Source of the DNA: Phycomyces nitens
Lineage: Eukaryota; Mucoromycota; Mucoromycetes; Mucorales; Phycomycetaceae
DNA length: 64,000 nt
Reading direction: 5' to 3'
Assembly: GCA_022702545.1 (NCBI GenBank)
Contig: JAHRBC010000001.1
Location: 9,610,001-9,674,000 of the forward strand
Position numbers and translations under genes: made by a program. This document shows positions 1 to 64,000 of this stretch, in pieces. The notes beneath the pieces are model-generated. The model ran no database searches. It was not told the origin of the DNA and worked only from the letters and a program-made list of their open reading frames with translations. Each line of letters begins with the position of its first letter. The stretch's first letter is position 1.

Positions 1-3000
1 TGTGAGCCATTCATCTTCTTCTGGACCTTGTCCTTTCCATCGTACGAGGTATTCTCTTTTACCCGCATTGCCTCTGTGATTAATGATGGCTTGCACTTCA
101 ACAAGTTCATCTTCTAGTGCTGTTTCGTCAACTGAAATCAATTTTAGGTCAGATGGTGGGTAGTCCCTTGGCATCAATGCCCCGGTTTCGTCTTGGAGAA
201 CATAGGATCCTCCTTGGGTTTGACGTATAACTGTATATGGCCCTTGGTATGCTGGAGCTAGTTTGCTACTTCTGGTTGGTAGTCTTATCATCACATAACT
301 GCCATTATTTATCTTTGCTATTGTGTGACTTTTATCGAATTTGTCTTTTTGAGTTTTTGTGATGAGTTCTGTTCTTTCTTTTATGGCTGGGAAGACTATC
401 TCTGCCATATGGTCGATTCTTTTTAATAATTCGTCGTTTGACATTGGGATTGTTGGAATTGATCCTGGTTCATTATAATCTTTGAACGCATTGATATTTC
501 TTGCGAACATAAGTGAGAACGGTGCTGTGTTCAGTCTTTTTGATATTTTGTTATTTATTGCGAGTTGGGATGCTGGTAGGTAATGATCCCAATCCTTACC
601 AGTTCCTTCAACTACTTTCCTTATGACTTGGATTGAAGTTTGCACCCATCTTTCCGCTACGCCATTGGCTCTAGGGTGATATGGTGTTACTAATCGGTGA
701 TCTATTCCCGAGTTTTCCATGATCTTTGTCATTAATTCATTTTTGAATTCTGTGCCATTATCCGATTGTATTATTCTTGGATAACCAAAATCCCCAAATA
801 TTTGTACAAGGGTTTTTGCTATGGTATCTGACTGTTTGTTTGGTATGGCTCTCAGTATGCAGAATCTTGTGCATACATCTACCATGACAAAGAGATACAC
901 GTTTCCATTGTCTGTAGGTGTCAACGGTCCTGCTAAGTCTATTGCCCAGTGATCTCCTGGTATGTACGCATGTATTGGTCTAAGTGGATTGTATCCTTTT
1001 CTTGTTATATTGTATTTTTGACATGCTGCACATTCTTTTATGCATTCTAGTGCATCTTGGGTGATGTTTGTCCAATGCATCCCGTTCTTATGGGTGAGTT
1101 CAACTATATGTTCGGCTCCAAAGTGTCCGAAGAGATGTGCATCTTGAATGATCTTTTTGCGTTCCTCTTTGGGTGGAGTCATGTAGTCTAGTGTCATTTT
1201 TTGCACTGCTACTTTGAATATTTTCTCATTTGGACTCTTGGCTTGAAATGCGACATGATTGAACTTTGGGTCTTGTAAACGCTCTTTGGTTTCTTTTGAT
1301 GTCTTATTGGCCGCATTACCTCCCCCCAGCGTGTTTTCTACCGAGAAAAGTCGCGACAAAGAGTCAGGTAGTTTGTTTAAAACACCTGGTATATGCAGGA
1401 CATCAAAACTATAGTCGAGGATGGTATCTAACCATTGGATCATCATTGGGTTCGCTATTTTTTGCGTGTGTAGGTAAGTCAATGCTTTGTGATCAGTGTA
1501 GAGGGTAAAATGGTTTCCCCATAAAAACTTATGAAACTTCTTGAGTGCAAAGACCACTGCAAGTAACTCTCTTTTGGTTGTGGAATAGTTTCTTTCGGAT
1601 TTAGAGAGAGCTCTGGCCATAAAGCCAATGTAGTTCTTGCGCTCATCAATTATCTGATACAGCACGGCGCCTATTCCTAGATTAGATGCATCTGTGGCAA
1701 CAAGGAATGGTTGAGTTAAATCCGGATGTTGCAAAGCTGGATTGCTTTGCAGGATATTTTTAAGTTGTTCAAAGCAACGTTGATGTTGGTCATTCCATAT
1801 TTTCTCTATATTGTTCGCAGATCTGAGGGCATCCAAGGGAGCAGTGATATGTGCCACAATTGGTATGTAATCCCTGAAGTAGTTGATAACTCCTAGGAAG
1901 CTTTGTATGTCTCTACCAGTTTTTGGAGTAGGCCATGTCATGACGTTGGTAATCTTGCGTTTGTCTATTTTACTACCATTTTCGTCGACTGAGAATCCTA
2001 ACAGATATACCGATTTCTGTGCAAAATGGCACTTTTGCGGGTTCAATATGAGATTAACATTTGTTAGAGTTTGAATAGCCTGGCACACATGAGTGGTGTG
2101 TTCTTCTAGGGTTTTAGAGAATATGACTATATCATCAACAAATGTTTGTATGAATGGCATGTCTTTGAAGATTAACGACATTACACGTTGGAATTTAGAT
2201 GATAGTGGTTTTAGTCCGAAAGGGCATCCTTGAAACATATATTGGAGATTATTGTGAGTGAATGTCGTTTTGTGCTGGTCTTCTTCAGCAATCTTGAAAC
2301 GATGGAATGCGCTTTTCAGGTCTAATGTGGTGAATATTTTTGCACCAGTGATGGTATCAAAGATGTCTCTAATGAGAGGTAGCGGAAACTTATCGTCGGG
2401 TAGGAGTTTGTTGATGTGACGTGGATCTAAACAGGGTTGTTTTCCTGTTTTGTTTCCGTGTACGTCTTTCTTATCGGCCAAAGTCAGTGGGCTATTCCAA
2501 GTGGTATTTACTGGAGCCTTCACTATTGTGCCTTCCTTCAACCAACTGTTCACCGCTTCATCAATAACCGGCCTTAATGCATACGGCAGCGGATATTGTC
2601 TTTGATAGGTTTTAGAACCTTCAGTAGTTTTGAGCTCTACTATGGATTCAGGTACTGTACAGAAAGACGTTTTTGGTATAGCCTCATTTTCTCTTATGTG
2701 AGGAGCTATTGCTGCCATAAAACTGTCTTGTTGTTCTTGTGTTCCATAGGGCAAATTATTTGGTTCCATCTCATCATCTACTTCTTGACCTGTGCAGTTG
2801 GCATTGTGTACATTCCAGTCAATTGCTACGCCTGTTAACGCTATGCCAAGTTTGGGTATTATGTCATGTCCCAGAATTAGATCTTCACTTTCATTCATCT
2901 CCATGAGTTCGAACGAATGAAGGAAGTTATGTCCATTGGCATATGTTACATTAAGTGGGACTGTTTGCCCGATGCGTTTAGAAGTATGATTTTTTCCTGC

Positions 3001-3134
3001 AAACACTAAGTATCCTTCTACTTTGACGATTGGTTTCTTTATTGTGTCATTGTAGAATTTTATGTTGAGGCAAGACTTTTGCGCTCCAGTGTCAATGAGG
3101 CCGAGCACCTTATACTCATTCTGTAAAAGAATGG
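1..3134 (-). CDS. Pol polyprotein of element B (protease, RT, RNase H, integrase, chromodomain), 3'-truncated by window
   Basis: The frame opens in the overlap with gag, one base back (-1) from the gag frame, and stays open to base 1. In order it shows a retropepsin motif LIDTGA near 3082-3100, the RT motifs TLDLKSAFH (about 2310-2340), CPFGLKPLSS and FVDDIVIF, RNase H motifs ATDAS and TDHKAL, an integrase with a zinc-binding N-terminus, HWAIDLAGP, SDNGTEF and NGVAERW, and finally YLVRWKGQ...DEWL, a chromodomain, at 1-60. All key catalytic residues are present. There is no start codon at the head of this frame, so expression should depend on -1 frameshifting at 3135-3141. The last part of the chromodomain and the stop are outside the window. 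Confidence 0.9.
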
Positions 3135-4409
3135 GTTTTTTTCTATTTTTTGTTTGTTTATGCTCTTACCAAAGGACGCATTTTCCAAGGTATTGGCAAT
3201 GTGCTCCATTGGGTCCAAGCTTGTGGCCTTTAGCGACTTGATGGCAAATTCTTGGGCCTGCTTCTTGCGGTATTCGTCTGACGAGAAATACTCTTTGCAC
3301 TTGGGATTGTAACTCCAATCTTTTCCGCAGTGGCGGCAAATCTTGGCGTTAGTCTTGGTGCTCTTGGTCTTATTTATGACTTTGCATTCATTTGTGTCAT
3401 GCGAGTCATTAAGTTTGTGGTGAGCACAGAAGAATTTAGATTTTTTAACATTATTGTTAGTATGCCCGACACTTTTTTGTGAGCTATGGATTTTACGAGG
3501 TGTATTGTTTTCATTATTTGAGCGTTTGTAGGCTACAGACACTCCATTAGTGAGTAGCGCTACCTGCTCGATGGTTTGTGGCATCTCTGTATGCCTGGCA
3601 AACCATGCCAACTTGACCTTGGCTTGCAAGTCGGGGGTAAGGCTGCTCATAAATCTCATGGCGAGATTCGCATTTTCCTGTACGCCACCTTCTCGGCAAG
3701 CCTTTTGGAAGCGTATTCCATAGTCAAGGACAGACTCATGTTGGGACATTTGCATGGTAAATACCAGCGAGCCCATTTCCAATTGTCTATCGAACAAATC
3801 AAACTTCTTTCGGATCACTTGCTTTACCTGTACCCAGGTGAGGTCGCGATCCGCAAGGCTCTCTTCATACCAGGCGTCATAGTGATGGTCGAAAGCTAAA
3901 GGTAGCCATTTCTTCCATGCTTTATCTATGTTTACCTTCCCAGCGTTCAGTACTTTCTGTACGGCTGACAGGAAGTGGGACACTGCTTCGTACACGGGCT
4001 CGTTGGGGTAACGTACTGTCTGCCCTGCCAGCTGGAACTTCGGTATGTCCCTAAGTGAGATGGTTGAACCTTCGGTCTGGTTCTTTGGGGTCTTGAAGGT
4101 ATCCCTGCCTCGGTAGTGAGACAACCTTTCGAGCAGGGCCGAGGTCTGGTCTATCTCCGTTTGTGCTTGACTTAGGACACTTGCGTCGCTGCCATTCATG
4201 ACCAGTTCGTGGAATTGGCCCACCAGCTTGCAGAGTTTGGCCTCCATGTGCTTGACAAGCTGGTCCAGTTGTCTTGCAGCCAGTTCCTTGGCGGCTTCCG
4301 GTTCTTCTTGCGCCATATGGCTGGAATCATCCATGGCCATGTCCTCGGACAGGATGGTCATGTTATTGGTGTCTTGGATGAAAGATTCGAAAGAGTTGTT
4401 ATCGGTCAT
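3060..4409 (-). CDS. Gag protein of element B
   Basis: A 449-residue ORF starting at the first ATG after the 5' LTR and primer-binding region. The N-terminal third is acidic and Gln/Glu-rich (possible coiled coil). The middle has the capsid-like pattern of Retrotrans_gag proteins (KKFDLFDRQLEMGSLVF, ESVLDYGIRFQKACREGG). A Cys/His cluster near residues 325-375 (CAHHKLNDSHDTNEC, then CRHCGKDWSYNPKC) resembles the paired zinc motifs of family A gag. The last 25 or so residues overlap the start of pol in another frame and are what is made when no frameshift occurs. Family membership rests on position and motif pattern. Confidence 0.85.
   Translation of the reverse strand: MTDNNSFESFIQDTNNMTILSEDMAMDDSSHMAQEEPEAAKELAARQLDQLVKHMEAKLCKLVGQFHELVMNGSDASVLSQAQTEIDQTSALLERLSHYRGRDTFKTPKNQTEGSTISLRDIPKFQLAGQTVRYPNEPVYEAVSHFLSAVQKVLNAGKVNIDKAWKKWLPLAFDHHYDAWYEESLADRDLTWVQVKQVIRKKFDLFDRQLEMGSLVFTMQMSQHESVLDYGIRFQKACREGGVQENANLAMRFMSSLTPDLQAKVKLAWFARHTEMPQTIEQVALLTNGVSVAYKRSNNENNTPRKIHSSQKSVGHTNNNVKKSKFFCAHHKLNDSHDTNECKVINKTKSTKTNAKICRHCGKDWSYNPKCKEYFSSDEYRKKQAQEFAIKSLKATSLDPMEHIANTLENASFGKSINKQKIEKNPFFYRMSIRCSASLTLERKSLAST
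3135..3141 (-). other. -1 ribosomal frameshift heptamer A AAA AAC (gag/pol, element B)
   Basis: In the gag frame the minus strand reads gaA AAA AAC, a canonical X XXY YYZ slippery site. A -1 slip here moves gag ribosomes into the pol frame a few codons before the protease. Gag continues 75 nt past the site to its own stop at 3060-3062. I did not model a downstream pseudoknot. Confidence 0.8.
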
Positions 4410-4450
4410 GTTGGTGATGATGATGATGATGATTTTTTTTTAACAAGAAT

Positions 4451-4463
4451 TCACTTTAAAAAA
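4451..4463 (-). other. Putative self-priming primer-binding site, element B
   Basis: Immediately after the LTR end (minus strand) come five T residues and then TAAAGTGA (4458-4451). It does not begin with TGG, so a tRNA 3' end is not an obvious primer. The reverse complement TCACTTTA occurs inside the same LTR (minus strand, 4540-4533), downstream of its TATA box, as expected if the element's own 5' RNA end primes minus-strand synthesis as in Tf1. Confidence 0.6.
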
Positions 4464-4731
4464 TGATGTATTTAGGGTAGGAATATAGTAAAATGTGATA
4501 ATAAAGGTAATGAAATAAAGAGACGTAGTAAGTAAAGTGAGACTTTGTATAGTATGGTTTTTAATGAGGTAGAAAAGTTGGTATCAATTAAGATGATGTT
4601 GCTAGTCTGTGTTCCTGTTCCTTTTATACTGATATTGTAATTCATAGTCCGTGTTAGATTCACCAGTTATATTTAATACTGGGATTGATTATATATGTCT
4701 TTGTCATACATATAGATGTGCAAATACAACA
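4464..4731 (-). repeat. 5' LTR of element B
   Basis: 268 bp, beginning TGTTGTATTTGC and ending ACATCA on the minus strand. The boundaries are confirmed by the solo copy at 13687-13955, which starts and ends at the same bases and has a 5-bp target duplication. It carries a TATAAAA box and an ACAAAGTCTCACTTTAC block that aligns with ACAAAGTCTCACCGTAC in the family A LTR, probably near the transcript start. Confidence 0.9.
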
Positions 4732-5703
4732 CTATTGTTTTTATATTTTTATTTCCTAAACCATTCATGTAGCACTGAGAGTACAACAAATATTACAGAC
4801 TGCATTTGCGCACAGTGTTTTAATCGTCTTTTTTGCATACTTGGTATTCACAACAAACATATTTTTCTTTTTTATTTTCAAAAAAAAATACGTAATCATC
4901 TCTCAGATTCTACGGCTATTTCAAGGATTGTTTTTTATTCATCCATTTTTTTCTTTCTCTACTTTTTATTATCATCCAAGTACTTCTTCTAAAGCGCGGT
5001 TTGCTATATATACTCCTGGCAAACAAAATCAAAATCATTCTGGTATACAAAGATAAGTACTATGTTCTTTATTACATTCGATTATTTTTCTTACTGATCT
5101 ATATTTTATTAGAAATGTTATGTATCTATATAGCCGCCCTCCAGAAATTCATACCTCTAGTAATTATATATACTTGAAAAATATTTTTTAATATCCTTAC
5201 TCATTGCTATCTCTACTTAGTATTCTATTTCAAAAGTTTGTCTTTGCCTTTATTAAATCAAAGTATTCAAGATTTCCAAGGACTATATATAATAAGTAAG
5301 CTGGTATAAATATTTAATAATTTTTCTCATAATATTCTCTAGCTCTAAAAAGATATCAAGCAAATCAAGGAAGCAAGGTATTATATAATTTGATTAATAG
5401 TATTAAAATCAATCATATTAATAACATTTGCTATTTATTATAGAATATATCCATAAAACAAGTATCTACATCTCTCTCATACAATCAAGAATTATATATA
5501 TATATATTAGAATAAATATTATAGAGCAATTATTATTATGAGCGATTCTTTTTTATTCAAAATAAAAATAAAAATAAAAATAAAAATAAAAATAAAAATA
5601 TATTCCTACAAACCAATTTCCAATTGAGAATATTATTTTTAGAATTAAGACCAAAAAGAACAGCTTTTCCGAAGCAATTGATCGAATCATTGCTATCAAA
5701 AAA
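4732..5703. other. AT-rich 5' region of the CACTA element, no gene seen
   Basis: Very AT-rich, with no convincing exon. It holds a microsatellite of AAAAAT units at about 5561-5601. An inverted counterpart, ATTTTT units, lies just after the transposase stop at 11160-11244. Probably the subterminal and promoter region of the transposase gene. Confidence 0.5.
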
Positions 5704-8700
5704 ATGCAAAACACTGCTGTTATTACGTGCCTAGATATATGTTCTTCTCAGACAGGTGTTCTCAAACAGTACATGTTTTTTTCTTAATTTGTAATAGTAT
5801 GTATGTTTGCTTTTGGAATAGAGTTTATACACAATCTTTATAACTAAGCTCACACTGAATTTTCAAATCTGACATGTTAATATATAATATCTGGTCAGTT
5901 ATTTTTTAACATACTGACTGGGCATTTATTAAAATTTATCTATCAGATATTAAATTAATACATAAAATTACAATTATAAACTTTTAATATTGTAATGATT
6001 TAGATTATTTTTTGCAGTGTACAACGTAGTACCTATTCAGACCTTCAAACGTCATATGATAAATGAAGAAACACAAAGCATTTTAAATGCACAAAAACGT
6101 AAGAGATTATAATTATATTTATTTATATTTCAGATAATAATAAATTTATTATAGAGGCCAGGCAATCTGTTGAAAACACTGTATCTATGGATACAGCTCA
6201 ATATGAAGAATTGATTCATATCTGTAGTCCTGACAATGATATGGATTATGATCTCAATGGTAAAGACTTTATTTTTTATTGTTAACACTGCAAAAAATAT
6301 GTGATTTCAACTCTGAATACATCAATTGAAACGAGGGGAGCATAGGTCTTGGATTAGCCCTTTTCTTGATTGCTCACTTTAGACGGCGTTAAGAATATTT
6401 GGTAGTTCTATTGGATGGACATTAGAATATGTCTTTATTTTTGTTGATTATTAACCTATGATGTTTTCTCTGTCCTTTGAAAGTTATAAAGTTAATATTC
6501 TTGGGTGGTGATTAAAATGAATTATCAGATATAGGTAATTTTATAAGACCTTGACTTAAAAATGATTAGAGTCTTTCTTGATTAAATAAAGCGTCTAACT
6601 GTAAAATGAAAATGATAATTATATTATGTTTTTGGGATTATTGGTTTTACAGACTCCACTTTTTTTAGGGGTAAACCACCTTGGAATGCAAATTATTTTT
6701 TGTTCTTTCTCTTTTGCCTCTTGCTCTTATACACATACTGGTAATTATTTTATTCTTATTATTTTATGTAATTACTTAATGATTTTGCCATTATCTTTAC
6801 AGATCATCAACAAGCTTCTCCTCTTTGGTCATTTTACATAGTTTAATAATATAAAATAATATTTGCTCAAATCTTCTCTTTACTAATGACAATATCTCTA
6901 GCCATCACGGCTTTGCATGTCACTTAATCTTGTTGTTGTATCCAACATAATCGTAGATTGAAACATTAACACAAATTACCAATATTGAAACATATTGAAT
7001 AACCGACCTACTGGAAGTACACTAAAGAGTGTATCTTTCCAAATACATTATTCATACGTAAAGACACACTAACAACCAGTACTAACACACTGGTTAATAG
7101 TACTAAGTAAAATAACAAGTCATATCTAATAGTTGGTAGAGAGAACAGACATTACATGATATCATCATATCATCACTAGCACTCATCTCAATGTCTACAT
7201 AAACGCACAATACGAATAGCAATAGTCTTCATCTTATTCAAAAATTCTTTCTCTCTCAATAAACAAAGTCTCACCGTACTCTTGTCCATGCTTTGTTTTC
7301 CTCTGATTTAACACTTGTAACCAAACATCATGGTAAGCTATTATATTATTATAAATCATATATATCTCTTTACTTATACATATATAACTATGTTCTATTC
7401 TCTATTAGATATATTAAGAATCTCATCTGCACGCCTGAACAAACAATCACACAGGTAAGAAAACTGCTGATAATATAGTATATATGAATATCCAGAATAC
7501 TAATAACTTTACAATTCTTAGACAATCTTAACTGACAGCTAATATGCTGAAATATTCTCATGAATCTATCAAGTAGTCCATCTACTCACGATATCAATAT
7601 TGTAAGTACAACAGCAAATAATTTGATCCATTATGATTATTTAATTAATCTTTGCTCCTATTACTATTAAATAGCACCATTCTCCTCCAAGACAGTATTC
7701 AATATCTATTAGGTAGGAACTTGTTAGTCTTGCTAGATGCAAAATATCAAACAATACTCTAGAAATAGCATATATATTATTATTATATGATTAGAGCATT
7801 CATCTAGAAATATATATATTAAATAAATAAAAAATAAATAAAAAACAATTTGTTTTTTAAAAATCAACAAACAAATGAGGCTTGTATGTAAACATATGAT
7901 ATGGTGCTTTTCAGTCTAAAAGACCTTATTTTCCTTTGCTTTTCAGTCTAAAAGACATTATTTCCCTTTGCTTTTCAGTCTAAAGACATTATTTCCCTTT
8001 GTTTTTCAGTCTAAAGACACTATTTCCCTTTGCTTTTCAGCCTAAAGAGATGAGTTACTGAGGTTAAAAGTAAAGGATATGAATAGATTGTAAATCGCGA
8101 TATTGCGATTAGCTTTATATGGCACAAAATACAATATATAATAGGCTTACTTGACACGAAATATAAAATAAACTAGACCTCTTTAATAACAGAAAAGTTG
8201 GGGGGTATCAAAGGTTTTTCAAGCAGAACTAAAGACCTATTTCTCTGATAGACCAGGCATCATTCTCTATAGTATCATTCATATTTGTATGGTGGAGAAA
8301 TATAGATTGAAATAACAATAAATTGATGATGGTACTTTAATACTACAGATATTTCTCCACCATAAAATCATATACTTTTTCCAGTGTAATTTGAGTTTAA
8401 TAATAATATTCCTTTTTAGTAGATTCGGTTGACAGCACCAATGCTGACACTCAATCTCAGAAAGAAACCTTACCTCTTTCTGAGAATGACACTTTGTTTC
8501 ATGATGAGGATGACAATTGCTCTGCTTCTGATGAATCAGATGGCAATGATTCAAGTGACGATGAGATTGTTGATGATGAAGGTATGTACAATACTAAACA
8601 TAATCCTAGTCCTGAAACGAAAATAATGGATTAATAATATTTTCATTTTAAATAGACTATTCTTCAGAATCTGTCTCAGAATTGAGTTTCATTCACCGAT

Positions 8701-11156
8701 TCATTGTTACCACAATTGCTATCTTCATATCATTATATGTTGTTAACGGAGGTGCCGTAGTCTTAATTGCAATTGTGAACAAGGTCTTGGAATTCTTTTG
8801 CGACCCATTCCGTCTTCCTGTGAGTGTTCAAGGCCTCAGACGATTGGCTGGTCTTGACGTTTTGTCAAATGGTGTAAAGAAGTATGTTGCTTGTGGTGAA
8901 TGCCATAGCATTTATGAGAATGATGACTCCACTCCTTCTTGCTGCTCGTTTGACAAGTTTGGAAAAAACTCCTTGTGTGGAACTCTGTTGTTCAAGTCCG
9001 GATCTAGATCTAGGATCCCAAAGAAAACGTACGTGTTTCACTCCATCAAGAAATCACTGGAGCTGTTCTTTGGCCTCCCTGAGTTTGAAGATGATATCAG
9101 TTTGTGGAATCGTGGTCCAAAGGCAAAGGACATGATGTTCGATATATACGATGGTGCAATGTGGAACGAAGTATTGGATATCAATGACATTCCCTTTGTT
9201 GACGGTGACCATTCATTAATGTTGACCCTCAACATTGACTGGTTCCAGCCATTTGATAGAGTCACATATTCTTGTGAAGCCATATACCTTGCCATTAACA
9301 ATCTTCCTCAAGATATCCGGTTCAAGAAGGAGAACATTATCCTTGTTGGATTAATGCCAGGGCCAAGAGAAGCGAAGACATCAGAGATCAACAATTACCT
9401 CAGACCTCTGGTAGATGAATCGGAAGAGTTATACCAGGGTATCAAGATCAAGACCCATCAATGCCCATCTGGTGCAACTGTCCGTGCCGCTCTCTTTCTG
9501 GTCGCTTGTGACATCCCTGCTGCAAGGAAAGTATGTGGATTTACATCCCATATGAGTACAAATGCCTGCCACAAATGCAATTGTCGGTTCAATCGGTTAG
9601 CTGGAACAAACTCTGTTGATTATTCTGGATTTGATTCTTCAAAGTGGCTCCTTTGCACTAGAGATGATAATCGTAAGGATGCTGAGGTCTGGAGAAATGC
9701 ACCCACTCAAGCTGAGAGGCAGCGCCTTGAAGTTGCCAGTGGTGTTCACTGGTCCAAACTGCATCGTCTCCAGTACTTTGACGTTGTCCGCTGCACAATC
9801 ATCAATCCAATGCACAATCTTTTCTTAGGCACTGCCAAGAGAATGATGGAGAGATGGCTTGCAGATGGAGTAATCAACAATAAGAGTCTCATTGCCATGC
9901 AGAAGATGGTGGAGAAGATGGTGTTGCCGGCCGATTATACCCAGATAAAGACGAAGATTGGAAAAGGGTTCCCCTTTATGAAGGCAGACGAGTGGAAATC
10001 GTGGTGCCTGGTTTACTCTCCAGTGGCGTTAAAGGGCATAATTCCAGACCTTCACTTCTCAAACTGGATGCATTTCGTCAATGCATGCTGTTTACTTACC
10101 AAGCCCAGTGTTTCTGACAATGAGATCAAGCAAGGCCATGCATCTCTTGAGTTGTTCTGTAAAGGATGCGAGGAGATTTACGATCATAGTCTTCTGTCCC
10201 CAAACATGCACCTCCACCTCCACCTTTGCCAGACAATCAATGACTTTGGGCCGTTCTATGGTTACTGGCTCTTTAGCTTCGAAAGGTACAACAGTATCTT
10301 AAAAAATATAGACACGAACAGGCGAAGTGGGTTTGAATCAACCTACATGAGACAATTCCTGGAAGAGACTTACAAGAACAATCATGTCCGTACAATTTTG
10401 AAGCACCAGCCAAGTTTTCCCTGCGCTGACATTTTGTACAAGTTGACAAATGCAGACCACAAAAACCATTCAACAATAGCTGCCAAAAACACCCAAAGCC
10501 CATTCTCGCTCCCAGACTTTCTTGAATCCGCTGAAAATCCGCATGTACCTGTACAAGGCAATGAGCCCCTTCCATTGCCTATAACAATCCAGCAAAAGCG
10601 ATCAAAAGCAATGATACCAAAAGAAGAATACAATTGCTTGGTCAAATACTACCAGGTTGCGTATAACGACAATGAGATCCATAGCTGCAAAGACACGATG
10701 CAAGGCATGGCTTTTGTGAATGACTGGTTCGAAAAGCTGAAGTTGGTTAATCTCCTAGGCCAGACATTCAAGGGCATCAATGGCAAAGAGAATCGCGGAT
10801 CGTATATTCAAGCAATTTTTATTGAAAACAAGACTGGGGTAGAGTACGCATATGTTGGAGAGATTCAATACCTATTTGTTCATACATTTAGCCCTGTTGT
10901 TTCTTCTCTGCAACGTGAAAATGTCCACAATAGTCAGCATACCTTTGCTTTTGTAAAGTGGTTCAAAACTACATCAGACAGGAGTAGAGAGTTTGAGGGA
11001 ATTGAGATTGTTGAAGATGCCTTCTACCCTCTTGATTTCGAGTGTATCCTCCCAGTACATCGTATCCTAATGTCTGTTGCAATCATGGAGTACAAAACAA
11101 CCGGAGATATTAGAAAAAGACTTGTAGTCCCTCTTCCCAGAAAGATCTCTTATTAA
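5704..11156 (+). CDS. CACTA transposase, Tnp2 (Transposase_21) family, five exons
   Basis: Spliced model: 5704-5755, 6018-6098, 6134-6259, 8420-8581, 8656-11156 (2922 nt, 973 residues). Every junction is GT-AG and the phases join without a stop. Exon 1 and 2 encode a short Cys-containing N-terminus leading to PIQTFKRHM, typical of the start of Tnp2 proteins. Exon 4 is strongly acidic (DESDGNDSSDDEIVDD). The large last exon has a CxxC...CC segment (CGECHSIYENDD), then the conserved transposase core (LTLNIDWFQPFDR, HQCPSGATVRAAL, ARKVCGFTSH, CHKCNC) and the motif MHNLFLGTAKRMMERW, followed by HLHLHLCQ and FGPFYGYWLFSFERYN. The third intron contains element X and a solo LTR, enlarging it to 2160 bp without touching an exon. 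The exon 1 start is the least certain part. The gene appears intact, and it may mobilise related non-autonomous copies (inference). Confidence 0.85.
6934..7313 (+). repeat. Solo LTR, family A, inside element X1
   Basis: 380 bp from TGTTGTATCC to TTTAACA, the same termini as the LTRs of the full element at 15263-20819. It is flanked by CTTGT at 6929-6933 and 7314-7318. The uninterrupted site is visible in copy X2 near 36518, confirming both the boundaries and a solo LTR formed by LTR-LTR recombination. Confidence 0.95.
7907..8046 (+). repeat. Tandem subterminal repeats of element X1
   Basis: Four to five copies of a roughly 33-bp unit built around CTTTTCAGTCTAAAAGAC followed by ATTATTTCCCTTTG. 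The core is itself a short inverted repeat (CTTTT/AAAAG). Subterminal tandem motifs are where accessory CACTA proteins such as TNPA bind in plants. That role here is inferred from position only. Confidence 0.7.
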
Positions 11157-11159
11157 TTT

Positions 11160-11244
11160 ATTATTTTTATTTTTATTTTTATTTTTATTTTTATTTTTAT
11201 TTTTATTTTTATTTTTATTTTTATTTTTATTTTTATTTTTATTT
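11160..11244 (+). repeat. ATTTTT microsatellite after the transposase stop
   Basis: About 14 near-perfect copies of ATTTTT directly behind the transposase stop codon, then a degenerate TTTTAC stretch. It is the mirror of the AAAAAT run at 5561-5601, so the transposase gene lies between inverted simple repeats. Confidence 0.9.
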
Positions 11245-11541
11245 TCTTTTACTTTTACTTTTATCTAACCCCATTATATATTCTATATTAATCCAAAAAT
11301 AAGTCGTTTGTCATTTACAAAAATGTTTTATTCATCTCTAAATGCCCAAGAAGGGAGAGAGGAACACAAGTGAGAGGGGATGGGAACAAGATTCTCTATT
11401 TTTTGTCTCCTTGGCATTCTTGTCTTTGCCTTGGACTGGAATTTTGCTGAGTCACAGACTCTTGCAACTCGGTCAATAACTGACAAGAGTCTGTTGAGCT
11501 ATATTCCCTTTATTAGCATCCTTGTTTTACAAGTATATACT

Positions 11542-12521
11542 TTATATATTTACCTCATCACTTCTCCATCTCGGCCGAGCAACATTCAACACATGCACCT
11601 TGTAATCTGGCTCCAACTCCTCTGTCTCCAACTCCCCATCTGACATCACTTCTTTTTTAAGAACATGGAGATAAGCCATCTCAGCTGCGTTGCCTGGCTT
11701 ATCTCCCATGTCTTTGTCAATCACCCTCCAGTTGCTCTTGTATGTCACAATTCAACGCTGGAGGATCTATATGTAATATAATATGAGAAAACTGAAAATA
11801 TTTTAAATCAATCATTTTGTATAAACCTCAGCAATCCTGCTGTTAGATCGGCCTTTTTGCTTTTTGGCCTCATCTTGTTCGGGTGTCATACAAGCTTTAC
11901 GGTGGGAATGCTTGTAATTGTTCTTGATCTTATTTACCACCATATCAGGCCAAAACCCAGAAGCTTCAGGCTGTGAAAGAATATACTCCTTCAAGTAACT
12001 GATGATTGCAACATTATCAGGATGATTAATCTGCTTGTTCTCATTCCATCTTTTTCTGCTGTTGTTTTCAGCAATCAGACCTGGGTTATCTGAATCCAAG
12101 TTCTTCTTCCACATCTTGCCTTTAATGAGACCCTGGATATAATTTGAGTTAAACATACCAGGATGATTCTACCAGTATTGCTGATACTGATAGACTTCTT
12201 GGATACAACAGCAGGAGCCATTGCAATTGGGACAAATGATGCCATACGAGCCTCACTATTGGCATGAGCATTGGCCAAATTGCTAACGGCTGTCTTGGTC
12301 TCTTTGTTTGTATCAAACAACATGCCAAGTCTTTGGTTGACAGTTGCAATTTCAACCCGGACAGTCTTTATCTCATCAAAAAGATCTTTGAACTGCTGGT
12401 CCCTATTGTTGCTTAGAGGAATGCTTGGGCCAAGTTGGTGTTGCTCAATATGACCAGCTGTCACCTGCTGAGAAGAACTGGCCTCTCGATTTGCTCTTGA
12501 TCTGGTAGAATTGGGAGGCAT
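11542..12521 (-). CDS. Second (accessory) gene of the CACTA element, convergent with the transposase
   Basis: Not recognised by domain. Exon 1 starts at 12521 with a Ser/Arg/Gln-rich stretch followed by a probable helical segment (FDEIKTVRVEIATVNQRLGML, possible coiled coil). Exon 2 (12132 to about 11812) continues with GKMWKKNL, RKRWNENKQ, VAIISYLKEYILSQ and a basic stretch KIKNNYKHSHRK, suggestive of a small DNA-binding protein. A third block (about 11748-11542) carries WRVIDKDMGDKPGNAAEMAY. The exon 1/2 junction is either a 26-nt intron with good GTATGT...CAG signals (12133-12158) or a 73-nt intron with a weaker donor (12133-12205). The exon 2/3 junction could not be fixed. By position it would be the TNPA-like partner of the transposase. 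Whether it is intact is unclear. Confidence 0.5.
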
Positions 12522-12532
12522 TTTCTAGAGGC

Positions 12533-13686
12533 AAAATTAGTTAAATACTATTAAGAATTATACAAGTAAAGAGATATACATACAATATAGTTCACAGTAA
12601 GTAATAAAGATTTCTTTAAGTGATATGAAGAATATAATAATGAATTCGATATTCATCTTTTATAGCTATAAATGATTTGTGAAAGTGTAATATGAATATG
12701 AGTTTTGTGATTTGGTTTTGGACTCAATGATTTTTCTTTTAGGATATTTTTTGTTTTGTTTTACAATTTAAACCACTCTTTCGGTTCCATTTGCCTTTTC
12801 CTCTTTGCTTACTCATTTGTTCTTTTTTTTTTGAGTTACATATCCCAGTAAGTCTTTTTCCTTTTACTTTTACTTTTACTAAATGACATTGCTTGACTAC
12901 TAATAGTATTAGATATACCACAACTTATCTCACTGGTAAGATAAAGATTGACCCATACAAATATTCATTTTCTTACTAAACATTTATAAATTATAGATAC
13001 TGTGCACTTTACACGGCTGAGAACCATAGCAGTATATAATATGTTATATATAATCAATAACACTATAACCCCATGTAGACTAACACTCATATTCTATTAT
13101 CTTACTCTCATAGATCTTGCAATATTATATTTAAATATTAGTCATACTTTTTGCGAGTGTATTATAAGTATAACTTCTCTGTTATATTCTCTATTCATAA
13201 TACATTATTAACATCTTTGTTGTTTTCAATTCAGTACCAAGTATGCTGAATCTGCCTCAAGTAAGTTTTCTCTCTCTCTAATGGTAAAAGACATAATACA
13301 TAAACCTAATCAATGTTTTGTTTTCAGTATAGAGATTCACATTATATATCCAAGTAGTATTCCTATTTTATATTCAATTGCTGTAAATTGTTTTTGCTCA
13401 TTTCAACTGCATTTGTAAAAGGTAATCCATAATGTTAATATATGAATAGCCCATGCTTTGAATAGATAACTAGGCAATCCAACTAGAAAATAAATATTTT
13501 TTATGAAATAAATTTTTTTTCGTAAACTATTTCCCATAAATTGTTCTTTTAAAGAAGCTTGAGAAAATGGTTCTGGACAATTATATCAAGAAATATCAAT
13601 AGAATACATAATATGATATCCAATAGAAACTGCCATATAGTGGTAGGCAGTGACACTCCACACTGCTGACAGATGAAAGACCTTTC
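12533..13686. other. AT-rich right part of the CACTA element, no gene seen
   Basis: No reading frame with recognisable content. It contains the presumed promoter side of the accessory gene (upstream of 12521) and the subterminal region. Confidence 0.5.
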
Positions 13687-13955
13687 TGTTGTATTTGCAC
13701 ATCTATATGTATGACAAAGACATATATAATCAATCCCAGTATTCAATATAACTGGTGAATCTAACACGGACTATGAATTACAACATCAGTATAAAAGGAA
13801 CAGGAACACAGACTAGCAACATCATCTTAATTGATACCAACTTTTTCTACCTCATTAAAAACCACACTATACAAAGTCTCACTTTACTCACAACATCTCT
13901 CTATTTCATTACCTTTATTATCACATTTTACTATATTCCTACCCTAAATACATCA
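13687..13955 (+). repeat. Solo LTR, family B
   Basis: 269 bp with the same start (TGTTGTATTTGC) and end (ACATCA) as the 5' LTR of element B, in opposite genomic orientation, differing at roughly ten positions by eye. Perfect target duplication CTTTC at 13682-13686 and 13956-13960. This copy fixes the LTR end, and so the position of the primer-binding site, in element B. Confidence 0.95.
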
Positions 13956-14231
13956 CTTTCAAAAACACTGTCTTTTAAATAGAAATAGACTGATCACAAT
14001 TGGAAATGTAAAAAAATATTGATCCTAATTGAGTTTTCTGGGTTCATGGTAACTAAAGGAACCATTGTCCACGCACAGACTATTCTGTCTGCCAAAAGAA
14101 ACAATTCATTCCATATGTGCCCATGTATCTGTAGCTCAGATAAATTTTCATCAGAACCCAGGTTTTATTGTCACTATTTCTCAGAATTCTACTTTATTTC
14201 ACATATGAAAATTGGGGTCATTTTTGCAGTG

Positions 14232-14900
14232 AGAGAGACCCCATTATATATTTATAAGCAGTTATCTATGAATAATAAAATATATTGAGTAAAAAATATA
14301 TTTACAAGTGAAAGAAAAGAATTAATTACCAGAGTATTTTGTGGTAATATTTAGGCACAAAAGAATATAAAAAATAAAAAGGAAAAATAAATACTTTGTA
14401 TTAAAAGGCTGTTTGGCCCTGATAAAATGCGGGCAATAAAAATGATAATCCAAAAGAATATGCCTGCCGTCATTTTCATATCTTTGTAATTTATAGTTTA
14501 TTAGGTTGAAAAAGATGTCTAGATATAGAACAAGAGTATACACAATGCTGTTAAATAACAATAAAGCTACAAGACAATTCATTATTTTCGGTCAACCTCT
14601 TTACTTGTAAGTATACTAGTCATATTTCTCTTTCTTCTTATGAGAATAACCATGATAATAATTGATTTATTTATTATTTCTACTACAATTAATTTCACGG
14701 CATAGTTATAAGAAGTAGAAATAAATCACAAACAAATATCATGCCTAAAAGGCTCTACTTTATTATTCTATCCAATAGAACATATTGAATATTATAATCG
14801 CTGTCAAAAATAAAAAAGTTTATTATATTTAACTTCAGTCTACTAATGGTAAGATAATATAGTAGTTTGCTATGAATGAAACCACTCAATTTTTGTAGTG
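14232..14900 (-). mobile_element. MITE-like CACTA element Y4, truncated
   Basis: Matches the inner part and one end of Y1 (22029-23774) in reverse orientation and finishes in the terminus TTTTTGTAGTG at 14900. Its other half is missing. The break coincides with the proposed right end of the autonomous CACTA element, which probably inserted into it. Confidence 0.75.
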
Positions 14901-15186
14901 TTAGAAAAGAAAAGTGTATATCTTACAGAGATTGCCAAGTGTAAAAAGGACAAACCGTATTGTAATATGGCCGTAAAAAGTTTTTGCTCTTTTGTTTCTG
15001 GGGGAAAAAAGAGCAAGCTGCATTTCATTCCTAAATCAAAGGTAATCAAGCTAAAGATGGTTCAATTGGGATGTCAATCAGGTGTTTATAACCGTGCCAA
15101 TCTTACATGAAGGAGGCTCATTTTGTTTTAATTCAAAGAGTCATTGCAAAGACAAGACAAGAGAAGCAAAAAGAAAAAGAAAAAAG
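14901..15186 (+). other. Host sequence left of element C, unidentified Cys/Lys-rich reading frame
   Basis: A short open frame (14898-15110) reads KCKKDKPYCNMAVKSFCSFV and then KKSKLHFIPKSK. A second frame ends in a Lys/Arg run immediately before the insertion. With element C removed, it joins 31571-31819. I do not recognise the product. It may be a broken host gene or part of an older transposon. Confidence 0.35.
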
Positions 15187-15262
15187 TGTTACCGGCAAGA
15201 CTTCCCTACACATGATATGCTATCTGATATCAAGGGAGAGTCTAGCAAGGATCTTTTGGAAG

Positions 15263-15642
15263 TGTTGTATCCAACATAATCATAGATTGAAACATTAACA
15301 CAAATTACCAATATTGAAACATATTGAATAACCGACCTACTGGAAGTGCACTAAAGAGTGTACCTTTCCAAATACATTATTCATACGTAAAGACACACTA
15401 ACAACTAGTACTAACACACTGGTTAATAGTACTAAGTAAAATAACAAGTCATATCTAATAGTTGGTAGAGAGAACAGACATTACATGATATCATCATATC
15501 ATCACTAGCACTCATCTCAATGTCTATATAAACGCACAATACGAATAGCAATAGTCTTCATCTTATTTACAAATTCTTTCTCTCTTAATAAACAAAGTCT
15601 CACCGTACTCTTGTCCGTGCTTTGTTTTCCTCTGATTTAACA
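15263..15642 (+). repeat. 5' LTR of element A
   Basis: TGTTGTATCC...TTTAACA, 380 bp. It includes a TATATAAA box near 15523-15532 and, about 75 bp downstream, the block ACAAAGTCTCACCGTAC. The octamer TCACCGTA within it (15600-15607) is complementary to the sequence just behind the LTR. Confidence 0.95.
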
Positions 15643-15655
15643 TTTTTTACGGTGA
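15643..15655 (+). other. Putative self-priming primer-binding site, element A
   Basis: Five T residues then TACGGTGA (15648-15655), directly after the LTR. It is the exact complement of TCACCGTA in the LTR. In family B the same two positions read TAAAGTGA and TCACTTTA, so two base pairs covary. No TGG start is present for a tRNA primer. Confidence 0.65.
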
Positions 15656-15692
15656 ACTCTTTTTAAACCAACTACAAAACCCAATTTCCGTC

Positions 15693-18600
15693 ATGTCTGT
15701 CCAGCAAGCAAACAACTCTCCTATTTTGGCCGCCTTGAGTGACCTCAGCATGTCTGAAGCCGCTGCTCCCAGCCAGCCCGTCAAGTCCTTGGCCGCCATC
15801 TCGCATCTCCGTGAGAGACTCTCTGCCTGTACTGTTGCCCTGGCTGATGCCATTGAGCAAGATCAGCCTGATGAGGCCAAAGCTCACCTCCGCCAGAGCA
15901 TTACGTCAATGGAGGGCGATCTAACCCTTTTGCTCTCCGCTCACGCCCACCTGGTCCGTCCTGAACCTGTCTTTGCCGCACAGACAGCCCACCAATCTCG
16001 CGTTGTCCCTCATGAGCTTCCTGTCTTCCAGTGGCAGGGAAACGAGTGGGATAGCACCCAGAAGACTTATTCCTCTATTGAGGAATGCCTCAACAAGTTT
16101 GAGGATGTTTTGCTGTCCTACAGCCTCAACCTCAACGAGGACTGGCACCATCTTCTCCCCATGGTTCTCTCAAGAGAACAACGTTCCTGGTTCGACGACT
16201 ACCTCCATAGTTCTCCCAATCTCCCCTGGTCCTTTGCTCGTGGTGCCTTTGTGAAGGCATATGGTATCAACGACGTGGAGCGTCGCGTCCAGCTCACCCA
16301 GGAGCTCATGATGATGAAGATGTCCCCCAAGGAATCCGTCAATCAGTATACCGACAGATTCCAGCGGGTGCGCAGGGAAGCCCAGATCAATGATGATCTC
16401 CTCATGTCTGTGGCATACACTGGTTCCCTGCTCCCCGAGCTCTCCAGACAGGTGTCCCTACTACAAGTCAACATGCCTCTGGAGAAAAGAGACACGATCG
16501 ACCAAGCTGCTTCCCTTGCCAGGTCCATCTACAGCAAGGTAATCACCAGCCGCCCTTCTGGTTCTCTTGCTTCGTCCGTGACCTCTTCTTCGGCCACATC
16601 TGTCTCTGCCTCTGCTTCTCCTGCTCGTTCCCCCTCTGGTCCCACTTCTGCTTCTGTTGGCCGTTCCGCCGGTTCCTCTCGTGTGTCTTCACACAGTCAT
16701 GACCGCTTTGCCGTCAAGCGCTGTACCTTGCATGGCAAGGGAAACCATGACTCAGAAGATTGCCGAGTTCTCAAGAACGTCCTGGCCACCAAGGGTGGTA
16801 ATCGTGTGGAGAAGCACGCCACCAACACCAACAAGTACGTTGGGTCCTCTCCGTGTCGCTGGTGTGGTGAAGTCTGGTCACCAAGACACCGCTGCTCTTC
16901 TGTCTCCGGCTCTTCCAGTTCTACGTTGGGCTCTGCTCGGGGCTCTGCTCCCCACTTCGCCGTCCGTTCTGCCCACGCCGTCGTGGAAGACCCTCTCGTT
17001 CCCTTGGATGCCAGCTCATCCGAGGATGACCAGTCCATGGAAATGGACTTGGAACAGTGCTCTCCTTGTAAGTACACGAGCACTAACATAGATATCTCTC
17101 AACGGTCTACTCACTCTTATCTTGTTCCCATCTCCTTAGAAGGCGAGCAACTGTGGGCATTGGTGGACACCGAGGCTACTATCAGTTCGGTGAACACCAA
17201 AATCTGTAGCAAATTTGGTTGGGCCATACTTCCCCGCAAGGGAAAGATCGTGTTGGCAACCAAGGACGTTACAACCCATAGACTAGGAGTTACAAATAAA
17301 ATAAATGTTTCATATAATGATAAAAAGATAGCACACTCGTTTGAAGTTATGGATCTCGCTGAGAATATAGATGTTAGTATTGGTACAGACTTGATGCCTA
17401 GCCTTGGCATTCATTTGTTAGGACTGGCAACTAGTTGGTATGGATCTAACGCGCCTCAGGCCCCTACTCCCATAATTGAAAAAGAAGAACCCAATAATTC
17501 ACCAGCTGGAACACCTGCTGAACATAATACTTTCATGAAGGCTCTTTTACCCTTTATTAAATCAAACGAAACTATCCCCATTTCCTCATTCTGTACAGTT
17601 AAAGAGTCTATCGTACGTCAACCTACTCCTCCAGGTCAGGTAGTCTATCGGCGTCAATATCCCATCGCTCTGCAACTTGTACCACTGATGGCCAAACACA
17701 TCAAACAATGGCTAACTGACGGCACAATCCAGTGTGCACCCGTCAACACTAAGTGGAATAGCCCACTTACCTTCGCACCCAAGAAAGATGAGTTTGGCAA
17801 CCCAACAGGAAAGAGACCTTGCCTGGATCCCAGAGCAATCAACACTCTGCTGCCAGATGACAGGTTCCCTCTGCCACTCATTTCCGAGCTCTTCCACAAG
17901 CTACGAGGTGCCACCATATTCACCACTCTCAACCTCAAGAGTGCATTCCATCGCTTTAAGATTCATGAGGATGATCGACACAAGACCACATTCACATTCG
18001 AAGGCAATCAGTATATGTTTCGTGGATGTCCATTCAGCCTCAAGCCTTTATCATCCAAGTTTCAACGTGTTGTGAATCTCATTTACCATGACACTCCATA
18101 TGTTACTGCCTTTGTGGATGATATCGTAGTCTTTTCCACTAACATGACCGACCATGTTAAACACGTCCAAACCGCCGTTCAAAAGCTTACAGACGTCAAC
18201 CTCATTCTTAATCCACAGAAATGTCACTTCGCGCAAACTTCTGTATCTTTACTGGGTTTCACTGTGAGTACAAGAGGTGTTGATCTCGACGCTCGCAAAG
18301 TTCATAATGCCAACATCTGGCCTCAACCCAAGTCTGGCAAAGACATTCAAAGATTCCTCGGTCTCGTCAATTACTTTCGCGAGCATATTCCAAACTTGTC
18401 GCAACTGTCATCTCCACTCGATAAACTGCGCAATGCTGACTCATTACAAGGGTTATGGACTGAGGAACAAACACAAGCTTTTTCCAAGCTCAAACACGCA
18501 CTTACCCACGCACCAGTTATAAGCCACCCGGACACCAATCAGCCTTTCCTGGTTGCCACGGACGCCTCTAACACTGGAATAGGCGCAGTGCTCTATCAGA

Positions 18601-20360
18601 TCATCAACAACCAATATCGTTACATTGGCTTCATGGCTCGCTCTCTCTCCAAGTCTGAACGTAACTATCCTGTTACCAAACGTGAACTCCTGGGTATTGT
18701 CTACGCCCTGACCAAATTCCACAAGTTTCTGTGGGGTAACAAATTCACGTTGTACACGGACCACAAGGCACTCACCTACCTTCACACACAAGAGATCGCC
18801 AATCCTATGATGATTAACTGGCTTGACGTGCTCTGCGACTATAACTACGACATAGTTCACAGACCTGGCATTGCAAATATTTTACCAGATGCTCTATCAC
18901 GCCTTTTCACCTCGGAAAAACCGCTGGGGGAGGATAAAACCATAGAACCCTCTATGAAGCATCCGGCAAAAGCAGTACAGAAACCATCACATGCCCTTCA
19001 ACGAATGCACAACACAAGCGAAATGATTACACCACCAATCAAAGACAGACAGCATATCCTCAATCAAGCACATCTACTCGGCCACTTTGGTACAGATGCT
19101 ATAGTCAATGCTATACACAGTGATGGACTCCACTGGACTAACCTCAAGCAAGACGCCACAGAAACGGTAAAGAACTGCTTGAACTGTCAACGATTCAATG
19201 TCACAAAACACAGTTATCATCCGCTGAAACCTATTACTGCCAGTCAACCAGGTGAACACTGGGCCATTGATCTTGCTGGTCCATACACCACCTCACACAA
19301 TGGCAACCATTATATCCTAGTAATGGTTGACATCTTCTCCCGATTCTGTATACTCCGTGCAATTCCCGACAAGACATCCTTAACAATTGCAAGACAACTT
19401 GTTCAGATCTTCTGTGACTATGGATTACCTAAGATCCTACAGTCAGACAACAGTACCGAGTTTGTCAATGAACTCGTCAAGACATTCACCCAGGCAGCAG
19501 GAATCGATCATCGCCTAGTGACCCCATATCATCCGAGAGCAAATGGTGTGGCTGAGAAATGGGTACACACAGCAAAGGAAGTCATAAACAAGAGAACACA
19601 AGGAGCAAAGCAAGACTGGGATTTATACATCCCAAGTACGCAACTGGCCATAAACAGCAAACATGCTAAACTACATGGCACACGTCCCTTCACTCTCATG
19701 TTTGCCAGACAACCGACCGATTTCTCTGACTACCGAAAAACGGAAAGTACACACACTTCTCCAAACTGTCTAAAAGAAAGAAAGGACCGTATCGAACAAA
19801 TGGAGACTGTCGTATTCCCTGCTATCCGAGAACGTATCAAGGCCACACAAGCAGCAGACAAGGGAAGACACGATAAGGGCCATAATATCATAATGGAGTT
19901 TCCCAATGACAGCAACGTGATGATCAAGAATATCCTCAAAAAATCCAAGACCGATCCAAGATATGAGGGACCATTCACAGTCAAGGGCAGAACAAAAGGA
20001 GGCAGCTACATCTTGCAAGACAAAACGGGCGCACTTTTATCAAGAAACATTCCGCCCTCGCAAATTAAGCTGATATCCCAAGATACCGTTATCTCTTCTG
20101 ACAATTTCTACGAGATACAAGCCATCATTGACCATCGTAAAGACAAAGGCGACTATCTTTACAGAGTACGTTGGAAAAACTATGCACCAGATCAAGACAC
20201 TTGGGAACCAACCAGTCACTTCAACGATTTGAGCATTATTGACAAATACTGGCAAAGACGAGGTGCTGAACAACCTCAGAAACAATCTACGATCAAACAT
20301 AACAAGCGCACCAGGTCATCCCAAGAACCTACACGATCCAGTAAACGCAGACGCAACTGA
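15693..20360 (+). CDS. Gag-Pol polyprotein of element A, single ORF, with active-site substitutions
   Basis: 1555 residues with gag and pol fused in frame. Gag occupies about 1-430, with a Ser-rich linker and a CRWCGEVWSPRHRC zinc-like motif near 388. The protease region is at about 485-580, RT about 680-860, RNase H about 930-1060, integrase about 1110-1400, and a chromodomain (YRVRWKNYAPDQDTWEP) near 1488-1510. FVDD in RT and the integrase D,D,E residues are present. Odd residues: protease DTE instead of DTG (Glu494), RT LNL instead of LDL (Asn747, the first catalytic Asp), PFSL instead of PFGL (Ser782), and integrase DNST instead of DNGT (Ser1254). Families B and E, and mostly C, keep the usual residues. 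The start is the first ATG after the primer-binding region. Expected product: a Tf1-like single polyprotein, probably non-functional for reverse transcription. Confidence 0.93.
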   Translation: MSVQQANNSPILAALSDLSMSEAAAPSQPVKSLAAISHLRERLSACTVALADAIEQDQPDEAKAHLRQSITSMEGDLTLLLSAHAHLVRPEPVFAAQTAHQSRVVPHELPVFQWQGNEWDSTQKTYSSIEECLNKFEDVLLSYSLNLNEDWHHLLPMVLSREQRSWFDDYLHSSPNLPWSFARGAFVKAYGINDVERRVQLTQELMMMKMSPKESVNQYTDRFQRVRREAQINDDLLMSVAYTGSLLPELSRQVSLLQVNMPLEKRDTIDQAASLARSIYSKVITSRPSGSLASSVTSSSATSVSASASPARSPSGPTSASVGRSAGSSRVSSHSHDRFAVKRCTLHGKGNHDSEDCRVLKNVLATKGGNRVEKHATNTNKYVGSSPCRWCGEVWSPRHRCSSVSGSSSSTLGSARGSAPHFAVRSAHAVVEDPLVPLDASSSEDDQSMEMDLEQCSPCKYTSTNIDISQRSTHSYLVPISLEGEQLWALVDTEATISSVNTKICSKFGWAILPRKGKIVLATKDVTTHRLGVTNKINVSYNDKKIAHSFEVMDLAENIDVSIGTDLMPSLGIHLLGLATSWYGSNAPQAPTPIIEKEEPNNSPAGTPAEHNTFMKALLPFIKSNETIPISSFCTVKESIVRQPTPPGQVVYRRQYPIALQLVPLMAKHIKQWLTDGTIQCAPVNTKWNSPLTFAPKKDEFGNPTGKRPCLDPRAINTLLPDDRFPLPLISELFHKLRGATIFTTLNLKSAFHRFKIHEDDRHKTTFTFEGNQYMFRGCPFSLKPLSSKFQRVVNLIYHDTPYVTAFVDDIVVFSTNMTDHVKHVQTAVQKLTDVNLILNPQKCHFAQTSVSLLGFTVSTRGVDLDARKVHNANIWPQPKSGKDIQRFLGLVNYFREHIPNLSQLSSPLDKLRNADSLQGLWTEEQTQAFSKLKHALTHAPVISHPDTNQPFLVATDASNTGIGAVLYQIINNQYRYIGFMARSLSKSERNYPVTKRELLGIVYALTKFHKFLWGNKFTLYTDHKALTYLHTQEIANPMMINWLDVLCDYNYDIVHRPGIANILPDALSRLFTSEKPLGEDKTIEPSMKHPAKAVQKPSHALQRMHNTSEMITPPIKDRQHILNQAHLLGHFGTDAIVNAIHSDGLHWTNLKQDATETVKNCLNCQRFNVTKHSYHPLKPITASQPGEHWAIDLAGPYTTSHNGNHYILVMVDIFSRFCILRAIPDKTSLTIARQLVQIFCDYGLPKILQSDNSTEFVNELVKTFTQAAGIDHRLVTPYHPRANGVAEKWVHTAKEVINKRTQGAKQDWDLYIPSTQLAINSKHAKLHGTRPFTLMFARQPTDFSDYRKTESTHTSPNCLKERKDRIEQMETVVFPAIRERIKATQAADKGRHDKGHNIIMEFPNDSNVMIKNILKKSKTDPRYEGPFTVKGRTKGGSYILQDKTGALLSRNIPPSQIKLISQDTVISSDNFYEIQAIIDHRKDKGDYLYRVRWKNYAPDQDTWEPTSHFNDLSIIDKYWQRRGAEQPQKQSTIKHNKRTRSSQEPTRSSKRRRN

Positions 20361-20426
20361 ACTCAACGAATGCCACAGTGTATCCTTACATATGCTCCCA
20401 CAGCAATTCAAACGGTTGTTCCAACC

Positions 20427-20439
20427 TGGAGGGGGGTAA
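20427..20439 (+). other. Polypurine tract of element A
   Basis: GGAGGGGGGTAA immediately before the 3' LTR, in the position and composition of the plus-strand primer. Confidence 0.85.
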
Positions 20440-20819
20440 TGTTGTATCCAACATAATCATAGATTGAAACATTAACACAAATTACCAATATTGAAACATA
20501 TTGAATAACCGACCTACTGGAAGTGCACTAAAGAGTGTACCTTTCCAAATACATTATTCATACGTAAAGACACACTAACAACTAGTACTAACACACTGGT
20601 TAATAGTACTAAGTAAAATAACAAGTCATATCTAATAGTTGGTAGAGAGAACAGACATTACATGATATCATCATATCATCACTAGCACTCATCTCAATGT
20701 CTATATAAACGCACAATACGAATAGCAATAGTCTTCATCTTATTCACAAATTCTTTCTCTCTTAATAAACAAAGTCTCACCGTACTCTTGTCCGTGCTTT
20801 GTTTTCCTCTGATTTAACA
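20440..20819 (+). repeat. 3' LTR of element A
   Basis: Same length and termini as the 5' LTR, with a single base difference seen. Followed by the GGAAG target duplication and the remainder of the element C LTR. Confidence 0.95.
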
Positions 20820-22028
20820 GGAAGACAACTTCTGGCAGATAATAAAGTAGATGTGAATCTTTAGTAGGAAGAGAACTCTTTATTGAGTATTGCTGTCTGA
20901 ACTTATTTATAATGGCAATCTTTCACTAAGTCACGTGTTGCTGGTGACACTACTCCCCTTCTCAAGACTGTTGACCTCCGGTTCTTGGTCGAGTAGTATC
21001 CCAAAGGGAACGAAGTGAGGCCTCGCCAAGTTTGATGGGCTTTAGCAAATTTGAATAAATGTAGCTACTCAGTATTCTCCCGGTTGGTGTCTTTAATTGA
21101 TAGGTGTCTATCGCGGTAGTTCATACAACTTGAAAAGGTCCTTTCCAAGCAAATTCGAACTTCTTTCTGTTTTCCTTCTTCATGATGACCCAATCATCTA
21201 CTGCAAATGTTTGCCTCTTTCCCACCTTCTTTTCATGACTTGCTTTCATTCTTTCCATTGCTTTCTGCTGATTCTCCTGTGTTATATCCCTTGTTGTGTT
21301 CAATGGTATGATTCTGTCATATACAGTTGAACTAGCTTTGCGAGTCTCAGAAAGGTTTGGTTGCGTGGGATCTCCAGGTATCACTGGTTCATGACCATAT
21401 ACCAGGAGGAACGGGCTGTATCCTGTTACATCATGAATCCTGACTCTGGTTGCAAACAATGCTTGTTCCAAGTATTTGTCCCATTGTTCCCTTCGATTTC
21501 CAGCTAACTTGATTATCATTCCACTGAGAGTTTGATTGAACCGTTCTGTTTTTCCATTTGTTTGTGGGTGATATGGTGAGGTTTGAAGATGGTAGATGTT
21601 TTGGATGTCTAAATACTGGTGTAATATTCTGGCCATGAAGTTACATCCTTGATCAGATAGTATTTCTTTGGGGCATCCAAATAGCATCATGATTTCATAG
21701 TATATGAAATTAGCCACTGCGTCTTCTGTTGCTTTGGGTATAGCCTTGGCCACTGCCCAGTTAGTTGCGTAATCTATGGCAACAAGTATCCATTTATTAC
21801 CCCGTGGGCTGAGTGGGCACGGTCTAATAAAATTAATACCCCAATGCTCAAAAGGCTGTACAGGTGTAAGAGGGTGAAGTGCAGCTGTTTCTTGGTAATC
21901 TAGTGGATGATTTGCCATTTGACATTCAGGACAAGTGGAAATCCAGGTGCATACTTCGTCCCTCATTTTTGGCCACCATGCTCTTGAATTTAGAAGACTT
22001 AGAATACCATCTACGCCCAAGTGGCCAT

Positions 22029-23774
22029 CACTACAAAAATTGAGTGGTTTCATTCATAGCAAACTACTATATTATCTTACCATTAGTAGACTGAAGTTAA
22101 ACATAATAAACTTTTTTATTTTTGACGGTGATTATATTATTCAATATGTTCTATTGGATAGAATAATAAAGTAGAGCCTTTTAGATGTCATATTTGCTTG
22201 TGATTTATTTCTACTTCTTGTAACTATATCATTAAATTAATTGGAGTAGAAATAATAAACAAATCAATTATTATCATGTTTATTCTCATAAGAAGGAAGA
22301 GAAATATGACCAGTATGCTTGCAAGTAAATAAGTTGACTGAAGATAATAAATTGTCTTATAGTTTTATTATTATTTAACAGCATTGTGTACACTCTTGTT
22401 CTATATCAAGACATCTTTTTCAACCTAATAAACTATAAATTACAAAGATATGAAAATGATGGCAGGCATATTCTTTTGGATTATCATTTTTATTGCCCGC
22501 ATTTTATCAGGGTCAAACAGCCTTTTAATACAAAGTATTTGTTTTTCCTTTTTATTTTTTATATTCTTTTGTGCCTAAATATTACCGCAAAATACTCTGG
22601 TAATTAATTCTTTTCTTTCTCTTGTGAATATATTTTTTACTCAATATATTTTATTATTCATAGGTAACTGCTTATAAATATATTATGGGGCTCTCTATTG
22701 CACTTGGCTGTATATCCAAAGGTAAGATCATATTATGCTAAAGCTATTCTTTATTAACCAAATCACTCTTTTATATATAGCCGCAAATTCTATTTTTCTA
22801 TCCATCTCAATATAATATTCTGATAAACCTTTTATATTATAAATATGTCCTCTTTAATAACATCTATCACAGACATCTTGCTATGCTCTTATATGGATTC
22901 CCGATTGAAATTATCTGGCCATTCCAATGGCTATATCTTGTAAGTAAACTAATATTTTAGTATTACATATTGTTTATCTACAAATATTAATATATATCTA
23001 TTAGACAATAATCATTTGTTAGTATATTACAGAGAGTCTATCAAATGTTCTGTTTATTATATTAAAAATGTAAGTATAAGAATGAATGATTTATATAAAA
23101 ATAATTTACTAACAATCTTCTCTTTTACTTTTAGACAGTATTGGCTTTCTCTCAGCTAGGTAAGTATCCTGGCTCTATTAAGAACCAGTTGATGGTGCCA
23201 ACCAAGAAATATTGATTGGTAGAATAGATATACCAAAGAAATAATCTAGAGACTAGAATATATAGCGCAAATGTATTTTTTATCAAATAAAACGAAAAAT
23301 AAAAATTTTCAGAATCTATTGCTCCAAAAAAACAACAAACCAGAGAGGCTTGTTTGCATAGAATAACTACAATTACCTTGCAATAGTCTACAATCATCCT
23401 TGATAGACTGTTAAAACATATTATAAAACCCACTATAAAATATAATGAAAGATAAAACTGGTTGTTTGTAAGTAGTTAATCTCCCCTGACACAAACTGTC
23501 TGTGTATCGTAAAATGCAATGCAAAAAAGGGTAGATTGACTAGGAATATATTGTGGCTACAATGTATATTTAAGTTTTGCACTGTTTGAGGGCATTTAAA
23601 TATTCTACATTGGATTCTTGTACACCAGTAGGTAGGATGATTCAGTTCACCCCCATATCTTTTTAGTCTACTACAGATCACAATTATATATTACCAAAAG
23701 CATAGTAAAACTATATAATTAAGTAGCTTATTTTATAAGTTTTATCTACATAATACCCTTAGACTTTTGTAGTG
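22029..23774 (+). mobile_element. MITE-like CACTA element Y1 (non-autonomous)
   Basis: 1746 bp, left end CACTACAAAAATTGAGTGG, right end (reverse complement) CACTACAAAAGTCTAAGGG, so the terminal inverted repeat is about 10 bp. CAT duplicates at 22026-22028 and 23775-23777. Inserted between RNase H and integrase of element C. No transposase domain. Small ORFs inside it are not gene-like. Copies: Y2 (28808-30553, full length), Y3 (31820-32334, deleted) and Y4 (14232-14900, truncated). Confidence 0.93.
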
Positions 23775-25829
23775 CATGCCCTCAGTGGAAGGTGGTTACT
23801 AGATTGTCACGTTCTGAGAATGGGATGAAGCTATGGAATTGTCCATTTGAGTTTGCCCATAGGATTTCGCCTTGTTCACCGATCCTCTAAATAGGTCGTT
23901 GTAACTGTCCTATGACAAAAGGTGGTGTATTTTCTGGTATGATACCCTGCTGTAGATATGGGGGCACTAACAAGGGCCAATCGTCTATGACTGTATCCAC
24001 CATGGGATTGAGGTGTGCCATTGTCTGATCTGAATTGATATTAGCATGAACCTCCCCCCTCCATGATGATCTTCATGGTCAGCTCTGCGTGACAAAGCAT
24101 CGGGAACAATATTGTTCTTGCCTTTCTTGTATTCATATGTTACAAAATAATGTGCCAAGTCTTCAATCTATTGACGCATTCATGGAGGTAGCTCTTTCTG
24201 TGTAGGATAATATGTCAAAGGTTTGTGGTCGGTTCTGATGGTTACTGGTCGGCCCTCGATGTAACAACACCATTCAGCCAATGCAGCCACAATGGCCAGC
24301 ATTTCGCATTGAGTGGCGGCATAGTTGATTTCTGCATCTTTCAACTTGCGACTGGCTTATCCTTCTGCAACATCGTTGCTCCGATAGCAAAATCTGATGC
24401 ATCGGTCTCAATGACAATGGGAACAGTGGGGTCATATGGTTGCAGAATTGGAGCATTGGTCATGGCATGCTTGAGGGTTGAGAAGGCAGCTTCACATTTG
24501 GGAGACCAATCCACTTTCCGTGTCTTGAAACCAACACTGTTGGTCAGGGCATGCAATGGTGCGGCAATCTTGGCAAAGTTCTTTATAAACTGTTGATAGT
24601 AACTGGACAGGCCAAGGAAGGGACGGACCTCTTGAACTGTAGATTGTTGTGGCCATTCCTTGATAGCTGCAATTTTAGATTCCTCGACTTTGATGCCCTC
24701 TTTACCAATGACATGACCCACATAATGGACTTCTTGCAGGCCAATGTGTGATTTCGCCAGGTTGGCATACAGATGATATTGGTGAAGGCGATCAAGTACC
24801 AAATGAACATGCTTTACATGTTCCTCTTTACTCTTGCTGTATATAAGAATATCATCTAGATATATGCAAGCAAACTGATCAATATATCCACGCAAGACTT
24901 CATTCATCAGAGCTTGGAAGACTGGTGGGGCATTAGTAAGTCTGAATGGCATCACCAGGAATTCAAATTGGCCATAGCGTGTATTGAATGCAGTTTTTGG
25001 GACATCCCTTGGGTCAATCTGGAGTTGCCAATAGCCAGAGGTGAGGTCGATTGTCGAGAAGTATTGTGCACTAGCTAATTGATCAAATGTCTTGTCAATA
25101 TGTGGCAAAGGATAGCGATTCTTGACTGTGACATTATTTAAAGCTTGATAATCGATGCACATTCGCATATGCCCATTCTTTTTACACACAAAAATCACAG
25201 GAGAACTCCAAGGAGATGCCGAAGGATGGATCATTCCACATTTCATTAGCAAAGTCAACTGTGTTTTCATCTCCTCCAGTTCTTGTGGGGACATTCGATA
25301 AGTAGTACCCTTGATGGCGGTAGCATTGCCAGTATCGATTGTCATTAGAGGACCATTATATTCTGGATTAGGGCCTGGGAGATTATCATGGAACACATCT
25401 TTGAATTCGTCTTGTATCTTGTCCCAAAATTGCTCAGTGATTGTTTTCAATGGTTGTTCAGCTATACTTAATAAAAAGTCGCTGTTATTCATTGTGTGGG
25501 GTGTAAACACATTGTTGAATTCATCACAAATGAGCTTACATGTGCCGTCAGCGTCCTCCTCACACTCTATTGCCATGTTAAGAAATTGTTCTGCAGTGTT
25601 GGGTATCTTATGCAACTCCACTTTAACATATAGCATAGCCAAGTACGCCTCACATCCATCTTTCAAGTATTTACGTGCTTCCTTAAAAGTCAGCAGCGTA
25701 CAACTCTCATTTTGCTCATCACCTGCGCTTTCAATACTTGATAGACTAATGGGCTTTCTTCTAGTACTCTCGTCCCATACTGGAGCAACATAGGGATCCA
25801 ATGTAACCCATTGACCATCTACTTGTAAC

Positions 25830-26739
25830 TGTCAGGAACTGATCCAAGCAGACAAGGCAAGAGACAGTGTTGTGGGTAGAGTAAAAATAAGAAAGATACG
25901 AAAGAATTCGTGAGAACTTGTGTAGGGTGTTTATTATCAAGAAAAAGGTTATCTTTCTACACAGAACTAACTACTGATATTTATATGTTTTCTGATTTAT
26001 AATTCAGTATATGCTTTGGTAATATTTATCACGATGAGTCATCTTCCAGGAGTATTGTCTTTCTGGAAAGATCCAGAGAGACCTATTGATATGATACTTC
26101 TCCAGTCAGATCAGCCAGAGAGCTTTGGTAAAGAAGAGCATTTATGCTATTGGTAATATTTTAATATTCTGACCCAGATACTTGGGTAATGTTTTAGAAT
26201 TATTAATTCATTGTAGTTGTAGTCTCTCAATCAAGTATTCATATAATAAACGAAATATGTAGATGGAATATGATGATGCCATTAGATAAATATGTGTATA
26301 TCTGTATATCCCATATTATGGTGATAACGATAATAATAATAAATAATAATCAATTATGTGTATGATGATCTGTGTATTGGATAATCTCATAAAGGCAGAT
26401 CCGTTTGACTGGAATAGCTGAGGATATTATTTTATCCTTCAGTCTTACTCTCAGATTCAGCAGTAATCAATACTCATTTACAACAGACAGAAACAGGAGT
26501 TTCAAGGATAAGTTATTTAATAAAAGACGTTGTTTGCTTGATCTTTCTACGATCAAGCTCTACTGGTATTTATATGTTTTCTAGCTAGGATAAAGATGTG
26601 TCTAAATATAATGATTGGTAACTGTGGCGGGTGGGTGTACAAGAAAGGAAAGTCTAAAGATAGCTATGATGTATTGGTCTTCTAGCTAGTGTCCATTTTG
26701 GGAGTGTGGCGCGAAGGCTGTTAGGAACCAATCCTAACA
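25830..26739. repeat. Solo LTR, family F (copy F2), split by LTR H1
   Basis: TGTCAGGAACTGATCC...AACCAATCCTAACA with GTAAC duplicated at 25825-25829 and 26740-26744. Resembles F1 (27410-27695), notably the shared CTTGATCTTTCTAYGATCAAG block. Inserted between protease and RT of element C. Confidence 0.9.
25868..26485. repeat. Solo LTR, family H (copy H1), inside LTR F2
   Basis: 618 bp from TGTTGTGGGTAGAG to CATTTACAACA, flanked by GACAG at 25863-25867 and 26486-26490. It is the inverted counterpart of H2. Confidence 0.92.
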
Positions 26740-27030
26740 GTAACTGCATACAATCTGTTCTCCAATCAATACTGGGGTTCTCTGTTCTCAACCAATCTTT
26801 TTCCAAGACCACATCAAACTTGGTCAACAGGAATAAAACCATAGATAAGAGGACTTGATAATGAGAGCCAATGTGTAGTATAGTAGATGTTTCTTTATTG
26901 ACTTGAACAAAGTTTCCATTGGCTACTTCCACTCTTGTATTGGAATTGAGGATGGGTGTGATTGGCAAATTGTTTCAAGAGCTAAAGCTTTCAGAGATAA
27001 AGCTTCTGGTGGCGCCACTATCAATCAGTA

Positions 27031-27938
27031 TGTTGTAAATGAGTATTGATCACTGCTGAATCTGAGAGTAAGACTGAAGGATAAAATAATATCCTCAGCT
27101 ATTCCAGTCAAACGGATCTGCCTTTATGAGATTATCCAATACACAGATCATCATACACATAATTGATTATTATTTATTATTATTATTGTTATCACCATAA
27201 TATGGGATATACAGATATACACATATTTATATAATGGCATCATCATATTCCATCTACATATTTCATTTATTATATGAATACTTGATTGAGAGACTACAAC
27301 TACAATGAATTAATAATTCTAAAACATTACCCAAGTATCTGGGTCGGAATATTAAAATATTACCAATAGCATAAATGCTCTTCTTTACCAAAGCTCTCTG
27401 GCTGATCTGTGTCAGGAACCAATCTGGACAGGAGCAAGGGCAGAGAAAACAGACAGAGAAATGTAGATAGATTCCTTTATTAAAGAAGTTGTTCGCTTGA
27501 TCTTTCTATGATCAAGCTCTACTGGTATTTATATGAATATGTTTATGTCTGCTATTTATAAAAGATAATTATGATTGGTGTTATAAGTGTTCTGTCTATG
27601 GGAATGAATACAATAATTTGATTGGTCAGAGAGTATTAAAGACGGAATCAGTTATGATTGGTCTAAAGGTCAAGACCAATTGGAGGTTCCTTACATCTGA
27701 CTGGAGAAGTATCATATCAATAGGTCTCTCTGGATCTTTCCAGAAAGACAATACTCCTGGAAGATGACTCATCGTGATAAATATTACCAAAGCATATACT
27801 GAATTATAAATCAGAAAACATATAAATATCAGTAGTTAGTTCTGTGTAGAAAGAGGACCTTTTTCTGGATAATAAACACCCTACACAAGTTCTCACAAAT
27901 TCTTTCGTATCTTTCCTATTTTTACTCTACCCACAACA
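27031..27938. repeat. Solo LTR, family H (copy H2), inverted relative to H1, split by LTR F1
   Basis: TGTTGTAAATGAG...CCCACAACA, with CAGTA at 27026-27030 and 27939-27943. After removing F1 it is about 618 bp, equal to H1. Inserted just upstream of the element C protease motif. Confidence 0.92.
27410..27695. repeat. Solo LTR, family F (copy F1), inside LTR H2
   Basis: 286 bp, TGTCAGGAACC...GGTTCCTTACA, flanked by TCTG at 27406-27409 and 27696-27699. H1 shows the uninterrupted target, confirming the borders. Confidence 0.9.
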
Positions 27939-27943
27939 CAGTA

Positions 27944-30900
27944 TTTGGACTGTCTGTCCTTTGATGGTGCCTGTGAAGAGTGTCAGTTCTTATCGGCTGG
28001 CTAGAGTGAAAGCTTGTTCTTTGTTATGATATACCTGAGGAACCTTGGTGTCCTGGTCTTCGAACCTGTAGGCATGGCCTCCTCTTTGTTGGTATCTTGT
28101 ATCCTCCTCCTGAGGAACGTCTGGTTCATAGCGCATCATGGTGTTATTTTGAGCAGGGTAAGTACTGCTGGACAAGTTCCCCTGCATTAAACTGTCTGAC
28201 TGTCTTTTCCTGAGCGGTCCGGACAGAAGTGTACCAGATGGCCTGGTTGTCTGCACTCATAGCATGTACCTTGCTGTTGTGCTTCCTGCCGGTCTACCTT
28301 TCGTGGTGCATGGGTTTGCATGCAGTCCAAATCCATTGGGGTGGATGTGTTGTTCCTTGCCCGAGGTGCAGAATAGGCTTGTTGTCAAACTGGTTGCAGA
28401 TTATTTTGCTTAGGATTTCTGATTATAACACCAGCCCATTGCGTGGCTACTCTTATAGCATCTTGCAATGTCTCTGGCTTGGCATTCCACACATGGCCTT
28501 GTAGTTCTGGCTTGAGCCGATCAATATACCCATGCCTGCATGTAAATGGATCCATGTTCCTGATCTGCAACATGATGTTGCAATATGCATTAGAGAAGTC
28601 ATTAACAGTGCCTGTCTGTTTCAAGTTGGACCAGTTGTCATAAGCTATCTTTTTGTGGTCTACAGGCATGAATTGAGTCTTCAATTTGTCCGCAAACTCG
28701 TGGAAGTTGATTAGAGAGGTGCAGTTATTGCCGTCAAGGAAATAATCTTTCCTGAGAGTAAACCAATCTGTGGTGGCCCCCAAGAGATAACTGGCTGCAA
28801 TGTCGACCACTACAAAAGTCTAAGGGTATTATGTAGATAAAACTTATAAAATAAGCTACTTAATTGTATAGTTTTACTATGCTTTTGGTAATATATAATC
28901 GTGATCTGTAGTAGACTAAAAAGATATGGGGGTGAACTGAATCATCCTACCTACTGGTGTACAAGAATCCAATGTAGAATATTTAAATGCCCTCAAACAG
29001 TGCAAAACTTAAATATACATTGTAGCCACAATATATTCCTAGTCGATCTACCCTTTTTTGCATTGTATTTTACGATACACAGACAGTTTGTGTCAGGGGA
29101 GATTGACCACTTACAAACAACCAGTTTTATCTTTCATTATATTTTATAGTGGGTTTTATAATATGTTTTAACAGTCCATCAAGGATGATTGTAGACTATT
29201 GCAAGGTAATTGTAGTTATTCTATGCAAACAAGCCTCTCTGGTTTGTTGTTTTTTTAGAGCAATAGATTCTGAAAATTTTTATTTTTCGTTTTATTTGAT
29301 AAAAAATACATTTGCGCTATATATTCTAGTCTCTAGATTATTTCTTTGGTATATCTATTCTACCAATCAATATTTCTTGGTTGGCACCATCAACTGGTTC
29401 TTAATAGAGCCAGGATACTTACCTAGCTGAGAGAAAGCCAATACTGTCTAAAAGTAAAAGAGAAGATTGTTAGTAAATTATTTTTATATAAATCATTCAT
29501 TCTTATACTTACATTTTTAATATAATAAACAGAACATTTGATAGACTCTCTGTAATATACTAACAAATGATTATTGTCTAATAGATATATATTAATATTT
29601 GTAGATAAACAATATGTAATACTAAAATATTAGTTTACTTACAAGATATAGCCATTGGAATGGCCAGATAATTTCAATCGGGAATCCATATAAGAGCATA
29701 GCAAGATGTCTGTGATAGATGTTATTAAAGAGGACATATTTATAATATAAAAGGTTTACCAGAATATTATATTGAGATGGATAGAAAAATAGAATTTGCG
29801 GCTATATATAAAAGAGTGATTTGGTTAATAAAGAATAGCTTTAGCATAATATGATCTTACCTTTGGATATACAGCCAAGTGCAATAGAGAGCCCCATAAT
29901 ATATTTATAAGCAGTTACCTATGAATAATAAAATATATTGAGTAAAAAATATATTCACAAGAGAAAGAAAAGAATTAATTACCAGAGTATTTTGCGGTAA
30001 TATTTAGGCACAAAAGAATATAAAAAATAAAAAGGAAAAACAAATACTTTGTATTAAAAGGCTGTTTGACCCTGATAAAATCCGGGCAATAAAAATGATA
30101 ATCCAAAAGAATATGCCTGCCGTCATTTTCATATCTTTGTAATTTATAGTTTATTAGGTTGAAAAAGATGTCTTGATATAGAACAAGAGTGTACACAATG
30201 CTGTTAAATAATAATAAAACTATAAGACAATTTATTATCTTCAGTCAACTTATTTACTTGCAAGCATACTGGTCATATTTCTCTTCCTTCTTATGAGAAT
30301 AAACATGATAATAATTGATTTGTTTATTATTTCTACTCCAATTAATTTAATGATATAGTTACAAGAAGTAGAAATAAATCACAAGCAAATATGACATCTA
30401 AAAGGCTCTACTTTATTATTCTATCCAATAGAACATATTGAATAATATAATCACCGTCAAAAATAAAAAAGTTTATTATGTTTAACTTCAGTCTACTAAT
30501 GGTAAGATAATATAGTAGTTTGCTATGAATGAAACCACTCAATTTTTGTAGTGGTCCAGTGTGTCATCTTTGTGTACTTGACAATAGTACAGATATCTCT
30601 CCATGTCATCTACCCAGTGCACAATGTCGCTATGCTTGCGTTTTCCTTCATATGGTTGTGGCGGTGCTACCTTGACAGAGTGGTGCCTACGTGAGGCGTT
30701 ATCAGGTTATCTTGTCTCCTCTGCATGGACCCCTCGTTGCTGGTGCATGCTGTTCTCCTCGTTCTGCCTTTCCAGATGCTCCAAGGTCAAAGTGATCTGG
30801 GCCAAAATGCCCCACTGCTCTCGCGTCTCAGCCATTAGCTTGCCCATGTTATACTCCACTTGTATCAACCTGCCATTTAGTGGCACTGTCTCGTCCAAAT

Positions 30901-30958
30901 GAAGGCGTTGTACCTCTTGTACCACCTCTTCAATACGATCGTTGGGATTGGTTGCCAT
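27944..30958 (-). pseudogene. Gag of element C, split by MITE Y2, with an in-frame stop
   Basis: The first ATG after the primer-binding site is at 30958 (minus). The N-terminal part runs to 30554, with helical, acidic sequence, a TAA near 30705 and then an APPQPYEGKRKHSDIVHW motif typical of Retrotrans_gag. After Y2 the capsid-like part resumes at 28807 (ASYLLGATTDWF, KLKTQFMP) and ends in a CCHC knuckle CYECRQPGHLVHFC near 28200. H2 separates it from protease. Confidence 0.88.
28808..30553 (-). mobile_element. MITE-like CACTA element Y2, full length, inverted relative to Y1
   Basis: 1746 bp, same termini and length as Y1 and very similar throughout. The flanking triplets are GAC (28805-28807) and GTC (30554-30556), a duplication with one mismatch. 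It interrupts gag of element C, and the gag frame is consistent on both sides. Confidence 0.92.
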
Positions 30959-30972
30959 GATTGTCTTTTGTA

Positions 30973-30985
30973 CTTCAGCTACCAA
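30973..30985 (-). other. tRNA-type primer-binding site of element C
   Basis: Directly behind the 5' LTR the minus strand reads TTGGTAGCTGAAG. It contains TGG (pairing with a tRNA CCA end) and starts TGGTAGC like the Ty1/Ty3 initiator-Met sites. The same 13 bases occur at the same place in element E. The exact tRNA is not identified. Confidence 0.65.
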
Positions 30986-31570
30986 TGTTACTGGCAAGAC
31001 TTCCCTACACGTGATATGCTATCTGATATCAAGGGAGAGTCTAGCAAGGATCTTTTGGAAGACAACTTCTGGCAGACAATAAAGTAGATGTGAATCTTTA
31101 GTAGGAAGAGAACTCTTTATTGAGTATCACTGTCTGAACTTATTTATAATGGTGTTATATCCAACATAATCGTAGATTGAAACATTAACACAAATTACCA
31201 ATATTAAAACATATTGAATAACTGACCTACTGGAAGTGCACTAAAGAGTGTACCTTTCCAAATACATTATTCATACGTAAAGACACACTAACAACTAGTA
31301 CTAACACACTGGTTAATAGTACTAAGTAAAATAACAAGTCATATCTAATAGTTGGTAGAGAGAACAGACATTACATGATATCATCATATCATCACTAGCA
31401 CTCATCTCAATGTCTATATAAACGCACAATACGAATAGCAATAGTCTTCATCTTATTCACAAATTCTTTCTCTCTCAATAAACAAAGTCTCACCATACTC
31501 TTGTCCATGCTTTGTTTTCCTCTGATTTAACAAATGGCGATCTTTCACTAAGTCACATGTCGCTGGCAAC
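30986..31570 (-). repeat. 5' LTR of element C, interrupted by a solo LTR A
   Basis: About 198 bp after removing the solo LTR and one AATGG. Ends GGCAACA at 31570, followed by AAAG, which also precedes the left LTR. Confidence 0.88.
31151..31532 (+). repeat. Solo LTR, family A, inside the right LTR of element C
   Basis: 382 bp, TGTTATATCC...TTTAACA, flanked by AATGG at 31146-31150 and 31533-31537. The left LTR of C shows the unoccupied target (TTTATAATGGCAATC). Confidence 0.95.
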
Positions 31571-31819
31571 AAAAGAAAGCACACTAAGCATATGCTAAAA
31601 ATGCAACGGGGCCAATAAGAGTTGCCTAAAAGAACAATCTTAAACCCTTGTTTTATTGCTTAGCACTTACACAATACTCGTTTTTGGCGGTATAGAGCTA
31701 TATTAAAGAGTAGAAATATTATATTGGCATTAGATTAGCAATAGATGATCAACAAAGCAATCACCCGTTGCACATCTGTCATGATTGCTAATTCGACACC
31801 ATCACCAAGTTGCAACATC
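31571..31819 (+). other. Host sequence right of element C
   Basis: Continuation of 14901-15186 once element C is excised. No domain recognised. Ends at the ATC target duplication of MITE Y3. Confidence 0.4.
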
Positions 31820-32334
31820 CACTACAAAAATTGAGTGGTTTCATTCATAGCAAACTACTATATTATCTTACCATTAGTAGACTGAAGTTAAACATAATAA
31901 ACTTTTTTATTTTTGACGGCGATTATATTATTCAATATGTTCTATTGGATAGAATAATAAAGTAGAGCCTTTTAGATGTCATATTTGTTTGTGATTTATT
32001 TCTACTTCTTGTAACTATATCATTAAATTAATTGGAGTAGAAATAATAAACAAATCAATTACACTGGGAAAACCATCAATGCAAAAAAGGGTAGATCGAC
32101 TAGGAATATATTGTGGCTACAATGTATATTTAAGTTTTGCACTGTTTGAGGGCATTTAAATATTCTACATTGGATTCTTGTATACCAGTAGGTAGGATGA
32201 TTCAGTTCACCCCCATATCTTTTTAGTCTACTACAGATCACGATTATATATTACCAAAAGCATAGTAAAACTATACAATTAAGTAGCTTATTTTATAAGT
32301 TTTATCTACATAATACCCTTAGACTTTTGTAGCG
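31820..32334 (+). mobile_element. Internally deleted MITE Y3
   Basis: 515 bp. The left part (to about 32060) matches the left end of Y1, and the right part (from about 32078) matches its right 260 bp. The joint holds a short filler (CACTGGGAAAACCATC) not in Y1. Perfect ATC duplication (31817-31819, 32335-32337). The right terminus reads GTAGCG instead of GTAGTG. Confidence 0.92.
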
Positions 32335-32337
32335 ATC

Positions 32338-34250
32338 TCATCTTCAAAAAAGAAAAGAACGACTTGCACTTTGCTGCTATATTGTGATAAATAATATTGT
32401 ATTAACTATAATGTGTATTCAAAACATATATTAAAGAGTCAACTTACTTTATTATTCTCTATTATTTATTTATGAGCTTGGTTATTGATTGTAAAGCCTT
32501 TTCCAAGTCTTTTGGTGCACAGCATTCTATAATATTTATATTGATTCTGTGATAGACCATTATATTATTTTATGGTCATAGGATAGTGTTCTCGTCAATT
32601 AAATAGTGTTTGATAATATAAGACCATGCTTTTAGTTGATGCCGCGATTCATAGTCAAAGGATGGTTTGAGAAAAATATTAACAAAAACAAAGGTTATTC
32701 TCTATGGGTTCTCTTGTGCCGTATTTTTTGATCTTAATGATAAAGCATATTATGTAAATGAAGTTTACTCTTTTCTTTGAGACCACCACCTGTATCAATT
32801 GCTAACTTACCAAGTTAATCAAGGTATTTGTCCAATAGATCCCTTTTTATACCAAATATCCATTTATAATAAATGAAAAATATATACAAACCAAACACTT
32901 TAACAAACTATTGACTTTTGAATGTCCCTTTGGGTTGATCAATCTTCATTTGGCTGCAAAGGTTTTTGGTGAAAATATTAATAAAATAGCTTGCTGTCTG
33001 ATACTTGCCAAGCATGGATAATAACCATATCCTTTAGATTGTGAACAAAGGAATGGCCCTTGTATTTTAATATAGCTTTTGCATTGCTAGATAAAATAAA
33101 AATCACAAGTTAAATCATAGTATAGTATTCTATTATCGTTACAATCGATTATTACCTTTTCCATAAGATACACTTTAAGAATCTGCGCAACTTACTTTCC
33201 CAACAAGTTTATAGCAAGACTATATCTCTGTCTCTTTTAAACTATTCAAAATTACCTGATACACCTTTTTCCATATAATAAATCGCCGAGGCCCATTACA
33301 AAGCTGTTCCACTCAATTCATAGAGAGAATTATAAGTAAACTGGATAAGCTCATTAGATACTTTGAAATTCGCGGCTATATCAATATAGCAATGAGTATG
33401 TATCATAATATTAAACTTTTGTAACCACATACATATACTAAAGCTCGTTTTTGGGATATTTTCAATGGGAGAAGTGGTGACCAACTGTGTAAGTTTTTCA
33501 GTCAATTTGTCTATTTAAATATTAATGTTATACATGGCATAAGAATAGTATAAATGAAGTTCTGTTTAGTTATTACCTGTGACATACTGATTTGAATGCT
33601 ATGGAGGTTGATGTTTCCACTGTCATTGTTAATGTCCATCATTGGACGGATTCAACTTTGCATTCTTCATTTAAATACCCAATCGGCAAGATTAGCACCA
33701 ACAATCACCACCCAACGCCCCCTTGTCCTTGTAGAAAATAAATATAGTATTAGTAAAAACACAAAGTAAGAATCACTTGCTATTTGTACATGCTTACCTA
33801 GCAATCACAATATAACTAATGAAAACCAGCTCATTAGTATTGTTCATCTCTACTTTTAGTATAGAGATTAAGACTTTAGTCAATACTTTGTTACTTTAGA
33901 AAAAACTCATTAAGGAGCACGGCATTGCAAACGATGACTTGTATGTAGCAGAAATAAAGTAGCAGCCCGTACTTTGTACAACGGGCTATATACTACAACC
34001 GACATTTGCAGTTGTTAATGTAGATGACGTCCAACATCAACGACTCAATCAATACCTACCAGACGGAAATAATTCTATTTTATTGCACTGTACTACATAT
34101 TCAAGAATAATTGACGCGTCACCATGAGTAGCCTCTCTATTCTATAATTCATTCTTTATAATGCCCTCTCTATACTTCTTTATATTATTATACGGACACC
34201 AAATAAAATAAAGCAGCTAATAATGTCAAAAACAAAAATTCGGTTTCAAA
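32338..34250. other. AT-rich region, nothing recognised
   Basis: No convincing gene. Only short frames are present (for example minus strand 33296-33505) without known motifs. A perfect hairpin, AGCCCGT/ACGGGCT, sits at 33964-33987. Probably decayed gene or transposon sequence. Confidence 0.5.
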
Positions 34251-34251
34251 A

Positions 34252-34533
34252 AACGGTAGTTATGTTACCGTTTCGTTCACACAGGACAAAAATTATTTTT
34301 CTCAAGAATGCGCAACATCTTCAACACCAAATAAAATGCTCATTTCGATAAACAACGTTACCTAAAATTTTACGAGCCCTTTCTATGGTACTACAACTAC
34401 CTCATTGCCAGAGGAAAAGAGATTCCATGCGACTTTTATGAAGCGGGATCGATGACATTACCTTTCAACCACAATCTGCGGAGAAAAAGCAGTCTAAAAT
34501 CAGAAAAAACGGCAGTTATGTTACCGTTTCGGT
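34252..34533. repeat. Two copies of a hairpin motif 258 bp apart
   Basis: AACGGTAGTTATGTTACCGT near 34253-34272 and AACGGCAGTTATGTTACCGT near 34510-34529, both followed by TTCG. Each can fold on ACGGTA/TACCGT. The second lies at the 3' end of the element D remnant, so they may mark a repeat border there. Confidence 0.6.
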
Positions 34534-35872
34534 AGCTGTTCCCACTCCTCTCGCCGTAGTGCATATTTTTGGTGCTCAGATAATAGATCGGCGTTAGCCT
34601 TACTAAATACGGGAGCAAGATCAGAGTACTTGGCAGGAATGACCATTGGAGGTGGGGAAGACGAGACAGAGACTGGGAAAGGTGGTACAGGAATGGACTG
34701 GGAATTGGGAGATATGGGAACAGAGGCGGAAACAGAGACAGGCGAAGGACTAGGGACAGAGACAGGCGACGTACTAGGGACAGAGACAGGCGACGTACTA
34801 GGGACAGAGACAGGCGACGTACTAGGGACAGAGACAGGCGAAGGACTAGGGACAGAGACAGGCGAAGGACTAGGGACAGAGACAGGCAAAGGACTAGGGA
34901 CAGAGACAGGCAAAGGAACAGGAACAGAGACCGGCAAAGGAACAATAACAGAGACCGGCGAAGGAACAATGACAGAGACAGACAAAGGAGCAGGAATAGG
35001 CGAGAGAGATACTTGGGAGACCGATGTGGAAATTGATTTTACAGAGACAGGCACAGGAACAGGAACAGAGACAGAGGACAAGGAAGTTACATTGGGACAA
35101 AAGGAGACGGATTTCTTTTTCCATGATAAAATTATGGGATCGTGGCTAGCACACCAACTGGTTCCAAGGATAACAGGATAGGTCAAGAAGGGGAGTACAT
35201 GGAAGCTTGCAAGTTCGGGATAACCACCAACAGAAAAGTTAAGTTTAGTGGTTTCCTTAGTAATAGCTCCACCTGCCAATTCTCGACCATCAACTACATA
35301 GATTGGCAAAGGAAGGTTTTTATTCTTGGTTGGGATATTATACGTATTTACCAAATCAGTGCTAATAAAGCTACTATGGGCACCAGAGTCAATTAGAGCT
35401 TTGGTGTGGATTATTCTATCATCAAGTTTTATAGATACGGGCAAGACAAGGTGTTCTTTTGATCGGGTCAAAGGTAAGGGATCTGGTAGTAGTGGTTGAT
35501 TGTCCAGGGTATTACCCCTTACTGGTAAGTCTGGACTTGGTCTTTTCCCTGGTCAATAACAGCGTGGACAGCCATGAGAGCACCAGATTTGGCAGGACAG
35601 TTACGGGCCATGTGGCCATGGAGACCACAGTACAAGCACAGACCTTGGGCATGGTGACGATCCTTTTCTTCTGGAGACAAAGGACCCTTTGGAATTGCCT
35701 GAGTGGCGTCAAGTTCCATTGGGGTGGGGCCAGAGTAGTAGGCGGGGTTTGGCATTGTGGGACGAGGGGCAGGAGCAGACAGAGGTATAGGTTGGTTGTA
35801 GTTGTACTGGAAGTTGGTTGGGTGGGGTCGGGAAGTACGAGAACGTTCCAAACGACGTACTTGGAAACGATT
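34521..35872 (-). pseudogene. Remnant of Ty3/gypsy element D: gag 3' part and protease with a Pro/Ser/Val-repeat linker
   Basis: On the minus strand 35875-35519 encodes the C-terminal part of a gag with a CCHC knuckle (CLYCGLHGHMARNC). A frame from 35471 to 34521 follows, with retropepsin motifs ([21 protein letters not shown]), a long repeat of PVSVPSP-type units, and the sequence [18 protein letters not shown] typical of the region before RT. RT, RNase H and integrase are absent, and the gag N-terminus is cut off by element X2 at 35873. The family differs from A, B, C and E. Confidence 0.82.
34736..35000 (-). repeat. Coding minisatellite, 24-bp unit, in element D
   Basis: About ten imperfect copies of a 24-bp unit (GGGACAGAGACAGGCGANGN on the plus strand) encode an eight-residue repeat, roughly [16 protein letters not shown]. 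The unit is a multiple of three, so copy number can change without breaking the frame. Confidence 0.85.
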
Positions 35873-36688
35873 CACTGCAAAAAATATGCGATTTCAACTC
35901 TGAATACATCAATTGAAACGAGGAGAGTATAGGTCTTGGATTAGCCCTTTTCTTAATTGCTCACTTTAGACGGCGTTGAGAGTATTTGGTAATTCTATTG
36001 GATGGACATTAGAATATGTCTTTAATTTTGTTGATTATTAAACTACGGTATTTTCTCTACCTTTTGAAAGTTGCAAAGTTAATATTCTTGGGAGGTGATT
36101 AAAATAAATTATCAGATATAGCTAATTTTTTAAGATCTTGACTTAAAACTGATTAGAGTCTTTCTTGATTAAATAACGCATCCAACTGTAAAATGAAAAT
36201 GATAATTATATTATGTTTTTGGGATTATTGGTTTTACAGACCAAACTTTTTTTAGGGGTAAACCACCTTGGAATGCAAATTATTTTTTGTTCTTTCTCTT
36301 TTGCCTCTTGCTCTTATACACATACTGGTAATTATTTTATTCTTATTATTTTATGTAATTACTTAATGATTTTGCCATTATCTTTACAGATTATCAACAA
36401 GCTTCTCCTCTTTGGTCATTTTACATGGTTTAATAATTTAAAATAATATTTGCTCAAAGCTTCTCTTTACTAATGACTTGATGTCTCTAGTCATCACGGC
36501 TTTGCATGTCACTCAATTTTGTAATCAAACATAATGGTAAGCTATTATATTATTACAAATCATATATATCTCTTTACTTATACATATATAACTATGTTCT
36601 ATTCTCTATTAGATATATTAAGAATCTCATCTGCATGCCTGAACAAACAATCACACAGGTAAGAAAACCGCTGATAATATAGTATATA
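35873..36688 (+). mobile_element. CACTA-type element X2, 3'-truncated
   Basis: Starts CACTGCAAAAAATATGCGAT and matches 6286-7487 of X1 apart from lacking the solo LTR A, so it shows the empty site near 36518. It breaks off at about 36688, where different sequence starts. Inserted in the gag of element D. Confidence 0.85.
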
Positions 36689-36690
36689 TG

Positions 36691-37030
36691 TGATATTTGT
36701 AGTAGAAAAATGGGACGGTGGATACTTTGAGACTCTTTATTGTGGTTTAGAAAAAGTTAAAGTATATCCAGTTCTTGATTCAAGAAGTATGTTAACTTAG
36801 TATTTATAATTATTGTTATAATTCTTATCAGCTTGGATATTCATTATCATAATAGCTGTGTTATCAGTTAATAGGTATTTTGGGACTTTGTCCCACAATA
36901 GATTGGGTATGGTATTTTCATATTTGGATAAGGATTTCTGGATGGTATAGTTTGTCTTGATTTTAGATAATCCAGCTATCTGGGTTTATATATCACTTTT
37001 CTCTGATATACCATTATGCCAAATACAACA
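36691..37030. repeat. Possible solo LTR
   Basis: About 340 bp with TG...CA termini and an imperfect terminal inverted match (TGATATTTG and CAAATACAACA). Flanking bases ATATG and GTATG agree at four of five positions. X1 similarity stops at its left border and does not clearly resume on the right, so this may instead be the edge of the MULE-bearing segment. Confidence 0.3.
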
Positions 37031-37263
37031 GTATGTAATATGATTTATGGGTCATTAAAATTAAGCCTTTAATAAAGCATATATAATAGCCAAGTTTTAT
37101 AAAAGTTATGGTAGTCAGGTTTATTTAGGTTTTATTTCCAAGAAAAAACAAGGTCTCTCTTTATTATAAATTGGAGTTTTACTTTCTTTCAATAGTACTC
37201 TGATATTATACTTACCTGTATAAATACACCTCTATAAGCCTCCATAAATTCTCAGCACTTACC

Positions 37264-39489
37264 TAAGTTTTCTTTGCTCCCTGGATCAGGCTTAACAACA
37301 CAGCTGAGAGGGACATTCTCTGTTTTCTCTTCAAAGTCTATGTAAAGAAATATTAGTCAGAACATATAAAGATTATGCTTAGCATAATTGCTTTCAAGAT
37401 ACAAACTTTCGTCACGTTCAAACCGCCAGCGCATATCAACAATATCAAGAGGTAAAACCTCAGGACTAGCAGCAATGATACAAGGGCATGGCAGCTTGTA
37501 TCTAATACGATCCCAGCACTTGCAATTGACACCTCTTGAAACAAAATTATATTGTAGGCTGGTGATTGTGTTGGTCCTGATCTTGTCCATTGCAAATCTG
37601 ACAACTTTAAAAGCAAGAGTTTTAAATCTAAACTCTTTTTCTTTGTCAAATAGAACTTAATCGATGCTGATCCTCTCAACATTTAGCTTTCTGTAGCAAT
37701 TTTCTCTCTTTAAAAAAGGTTAAAATATGGATGATGGGTTTTCTGGGATTAACCATTTACCTTTTGCTCATAGTACGCATTCATTCGCTTAACAGTAAGC
37801 GTGAGCTTGAATGCAGACTGGCTACCCGAAGCTCTTTTCAAACCTGAATGGAAGCTCTCTGCTCTTCCAGAAGTTCGGTTTCCCATGTGAGAGTGATCGT
37901 TGGCATACCTACCTACCCAGTGTTTGACCTCATCATCCTGGAGCAAACTAATACAAGATTATGATTAGTAAAAGACTTTAACAAAAACACTATAACTTAC
38001 ACATCCTTCAAGTAACGCAGTGCCAAACTTCCATTGTTCTTGAAGTAGCCATGGGTTGTGATCAGCTGTTCAAAGCTGCCGAGCGCCTCCTTATAGCTTG
38101 CTCCGTCAAAGCTAGACATGATCGCCTTGAAGTCCAATTCAGCTTGAGCGTGATGAAGATTATACTCGGCTAAATCAATTGTTCCAATCGGGAGCTTTGT
38201 TGCCATGGTATTCCACAAATGCCAGGAACAGAGCAAGTGCTGGCTTTCGGGGAAAATGACATCAATTGCGTTGCGCAAAGCTTGCTCGTTGTCAGTGACA
38301 AAAACTGATGGCAAAGGGTATTCATTTGTAGGCCAAATGGCCTCTCGCAATTCCTCTAGGATCCATGTATATGTTGCCTCGGTTTCCGAATTAACAAAAG
38401 CTGCTGCAATTACAAAAGTTTGCAGCTTATTGCTTCCTTTATCAGAGGATGCATTGCTTGTTCCAACAATATTTACAAGAGACAGCTTGTGGGCATTGGT
38501 CTTGTAGGTCGCATCAATCGTAACTGCCTCGGGCCAAATTTTTGCCTCCTGAATCGCTGCATGGTGAATAAAGAAGATCCCTTTAACTTCTTGCATGTCT
38601 CCTTTCGTCTCTACTTGAATACGAACAGTATATACAATGCTTTCAAGATAGGATATGAGTAGAAACATTTCTTTTCCATTCTCATTCTTCAAAAAAAGAG
38701 TTTGGATATTATGAATGTCCTTTTTGATGATATTCGTTACATTCAACACTTTCAAAGTCTAGGTAAAAATAATTTAGAAATAGTTGCCAAGTGTTGATGT
38801 GCACTTACGTCCATAACACTTGTAACTGGGTCTTTATGCCCACTAGCCAGCAAAGTGTAGATTCGTTCCATGATTTTAGGTGACTGCTTACGATTGACTG
38901 TATAAGTAGTGTTGTCCTGTGAGATGAGATGATTATGCTCCATGTTGCTTCTAGTTATGGCGAAATCAAACAAGTTGAAAGAAGCAGGACAATCAAACTT
39001 TTGGGTGCTCCGTTTCACTTCTTTCTTCATGGTCTCGGCGCCTTCGATTGCTTCTTGCTTCTCAATTCCAACAGAATTCTTTTCCAATTCACGTTTTAAT
39101 CCTCCGTGCTTACAAATGTAAGCAAATTTGCCTTGCTTAAGACTTGAGCTTTTGATGGAAAAGATGACGTTGTATTTCTTTCCAAAGCTTTTAACAGTTC
39201 CGGTTAGCTCTTCTTTCGATTGAAATTGTCTGCCAATGGCAAAGCTTTTCTTGAATTCGGTGTTCATGTTATCGCGAGTTCGATTAGATTGAAAAAACAT
39301 TTTTACAAGGTAAAGTTCAAAGAAGGTTTGAAAATATGAACACTGAAATTCACTCTTAACAAAAGAGTCTACGTCACACTTTTTGGATTTTCTTTTGGTG
39401 GGAGTGTAGGAGGGAGTGTATTGAGGGAGTGTATTGAGGGAGTGTATTGAGGGAGTGTATTGAGGGAGTGTATTGAGGGAGTGTACCAA
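37264..39489 (-). pseudogene. MULE (FAR1-type) transposase gene with one in-frame stop
   Basis: Minus-strand exons: 39489-38809, 38758-38001, 37947-37761, 37686 to about 37370, and probably 37338-37264. Introns have GTAAGT donors and a TACTAAT branch. The N-terminal exon resembles a FAR1 DNA-binding region (SFGKKYNVIFSIKSSS, CPASFNLFDFAITRSNMEHNHL). Exon 2 is the MULE catalytic domain (VTIDATYKTN, VFVTDNEQALRNAID, HLLCSWHLWN). Exon 4 carries a SWIM-like zinc motif (NCKCWDRIRYKLPCPC). A TAA at 37657-37659 interrupts exon 4 ahead of the SWIM motif. Otherwise the model is open. The N-terminus, partly encoded by a minisatellite, is uncertain, and the real start may be the internal Met in KMFFQSNRTRDNMN. 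No terminal inverted repeats were found. Confidence 0.8.
39397..39484 (-). repeat. 13-bp minisatellite at the 5' end of the MULE gene
   Basis: Five to six perfect copies of TTGAGGGAGTGTA. As 13 is not a multiple of three, successive copies are read in different frames (SLNTLPQYTPS...). Confidence 0.9.
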
Positions 39490-41240
39490 GAATTCCCCAT
39501 AATTTTAAAGGCCGTGTAGCCTTGACGCTGGCCATACTGACACGTAGGGTACTTGAGTGAGTATAGGTAACTGGTTACGAGGCTACTGTGAGGAATGACG
39601 CTCGAGTTATCTAGTGTTTATGGCCGGGTTACTAGCTAGCAATGGTTATGATTCCAATTGGAGGCGTGGTAACGAGGGACAATAAACTACTGCTAAGAGG
39701 ATACGTTCTCGAGACAATAGATATGCACTCAGTAAGGTTTAGGGATGTGCCAAATAATATTTATGACTAGGCGTATGGGGATGAGAATCAGTTGTCAAAT
39801 AAAATAAAATGGGAAAGTGATTTTAACGAGGTAAAAAGGTGTCTTTATTAACTTCACTAAACTTCCTCACTTATGGCCACCTCTGCCTTCATACTACTCT
39901 TTACTTCTCCTTCTTTACACTCCGCCCTACTTCGCCTGGCCTGTTACTTCAAGGTGGCGGCCACCAACCACCACGCCCACCGTCTCAATACCAATAAATA
40001 CAAAAATGAAGGCCGTAAAAGTGAATATTGGAACATGTTAGTTTAGTAATTTTATTTAGGATATAGAAATCTTTTTATTGGTCATAACTTCATTTTATAT
40101 GACCTTTGCCTGTTCTTAATCCATTAATATTCTGGCAACAGTGATTTTTGAGATTCTCATTTTGGAAAAGGCCTACTACATTTAGTATTTTAGCTACCAT
40201 AATAAACCATTTAATTACTAAATTCATCAACCGGTTCACACCTTCCTTTTTCGCTGACCGGCTGAGGGGTGGTGGAGAGCACCATTAACAGCCAAAATGG
40301 CCCAGAATTTACTGGGGGGGGGGCACAATTAACTTGACCACTAAAAAAAAATGCAAAAAAGTTCAATATTTGATGCTGTAAGTCCCATTAACACGAGAGA
40401 CCCATTCAATCAAATCAAATAATTAAAGTACCAGCATATTTTGTAAAGTAATAATTCTGCTCTTAGACACTTATTTGGTGCGTCCTTTTGTTGACCTTTT
40501 CCTGAAAATAATATATGTAAATTGTCGTAACTCATAACTGGTATCACGAAGCATCGACAGGTTGTTGGATTGGGAATAAATGCGATGATATCTGCATTTG
40601 GAAGACTACATTTGAAGCTTAATTCAAGTAAAAAAGAGCGTCATAAACTGTTGTCTGTTATATAGTGGCACCATAACTTTAGAACTGGATTGTCTGGAAT
40701 AAACCAAATTAGAAAAGATTATTGTTTTTTTACAAAAGTAATCGACAACAATTAGGATACAACAGCCCTTATTCTTTTTGTATAGCATAATGAATAAATC
40801 AGGATTGACTATTTGTACCAATGAGATATACTTTTTTTTAAGCAACATTTTAATTCACTTGGCCCTTTATAGCTTTGATGGACAGTCTTGAAAACCTTGA
40901 AAACAATTATCAATATCTCTTAATAACAATAAAATGAAGAATGGAAGATATTAAGCAATAGTTGTATATATGTTTTCAAAACTAGTAACCAAAAGTATGA
41001 AAGATCAAGTAAACTAAAGAAATAAAAAAAGGCCATTTCTTGTTTTATCCAAGAAATATCCCATCATTGATGTCAATGTCAGGTGTGAATAGTCGGTTCC
41101 AATAAATCAGTACCAAAACGATGACGCTCCATAATGTTAAATTCACTATAAAAACCGTGTAAATCGACTTTGTATCAAGAATTACCTTTCTGATATATGT
41201 TTATTAACAAGTATGAGATCTAGAATTTACATCTTTTTAG
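39490..41240. other. Intergenic or decayed region, no gene seen
   Basis: 39490-40000 is GC-richer than its surroundings. A run of ten G residues lies at 40314-40323. No frame with known motifs was seen. Any upstream exons of the split gene that begins at 41241 were not identified. Confidence 0.5.
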
Positions 41241-43481
41241 GTCGTGATGGAAGAGCTCTATAAAATGATCAGACCATCGATTGATCAATATTTAAACATG
41301 ACATTTGACTGGAAGATGATTTACCTGTAAGTTCACCCATTGATCGCATCCCCTAGCTCTCCTCCTGGCTTGATACCACCTTGGTTATCCTTCCTTGTTC
41401 GCCTCGACTCTCCATCCACTGATCCTCTGCACCCTCTAATGTTTCCTTCTCTCAGCTCTTCCTCACAACGTCACTTTGGCTCACCTCTGTACACTATTTT
41501 TGGTGCCATTGGCATCCTCCCCCGCACCTTCAATACTGTTAAAGTCAACCTTTCTATCTGTTTGACACTTCCCCTCTCTGCTCTTACAATTCCTTCACCT
41601 GACGCTCCTTCCTACCCATTAGCATGGCGAGACCTCTAAGAGTCTGTGATGCATATGAGGTTGACCCGATCTTCTCAATTCTGGTCCAACGACCTTTACA
41701 CCGTGTCCTTCGCCGCCCAATTGTTCTCCATCGTTTCTTCGTTAGATTCTTTACTCGTTCTTTACTTCTCCGTCCCATACTTTTCAACCATCCCATCCCA
41801 TCCCTCAACATGTTGTTGAATTCTGTAACCCATCTCCCCTGCCACCCAAGGACATTGGTGTCAGCCTTTGACTATTTCTAGATGACCTTGTCTCGGGTCA
41901 ATCCTGGAATACACTCACCACCCACCAATTTCGACTACTTTGTCTCCATTTGCGATCGCCCACAAGCCGGACCCTCACCCTCCCTTTTCCTTCCCAACTT
42001 TATTCCTTCCGGTCTACCCCTCTCCCACACGATGCTCGAAACATCTGGTTCCGAGCTCTCCACAGGAAGATATCTTGCCGTGCTCGTCTCAATTCAATGA
42101 TTCCCTCCCCCTTCCCCCACTCGTCATGCGCTATCTGTCTTACTGACTCCGACAATCAAGAGCACTTCCTATTCTCCTGCCCATCCAAACTCTCTGTTCG
42201 GTCGTCCCTGTGGATGACTTATTTTGGTACTGTCATTACTGCAGACGAACTTTGAGGCAACCTTTGATCGTTCTCATTTCCCCCTCCCCTCTCCTCCACT
42301 CTTTCTGCAGCGTCAATATTTGGATACATTCTGCTTTCTATCTGGCGTCACCACTGGATATTTGTCCCGGATCAAGTTCCTTTTCTCACATCTGCTGCTG
42401 TCTCGTTTTCCTGCTCTCTTTTCACCCGACTACAAGATGAGATCGACGTCGACTCCTAGCTCCCTGCCTCCCCCCACATCCTCACTTATAAAAACCACAA
42501 AAAACAACCCATAGTCCTCTCATAAGCTATCGTCATTAAGACCCATCAATCCATTAATAAACAGAGCCTACGGCTCCCTATAAAAAATACCTGTAAGTTC
42601 AAAATCGCAAAAAGTTATCGCTTATTAATATACTTCTTTTAACAGGGCCGCAGCAAACTCTATAATCAATTTCCGATATGATTATAGCGTCATAGTAGGA
42701 ATAAATCGACGTATTTGTGAAAAATACCTTGATAAAAACATATCGCCCTCCTTTACCTTGGAACCTGCAACTGGAACAGATGTGATTATTGACCACATTA
42801 AAAAAACGCTAAGCCACAAGATCAGCAAAGAGGATTACGTTGATTACTGCACAACAATTGTCCCTCTTGCCAAAACAGATGATGAGCTCAAAGTCTTTCG
42901 CATTTATGGCCATTTGTAAGATACATATCATTACAATCATACATACATACATATGTATATACCTATTTGTAATTAACAATTGTTACTATAGCTTACAATT
43001 CTTTGCCTTTAGACAAAAAGAACTTGGCCGTTGGCGACGGATGTCTGAATGCGGCATCTTGAACAATATCTGGGCTCATATTATTGATATTGTGTTTGGA
43101 GGCTCCCAAGTTATATTAGAGGGTGATTTATATTTGTTGCATTATTATTACTACGCAGCAAAATTGAGAAAAATTCTAATTTTAGAAGGTTTTTTTTTTT
43201 GAAACCAAAGTGAAACCGCCTTTTTTTTTTTGGGTGCTCATCTTTACAATAAGATACAAAATTTTCTGAGCAATAGAATTTATTCATACGGCATTGTTAA
43301 TAGGCTGTACAATGAAAGTTCTGCAAGATTACCATGTCTTGCTCTCATCTCCACTTGCTGTATACTTTCTACCAATTTCTTTAAAAAAAATAACAAGCAC
43401 TAATGCTGAAAATAGCCTTAAAATGATGCGTTTCAAGGAATCCGGCCTTTATTTGCCAGTCGAAAAAGCCAGTCCTTTATA
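41241..43481 (+). pseudogene. Split gene of unknown function, interrupted by a LINE at a splice donor
   Basis: Exon-like blocks: 41241-41327 (MEELYKMIRPSIDQYLNMTF), 42646 to about 42916 (NRRICEKYLDKNISPSF), and 43013 to about 43125 (RWRRMSECGILNNIW). A possible last block, ending at 43481, reads MMRFKESGLYLPVEKASPL. Junctions are GT-AG and the frame carries across the first two introns. I do not recognise the family. The upstream start is unknown and the link to the last block is weak, so it may be a decaying gene. Confidence 0.45.
41336..42587 (+). mobile_element. 5'-truncated LINE (non-LTR retrotransposon), 3' end only
   Basis: 1252 bp between perfect 14-bp direct repeats TACCTGTAAGTTCA (41322-41335 and 42588-42601), ending in an A-rich tail (CCCTATAAAAAA). 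Broken reading frames include NIWFRALHRKISCRARLNSM and, further on, CAICLTDSDNQEHFLFSCP, a CCHC-type cluster found at the C-terminal end of LINE ORF2 proteins. No RT domain remains. Several frame changes show it is dead. Confidence 0.85.
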
Positions 43482-44587
43482 AAAGTGATAAAAAAAATTG
43501 GTAATCTTTAAAGAATATCCAATAGTCTTTTTCATCGATCTGCAAAAGAGACCAGTACAAAGAAGCATAGGCACAGATCATCAGTACTTAGTTGATTCCA
43601 GATGATCTACTTTTGATACTTTGCGCATTATAATGAGCCACAGTAAGAACTTCTTGGACTCAATAGTTAAATCTCTCTGGTGCAAGCAAAAACAGATCTA
43701 AAGTAGAGAAAACTGTCTATAATAAAGGTATATTTAATTTGTACCTTTTTATTTTTATCATTTTAAATTACATTTAGCTATAAATACAAGTGTCTTGAAA
43801 AAAAATGCTTCATTTATTATTATTATCTGCCTTTTCTTTTCTTTTCTTTTGAAAACTCTTTTATATATATTTCTCTGTCAGAATTCTATGCACAAACAAC
43901 TCGCCATTTGTCATATTTCCATTTTTATAGTGATTCTTCGGAATCCCAATTTAAGACGGTCCTTGTAACAGAAAAGGTCCTTTTTTGGCAAAAAAATTAT
44001 GAACCAAATATAAATCACTCTCTAATATCCCTTGCAAGATCATATCGTTTGTTATACCACTTTACATTCTCTACTAATCATATAAATATCTCTTTCAATT
44101 CAATAATAAACCATACTCGATTATCTTTGTTTCTACCATACTCTTACTGTCCTCTTTGACTTTGGTCTTCTTGTATCTTGACCTGTCTTGTAAAAGCACC
44201 TAGCATCCCTTCTTGCCTGTCTTTCTCTTGTCCCGCCTTGTCCAACTCTTACACGGGATTTAATTTGATTGTGTATAGACAGGTGTCTGATTCTTCGATA
44301 CGATACTAATGAATTGTTCTCAGAGTAGACGAGGCAGTCAAGTTAGTGTTTGATTCACTTATTACTCGGTAGCAGCACTAGAATTCCACATGTCAAAAAG
44401 AGAGGTATGTTTTTAGGGGCAATTGGTTTCTTTTTATACCTGAGATTAAAGAAAAGACCAATTTACAAGTTGTTGTGAAACAAGATAAAGGTACCCTGTT
44501 AAAGTACAAATGATTTTTGGTCTCTTTGGCTAATAGATCCTATGAGCAATCCTACAAAAACTCGCGACACAAATAAATAAAAACAAG

Positions 44588-44629
<42 letters not shown>

Positions 44630-44798
44630 TGTTTGAAACATAAGGTTCTAATTGGCGATAATAAATAAATAAAAAAGAGTCAATTGGCTAATCCGATAAA
44701 GATACACAAAAAAATTAATACCTTTTTTAGCAAGAGAAAAAAATGGATTAGTTGGAAACGTTTCTAATGAGAAAAACTCTTTCTTTCTTGATTCAATA
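43482..44798. other. Intergenic region, no gene seen; TA microsatellite
   Basis: Contains a TA dinucleotide run at about 44592-44626 and CT-rich stretches. The last few hundred bases are presumably the promoter and leader of the bHLH gene. Confidence 0.5.
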
Positions 44799-46638
44799 AT
44801 GGACTTTGGAGACTTTGATCTTGATAATTCTGGAGACCCATTCAAGCCTACCTTTGGCTTGAACAACAATATATGCAACAACAATCAGACCATTGATGAT
44901 TCCGGTGACTTTTTCTCTTTTATCGATGCATCGACGGACAATGTCAATCACTGTCAATCGACTCATTCAGGACATTCAACACATCAGCAAAATGATATTG
45001 GCTACAACATCCCTCAACTAACTCCTGACGGAAGAGAAGATGCCTACACAAGCAGTAGTGTGCTGACCGGCTACAATCCAGAATACGCAATGTCACCTTT
45101 ACAAATAGCAACCCAATCCTCATCCGCGCCTCTGCTCCCGGTCTATCACACACCACTGGGACGCACTGGCTTAAATGGCCTCGAGGATTATGGAGACGAA
45201 GAGGTAACAGTAAAACAGGCTAATGCAAAAGGATAGTTTGACTGATTTAAGCGGTCTACAGGAATTCTTTACTCCTTTGGTATCACCAGCTATGCTACCG
45301 ACATACAATTCGCACACACAGATGAGAGCCCAAGAGAATACTGTATTTTCACCCCTTACATCTCCCGCTCTTCACCCTTCTTCACAGCATGCATTTGCAA
45401 TGAACTCAGACGGAAATTTCCACCGGCCATCACCCGAGACTCTGTTGCAGCAGAAGCTGGCACAGATTGAACAGCAGCAACAGCAATTGAGATCCGCCCA
45501 TCAACAGCAACAGGGTCAAGGCTCCACTTTGACAACCTACCCAAGTCCTCACGCTTCATTTACGCACGAATCACCGAGTATGCGACCGTTACCCGCAAAA
45601 AACCAGTCCTTACGTCGAAAGATTGCGCTATCGAGTCCTCAGATCCATGCTACAAACAACATACAATCTCCCCATCTCCAGCCTGTTAGTCATCACCAGG
45701 AACATATCCCCTACTCCGCCAGTACCTATCTACCTATCAACCCTCACGTAACCAAGGAAACCAGTTTTATTGCCCCGGCAACGCCTTCACTTTTGATGCG
45801 TCTCGGAGGAGGCAGTCACCTGTCGTCTGGGATTACTTCCAATACACACACCTCTGCAGTCGACAACATGCCGTCCTTACCTGCACCACTTTTAGACAAT
45901 CCGGTTAAGAAAGTCACCAAACGCAGGCGAATCTCTGAAGCAGCCTCAATTGCATGTTCTCCTCGTCAGACTGCCACAGATCCCTCAACTCTATCACCCA
46001 TGGGTCTTCGCCCTCAACTAGCCACCGCTTCTCCACGTGCTCTGAAGCCCTTAATATCTCCTTCTCTTCAACCCAACGGAAAACACACGAGTCTAATAGA
46101 TGAAAATGCGGCTGTTGCAATGCTCGCTACAAAGAGCAATTATACACACCTCAAAGAAGGCAAGGCCAAGAGTCTAGGCATCGAATTCTCGACGAACATT
46201 CAGTCTGGAATCGAAAATAGGCGCACGGCCCACAAGGCAGCGGAGCAAAAACGCCGAGACACATTGAAGCAGAGCTTTGATTCACTCCGAGAGGAGATTG
46301 TCGAGGCCATGCTAGAAGAAGAAAAGGTGGTTGAGGAAGAGGCACGCCAGCAAAAAGAAAAAGATGTCAAGCAGATGAGTAAGGTTGTGCTCCTGCAGCA
46401 TTCTTATGAGTATATCATACGTTTGAAGAGCGACAGTCGCCGGAAAGACACAAAGATGGCAAGTTTACAAAAGGAAGTGCAAGCATTGCGGGCCAAGCTA
46501 GGTCTTCCGGAAAAGACCATTGAAGAGGAGGAGGAAGAGGCGAGGGAAAAGGAGGAGGAGGAAGAGAGAAGAGAGGCCAGGAGAAAACGATTAGAGAGAC
46601 TGACAAACGAAGATCAGGGACAGTCTGACGATCGATAG
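44799..46638 (+). CDS. bHLH(-leucine zipper) transcription factor
   Basis: Starts at 44799 (MDFGDFDLDNSG, an acidic, possibly activating N-terminus). It changes frame at about 45204-45235 and continues to 46638. The C-terminal part has a basic region RRTAHKAAEQKRRDTLKQSF, with the His, Glu and Arg spaced as in CACGTG-binding (Myc/Max/Pho4-like) factors. Helix 1 (SFDSLREEIVEAM), an unusually long acidic loop, helix 2 (KVVLLQHSYEYIIRLK) and a heptad-like coil (MASLQKEVQALRAKLGL) follow. The middle is Gln-rich. The frame change is explained either by a 28-nt intron (GT at 45204, AG at 45231, with an internal CTAAT) or by one extra A in the AAAA at about 45228-45231. Which fungal bHLH subfamily is not certain. 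Confidence 0.82.
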
Positions 46639-47316
46639 TACGACAGTGTGAATTTTTTATACACTCTTGAAAATAGCCAACCTATATGGCCATTTCAAAA
46701 CAATAATAATAATAATAATAATGTTAATAGTTTTAATAACAAGCCATCCTTTCTTGATGGCCAATAAATACATCAATCCATGGATCAAGACATCGTTTTG
46801 GTCATAAAGGGACTCTATGATCTTAATTTAATTTAATTACCATGGGTATTGAGACTAATGAACCCTTGTAAACTGGCTTTATGGCTCCCATTAATTCCTG
46901 CTATACAATATACCCAGAGAGTCTTTAAAGCCAAATACAATTGAAAGTACATGGCAGTACAGTAGCATTTGATGGTTTCTCAAACACGCATGCTTTTATA
47001 ACAGCCTTTACAGCCCATCATTGACTATGAAAAATTGTATTTAAAGGGAAAAGAGGAGGAAAAGGGAGTTGTTTTAGATCACTTTACTGGCTCACATTTA
47101 ACTGGGTTACACCCTTTGTCTGTGCAGCAAAGCACTTGTCGATAAATCATGGAAATAAGATATAAAAAAAGAAGTTACCCAGAATTTCAAAACGCTCCAT
47201 ATTTGCCATTCGTAAAGTCAATTAATGGCAGTCGCATACTTTCTCTATTTATTCTTCACTTTTTTTTCTTTCTCGCTTTACTCTCTTTCTCTGCCTTTTT
47301 TTTAAAAAAATACTCC
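46639..47316. other. Intergenic between bHLH and kinase genes
   Basis: AT-rich, with a short AAT microsatellite near 46702-46721. Pyrimidine-rich sequence at 47255-47310 precedes the proposed kinase start, as is common before fungal start codons. Confidence 0.5.
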
Positions 47317-48777
47317 ATGGCTGTTCTCTACTCACCTCCAACTCACTCACATCTGTTTACCGGGAACTCTGCTTTGAGCCGCTCCCAGGTGTCTGCAGAT
47401 CCATCCACCCAGATGGCCAACTCTGTACTCACTCGTGAAAAGTCAGCATCGTATATACTCGAAACCACCAAAAAGGGATCGCGCTTCCAGATACACCCAG
47501 ACGGCACTCACACACACCATCTCACCCAGATTCCTACACATCGATGGATCAGCAGCATTAACGACGCCGTTGATGGATTCTTTAACCGCATGTCTACGAG
47601 CGCGTCTCGTTTTCATCTCTGGGCAAAAGACAGACCATTGCCGGAAGAAACACTAAAAGAAGAGCGCAAATTGATCGACAATATCCTTGGAAGAGATTCC
47701 TCCACGGGTGTCTCACTTGTCGATACATGGGGACGATGCCAGACAATCATCGGCAAAGGAAACTATGGCACCGTAAGGCTAATAGCCTCCCAAGACCCAT
47801 GCATTCCAAACACGCGCCTTTATGCAGTCAAGGTAAATCGAGACACTATTGAAATCGTTCTCTTTGTATAGCAAACTCAACGAAAAAAAAAAACAATCGT
47901 CTATTAGGAGTTTCGGAAAAGAAGATCGGAATCGATACAGTCCTATGTACGTCGATTGACGCCAGAATACGTTACTGCTCTCCATCTTCATCACCCTCAC
48001 ATTGTCCAAGTATTCGATCTATTGCCGCTAAACGACAAGTCGCTCTTATATTGCCAAGTCATGGAATATTGTGACGGATGTGACCTTTTTCATCAGATAT
48101 CTCAGATGCCATCTGGGCTTGTTGCAGAGGAAGCCAATTGTTATTTTCGGCAACTGATGTCAGGAGTCGCTTACCTACATACAATGGGGGTTACTCACCG
48201 TGATATTAAGCCAGAGAATCTCTTATTTACATCAAAAGGTTGTTTGAAAATTACCGATTTTGGGTCTTCTTTCTGCTTTCGTTCAAAGGAAAACGCCCGA
48301 TGGGTCGAGTACAGTCGAGGACTGGTTGGATCTGAGCCTTATATGGCCCCGGAAATATTTGTCGAAGAAGAGTATGACCCGCGTCCAATTGACATTTGGA
48401 GCTGTGCAATAGTATACATGGTCATGCGTACAGGAAGCTATATCTGGTATGTGGCCAAGAAAGAAGACGATGAGCGCTATTCACGGTATCTTCGGTTTCG
48501 TGCAATGGTGGACGATGCAGAGTCAAGGATATCGGTCAGTTCCGTACGCTCATTATCAGAAGAGAGTCAATGCTCTGCCACAGGAAGGGAAGATGCAAAG
48601 GCCCGTGAGCGACTTCGAAGGAGGGCAAAGCTAGGACGGTGGGATGTACTAGAGTCACTCGAAGACGGTCCAAAGGGCTTAATATACCATATGCTCACTA
48701 CAGATCCTCGAAAGCGAATGACCTCTAACCAAGTATTAGAAGACTCATGGTTCGAGTCTATTGAATGCTGCCAATAG
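47317..48777 (+). CDS. Serine/threonine protein kinase, HAL4/SAT4-like
   Basis: Exons 47317-47832 and 47908-48777, intron 47833-47907 (GTAAAT...TTAG), 461 residues. The start is placed at 47317, in a CCATGG context after a pyrimidine-rich leader. An in-frame ATG 56 codons upstream (47149) would add a Lys/Phe-rich stretch that looks like leader sequence. Kinase motifs: GKGNYGTV (about 146), catalytic Lys in YAVK (172), HRDIKPEN (269-276), DFG (289-291), and GSEPYMAPE. The exact residues THRDIKPENL, DFGSS and VGSEPYMAPE, and the RPIDIWSCAIVYMVM segment, match the fungal HAL4/SAT4/HRK1 (NPR) group, which in yeast regulates potassium and nutrient transporters. That function is transferred by family only. 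All catalytic residues are present. Confidence 0.9.
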
Positions 48778-51700
48778 TCCCCTCCCCTTAGACCATCACC
48801 TTTACAGACTAAAATATAACCATACACATCTCACCCATTGTAACCACCAAAAAGACTTGATAAACCCAACCTCAAAGAATTTACATACACTCATACTTTG
48901 ACCTTTATTATAATAATAAAACGAGCTTTATCGGTTGGTCAGACATGTTACATATTATTCCCTGGATAGTGGAAATCCAGAGCAAATTAGAGCCATAATA
49001 TTTCATTTTCCTCTTGGCCAAGCTAGCCAAATAGTTACAGGCTACTCTCTTACGACGGTATCATGAATGCCAGAGTGATACTGCAGGACAAGAATGAATG
49101 GAATGACGCCGGCCCAACAAGCATTTGATATTGATCATTAGCACCCATGTTTTCTATCTAGATCTTTCTTGGACTCCTTGATACATAAACTTGTTCTATT
49201 GGGTTTATTATGGTTTAAATTATTCATACAGACCAGACCAAGCAAATTAATCCAAAAGTAGGTATTCAGGTACCAGATTTGTGACCATTTTTCAAGTCGA
49301 GAAAACACACTGGCAACTGTGTTGTCTGTAGATTCATAAACCTATTTAAGCTTCATTTCACACATTGTAACCTTGACAAATAGCGAGGCTCAATAGTAAA
49401 CAGCCTGCATTTGCTCTATCAGATAATAATAATAATAAAAAAAAAAAAAGGTTTTTCCAAAGCAATATGTAGCATAAAATACTATTTTTGAGAATGTCGA
49501 TTGATTGATTGCCCGACTGACCGACAAATCTTGCAAAGGTTCAAATAATACTGATGATAGAATAAACTATCCTGCCCTAAGCACACACGATTATGTACTG
49601 CAATAAACTTTAAGAAGGTCCAATATTACTATGCTCTAGTCATGGCATATAAGCATCAATTTATTTCACTTTCTAGATCCAAGACACTCCCTTGTTCTAG
49701 TCTTTTATCGACTCGAAATTAGCACTAGCTATTTATTAAACTTTAAATGACTATTTGATTGATACTTGCCCAAAGATAATTAACTAGTACATTAGTTTGG
49801 ATAGAGAATAAGTACAGAAACCCTAGAAACTGTTCATATTCTATAAACCAACAGGGTCCTTCTTTGTATTTAAAAACCTTCCGGCCTTATGTAACTTTAA
49901 TCAAACCTCTTGAATACAAAGTGGAATCACTTGCTTGCATTATTTTTCTCTTTTATTATGCTTTGCTTACCCCCTCCATTTTGCATTGCTACATAATATT
50001 AGAGTATAGTGATAGCTTACGCCCTGTGCATACTGTGTTCTAGACCAGTGTTCTTTATACAACACACAAGCCCCTCTAATTCTATATCGAACCTCCAGGA
50101 GAATATCTTGTGACAAGTAGAAATCTGGACTAGTGAAGTGATGCCCAGAGGTTGTATGTATTTCCATAATATATTCACTTTATCATCAGAATACCAACAA
50201 CAAGCATACTCTGGAATACGCCTGTTTTAAATCAACCATCAGTTTACTGACCAAGGCACTTGTAACAGCTGGTCAAATTTGGCTGATACTGTCGTTTATT
50301 TTTGCATCAAGATTTAGTCTGGCAATAATCAGGTCGGAAAATTTAGAGGTGCTGGATGTCTCTGCAGTATCTTGTGGATACAGACCGAGGTGGGTCAATT
50401 GGGGACACCTTTAGTTTTTGAAGAATGAGACAAAAATCCAACATGGAAACAAAGTCTCGGTTTCAGCATCGTCAAGAGTAGCTTTATCATTTGGCATATA
50501 AATGACCCTTGGACAATATTGGTTTGTACTCCTAAATAAACACATCAATAAACTCGTTTTTTATTTTTATTTTTAAGAAATGCCTCGATCCTACAGAACT
50601 TTATGCTGGGGGCTATTTGTATTTGATAACGGTTTGGGCCTCCATTCTCCTAAAATTCTCTGGTATCGAGTGGCGCAAGATGCTAGGTACGTTTTTGTTT
50701 ATTGATATTATGTTTAGTATTTTTAGAAATGTATTTCTTGATGCCATAAATTGGATATAATATTCTCTGGTATTGTGGTAGCCAAGGCTTCTGTGGCTAG
50801 AATGAGGTTATGGGCAAATTGGTGTAGTTTCCAGAAAGGTAGCTGGTGATATGCAGCATGGTCATTAATTGTATTTTTTGAGCAAGGAATATAAAGTAGT
50901 ATAGTGTTATGTTTGGGATGCTGTGTTTTATTTAATCCTTCTACATCTGTTGATGCAGAGTGACGCGAGAGCTCATCTTTCTACTTTTGGGACCCGTCTA
51001 TAGCAAACCCTTTAACATGGTTGCTGATAGTCTTTTGACTCTCTTTGATGTTTGATATCTTGTACATGGGTAAAACTTGGGTCTTGACGTAGTGTCTTGG
51101 GGTATGCAAAAAGACATCACGCCTTTTAAAATGATAATGAACACAAACTGTACTGCCAAATTTAAGCTCGGTCTAGGTAATTATGTGGACATGATGAAAG
51201 GTTTCCCGATTATCCGTGAACTTGCTATGGTTTGTGAACAATGCCAGGTTTGACATTGGCCAACAGCTGACAAACTAGCCCTGATTTTCTGAAATAATAT
51301 TGTATTTTAATTGACTTTTCTAAACGATTTCTTTAGATCATCTATCATCTTTTAGCTATCATTCTTGCATATGTATTTGTGTTACTTGCGCAGAATGTTG
51401 TTTTGAAGAACACTGGCATCTATCTGTATGTATGCAGGGATCCAAGAGGTCCAAAGTGGTATCGACTGGAATGATCTTATCCCCTTGTTCTCTCAAGAAC
51501 TTGTTATCCAAGGAGGCAATTTTAGTGTGCAACCTGGTACCATAATCAACAGAGGCATTTTATATAAAAACCTACATCATAATGGGTATATGAAAAAGAC
51601 TGTTACTGATGTACTAAACTATTTCCATATAGTGCTATCTGTGAGGGCAATCTTGGCTTGAATCCAATCGTATTGTACTAGAGACATTTATATGTCTTGG

Positions 51701-52596
51701 ATTCCTTGGCGACCAGGATGCTTCCAAACACTATGCTTTTTTTTTATTCCTTTGCGTTGATTGTACAGATGATAATCACACGCAAATGATTTCAAAAGCC
51801 GGTTTTACACTGCTGAGGTATGTAGTTTGCATTTTCGGTTTTTCAGAACGTGAGTACTATTGAACATTCAAGAAACCAATGCACTTTAATCCAGAATTGG
51901 GCAGGCATGCGTCCATGTAACAGGCCAATCGACTTTGGACAGTATAAAGTCCTTTCTTCCTACCAGGTCTATCTGGTTCCACTTTTAAAGCAGAAATAAC
52001 GAAAAACGTCTACGGCATATGTGATCTTCAAGTGAGTCCAAACCAAGGAAAAGTGGTATTGAATATTGGTCCTTTCAACCGATACGTCTTTATAGTAAGA
52101 GTGACCTGAATATTCAGGTCAAGATGTTGTAGATTTAACCAAGAAAGTCTTTTTGTTACATATCTCAAAAGGTCAGGCTTACAGTTATACGTTGGACCTC
52201 TTTATTCATCATTACCAATAAAACAAGCCTTGTTTATTATGATTATTGAGCCCAAGATTCATTACCTTCACAAGGCACCTATTCCCTCTTTTTTCTTTTA
52301 GACTCGAGACAAGGAGATAAAAGTCCAGGCAATTTATTCTTGAAAGAAAACGACGATTATGATCATAAAAACCATAAAGATTATTATCATTTTGATTAAA
52401 ATATTGGGGCCATAATAAATACATGGATACCATCATAAACTTGACAGGGCGCATCTCGATCGGGTAGATAACTTTGGCAAGGTGCAAGGCTTAATATCCA
52501 ATCAAACAACATTTCATTCATACTCCGAAACATTCATCAGTTTGGGCATTGGCCGTGTATAGCGATTTCTTTCCACCCTTCAAAGGCAAAGAACTG
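48778..52596. other. Long region without a convincing gene
   Basis: No ORF with known motifs. One exon-like block at about 50579-50692, between an AG and a GTACGT, could encode YLYLITVWASILLKFSGIEW, a membrane-like segment, but no partners were found. A short frame at 51428-51661 is not recognisable. Probably intergenic with decayed gene pieces. Confidence 0.45.
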
Positions 52597-52759
52597 TAAG
52601 GTAGAGACATAGATTTCTGTGTCTAAATGGAAACATACGTTCATCCTATCACCATAAATCCAGTACCATGGACCTAACACGGTTTAGGAAGATGGATGGA
52701 TGAATAGATGGATGGATGGGATAAACGGATGGATTGAACGTATACTAACTACATTACAG
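52597..52759 (+). promoter_or_regulatory. Probable 5' UTR intron of the ubiquitin-L40 gene
   Basis: A good branch point (TACTAAC at about 52742) and acceptor (TTACAG, 52754-52759) lie four bases before the ATG. GTAAGG at about 52597 would serve as donor. Leader introns are frequent in highly expressed ribosomal-protein genes. Confidence 0.5.
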
Positions 52760-52763
52760 CATC

Positions 52764-53265
<502 letters not shown>

Positions 53266-53671
53266 TGGTTGAGCGTTATGCTTTATATACAGACAAACAA
53301 TGTAATAAAAAACAATGCAGTCGTCTTTTCTTGTCAATTATGTCTCTTTATTATGGTTCGAGTGCGCTCGGACCATCAAGTATGTTGTCGGAGATCCTAC
53401 AAAGAAGTAAAATACAAAACTACGTTAAAGATATTGAGAACCCTGAAAGAATCCTCGGGTTTATAGCCATTTTCAGTTTTTTTAAAAAAAAAATGCCCAC
53501 TGGTATTTTAGACCTGGACCATATCAAATCTACCAAGTATAAAGAGATGGGTAGATAATGTGGAATGGTTTCTTTACATCCTGGGCCCAGAGAAAGAAAT
53601 AGAGGAGGTGTTGCATACAAGTACTACTTCTTGTCGACGTCACTCAGCGGAAAACTTGTTACGGGAAAATA

Positions 53672-54109
53672 GCGAAAAAATGTTTGGCGAGGCTTACTTC
53701 TTTGCTGGCACCAGAGCACTTTACTATCATCCTCTACTTCGCCATCCTCATCTATCCTCTTTCTATTCTTCCTCTTTCCCCCTGGTTTTTGTATCAAACG
53801 CCGAGAAAGCAGTCCCTCGTCAAGTCCTTCTTCTTTGCTCTCCTGTTGACAACCTATTCCACCTCGCTCTATTCCAAGGTAATGCATCTCTACCCAGATT
53901 CACATTTAGTCAGAAGAATTTCTTGGGAATAAAGAAGTGGATAGACGCGGTGGATGCGTGTCATGGCCATCAATATGCCCACACCTCTCCATCCTTCATT
54001 TCCCCTTTTTTAAATATTCTCTGGCTCAGTCATCAACCCACTGCAGTGGTTTATTATAGCCCACCTTTTGTTTGTGTGCCTTGGTCTTTTTACCAGGAGG
54101 ATGAGTTAA
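53672..54109 (+). CDS. Possible small membrane protein, two exons (weak)
   Basis: A frame ending at 53878 before GTAATG encodes two hydrophobic segments (FTIILYFAILIYPLSILPL and KSFFFALLLTTYSTSLYS). It can join in phase at 54047 (after TGCAG) to WFIIAHLLFVCLGLFTRRMS and a stop at 54109. About 85 residues with three predicted membrane segments. No in-frame ATG was found close upstream, so the start or a further exon is missing. An overlapping longer ORF in another frame (53560-54189) looks like a shadow. Family unknown. Confidence 0.25.
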
Positions 54110-54173
54110 GGCACCGCAATATAAACTCAAATCAATTATCTTTAGATAAACATCAATATATACATATATACCT

Positions 54174-55811
54174 ATGGCTCTTTCTGTAGCAGAGACACTC
54201 AACAGTATCGAACCCCTCGGCCTATGCCCCTCGGTAAAGGGTGAACCAATCGAGGATGCCTCTAAAGAAAAATATAGGTTGTTAAAGAGGCGTCTAAAGG
54301 AAATGTCAGAGGTACGCCAAACATCCGTACATTCTACAAGCTCTTAAATACATGCCATCCATACTTTTGTAGCGAAATGAGCTCTTGGTGAGCGGGCTTA
54401 GTCATGCTAATAAACGGCTGCGGCTTCTTGCCAAGGAAAAAACGTAAGACTGTCAAAATCCGTATTACGCAAACTACTGACAAAGATGTCCAGTATCCTC
54501 TTGGATAGAATCTGTAAACTAAGCGATCCTTATCCAGTTCGCCTGGGAAGACGCCCAAACGAAGAATATACATATCCTTATCAAGACGAATCTGCCAGCA
54601 CAGCCTCTGAGGGTGATCAAGAACAAGGTAATAGGATTATATATGCGACCTAAAGTATCACTAATGAATAGAATCAATAACAGCAGAAACTCCAGTGCCC
54701 TCTGAAGCAGCCGGAATGCTACAGTCGCACTCCCTCCAGAACCTATCCAGCAAAACCTCGATCAGTCCACCCCTAGAGCACACTGCTCCCTTTCAGCATT
54801 CTGATGGAACCCTCATGAAAGGTGGCACAACCGTCCCTTCATCTCGTCCCAAGCGTATGCGTAGAGGACCTGTGGAGCCCAAGATGCGCCGTGTTCAGCC
54901 CTTGGAGAAGAATGAGATTACAGGCGAATATAAGCTACCTGCGCGGGTAGGTATCCTCACTGTTCACTCTCTTGGTAGAGTCGTTCCTCTTCCTTCCTAT
55001 CACAATGACCGTTACATCTGGCCTCCTGGCTTCAAAGTTAGCAGGTAAATGTCGATTGCCAAACAGAAAATCAGTATTTTAAGCCTTTTTGTTGTTTGAT
55101 ATCAGAACATACCTCAGTATGGTCAATCCAGACTCAAACACGGTCTATACCTGCTCTGTGGAAGAAAACGGTGACCAAGGGCCAAAGGTATAATATACAC
55201 AACTAGGAAAGATATGAAAAACATGTTATTCACTCTTAGTAGTTTCGAGTTGTTGCAGAGGATTGCGACGAACCCATCATTGCCAACTCTGCTACTGGTG
55301 TCTGGACAGCGATTGTTAAGAAAGCAAAGTAAGCCAATCCATATTATCGACCATAAGCTTACATTCTCGCTAGTGAAATCCGAAACAGAGACCATTCAAA
55401 CTCTGGTAAATTGACAAAGAACCCTGAGCTTTTTCATTACTTATTCATCTTTTTTAAAAAAAATCTGGAATAGCTTCTGGACCTGATTACTATGGGTTTA
55501 CACATGCTACTATTGCAAAGATGATACAAGATCTTCCAGGCGCCGACCAATGTCTCAACTACGTCTGGCAGAAATTTGGAGTAATGCACCAGCGAACGGC
55601 TGCTGGCGTAGCCGCAGCTGCCCAAAAAAAGCTCACAAATCTCGAGATCATGGGTAGTGCAAACAAGAAGCCACCACCAACTTACGTGGGAAATATAGTG
55701 AAGCATGACATGAGCCCTATACCTACGTTCGTCTCCAAGGAAGAGACGGAAGAAGTCCAGATAAAGGTTTCCCCACACGACATGACAATAAGCGAAACGG
55801 AGTTCAGCTAG
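54174..55811 (+). CDS. FYRN/FYRC-domain protein (TBRG1-like), eight exons
   Basis: Exons 54174-54311, 54373-54443, 54509-54627, 54672-55044, 55106-55187, 55243-55328, 55374-55405, 55474-55811. All introns are GT-AG and the phases add up to 366 residues. The N-terminal part has a coiled-coil-like stretch (KYRLLKRRLKEMSE...NELL). A basic segment (SRPKRMRRGPVEPKMRRVQ) precedes the FYRN motif (ILTVHSLGRVVPLPSYHNDRY, W-P-P-G-F) at about residues 150-205. FYRC follows (CDEPIIANSATGVW, then GPDYYGFTHATIAKMIQDLP...CLNYVW) to about 290. FYRN/FYRC pairs occur in chromatin proteins such as MLL-type methyltransferases and TBRG1. No catalytic domain is present here, so a nuclear regulatory role is inferred from family. 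Confidence 0.9.
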
Positions 55812-58800
55812 TCTGCTCCATAACAGAACAAGGCCTATTTTGACCTGGTTTTTTAAAGTGAAAGAAAAGATTTGTCTTTTTCTATTATCCTATGTATTGG
55901 GCTAAAGGGTATTGTTCTTTTGTTCAATCCTACATGTTTATTTTCGTGATTATCTATGCTCCCCATATTGTTTTTATTGATTTTTATAGGGTCATCGTCT
56001 TTTAATTTGTCCTTTTTTTTATGATATAGTGTATTGAAAATCAACAACAATAGAGAAAAAGTGGGTGAATTTGTTAGGGTGGTTAGGGTGGTTTGGATAT
56101 GTTGGAACTAGAGTTCCAAACTCTAGAATTCCTTTCAGGGATATACAGTCAGGCTTGTGGGTTTTGTCGATTCCGAAAAACCAATTGTCGGTTACCCATA
56201 TCTCACTAGATACAGAAAAAAAAACTAACAGGAAAAGATAAATTGCTGTAATTACCTTTTTATTTTTATTATTATTATTATTATTTTAATTAGCAAAAAA
56301 GAATAAAAGATATTTTATATCAAGAGAACTCGAACAAAGTATAGAATTCAAGATGCAATAAGATCAACGCATATTTTTCACATATAATCGTATGAAAATG
56401 ATACTATGTATTGGATTTTTTAATTTTAATCAAGCCCATATATTGACTTTATAAATACTTGTATCTGATTACCAGGAACTTACTTTGGCAAAATAATGCA
56501 TTTTTGCTAATGTCCCTTGTAAAAATATGTACCAAAAGGAATCTTATTTCAATCTTATAGGCGATTTCAGAAACTGCCGTGATTGTGTTCTTGCAAATGC
56601 CAAAAACAGTACAAGAAAAAAAAAATCCAAAGCTATAAAACCTTGAGTTGAGACACATACACACAAAACACTGGATGGAATATCTTGAAAAATAATAAAA
56701 TCGTTGTATTCAAAACATACAAGGATATTACCTTGCAATGGACAATGGTCCGGCACAAACACCAAGAAAATCAAGAGATTATTACTGAAACATTCTGCAA
56801 ATCCCTCTACCTGCCCTCATATTTGCCTTTTCTCGATCCGATCAAAGAATTCAAAGAAAATTTAAAGACTGACACTCAAAGGAACCGATACACAATAATG
56901 GAAAATCTTATTAAAGATATTAAATAATCTATGAGAAAGGTCAAGAGATCCGATTGCCAAGGTTGGATGCATAATTTTATAATTTTATCTCCTTGTTGTA
57001 AGGATATATAATTACTTTTTATAAATACTTGCGGCATTCTTTTGTATTTTATTGTTCTGCTGTAACATTCTACGTGCATCCTTTAGCATGCCACTGGAGT
57101 GTATTCGGGTGAAGGGAAGAAAGAAACCAAACATAGAAAAAAGGCCAAAGACCGAGAAAAGACGACTTTGCTAGTGTAAATTTGTGTTTGGCCTCTTTAC
57201 TGAATGCATTTAGTGCAAATACACCAGGGATATTGAATACTCTAAATCGTATCGTTTTATGTGAAAATAAGATTCAATTGTTTCTAAAATAATGAATATA
57301 TGCATGGTTTGGAGTAGAATATCTAGGATTTTAATATCTGATAAAAGATAAAAAGTCTTGTATCTTTAATCATGTAGTAAAGGGCATAAATTCCATATAG
57401 GCTTCTGAGACTTATATAGATTACCAAGATATCCTGTTTACAGTAATAAAGATGGGTTATATTTAATAAATAATGTATAAATTCGTTTTTCTTACGATTA
57501 GCCAACCGATCATCCATATAACAAAAGTATCTTTTACAAACATCTACTGTTTCTATTTTTTGTATAAGATGTCGATAGCTTATATTCTCATTTGTAGGTG
57601 ACAATCTTTGGAATCGCCTTAAATGTCTGGCATATAGTATTTGTCTTATTTTCTTATTGAAGATACAGTTCCAAAGAAATGGGGAGTCATCGCGCTCACA
57701 TTTGCGTGTATGGGATAAACTGGCTCTAGGTTTTTTTGGCCACATGTGCCTTGGAGTTTTCCTATGCATATTAAGCTTTTTTGCAAAATCTATGAAATCC
57801 CACTTTTATGTATTGTTTTTAGTAATCCAGCATATATGTAACGAGTTCCTTGGCTCGGGCCAGTTGTTCCTGGAACTATTTAAAGTTTTTTCTAGCCCTT
57901 GACATCACAGCAACTGAAATGGTGGTTGTGAAGAAGGTCACATGGCTACTATCCTTATTTTTAAGCCGAGATTTTTCTTTCTGTATTACTCAATCATCAC
58001 TTTTCTTTGATTTGGTGCTTGTGTAGTGGTATAGATAAATAATAATAGAGGATATTATGTAAAATAGCTTATAAAATAAAAATCTCCATTGTGTGATGCA
58101 TAAATAGACATTGGAGCCAAAATACAGCTTAATTAATAAGTGAACAAATAGGTCTATTGAAACTTGAAAATAAAAACCACTCAAGACATACAGAGAAATC
58201 GATAGAAAACAATCTTTGCCTCGGTACTTTTCTTAAGTCATGCTTTGATTGAGAATCATTCAGGACTAAAAAAAGAAACTTGGTCCATATTATCATATCC
58301 AATATTATTGATAAGAACTATCCAAGCTCACTTGTCATAGCAAATGTGCTGTAAATCTCCATTTTTTCTTATTCATATATTGCTAATAAAACATTATTAT
58401 ACTTTTCTTACCCTTTTAAATACCTCTACTCAACTATATAAGAGTTATGAGCCAACACAAAAACAGAGATATTAAGCCTTTTATATTTTCATTTGACAAT
58501 TAGTATTGATTCTGTCACATTTTTTATCCTAGTTTTAACACATATGTTTTTTAAAATAAAATAACATTACACTTATTCATGTAATATTAAAAAGAATTAT
58601 AAGCATATAATCAGGTACCCAAGTGGTAGTGTCTTTAATATATTGGTTTTTATTTTTGTAAAAGCAAGACATATTTGATTCTCAAAGAAATATAACCAGT
58701 GTCTTGAGTAAAACTAATTAAATTTGATAATTTCATTTGTAAAATTTGTATAAATACTATAATAGCTTATAAAAATAAAGAATATTCAATTATCTATATT

Positions 58801-58927
58801 TTTATTTACCCTAAACGTTCTATTTGGTAGTGATCTATTGCAAAACTTATCCAAATGGCAAAAACAAATAGATCGAAACTTGCAAGCTTTTTTAAAGGCA
58901 ATTAAAACTCCTCCGAGTCTACCAAAA
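55812..58927. other. AT-rich region without a convincing gene
   Basis: Several short frames on both strands (longest 57323-57769, minus, 148 codons, Lys/Arg/Tyr-rich) have no recognisable motif. A doublet GTTAGGGTGGTTAGGGTGG lies near 56073-56091. A run of ATT units sits near 56266-56285. Treated as intergenic sequence next to the insertion site of element E. Confidence 0.5.
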
Positions 58928-59245
58928 TGTCGTTCCTGATCTAGGCTATCTTCCAATTCACTGTAAACGTAGTCGAATTGGTCAAGCTTTAATACACAGG
59001 AGTATTCAAAATAAGAGAGAGGATAAAAGATAATTTTTATTGTTTTGAATTTGGATATCTTATATAGTTTTCTAAATGATTATTCATCTTTGACTACACT
59101 GAAGAGGTGTCTAATGTTCTTACAAAATTATTATAAACGGATTACAAATTTCTGTAATTACAAACAGATGAATAATCATTTCAAATCATGCCTCATTTGT
59201 AAAGACAAGTCACTAGAGCTTGTTTCACCAAAATTAGGCACGACA
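58928..59245 (-). repeat. 3' LTR of element E
   Basis: 318 bp, TGTCGTTCC at the left and GGCACGACA at the right, so it has 5-bp inverted ends (TGTCG/CGACA). The purine tract GGAAGGGTGA abuts it and overlaps the pol stop. CAAAA (58923-58927) should be the target duplication, but the other copy is off-window. Confidence 0.92.
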
Positions 59246-62200
59246 TCACCCTTCCGAAACTGTTGATAGTCCTCGATCAACCAAGGGAGAGTCCAAAAGA
59301 GCAAGTGGCAAGGAAGAGGTAGGATTAATGGACAAGTCATGACGCATTTGGGAGCGAGAAACAGTGGGGTGGTACCAAGTCTTGTCAAAATCGTTAGATT
59401 TTGCAATTTTCAACCGATCAGCATGAACCCAAGACTTGTAAGGGACACCTTCCACAGTGGTAATCTTGTAAATATTGGTGTCAGGGTTCTTGTCTACCAC
59501 AATATACGGGCCCATCCAGTTATACTCGAGACCAAACTTGTTCTCATGACGAAGTAACAAGTATTCACCAATGGCAAATTGATGCGGTTTCATGATCGAA
59601 TCCCAGCGGTCCTTGTCTTGTTGACTGATATTAGTTACACGAGCTTCGGCATCTTGGCGAGCTTGACGAAGTTGGCGCAAAAAGGGAGAGAGCTGTCGGC
59701 CAGAACTTGCGGATCTTCAGGAAGCGATGAGTCGAGAGATGGCCTTAGGAAATCACCAGGTAATCTTGGTTCACGGCCATATGTTAAGAAGAAAGGACTG
59801 AAACCAGTGGTACGGTGTTTACGGATTCGGCAGGCAAACAATGCAGATTCCAGATACTCGTCCCAACGATGGATAGCTCCATTTACATACTTGCGTAACA
59901 TCTGCTTAAGGATACCATTGAGGCGTTCGCATTTGCCATTTGTGCGCGGGTGGAAAGCAGAAGTCAACTTGTGGTGGAGCTTAATCTTCTTGATGTAATA
60001 AGCTAGGATCTGGGACATGAAATTCGGACCACGGTCTGTTAAGATCTCATCAGGGCAACCAAAACGCATCACAATTTCTTCATATAAGAACTTGGCAATG
60101 GCTTCACCAGTGGCATCAGGAACCGCGCGAGCAATCGGCCAGTTTGTAGCATAGTCCACAGCCACGAGGATCCAGCGATTTCCTTGAGCAGTAGTAGGCA
60201 ATTCACCGATGAAATCAAGGTGCCATCGAGAGAACGCAGGAGGCACATCCAAGGGTATCATCGGAGCATGGTGGACATTTCTCTCAGCATTCGATGCTAA
60301 CTGGCACTCTGGACACTTGGTAAGCCATTCTTGGATCTGACTTCTCATTCCCGGCCACCACCAACGTTTCTTCATCAAATCATAAACAGTAGTTTCCCCA
60401 GCGTGACCAAATCCAGTATGGAAACTGTTTACTAAATCAGCCCGTTTTGCAAAGAGGGCGAATCTGATTTCTTGTACTTTGTCACTGGCTTTGACAAGTC
60501 TAAACACCTTCTGATCTCGGACCACAAAGTTCTTGCGCTGTTTGCTAAGCAAATCCTTGATCTCTTCTGGCCATTCGTTGTCTGGGCGAGCATAGAATTT
60601 CGGCCAGTCAGCAGTGTCAGAAGTAGGCATTGCGTACAGATAGTCAGGCTCCATTGATTCTACCTCGGACACGTTGGATTCAGGGCCATCCAAACGGGAG
60701 AGAACATCTGGGACACCATTCTCTTTTCCAGGCTTGTACTGTATTATGGGATCATATAACTCAAACTCGGCTATCCATCGCACTAGTCTTGGAGTGGGCT
60801 TGACTTGGCTTCGGAAGTATTTGAGTGGGAGATGGTCCGTGAACACCGTGAACGGCTTTCCCTCGATCATGCAACGCCATGTGCGAAGTGCGTGCAAGAT
60901 TCCGAGTAGCTCACGTTCTTGGGCAGGGTAGGATCTTTCGGCAGTGGACAACTTCTTCGACTCATAAGCCAACGGCTTCCATACTCCTTCTTCGTCTTCT
61001 TGCAGTAACACAGCACCAACGCCAAAATCGGAAGCATCGGTTTCAATCCGAAACGGCTTGTCCATGTCTGGGGCCAAGAGAACGGGAGCAGAACTGAGCT
61101 TATCTTTCAAGATATCAAAACTGGTCTGACAAACATCTGTCCAAACAATGGGGCGTTTCTTGGGACCAACTCCTTTGGTTAAATCAGTTAGCGGGGCAGC
61201 AATTCCAGCAAATCCGGGTATAAACCGACGGTAGTGTTGAGCAAGTCCAATAAACTGCCTAACTTCTTGAACATTGTTTGGAGGGGTCCAGTCTTGAATG
61301 GTTTTGATCTTGTCCGGGGAAGGGAGGATACCTTTTGCGGAGACTTGAAAACCCAGGAAGGTAAGCTCCTTCTTGTTAAACTCGCACTTCTTCTGGTTTG
61401 CGATCAGCTTGGCTTCTCGTAACCGATTCAGTACATGGCGGACATGCTTCTCGTGTTCTTCTGGTGTCTTACTGAAGATCAGAATATCATCCAAGTAAAC
61501 CAATGCAAAGTCATCCAAGCAGTCGCCAAGAACCTTGTTCATCAAGTGCTGGAAAGTGGGCGGGGCATTGGTCAATCCAAAAGGAAGTACCAGGAACTCA
61601 TATTGGCCATATCTTGTATTGAACGCGGTTTTCGGTACATCTGATTGTTGAATGCGAACCTGGTGATAGCCACTGCGCAGATCCAGACTTGTAAAGTGAT
61701 TGGCACCTTTTAAACGCTCCAAACACTCATCAATGCGGGGTAATGGGTGGTTATTCCTTATTGTGACCTTGTTCAAAGCACGATAATCGACGCACATGCG
61801 CATCTCTCCATTCTTCTTCTTCACAAACAGAATCGGCGCACCCCATGGTGATGAGCTCGGACGAATGAGGCCCAGGTCCAGTAGTTCTTTCAGCTGTCTC
61901 TTCAACTCATCTAGCTCGCGAGGGCTCATTTTAAATGGCGGTTTGTTTGTAGGCTGTGCATCTCCAGTGTTTATTACATGCTGAACTTCGCGATCTGGCG
62001 GCAACCCAGGCAATCCATCTTGAAACACGTCACTGAACTCTTTGACCAGATCATTCCACTGGGAATCATCATTGTTCGTGTTCAGTTTACTCTTGATGTG
62101 TAGCAGAAAACACGCGGCCTCCTCCTTGCCAACGAGTTTCTGTACTTGCTTTGCAGATACCAGGTAATTTAGTTGCGGCTTCACCTTTCGCGGACACTGG

Positions 62201-62766
62201 GGTTGTAGGACAAATTCAACACCATTACGATGGAGGTACCAGGTATCCGTTTGCCAATCAGGAATGGGCCTTGCTTGTTGTAACCATGTTCGACCAAGAA
62301 TTAGATCGAACTTTGTCGGGAATACATAAGCATCGATTGTATCGGTATATCCGCTGAGAGAGAGAGAGAGAGTAGCCTTTTGATCAATGCTAAGTGTGTG
62401 ACCACCGGCTGTTTCCACAGGACGACCACTGATACTGACAAGGTTTTGGGCAGATTGTGCAATCTGAGGGGACACATAGTTCGCACTTGCGCCACTGTCA
62501 ATCAATACCGAAATTAATTTATCATCCAGCATGGCCGGATACAAGGGGAGGTCAGTGTCAACCGCGGCATAGAGTCCTTCGAGGAAGGTCTGGTCAGCCA
62601 TTAAGTGGGGCTCAGTCATCTCTTTAAGGCTTGTGGGAGTATTCAGTAACTCAGGTTCATTGGAGACATAAGAATAGGAATCACAAGTTTCTTTATTAAT
62701 GGCAGTATATGATATTTCATTATTTTTACTGGCCTCTGGGGAGGATTTTTCTTCCATGCTACACAA
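59246..62766 (-). CDS. Pol polyprotein of element E, one frameshift near the C-terminus
   Basis: Main frame 62766-59635 (about 1040 residues), then a second frame to 59246 (TVSEG and stop at the LTR). Protease VLIDSGASANYV and LILGRTWL; RT SLDLRSGYHQ, LPFGLTNAPP and VYLDDILIFS; RNase H ETDASDFGVG and TDHLPLKYF; integrase zinc site (H...H, CPEC), WHLDFIGELP, LTDRGPNF and NGKCERLN; and an SH3-like tail with WMGPYIV. The frames join if the T5 run (A5 at 59679-59683 on plus) had six bases, so this is a recent indel or a homopolymer sequencing error. The frame is open upstream of its first ATG and lies -1 to gag. Confidence 0.93.
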
Positions 62767-62777
62767 CCGACCTCCCG

Positions 62778-63932
62778 TTACGGTTGTGCCTCGCGAAAAC
62801 CCTGCTTCTTGCGGTTCTCCTCATCCAACTGCTTTATAGCAGCCAAGCGCTGCCGGCACTGTCTCTGCATATGCCCGGCCTTGTTGCACCAGTGGCAGAT
62901 CACCTCGGAGCGGTTGTAAGCAGGCTTTCTTTGTTGGAACCGGCGGCGGGAATCGATGGCGTCGATCTCCATGGGCACTGGCTCTTGCATTCTGTACTGT
63001 GATTGGTACTGGTATGGTTGTGGTTGATAATGAAACTGCTGTTGATACTGCTGTGGCTGTGGCTGGTACTGGTACTGCTGCGGCTGATGATAATACACCT
63101 GCGGGTGTCCAAGCTGTCTACTACTTTCGTAGGTTTGCGCCATCTGCATGGCCTCATCGACATCGGTTGGCGTGAGCGTTATCACGTGGAGACGTACTTC
63201 TTGTTGAAGACCACGGACAAATCTATCCTGGGCTTCTTCGTTTGTCATGGAGGGGATCTCCAACTGGATATTTCTGAATTCGTCTACATACTCCAAGACG
63301 GTCCTGGTCTGGGAGAGGTTTGCCAAACGGTCTCTGGCTGAGCGGAGAGTGTGTGCAGGACGGAATTCTTCAATGATTGCCTCTTTGAATGGCTTCCAGG
63401 CGGAGGGATATGATGCCTTGCGTTCCATATGCTGCCACCAGACATCGGCTCGGCCTCGCAGTAAGTTTACTGCGTACAGCATAGTTTTCTCTGCGGTGAA
63501 CTCATAATACTCGGTGTAACGTTCTACGCTTCTTAACCAGCCATCGAGGATCATGGCTGATCGTTCTCCATGGTAACATTCTGGTTGCCGGATTCGTTCT
63601 CCACTGGGTTTCTGGCTGGCAATAGCACGTTTGAAAGCGTCGGCCATAGTGTTGGCCATTTCTGCCATATCGGGATTCTTTGACATAGCTTCAGATTTTC
63701 CGGTTAACGTGGCAACAAGCTTCTTTGCGTGGTGTGACCAATGTTCTTCTCTTTTCTGGGTGGATGGTATTCTCTGCTCACTAGGCAAGAATGGTATTGT
63801 TCGGCTTGACTTGTAACTTGCCACTAGGTTTTCAGGTAATGCTGCTTGGACTCGTTCTTCGATCTCAAAGCGCTGCTTTTCTTCGTTGGTATATTCTTTC
63901 TTGTCTTCAACGGATTGTCTTTCTGGATTCAT
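62778..63932 (-). CDS. Gag protein of element E
   Basis: 384 residues. Retrotrans_gag core (AWKPFKEAIIEEFRP, VLEYVDEFRNIQLEI, RFVRGLQQEVRLHV), then a Tyr/Gln-rich tract (QYQYQPQPQQYQQQ) and a CCHC knuckle CHWCNKAGHMQRQC near the C-terminus. Starts at the first ATG after the primer-binding site. Confidence 0.93.
   Translation of the reverse strand: MNPERQSVEDKKEYTNEEKQRFEIEERVQAALPENLVASYKSSRTIPFLPSEQRIPSTQKREEHWSHHAKKLVATLTGKSEAMSKNPDMAEMANTMADAFKRAIASQKPSGERIRQPECYHGERSAMILDGWLRSVERYTEYYEFTAEKTMLYAVNLLRGRADVWWQHMERKASYPSAWKPFKEAIIEEFRPAHTLRSARDRLANLSQTRTVLEYVDEFRNIQLEIPSMTNEEAQDRFVRGLQQEVRLHVITLTPTDVDEAMQMAQTYESSRQLGHPQVYYHQPQQYQYQPQPQQYQQQFHYQPQPYQYQSQYRMQEPVPMEIDAIDSRRRFQQRKPAYNRSEVICHWCNKAGHMQRQCRQRLAAIKQLDEENRKKQGFREAQP
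62796..62802 (-). other. -1 frameshift heptamer G GGT TTT (gag/pol, element E)
   Basis: In the gag frame: caG GGT TTT, fitting X XXY YYZ, 16 nt before the gag stop. A -1 slip enters the pol frame, which is open from there through the first pol ATG. An alternative is re-initiation at the pol ATG (62757), 20 bases past the gag stop. Confidence 0.65.
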
Positions 63933-63959
63933 AGAGTGTTCTTGGGGAGGATCGTTAAG

Positions 63960-63972
63960 CTTCAGCTACCAA
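63960..63972 (-). other. tRNA-type primer-binding site of element E
   Basis: Minus strand TTGGTAGCTGAAG, one base after the LTR end. Identical to the site of element C. Confidence 0.7.
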
Positions 63973-63973
63973 T

Positions 63974-64000
63974 TGTCGTTCCTGATCTAGGCTATCTTCC
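63974..64000 (-). repeat. 5' LTR of element E, first 27 bases
   Basis: Identical to 58928-58954. The rest lies outside the window. Confidence 0.9.

What the first reader, a model, noticed from the sequence alone, without database searches (positions are those of the whole stretch)
15600..15655. Covarying LTR/primer-site octamers point to self-primed reverse transcription in families A and B
Seen: in A the LTR octamer TCACCGTA (15600-15607) is the exact complement of TACGGTGA (15648-15655), behind the LTR. In B the homologous pair is TCACTTTA and TAAAGTGA (minus strand, 4540-4533 and 4458-4451). Two positions differ between families and both changes are compensated. Both sites sit five T residues after an LTR end fixed by target duplications, and both LTR octamers follow the shared block ACAAAGTC downstream of a TATA box. 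Neither element has a TGG-type tRNA site. Known: Tf1/sushi elements prime from their own cleaved 5' RNA end, pairing about 11 nt. Inference: A and B self-prime. The five-T spacer is a caveat, since primer sites usually touch the LTR.
Basis: partly seen in the sequence, partly recalled or inferred. Interest (0 to 1): 0.9.

Follow-up and report, generated by a model that had tools for sequence, protein, structure and literature searches.

The report
Retrotransposons primed by their own tail
Seven families of jumping genes in one probably fungal genome, and two relatives from other sequence collections, carry just behind their first long repeat a run of T's plus a 7-8 base stretch that exactly mirrors a site inside the repeat; they are therefore predicted to start copying themselves with their own RNA, likely its poly(A) end, instead of borrowing a transfer RNA.

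Summary
In this 49-Mb genome (probably a Mucorales fungus) the layout LTR-CA / T-run / 7-8 nt PBS exactly complementary to an LTR site recurs in seven sampled Ty3/gypsy families (A, B, C, D, E, F, H) and two contigs from elsewhere (L121, L122): exact in 51 of 56 copies. The site differs between families with both sides changed together (four of eight octamer pairs; 0 of 500 shuffles reach the covariation score). Self-priming is well supported.

The side duplexes of the Tf1 'pretzel' were not detected (no positive control). The five T's look like a clue: T5 plus the octamer complement equals the complement of octamer + AAAAA, and a poly(A) hexamer lies 19-33 nt before the site's end in 12 of 12 representatives (0.82 expected from shuffles), so the RNA should end there, just before its tail. 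I commit to priming by the polyadenylated 3' end (0.48) over the cleaved 5' end as in Tf1 (0.40). No RNA ends could be mapped here; 5' and 3' RACE would decide.

The parts
15258..15262 (+). target-site duplication GGAAG, left copy, element A
15263..15642 (+). 5' LTR of element A (ends ...TTTAACA)
15525..15532 (+). TATA box (TATATAAA), 75 nt before the octamer
15587..15592 (+). poly(A) hexamer AATAAA, starts 21 nt before the octamer's end
15600..15607 (+). LTR octamer TCACCGTA (predicted primer sequence; predicted last templated bases of the RNA)
15608..15642 (+). U5 (LTR after the octamer), 35 nt, no fold better than shuffles
15643..15647 (+). T5 between LTR end and octamer complement; first TT mirrors the U3 end (CA|TT); all five could pair with A's of the poly(A) tail
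   Evidence: pairing with a tail is inference
15648..15655 (+). PBS octamer TACGGTGA
15693..20360 (+). gag-pol ORF: gag, RT, RNase H, integrase, chromodomain
20428..20439 (+). polypurine tract GGAGGGGGG plus TAA
20440..20819 (+). 3' LTR of element A
20820..20824 (+). target-site duplication GGAAG, right copy
4464..4731 (-). 5' LTR of element B
4560..4565 (-). poly(A) hexamer ATTAAA of B, starts 33 nt before the octamer's end
4533..4540 (-). LTR octamer TCACTTTA of B
4459..4463 (-). T5 of B
4451..4458 (-). PBS octamer TAAAGTGA of B
1..3165 (-). pol frame of B, cut by the window edge: RT, RNase H, integrase, start of a chromodomain
6934..7313 (+). solo LTR of A (TSD CTTGT)
31153..31532 (+). solo LTR of A (TSD AATGG), variant octamer TCACCATA
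13687..13955 (+). solo LTR of B (TSD CTTTC), octamer TCACTTTA

Best explanation
These Ty3/gypsy elements likely prime minus-strand DNA synthesis with their own RNA, and the primer is predicted to be its polyadenylated 3' end rather than a tRNA or the 5' end. Shown: LTR end, a T-run, then a 7-8 nt PBS exactly complementary to an LTR site; covariation of that pair across families; a poly(A) hexamer 19-33 nt before the site's end. Inferred: the RNA ends ...octamer-An; the octamer plus the first A's pair with the PBS plus T5 (up to 13 bp, reaching or nearly reaching the LTR end, as PBSs normally do); the unpaired rest of the tail is cut off, perhaps by the RNase H domain, which in Tf1 cuts the self-primer; the new 3' end is extended through U5 and R. 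R would run from the start site below the TATA box to the octamer, so the strong-stop DNA could anneal back to R of the same RNA. Because plus-strand DNA would copy the primer, the PBS of each new copy would be rewritten from the LTR site, which would keep the two matched.
For: Same layout in 12 representatives of nine families; exact pair in 51 of 56 copies, 49 of 54 in this genome plus L121 and L122. On six distinct octamer pairs, four of eight positions changed on both sides; covariation score 0 of 500 shuffles, double-changed pairs 2 of 500, best slid control 0.143 against 0.500. The stretch between LTR end and PBS is T only in 10 of 12 representatives and C+T5 in the two F rows (rows were anchored on a T-run, but C, D, E and F were chosen by RT match before their leaders were seen). 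The LTR does not continue with a run of A's there (next six LTR bases), so A's opposite the T-run could only be non-templated. A[AT]TAAA starts 19-33 nt before the site's end in 12 of 12, expected 0.82 of 12 from dinucleotide shuffles, 0.56 from the pooled rate; it is the only such hexamer in the stretch examined in 8 of 12. The site ends in A in 12 of 12. TATA spacing is variable, 43-88 nt, in the 9 of 12 where a TATA box was found. Both cDNA ends share the two bases outside CA (TT/TT in A, C1, D, E, V1; CT/CT in F; B reads the same), which suits a primer end 2-3 nt outside the LTR. T-run length varies between copies (L100 one shorter; E six to eight T's).
Against: No RNA end was mapped; hexamers and TATA boxes are consensus matches, and some LTRs have several TATA-like sites. 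A tail longer than five A's must be trimmed, and nothing here shows that. Tf1, the studied relative in kind, uses its 5' end (PMC7175516, PMC10085805, passages). No octamer-plus-A6 retrocopy of the A, D or H type exists in the genome (0; reversed-pattern control 2; other families not covered). In a short-R Tf1-like element the hexamer would also lie upstream of the octamer. The first two T's can be explained by integrase symmetry alone, and in V2 only the first base is shared. That the base after the site is never A follows in part from how the site's end is defined. In V2 (L122) the 7-nt pair is not the longest complement and its shuffle value is weak (0.039); F likewise (0.042).
Confidence: 0.48

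Rival explanations
1. Tf1-type self-priming: the RNA starts at the octamer, folds back on the PBS, is cut after base 7-8 and that 5' fragment is the primer; the five T's are a templated spacer that integrase removes.
For: Chromodomain gypsy elements (A, B, L121); the known mode of the Tf1/sushi group (passages); all covariation evidence fits it equally. Assuming the RNA starts at the octamer, the octamer duplex is in the minimum-energy fold of 8 of 10 representatives.
Against: 7-8 nt instead of 11; no side duplexes above shuffles (no positive control); TATA-to-octamer 43-88 nt where found; start would have to be at or before a C|T step because position 2 is compensated in L121; leaves the T-run and the placed poly(A) hexamer unexplained; where the hexamer is 33 nt away (B, D, V1) cleavage at the usual distance would leave almost no R beyond the octamer for strand transfer. 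Octamer duplex absent from the free fold of C2 and E.
Confidence: 0.4
2. A tRNA or half-tRNA primes and the LTR complementarity is a by-product.
For: Most LTR elements use tRNAs (recalled); the G families of this genome have a TGG site 2 nt behind the LTR.
Against: No TGG in the PBS of the T-run representatives; 0 of 16 tRNA loci contain the complement of any PBS on either strand (16 of the 63 matches, themselves part of the set); it would not make the LTR site covary.
Confidence: 0.03
3. The pair is an RNA hairpin with another role (packaging, translation, poly(A) control), not a primer.
For: It folds readily in 8 of 10; U5 is poor in G (29 of 482 bases), which leaves the stem free.
Against: One partner is pinned 4-6 nt behind the LTR end, where a primer site must be, while the distance between partners varies from 34 to 74 nt; no other PBS candidate was seen.
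Confidence: 0.06

Closest known systems
Tf1/Tf2, Tj1 and the Tf1/sushi group of chromoviruses
   Same: Ty3/gypsy with chromodomain; PBS complementary to an LTR site instead of a tRNA (PMC7175516, PMC4600332, PMC10085805: passages read)
   Different: 7-8 nt pair instead of 11; T-run next to the LTR; pretzel side duplexes not detected; primer here placed at the RNA's 3' end (inference)
Plant Tcn1 and TAR lineages with predicted self-priming (PMC6317226, passages)
   Same: self-primer predicted from LTR complementarity 0-5 nt behind the LTR
   Different: that survey required at least 10 bp, so 7-8 bp pairs like these would have been missed
Dictyostelid Skipper (PMC5006619, section 12 read) and Selaginella SM-Tcn1 (PMC2864245, passages)
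   Same: chromoviruses without TGG (most Skipper) or without any PBS found (SM-Tcn1), with a polypyrimidine or T-rich leader behind the LTR; Skipper has a characteristic C, as family F has (C+T5)
   Different: no complementary LTR site was found by their authors; their sequences and figures were not available here
G families of the same genome (window 59635-63965, L079, L080)
   Same: Ty3/gypsy elements in the same host
   Different: TGG site after 2 nt (ATTGGTAGC...), no T-run, longest LTR complement 5-6 nt; RT on another branch than A-F and H

Membership tests
Tf1/sushi self-priming chromoviruses | gypsy gag-pol with integrase and C-terminal chromodomain | tested here: met
   A; B (domain cut by the window edge); L121. 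C, D, E, F, H and L122: chromodomain not tested.
Tf1/sushi self-priming chromoviruses | no tRNA PBS; PBS complementary to an LTR site | tested here: met
   51 of 56 copies exact
Tf1/sushi self-priming chromoviruses | complementary site is the first bases (11 in Tf1) of the RNA | not testable with these tools
   no transcript data; sequence cues argue against
Tf1/sushi self-priming chromoviruses | two further duplexes beside the PBS (pretzel) | tested here: inconclusive
   Negative: U5 x 25 nt after the PBS no better than shuffles in 12 of 12 (fractions 0.14-1.0); U5 plus spacer folds at 0.04 (C2), 0.05 (F2), 0.07 (V2), others 0.2-1.0. But mononucleotide shuffles, and no Tf1 sequence was at hand as positive control.
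Tf1/sushi self-priming chromoviruses | RT branches with Tf1/sushi | not tested
   no Tf1 or sushi reference sequence was at hand; one search holds only elements found here and nine homologues
tRNA-primed LTR retrotransposons | TGG plus tRNA 3' complement behind the LTR | tested here: not met

The most novel reading that the evidence does not exclude
A class of LTR retrotransposons that primes reverse transcription with its own poly(A)-tailed 3' end: the PBS is T5 plus the complement of the last 7-8 templated bases, so the primer closes the RNA into a circle and hands the strong-stop DNA straight to the neighbouring R. Published 'PBS-less' chromoviruses with T-rich leaders (Skipper, SM-Tcn1) may belong here.
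Probability: 0.45. Interest if true: 0.88.

Novelty: new variant of a known kind. Interest (0 to 1): 0.66.

Why it matters
Self-priming LTR elements are known, but the described form uses the RNA's 5' end, 11 nt in Tf1, in a three-duplex fold. Here is a natural series of nine families with short, diversified primer sites whose changes are compensated. The T-run offers a simple reading (pairing with the poly(A) tail) that was mentioned and set aside for Skipper (PMC5006619). If right, it gives a second way for an LTR element to be free of tRNA, joins poly(A) addition, priming and first strand transfer in one step, and may explain elements listed as having no PBS. It can be tested from ordinary RNA-seq.

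Tried and rejected
Considered and dropped: an extended octamer pairing through ACAAAGTC with one-base bulges (13-15 bp in A and B by eye); the same reading fails in C3 and H, so I do not claim it (my reading, no statistic). Covariation inside family A (L040 LTR TCACCATA with PBS TATGGTGA; L041 G.U; L039 mismatch) rests on CpG transitions and is weak alone; 18 LTRs carry TCACCATA and 2 of 11 PBS sites TATGGTGA. E copies L102 and L109 have a mismatch (TCACAAA against TTCGTGA); L046 lacks the LTR octamer. Octamer+A6 retrocopies, pattern covering A, D and H only: 0. A tRNA for the G families' TGG site: 0 hits for one pattern, so that control is TGG-type only. Viral-contig scans gave only L121, scan 62 nothing; genome scan 51 gave L122. 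The 3' LTRs of L040 and L041 were not found in the stretches fetched.
Rows dropped before counting: L088, L094, L110, L113 (no PBS in the fetched stretch) and L120 (my wrong coordinates). The covariation count used six octamer pairs, exact ones only; E, F and V2 (7-mers) and the mismatched copies were left out, so its 48 of 48 paired cells are by choice and only the covariation measures carry weight. LTR ends are fixed by target duplications in A, B, C1, D and F; in C2, C3, E and H by CA and the shared layout; L121 and L122 repeat part of their LTR at both contig ends. C1-C3 and F/F2 are subfamilies, so 12 representatives are 9 families. Not every RT group (150 scored of 462 candidates) was sampled; in the midpoint-rooted tree L122 falls on the side of G and the animal sequences (90/90, long branch flagged), so the T-run families are not shown to be one clade. 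TATA, poly(A) hexamer and cleavage-site rules are recalled.
Literature: searches. Nothing on poly(A)-end priming of LTR elements was seen in the listings of 87, 88 and 95; nothing on priming sites in Mucoromycota or Mucorales elements in 52 and 96 (0 papers each). Beyond section 12 of PMC5006619 only passages were read. Levin 1995, Lin and Levin 1997 (RNA) and 1998, Atwood-Moore 2006 and the Esnault and Levin review are not held; their titles were seen in reference lists only.

Full report
OBSERVATION. All coordinates of the finding hold. Element A is a 5.56-kb Ty3/gypsy element, LTR 15263-15642 and 20440-20819, TSD GGAAG, one ORF with gag, RT, RNase H, integrase and chromodomain. B is a relative on the minus strand, LTR 4731-4464, TSD AATAG, with RT, RNase H, integrase and the start of a chromodomain before the window ends. 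The A octamer TCACCGTA (15600-15607) and TACGGTGA (15648-15655), and the B pair, are exact complements; T5 separates each PBS octamer from the LTR end.

WIDENING. The window lies in an assembly of 48,981,352 bases in 11 contigs. The close homologues that bear a fungal name are from Rhizopus, Absidia, Lichtheimia, Circinella and Mucor, so the host is probably a Mucorales fungus (inference). A reverse transcriptase search scored 150 of 462 candidates. From groups seen there I took 5' ends of further families: C (three subfamilies), D, E, F (two) and H. In all 38 of these copies that held the site the LTR ends in CA (CG in L111), followed by a T-run (five unpaired T's as a rule; F: C then T5; E: four to six; L100: four) and a 7-8 nt stretch that in 36 of the 38 is exactly complementary to an LTR site (exceptions L102, L109). 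The site ends 28-69 nt before the LTR end in the 12 representatives. Pairs: A TCACCGTA/TACGGTGA; B TCACTTTA/TAAAGTGA; C TCACAGTA/TACTGTGA; D and H TCAAAGTA/TACTTTGA; E TCACGAA/TTCGTGA; F AAATTGA/TCAATTT. Two contigs from outside show it again: L121 (called V1; IMG/VR), TAACCGTA/TACGGTTA, and L122 (called V2; a contig in a bacterial MAG, probably eukaryotic), GAATTAA/TTAATTC. The two G loci fetched in the same call (L079, L080) do not.

STATISTICS. With the LTR end and T-run as anchor, the longest complement between the first leader bases and the last 150 LTR bases is the named pair in 50 of 56 copies; the pair is exact in 51 of 56. The five failures are L039, L041, L046, L102, L109. In L039 only the 5' LTR is changed, its 3' LTR keeps the matching octamer. 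In dinucleotide shuffles of the LTR end the complement appears in 0.00075 (A) to 0.042 (F) of cases per representative; allowing any PBS start from 0 to 10 the values are 0.016 to 0.28, weakest in F and V2. On six distinct octamer pairs four of eight positions have changes on both sides; the covariation score is reached in 0 of 500 shuffles, double-changed pairs in 2, pair types in 1; slid controls reach 0.143 at most against 0.500. The pairs given were exact ones, so the 100% pairing is by choice. Within the last 100 LTR bases no family holds the complement of another's different PBS. The G families (window 59635-63965; L079, L080) have TGG after 2 nt, no T-run and no complement beyond 5-6 nt. 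In the RT tree L121 is sister to E (100/99) though their primer sites differ, so the site diversifies while pairing is kept; L122 has a long branch and falls on the side of G and animal sequences (90/90), so one clade of T-run elements is not shown.

MECHANISM. Self-priming by the element's own RNA follows from the above with high probability (about 0.9, my estimate). Which end? (1) T5 plus the octamer complement is the complement of octamer plus A5. The LTR does not continue with a run of A's after the site (next six bases; that the very next base is not A follows from how the pair's end is defined), so such A's would be the poly(A) tail. (2) A[AT]TAAA starts 19-33 nt before the site's end in 12 of 12 representatives; dinucleotide shuffles give 0.82 of 12 (0.54 of 9 families), the pooled rate elsewhere 0.56; in 8 of 12 it is the only one in the stretch. 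This is the usual distance to a cleavage site (recalled). (3) The site ends in A in 12 of 12, as cleavage sites often do (recalled). (4) A TATA box was found in 9 of 12, 43-88 nt upstream of the octamer, so the start site is more likely upstream of it. (5) L121 is compensated at octamer position 2, so the RNA would have to begin at or before a C|T step if the octamer were its 5' end. (6) The T-run varies in length between copies, as a copied tail could. The tail beyond the duplex must be cut; in Tf1 RNase H cuts between bases 11 and 12 to free the self-primer (PMC7175516, passage), so the chemistry has a precedent. Against: no RNA data; Tf1 itself uses its 5' end; a short-R element of Tf1 type would also have its hexamer upstream; and the first two T's are shared by both cDNA ends (TT/TT in A, C1, D, E, V1; CT/CT in F; only the first base in V2) and may be needed by integrase for their own sake. 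That symmetry also suggests that the cDNA reaches at least 2 nt beyond the LTR, so the primer's 3' end would lie at A2-A4 rather than A5.

PRETZEL. For the 12 representatives, pairing of U5 with the 25 nt after the PBS is no better than shuffles (fractions 0.14 to 1.0), and U5 plus spacer folds better than most shuffles only in C2 (0.04), F2 (0.05) and V2 (0.07). U5 is poor in G (29 of 482 bases against 106 of 1114 in the stretch before the octamer). The Tf1 side duplexes described in PMC10085805 were thus not detected, but no Tf1 sequence was at hand to show that the test would find them.

KNOWN AND NEW. Tf1 (first 11 bases; PMC7175516), Tj1 (PMC4600332) and the Tf1/sushi group (PMC10085805) are the nearest in mode. 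The plant survey PMC6317226 asked for at least 10 bp and would miss these pairs. Skipper (PMC5006619) and SM-Tcn1 (PMC2864245) are chromoviruses with pyrimidine- or T-rich leaders and no complementary LTR site recognised; the Skipper authors set poly(A) priming aside because of a C in the stretch. Family F has a C next to the LTR end, where it matches the other cDNA end and needs no pairing with the tail. Linking those elements to this class is a proposal, untested here.

Noticed in passing
window 59635-63965 (minus), L079, L080: Ty3/gypsy families with a TGG site two bases behind the LTR (ATTGGTAGCTGAAGC); one pattern for a tRNA with that 3' end gave no hit in the genome, so their primer tRNA is unidentified.
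   Followed up: partly
window 22029-23774 and 28808-30553: 1746-nt inverted repeat, 99% complementary, 5 kb apart, with shorter copies near 14239 and 31820.
   Followed up: no
window 8652-11156: 834-aa ORF with a Transposase_21 (tnp2) domain, a CACTA-type DNA transposon gene (label recalled).
   Followed up: no
window 34684-35019: Array of 24-nt units inside overlapping open frames on both strands.
   Followed up: no
C5:5420792 (L040), C6:4157784 (L041), C9:185875 (L039): A-family variants with A-U, G.U and A.C at one octamer pair; a possible record of LTR-to-PBS copying, but all are CpG transitions.
   Followed up: partly
A, C1, D, E, F and L121 element ends: The two bases outside CA are the same at both cDNA ends (TT/TT; CT/CT in F), as if a retrovirus-like terminal dinucleotide is kept in step.
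   Followed up: partly
L122 (JAUXWL010000491.1): A gypsy retrotransposon contig binned in an Anaerolineales MAG, beginning and ending inside its LTR; likely eukaryotic contamination or a circular form.
   Followed up: no
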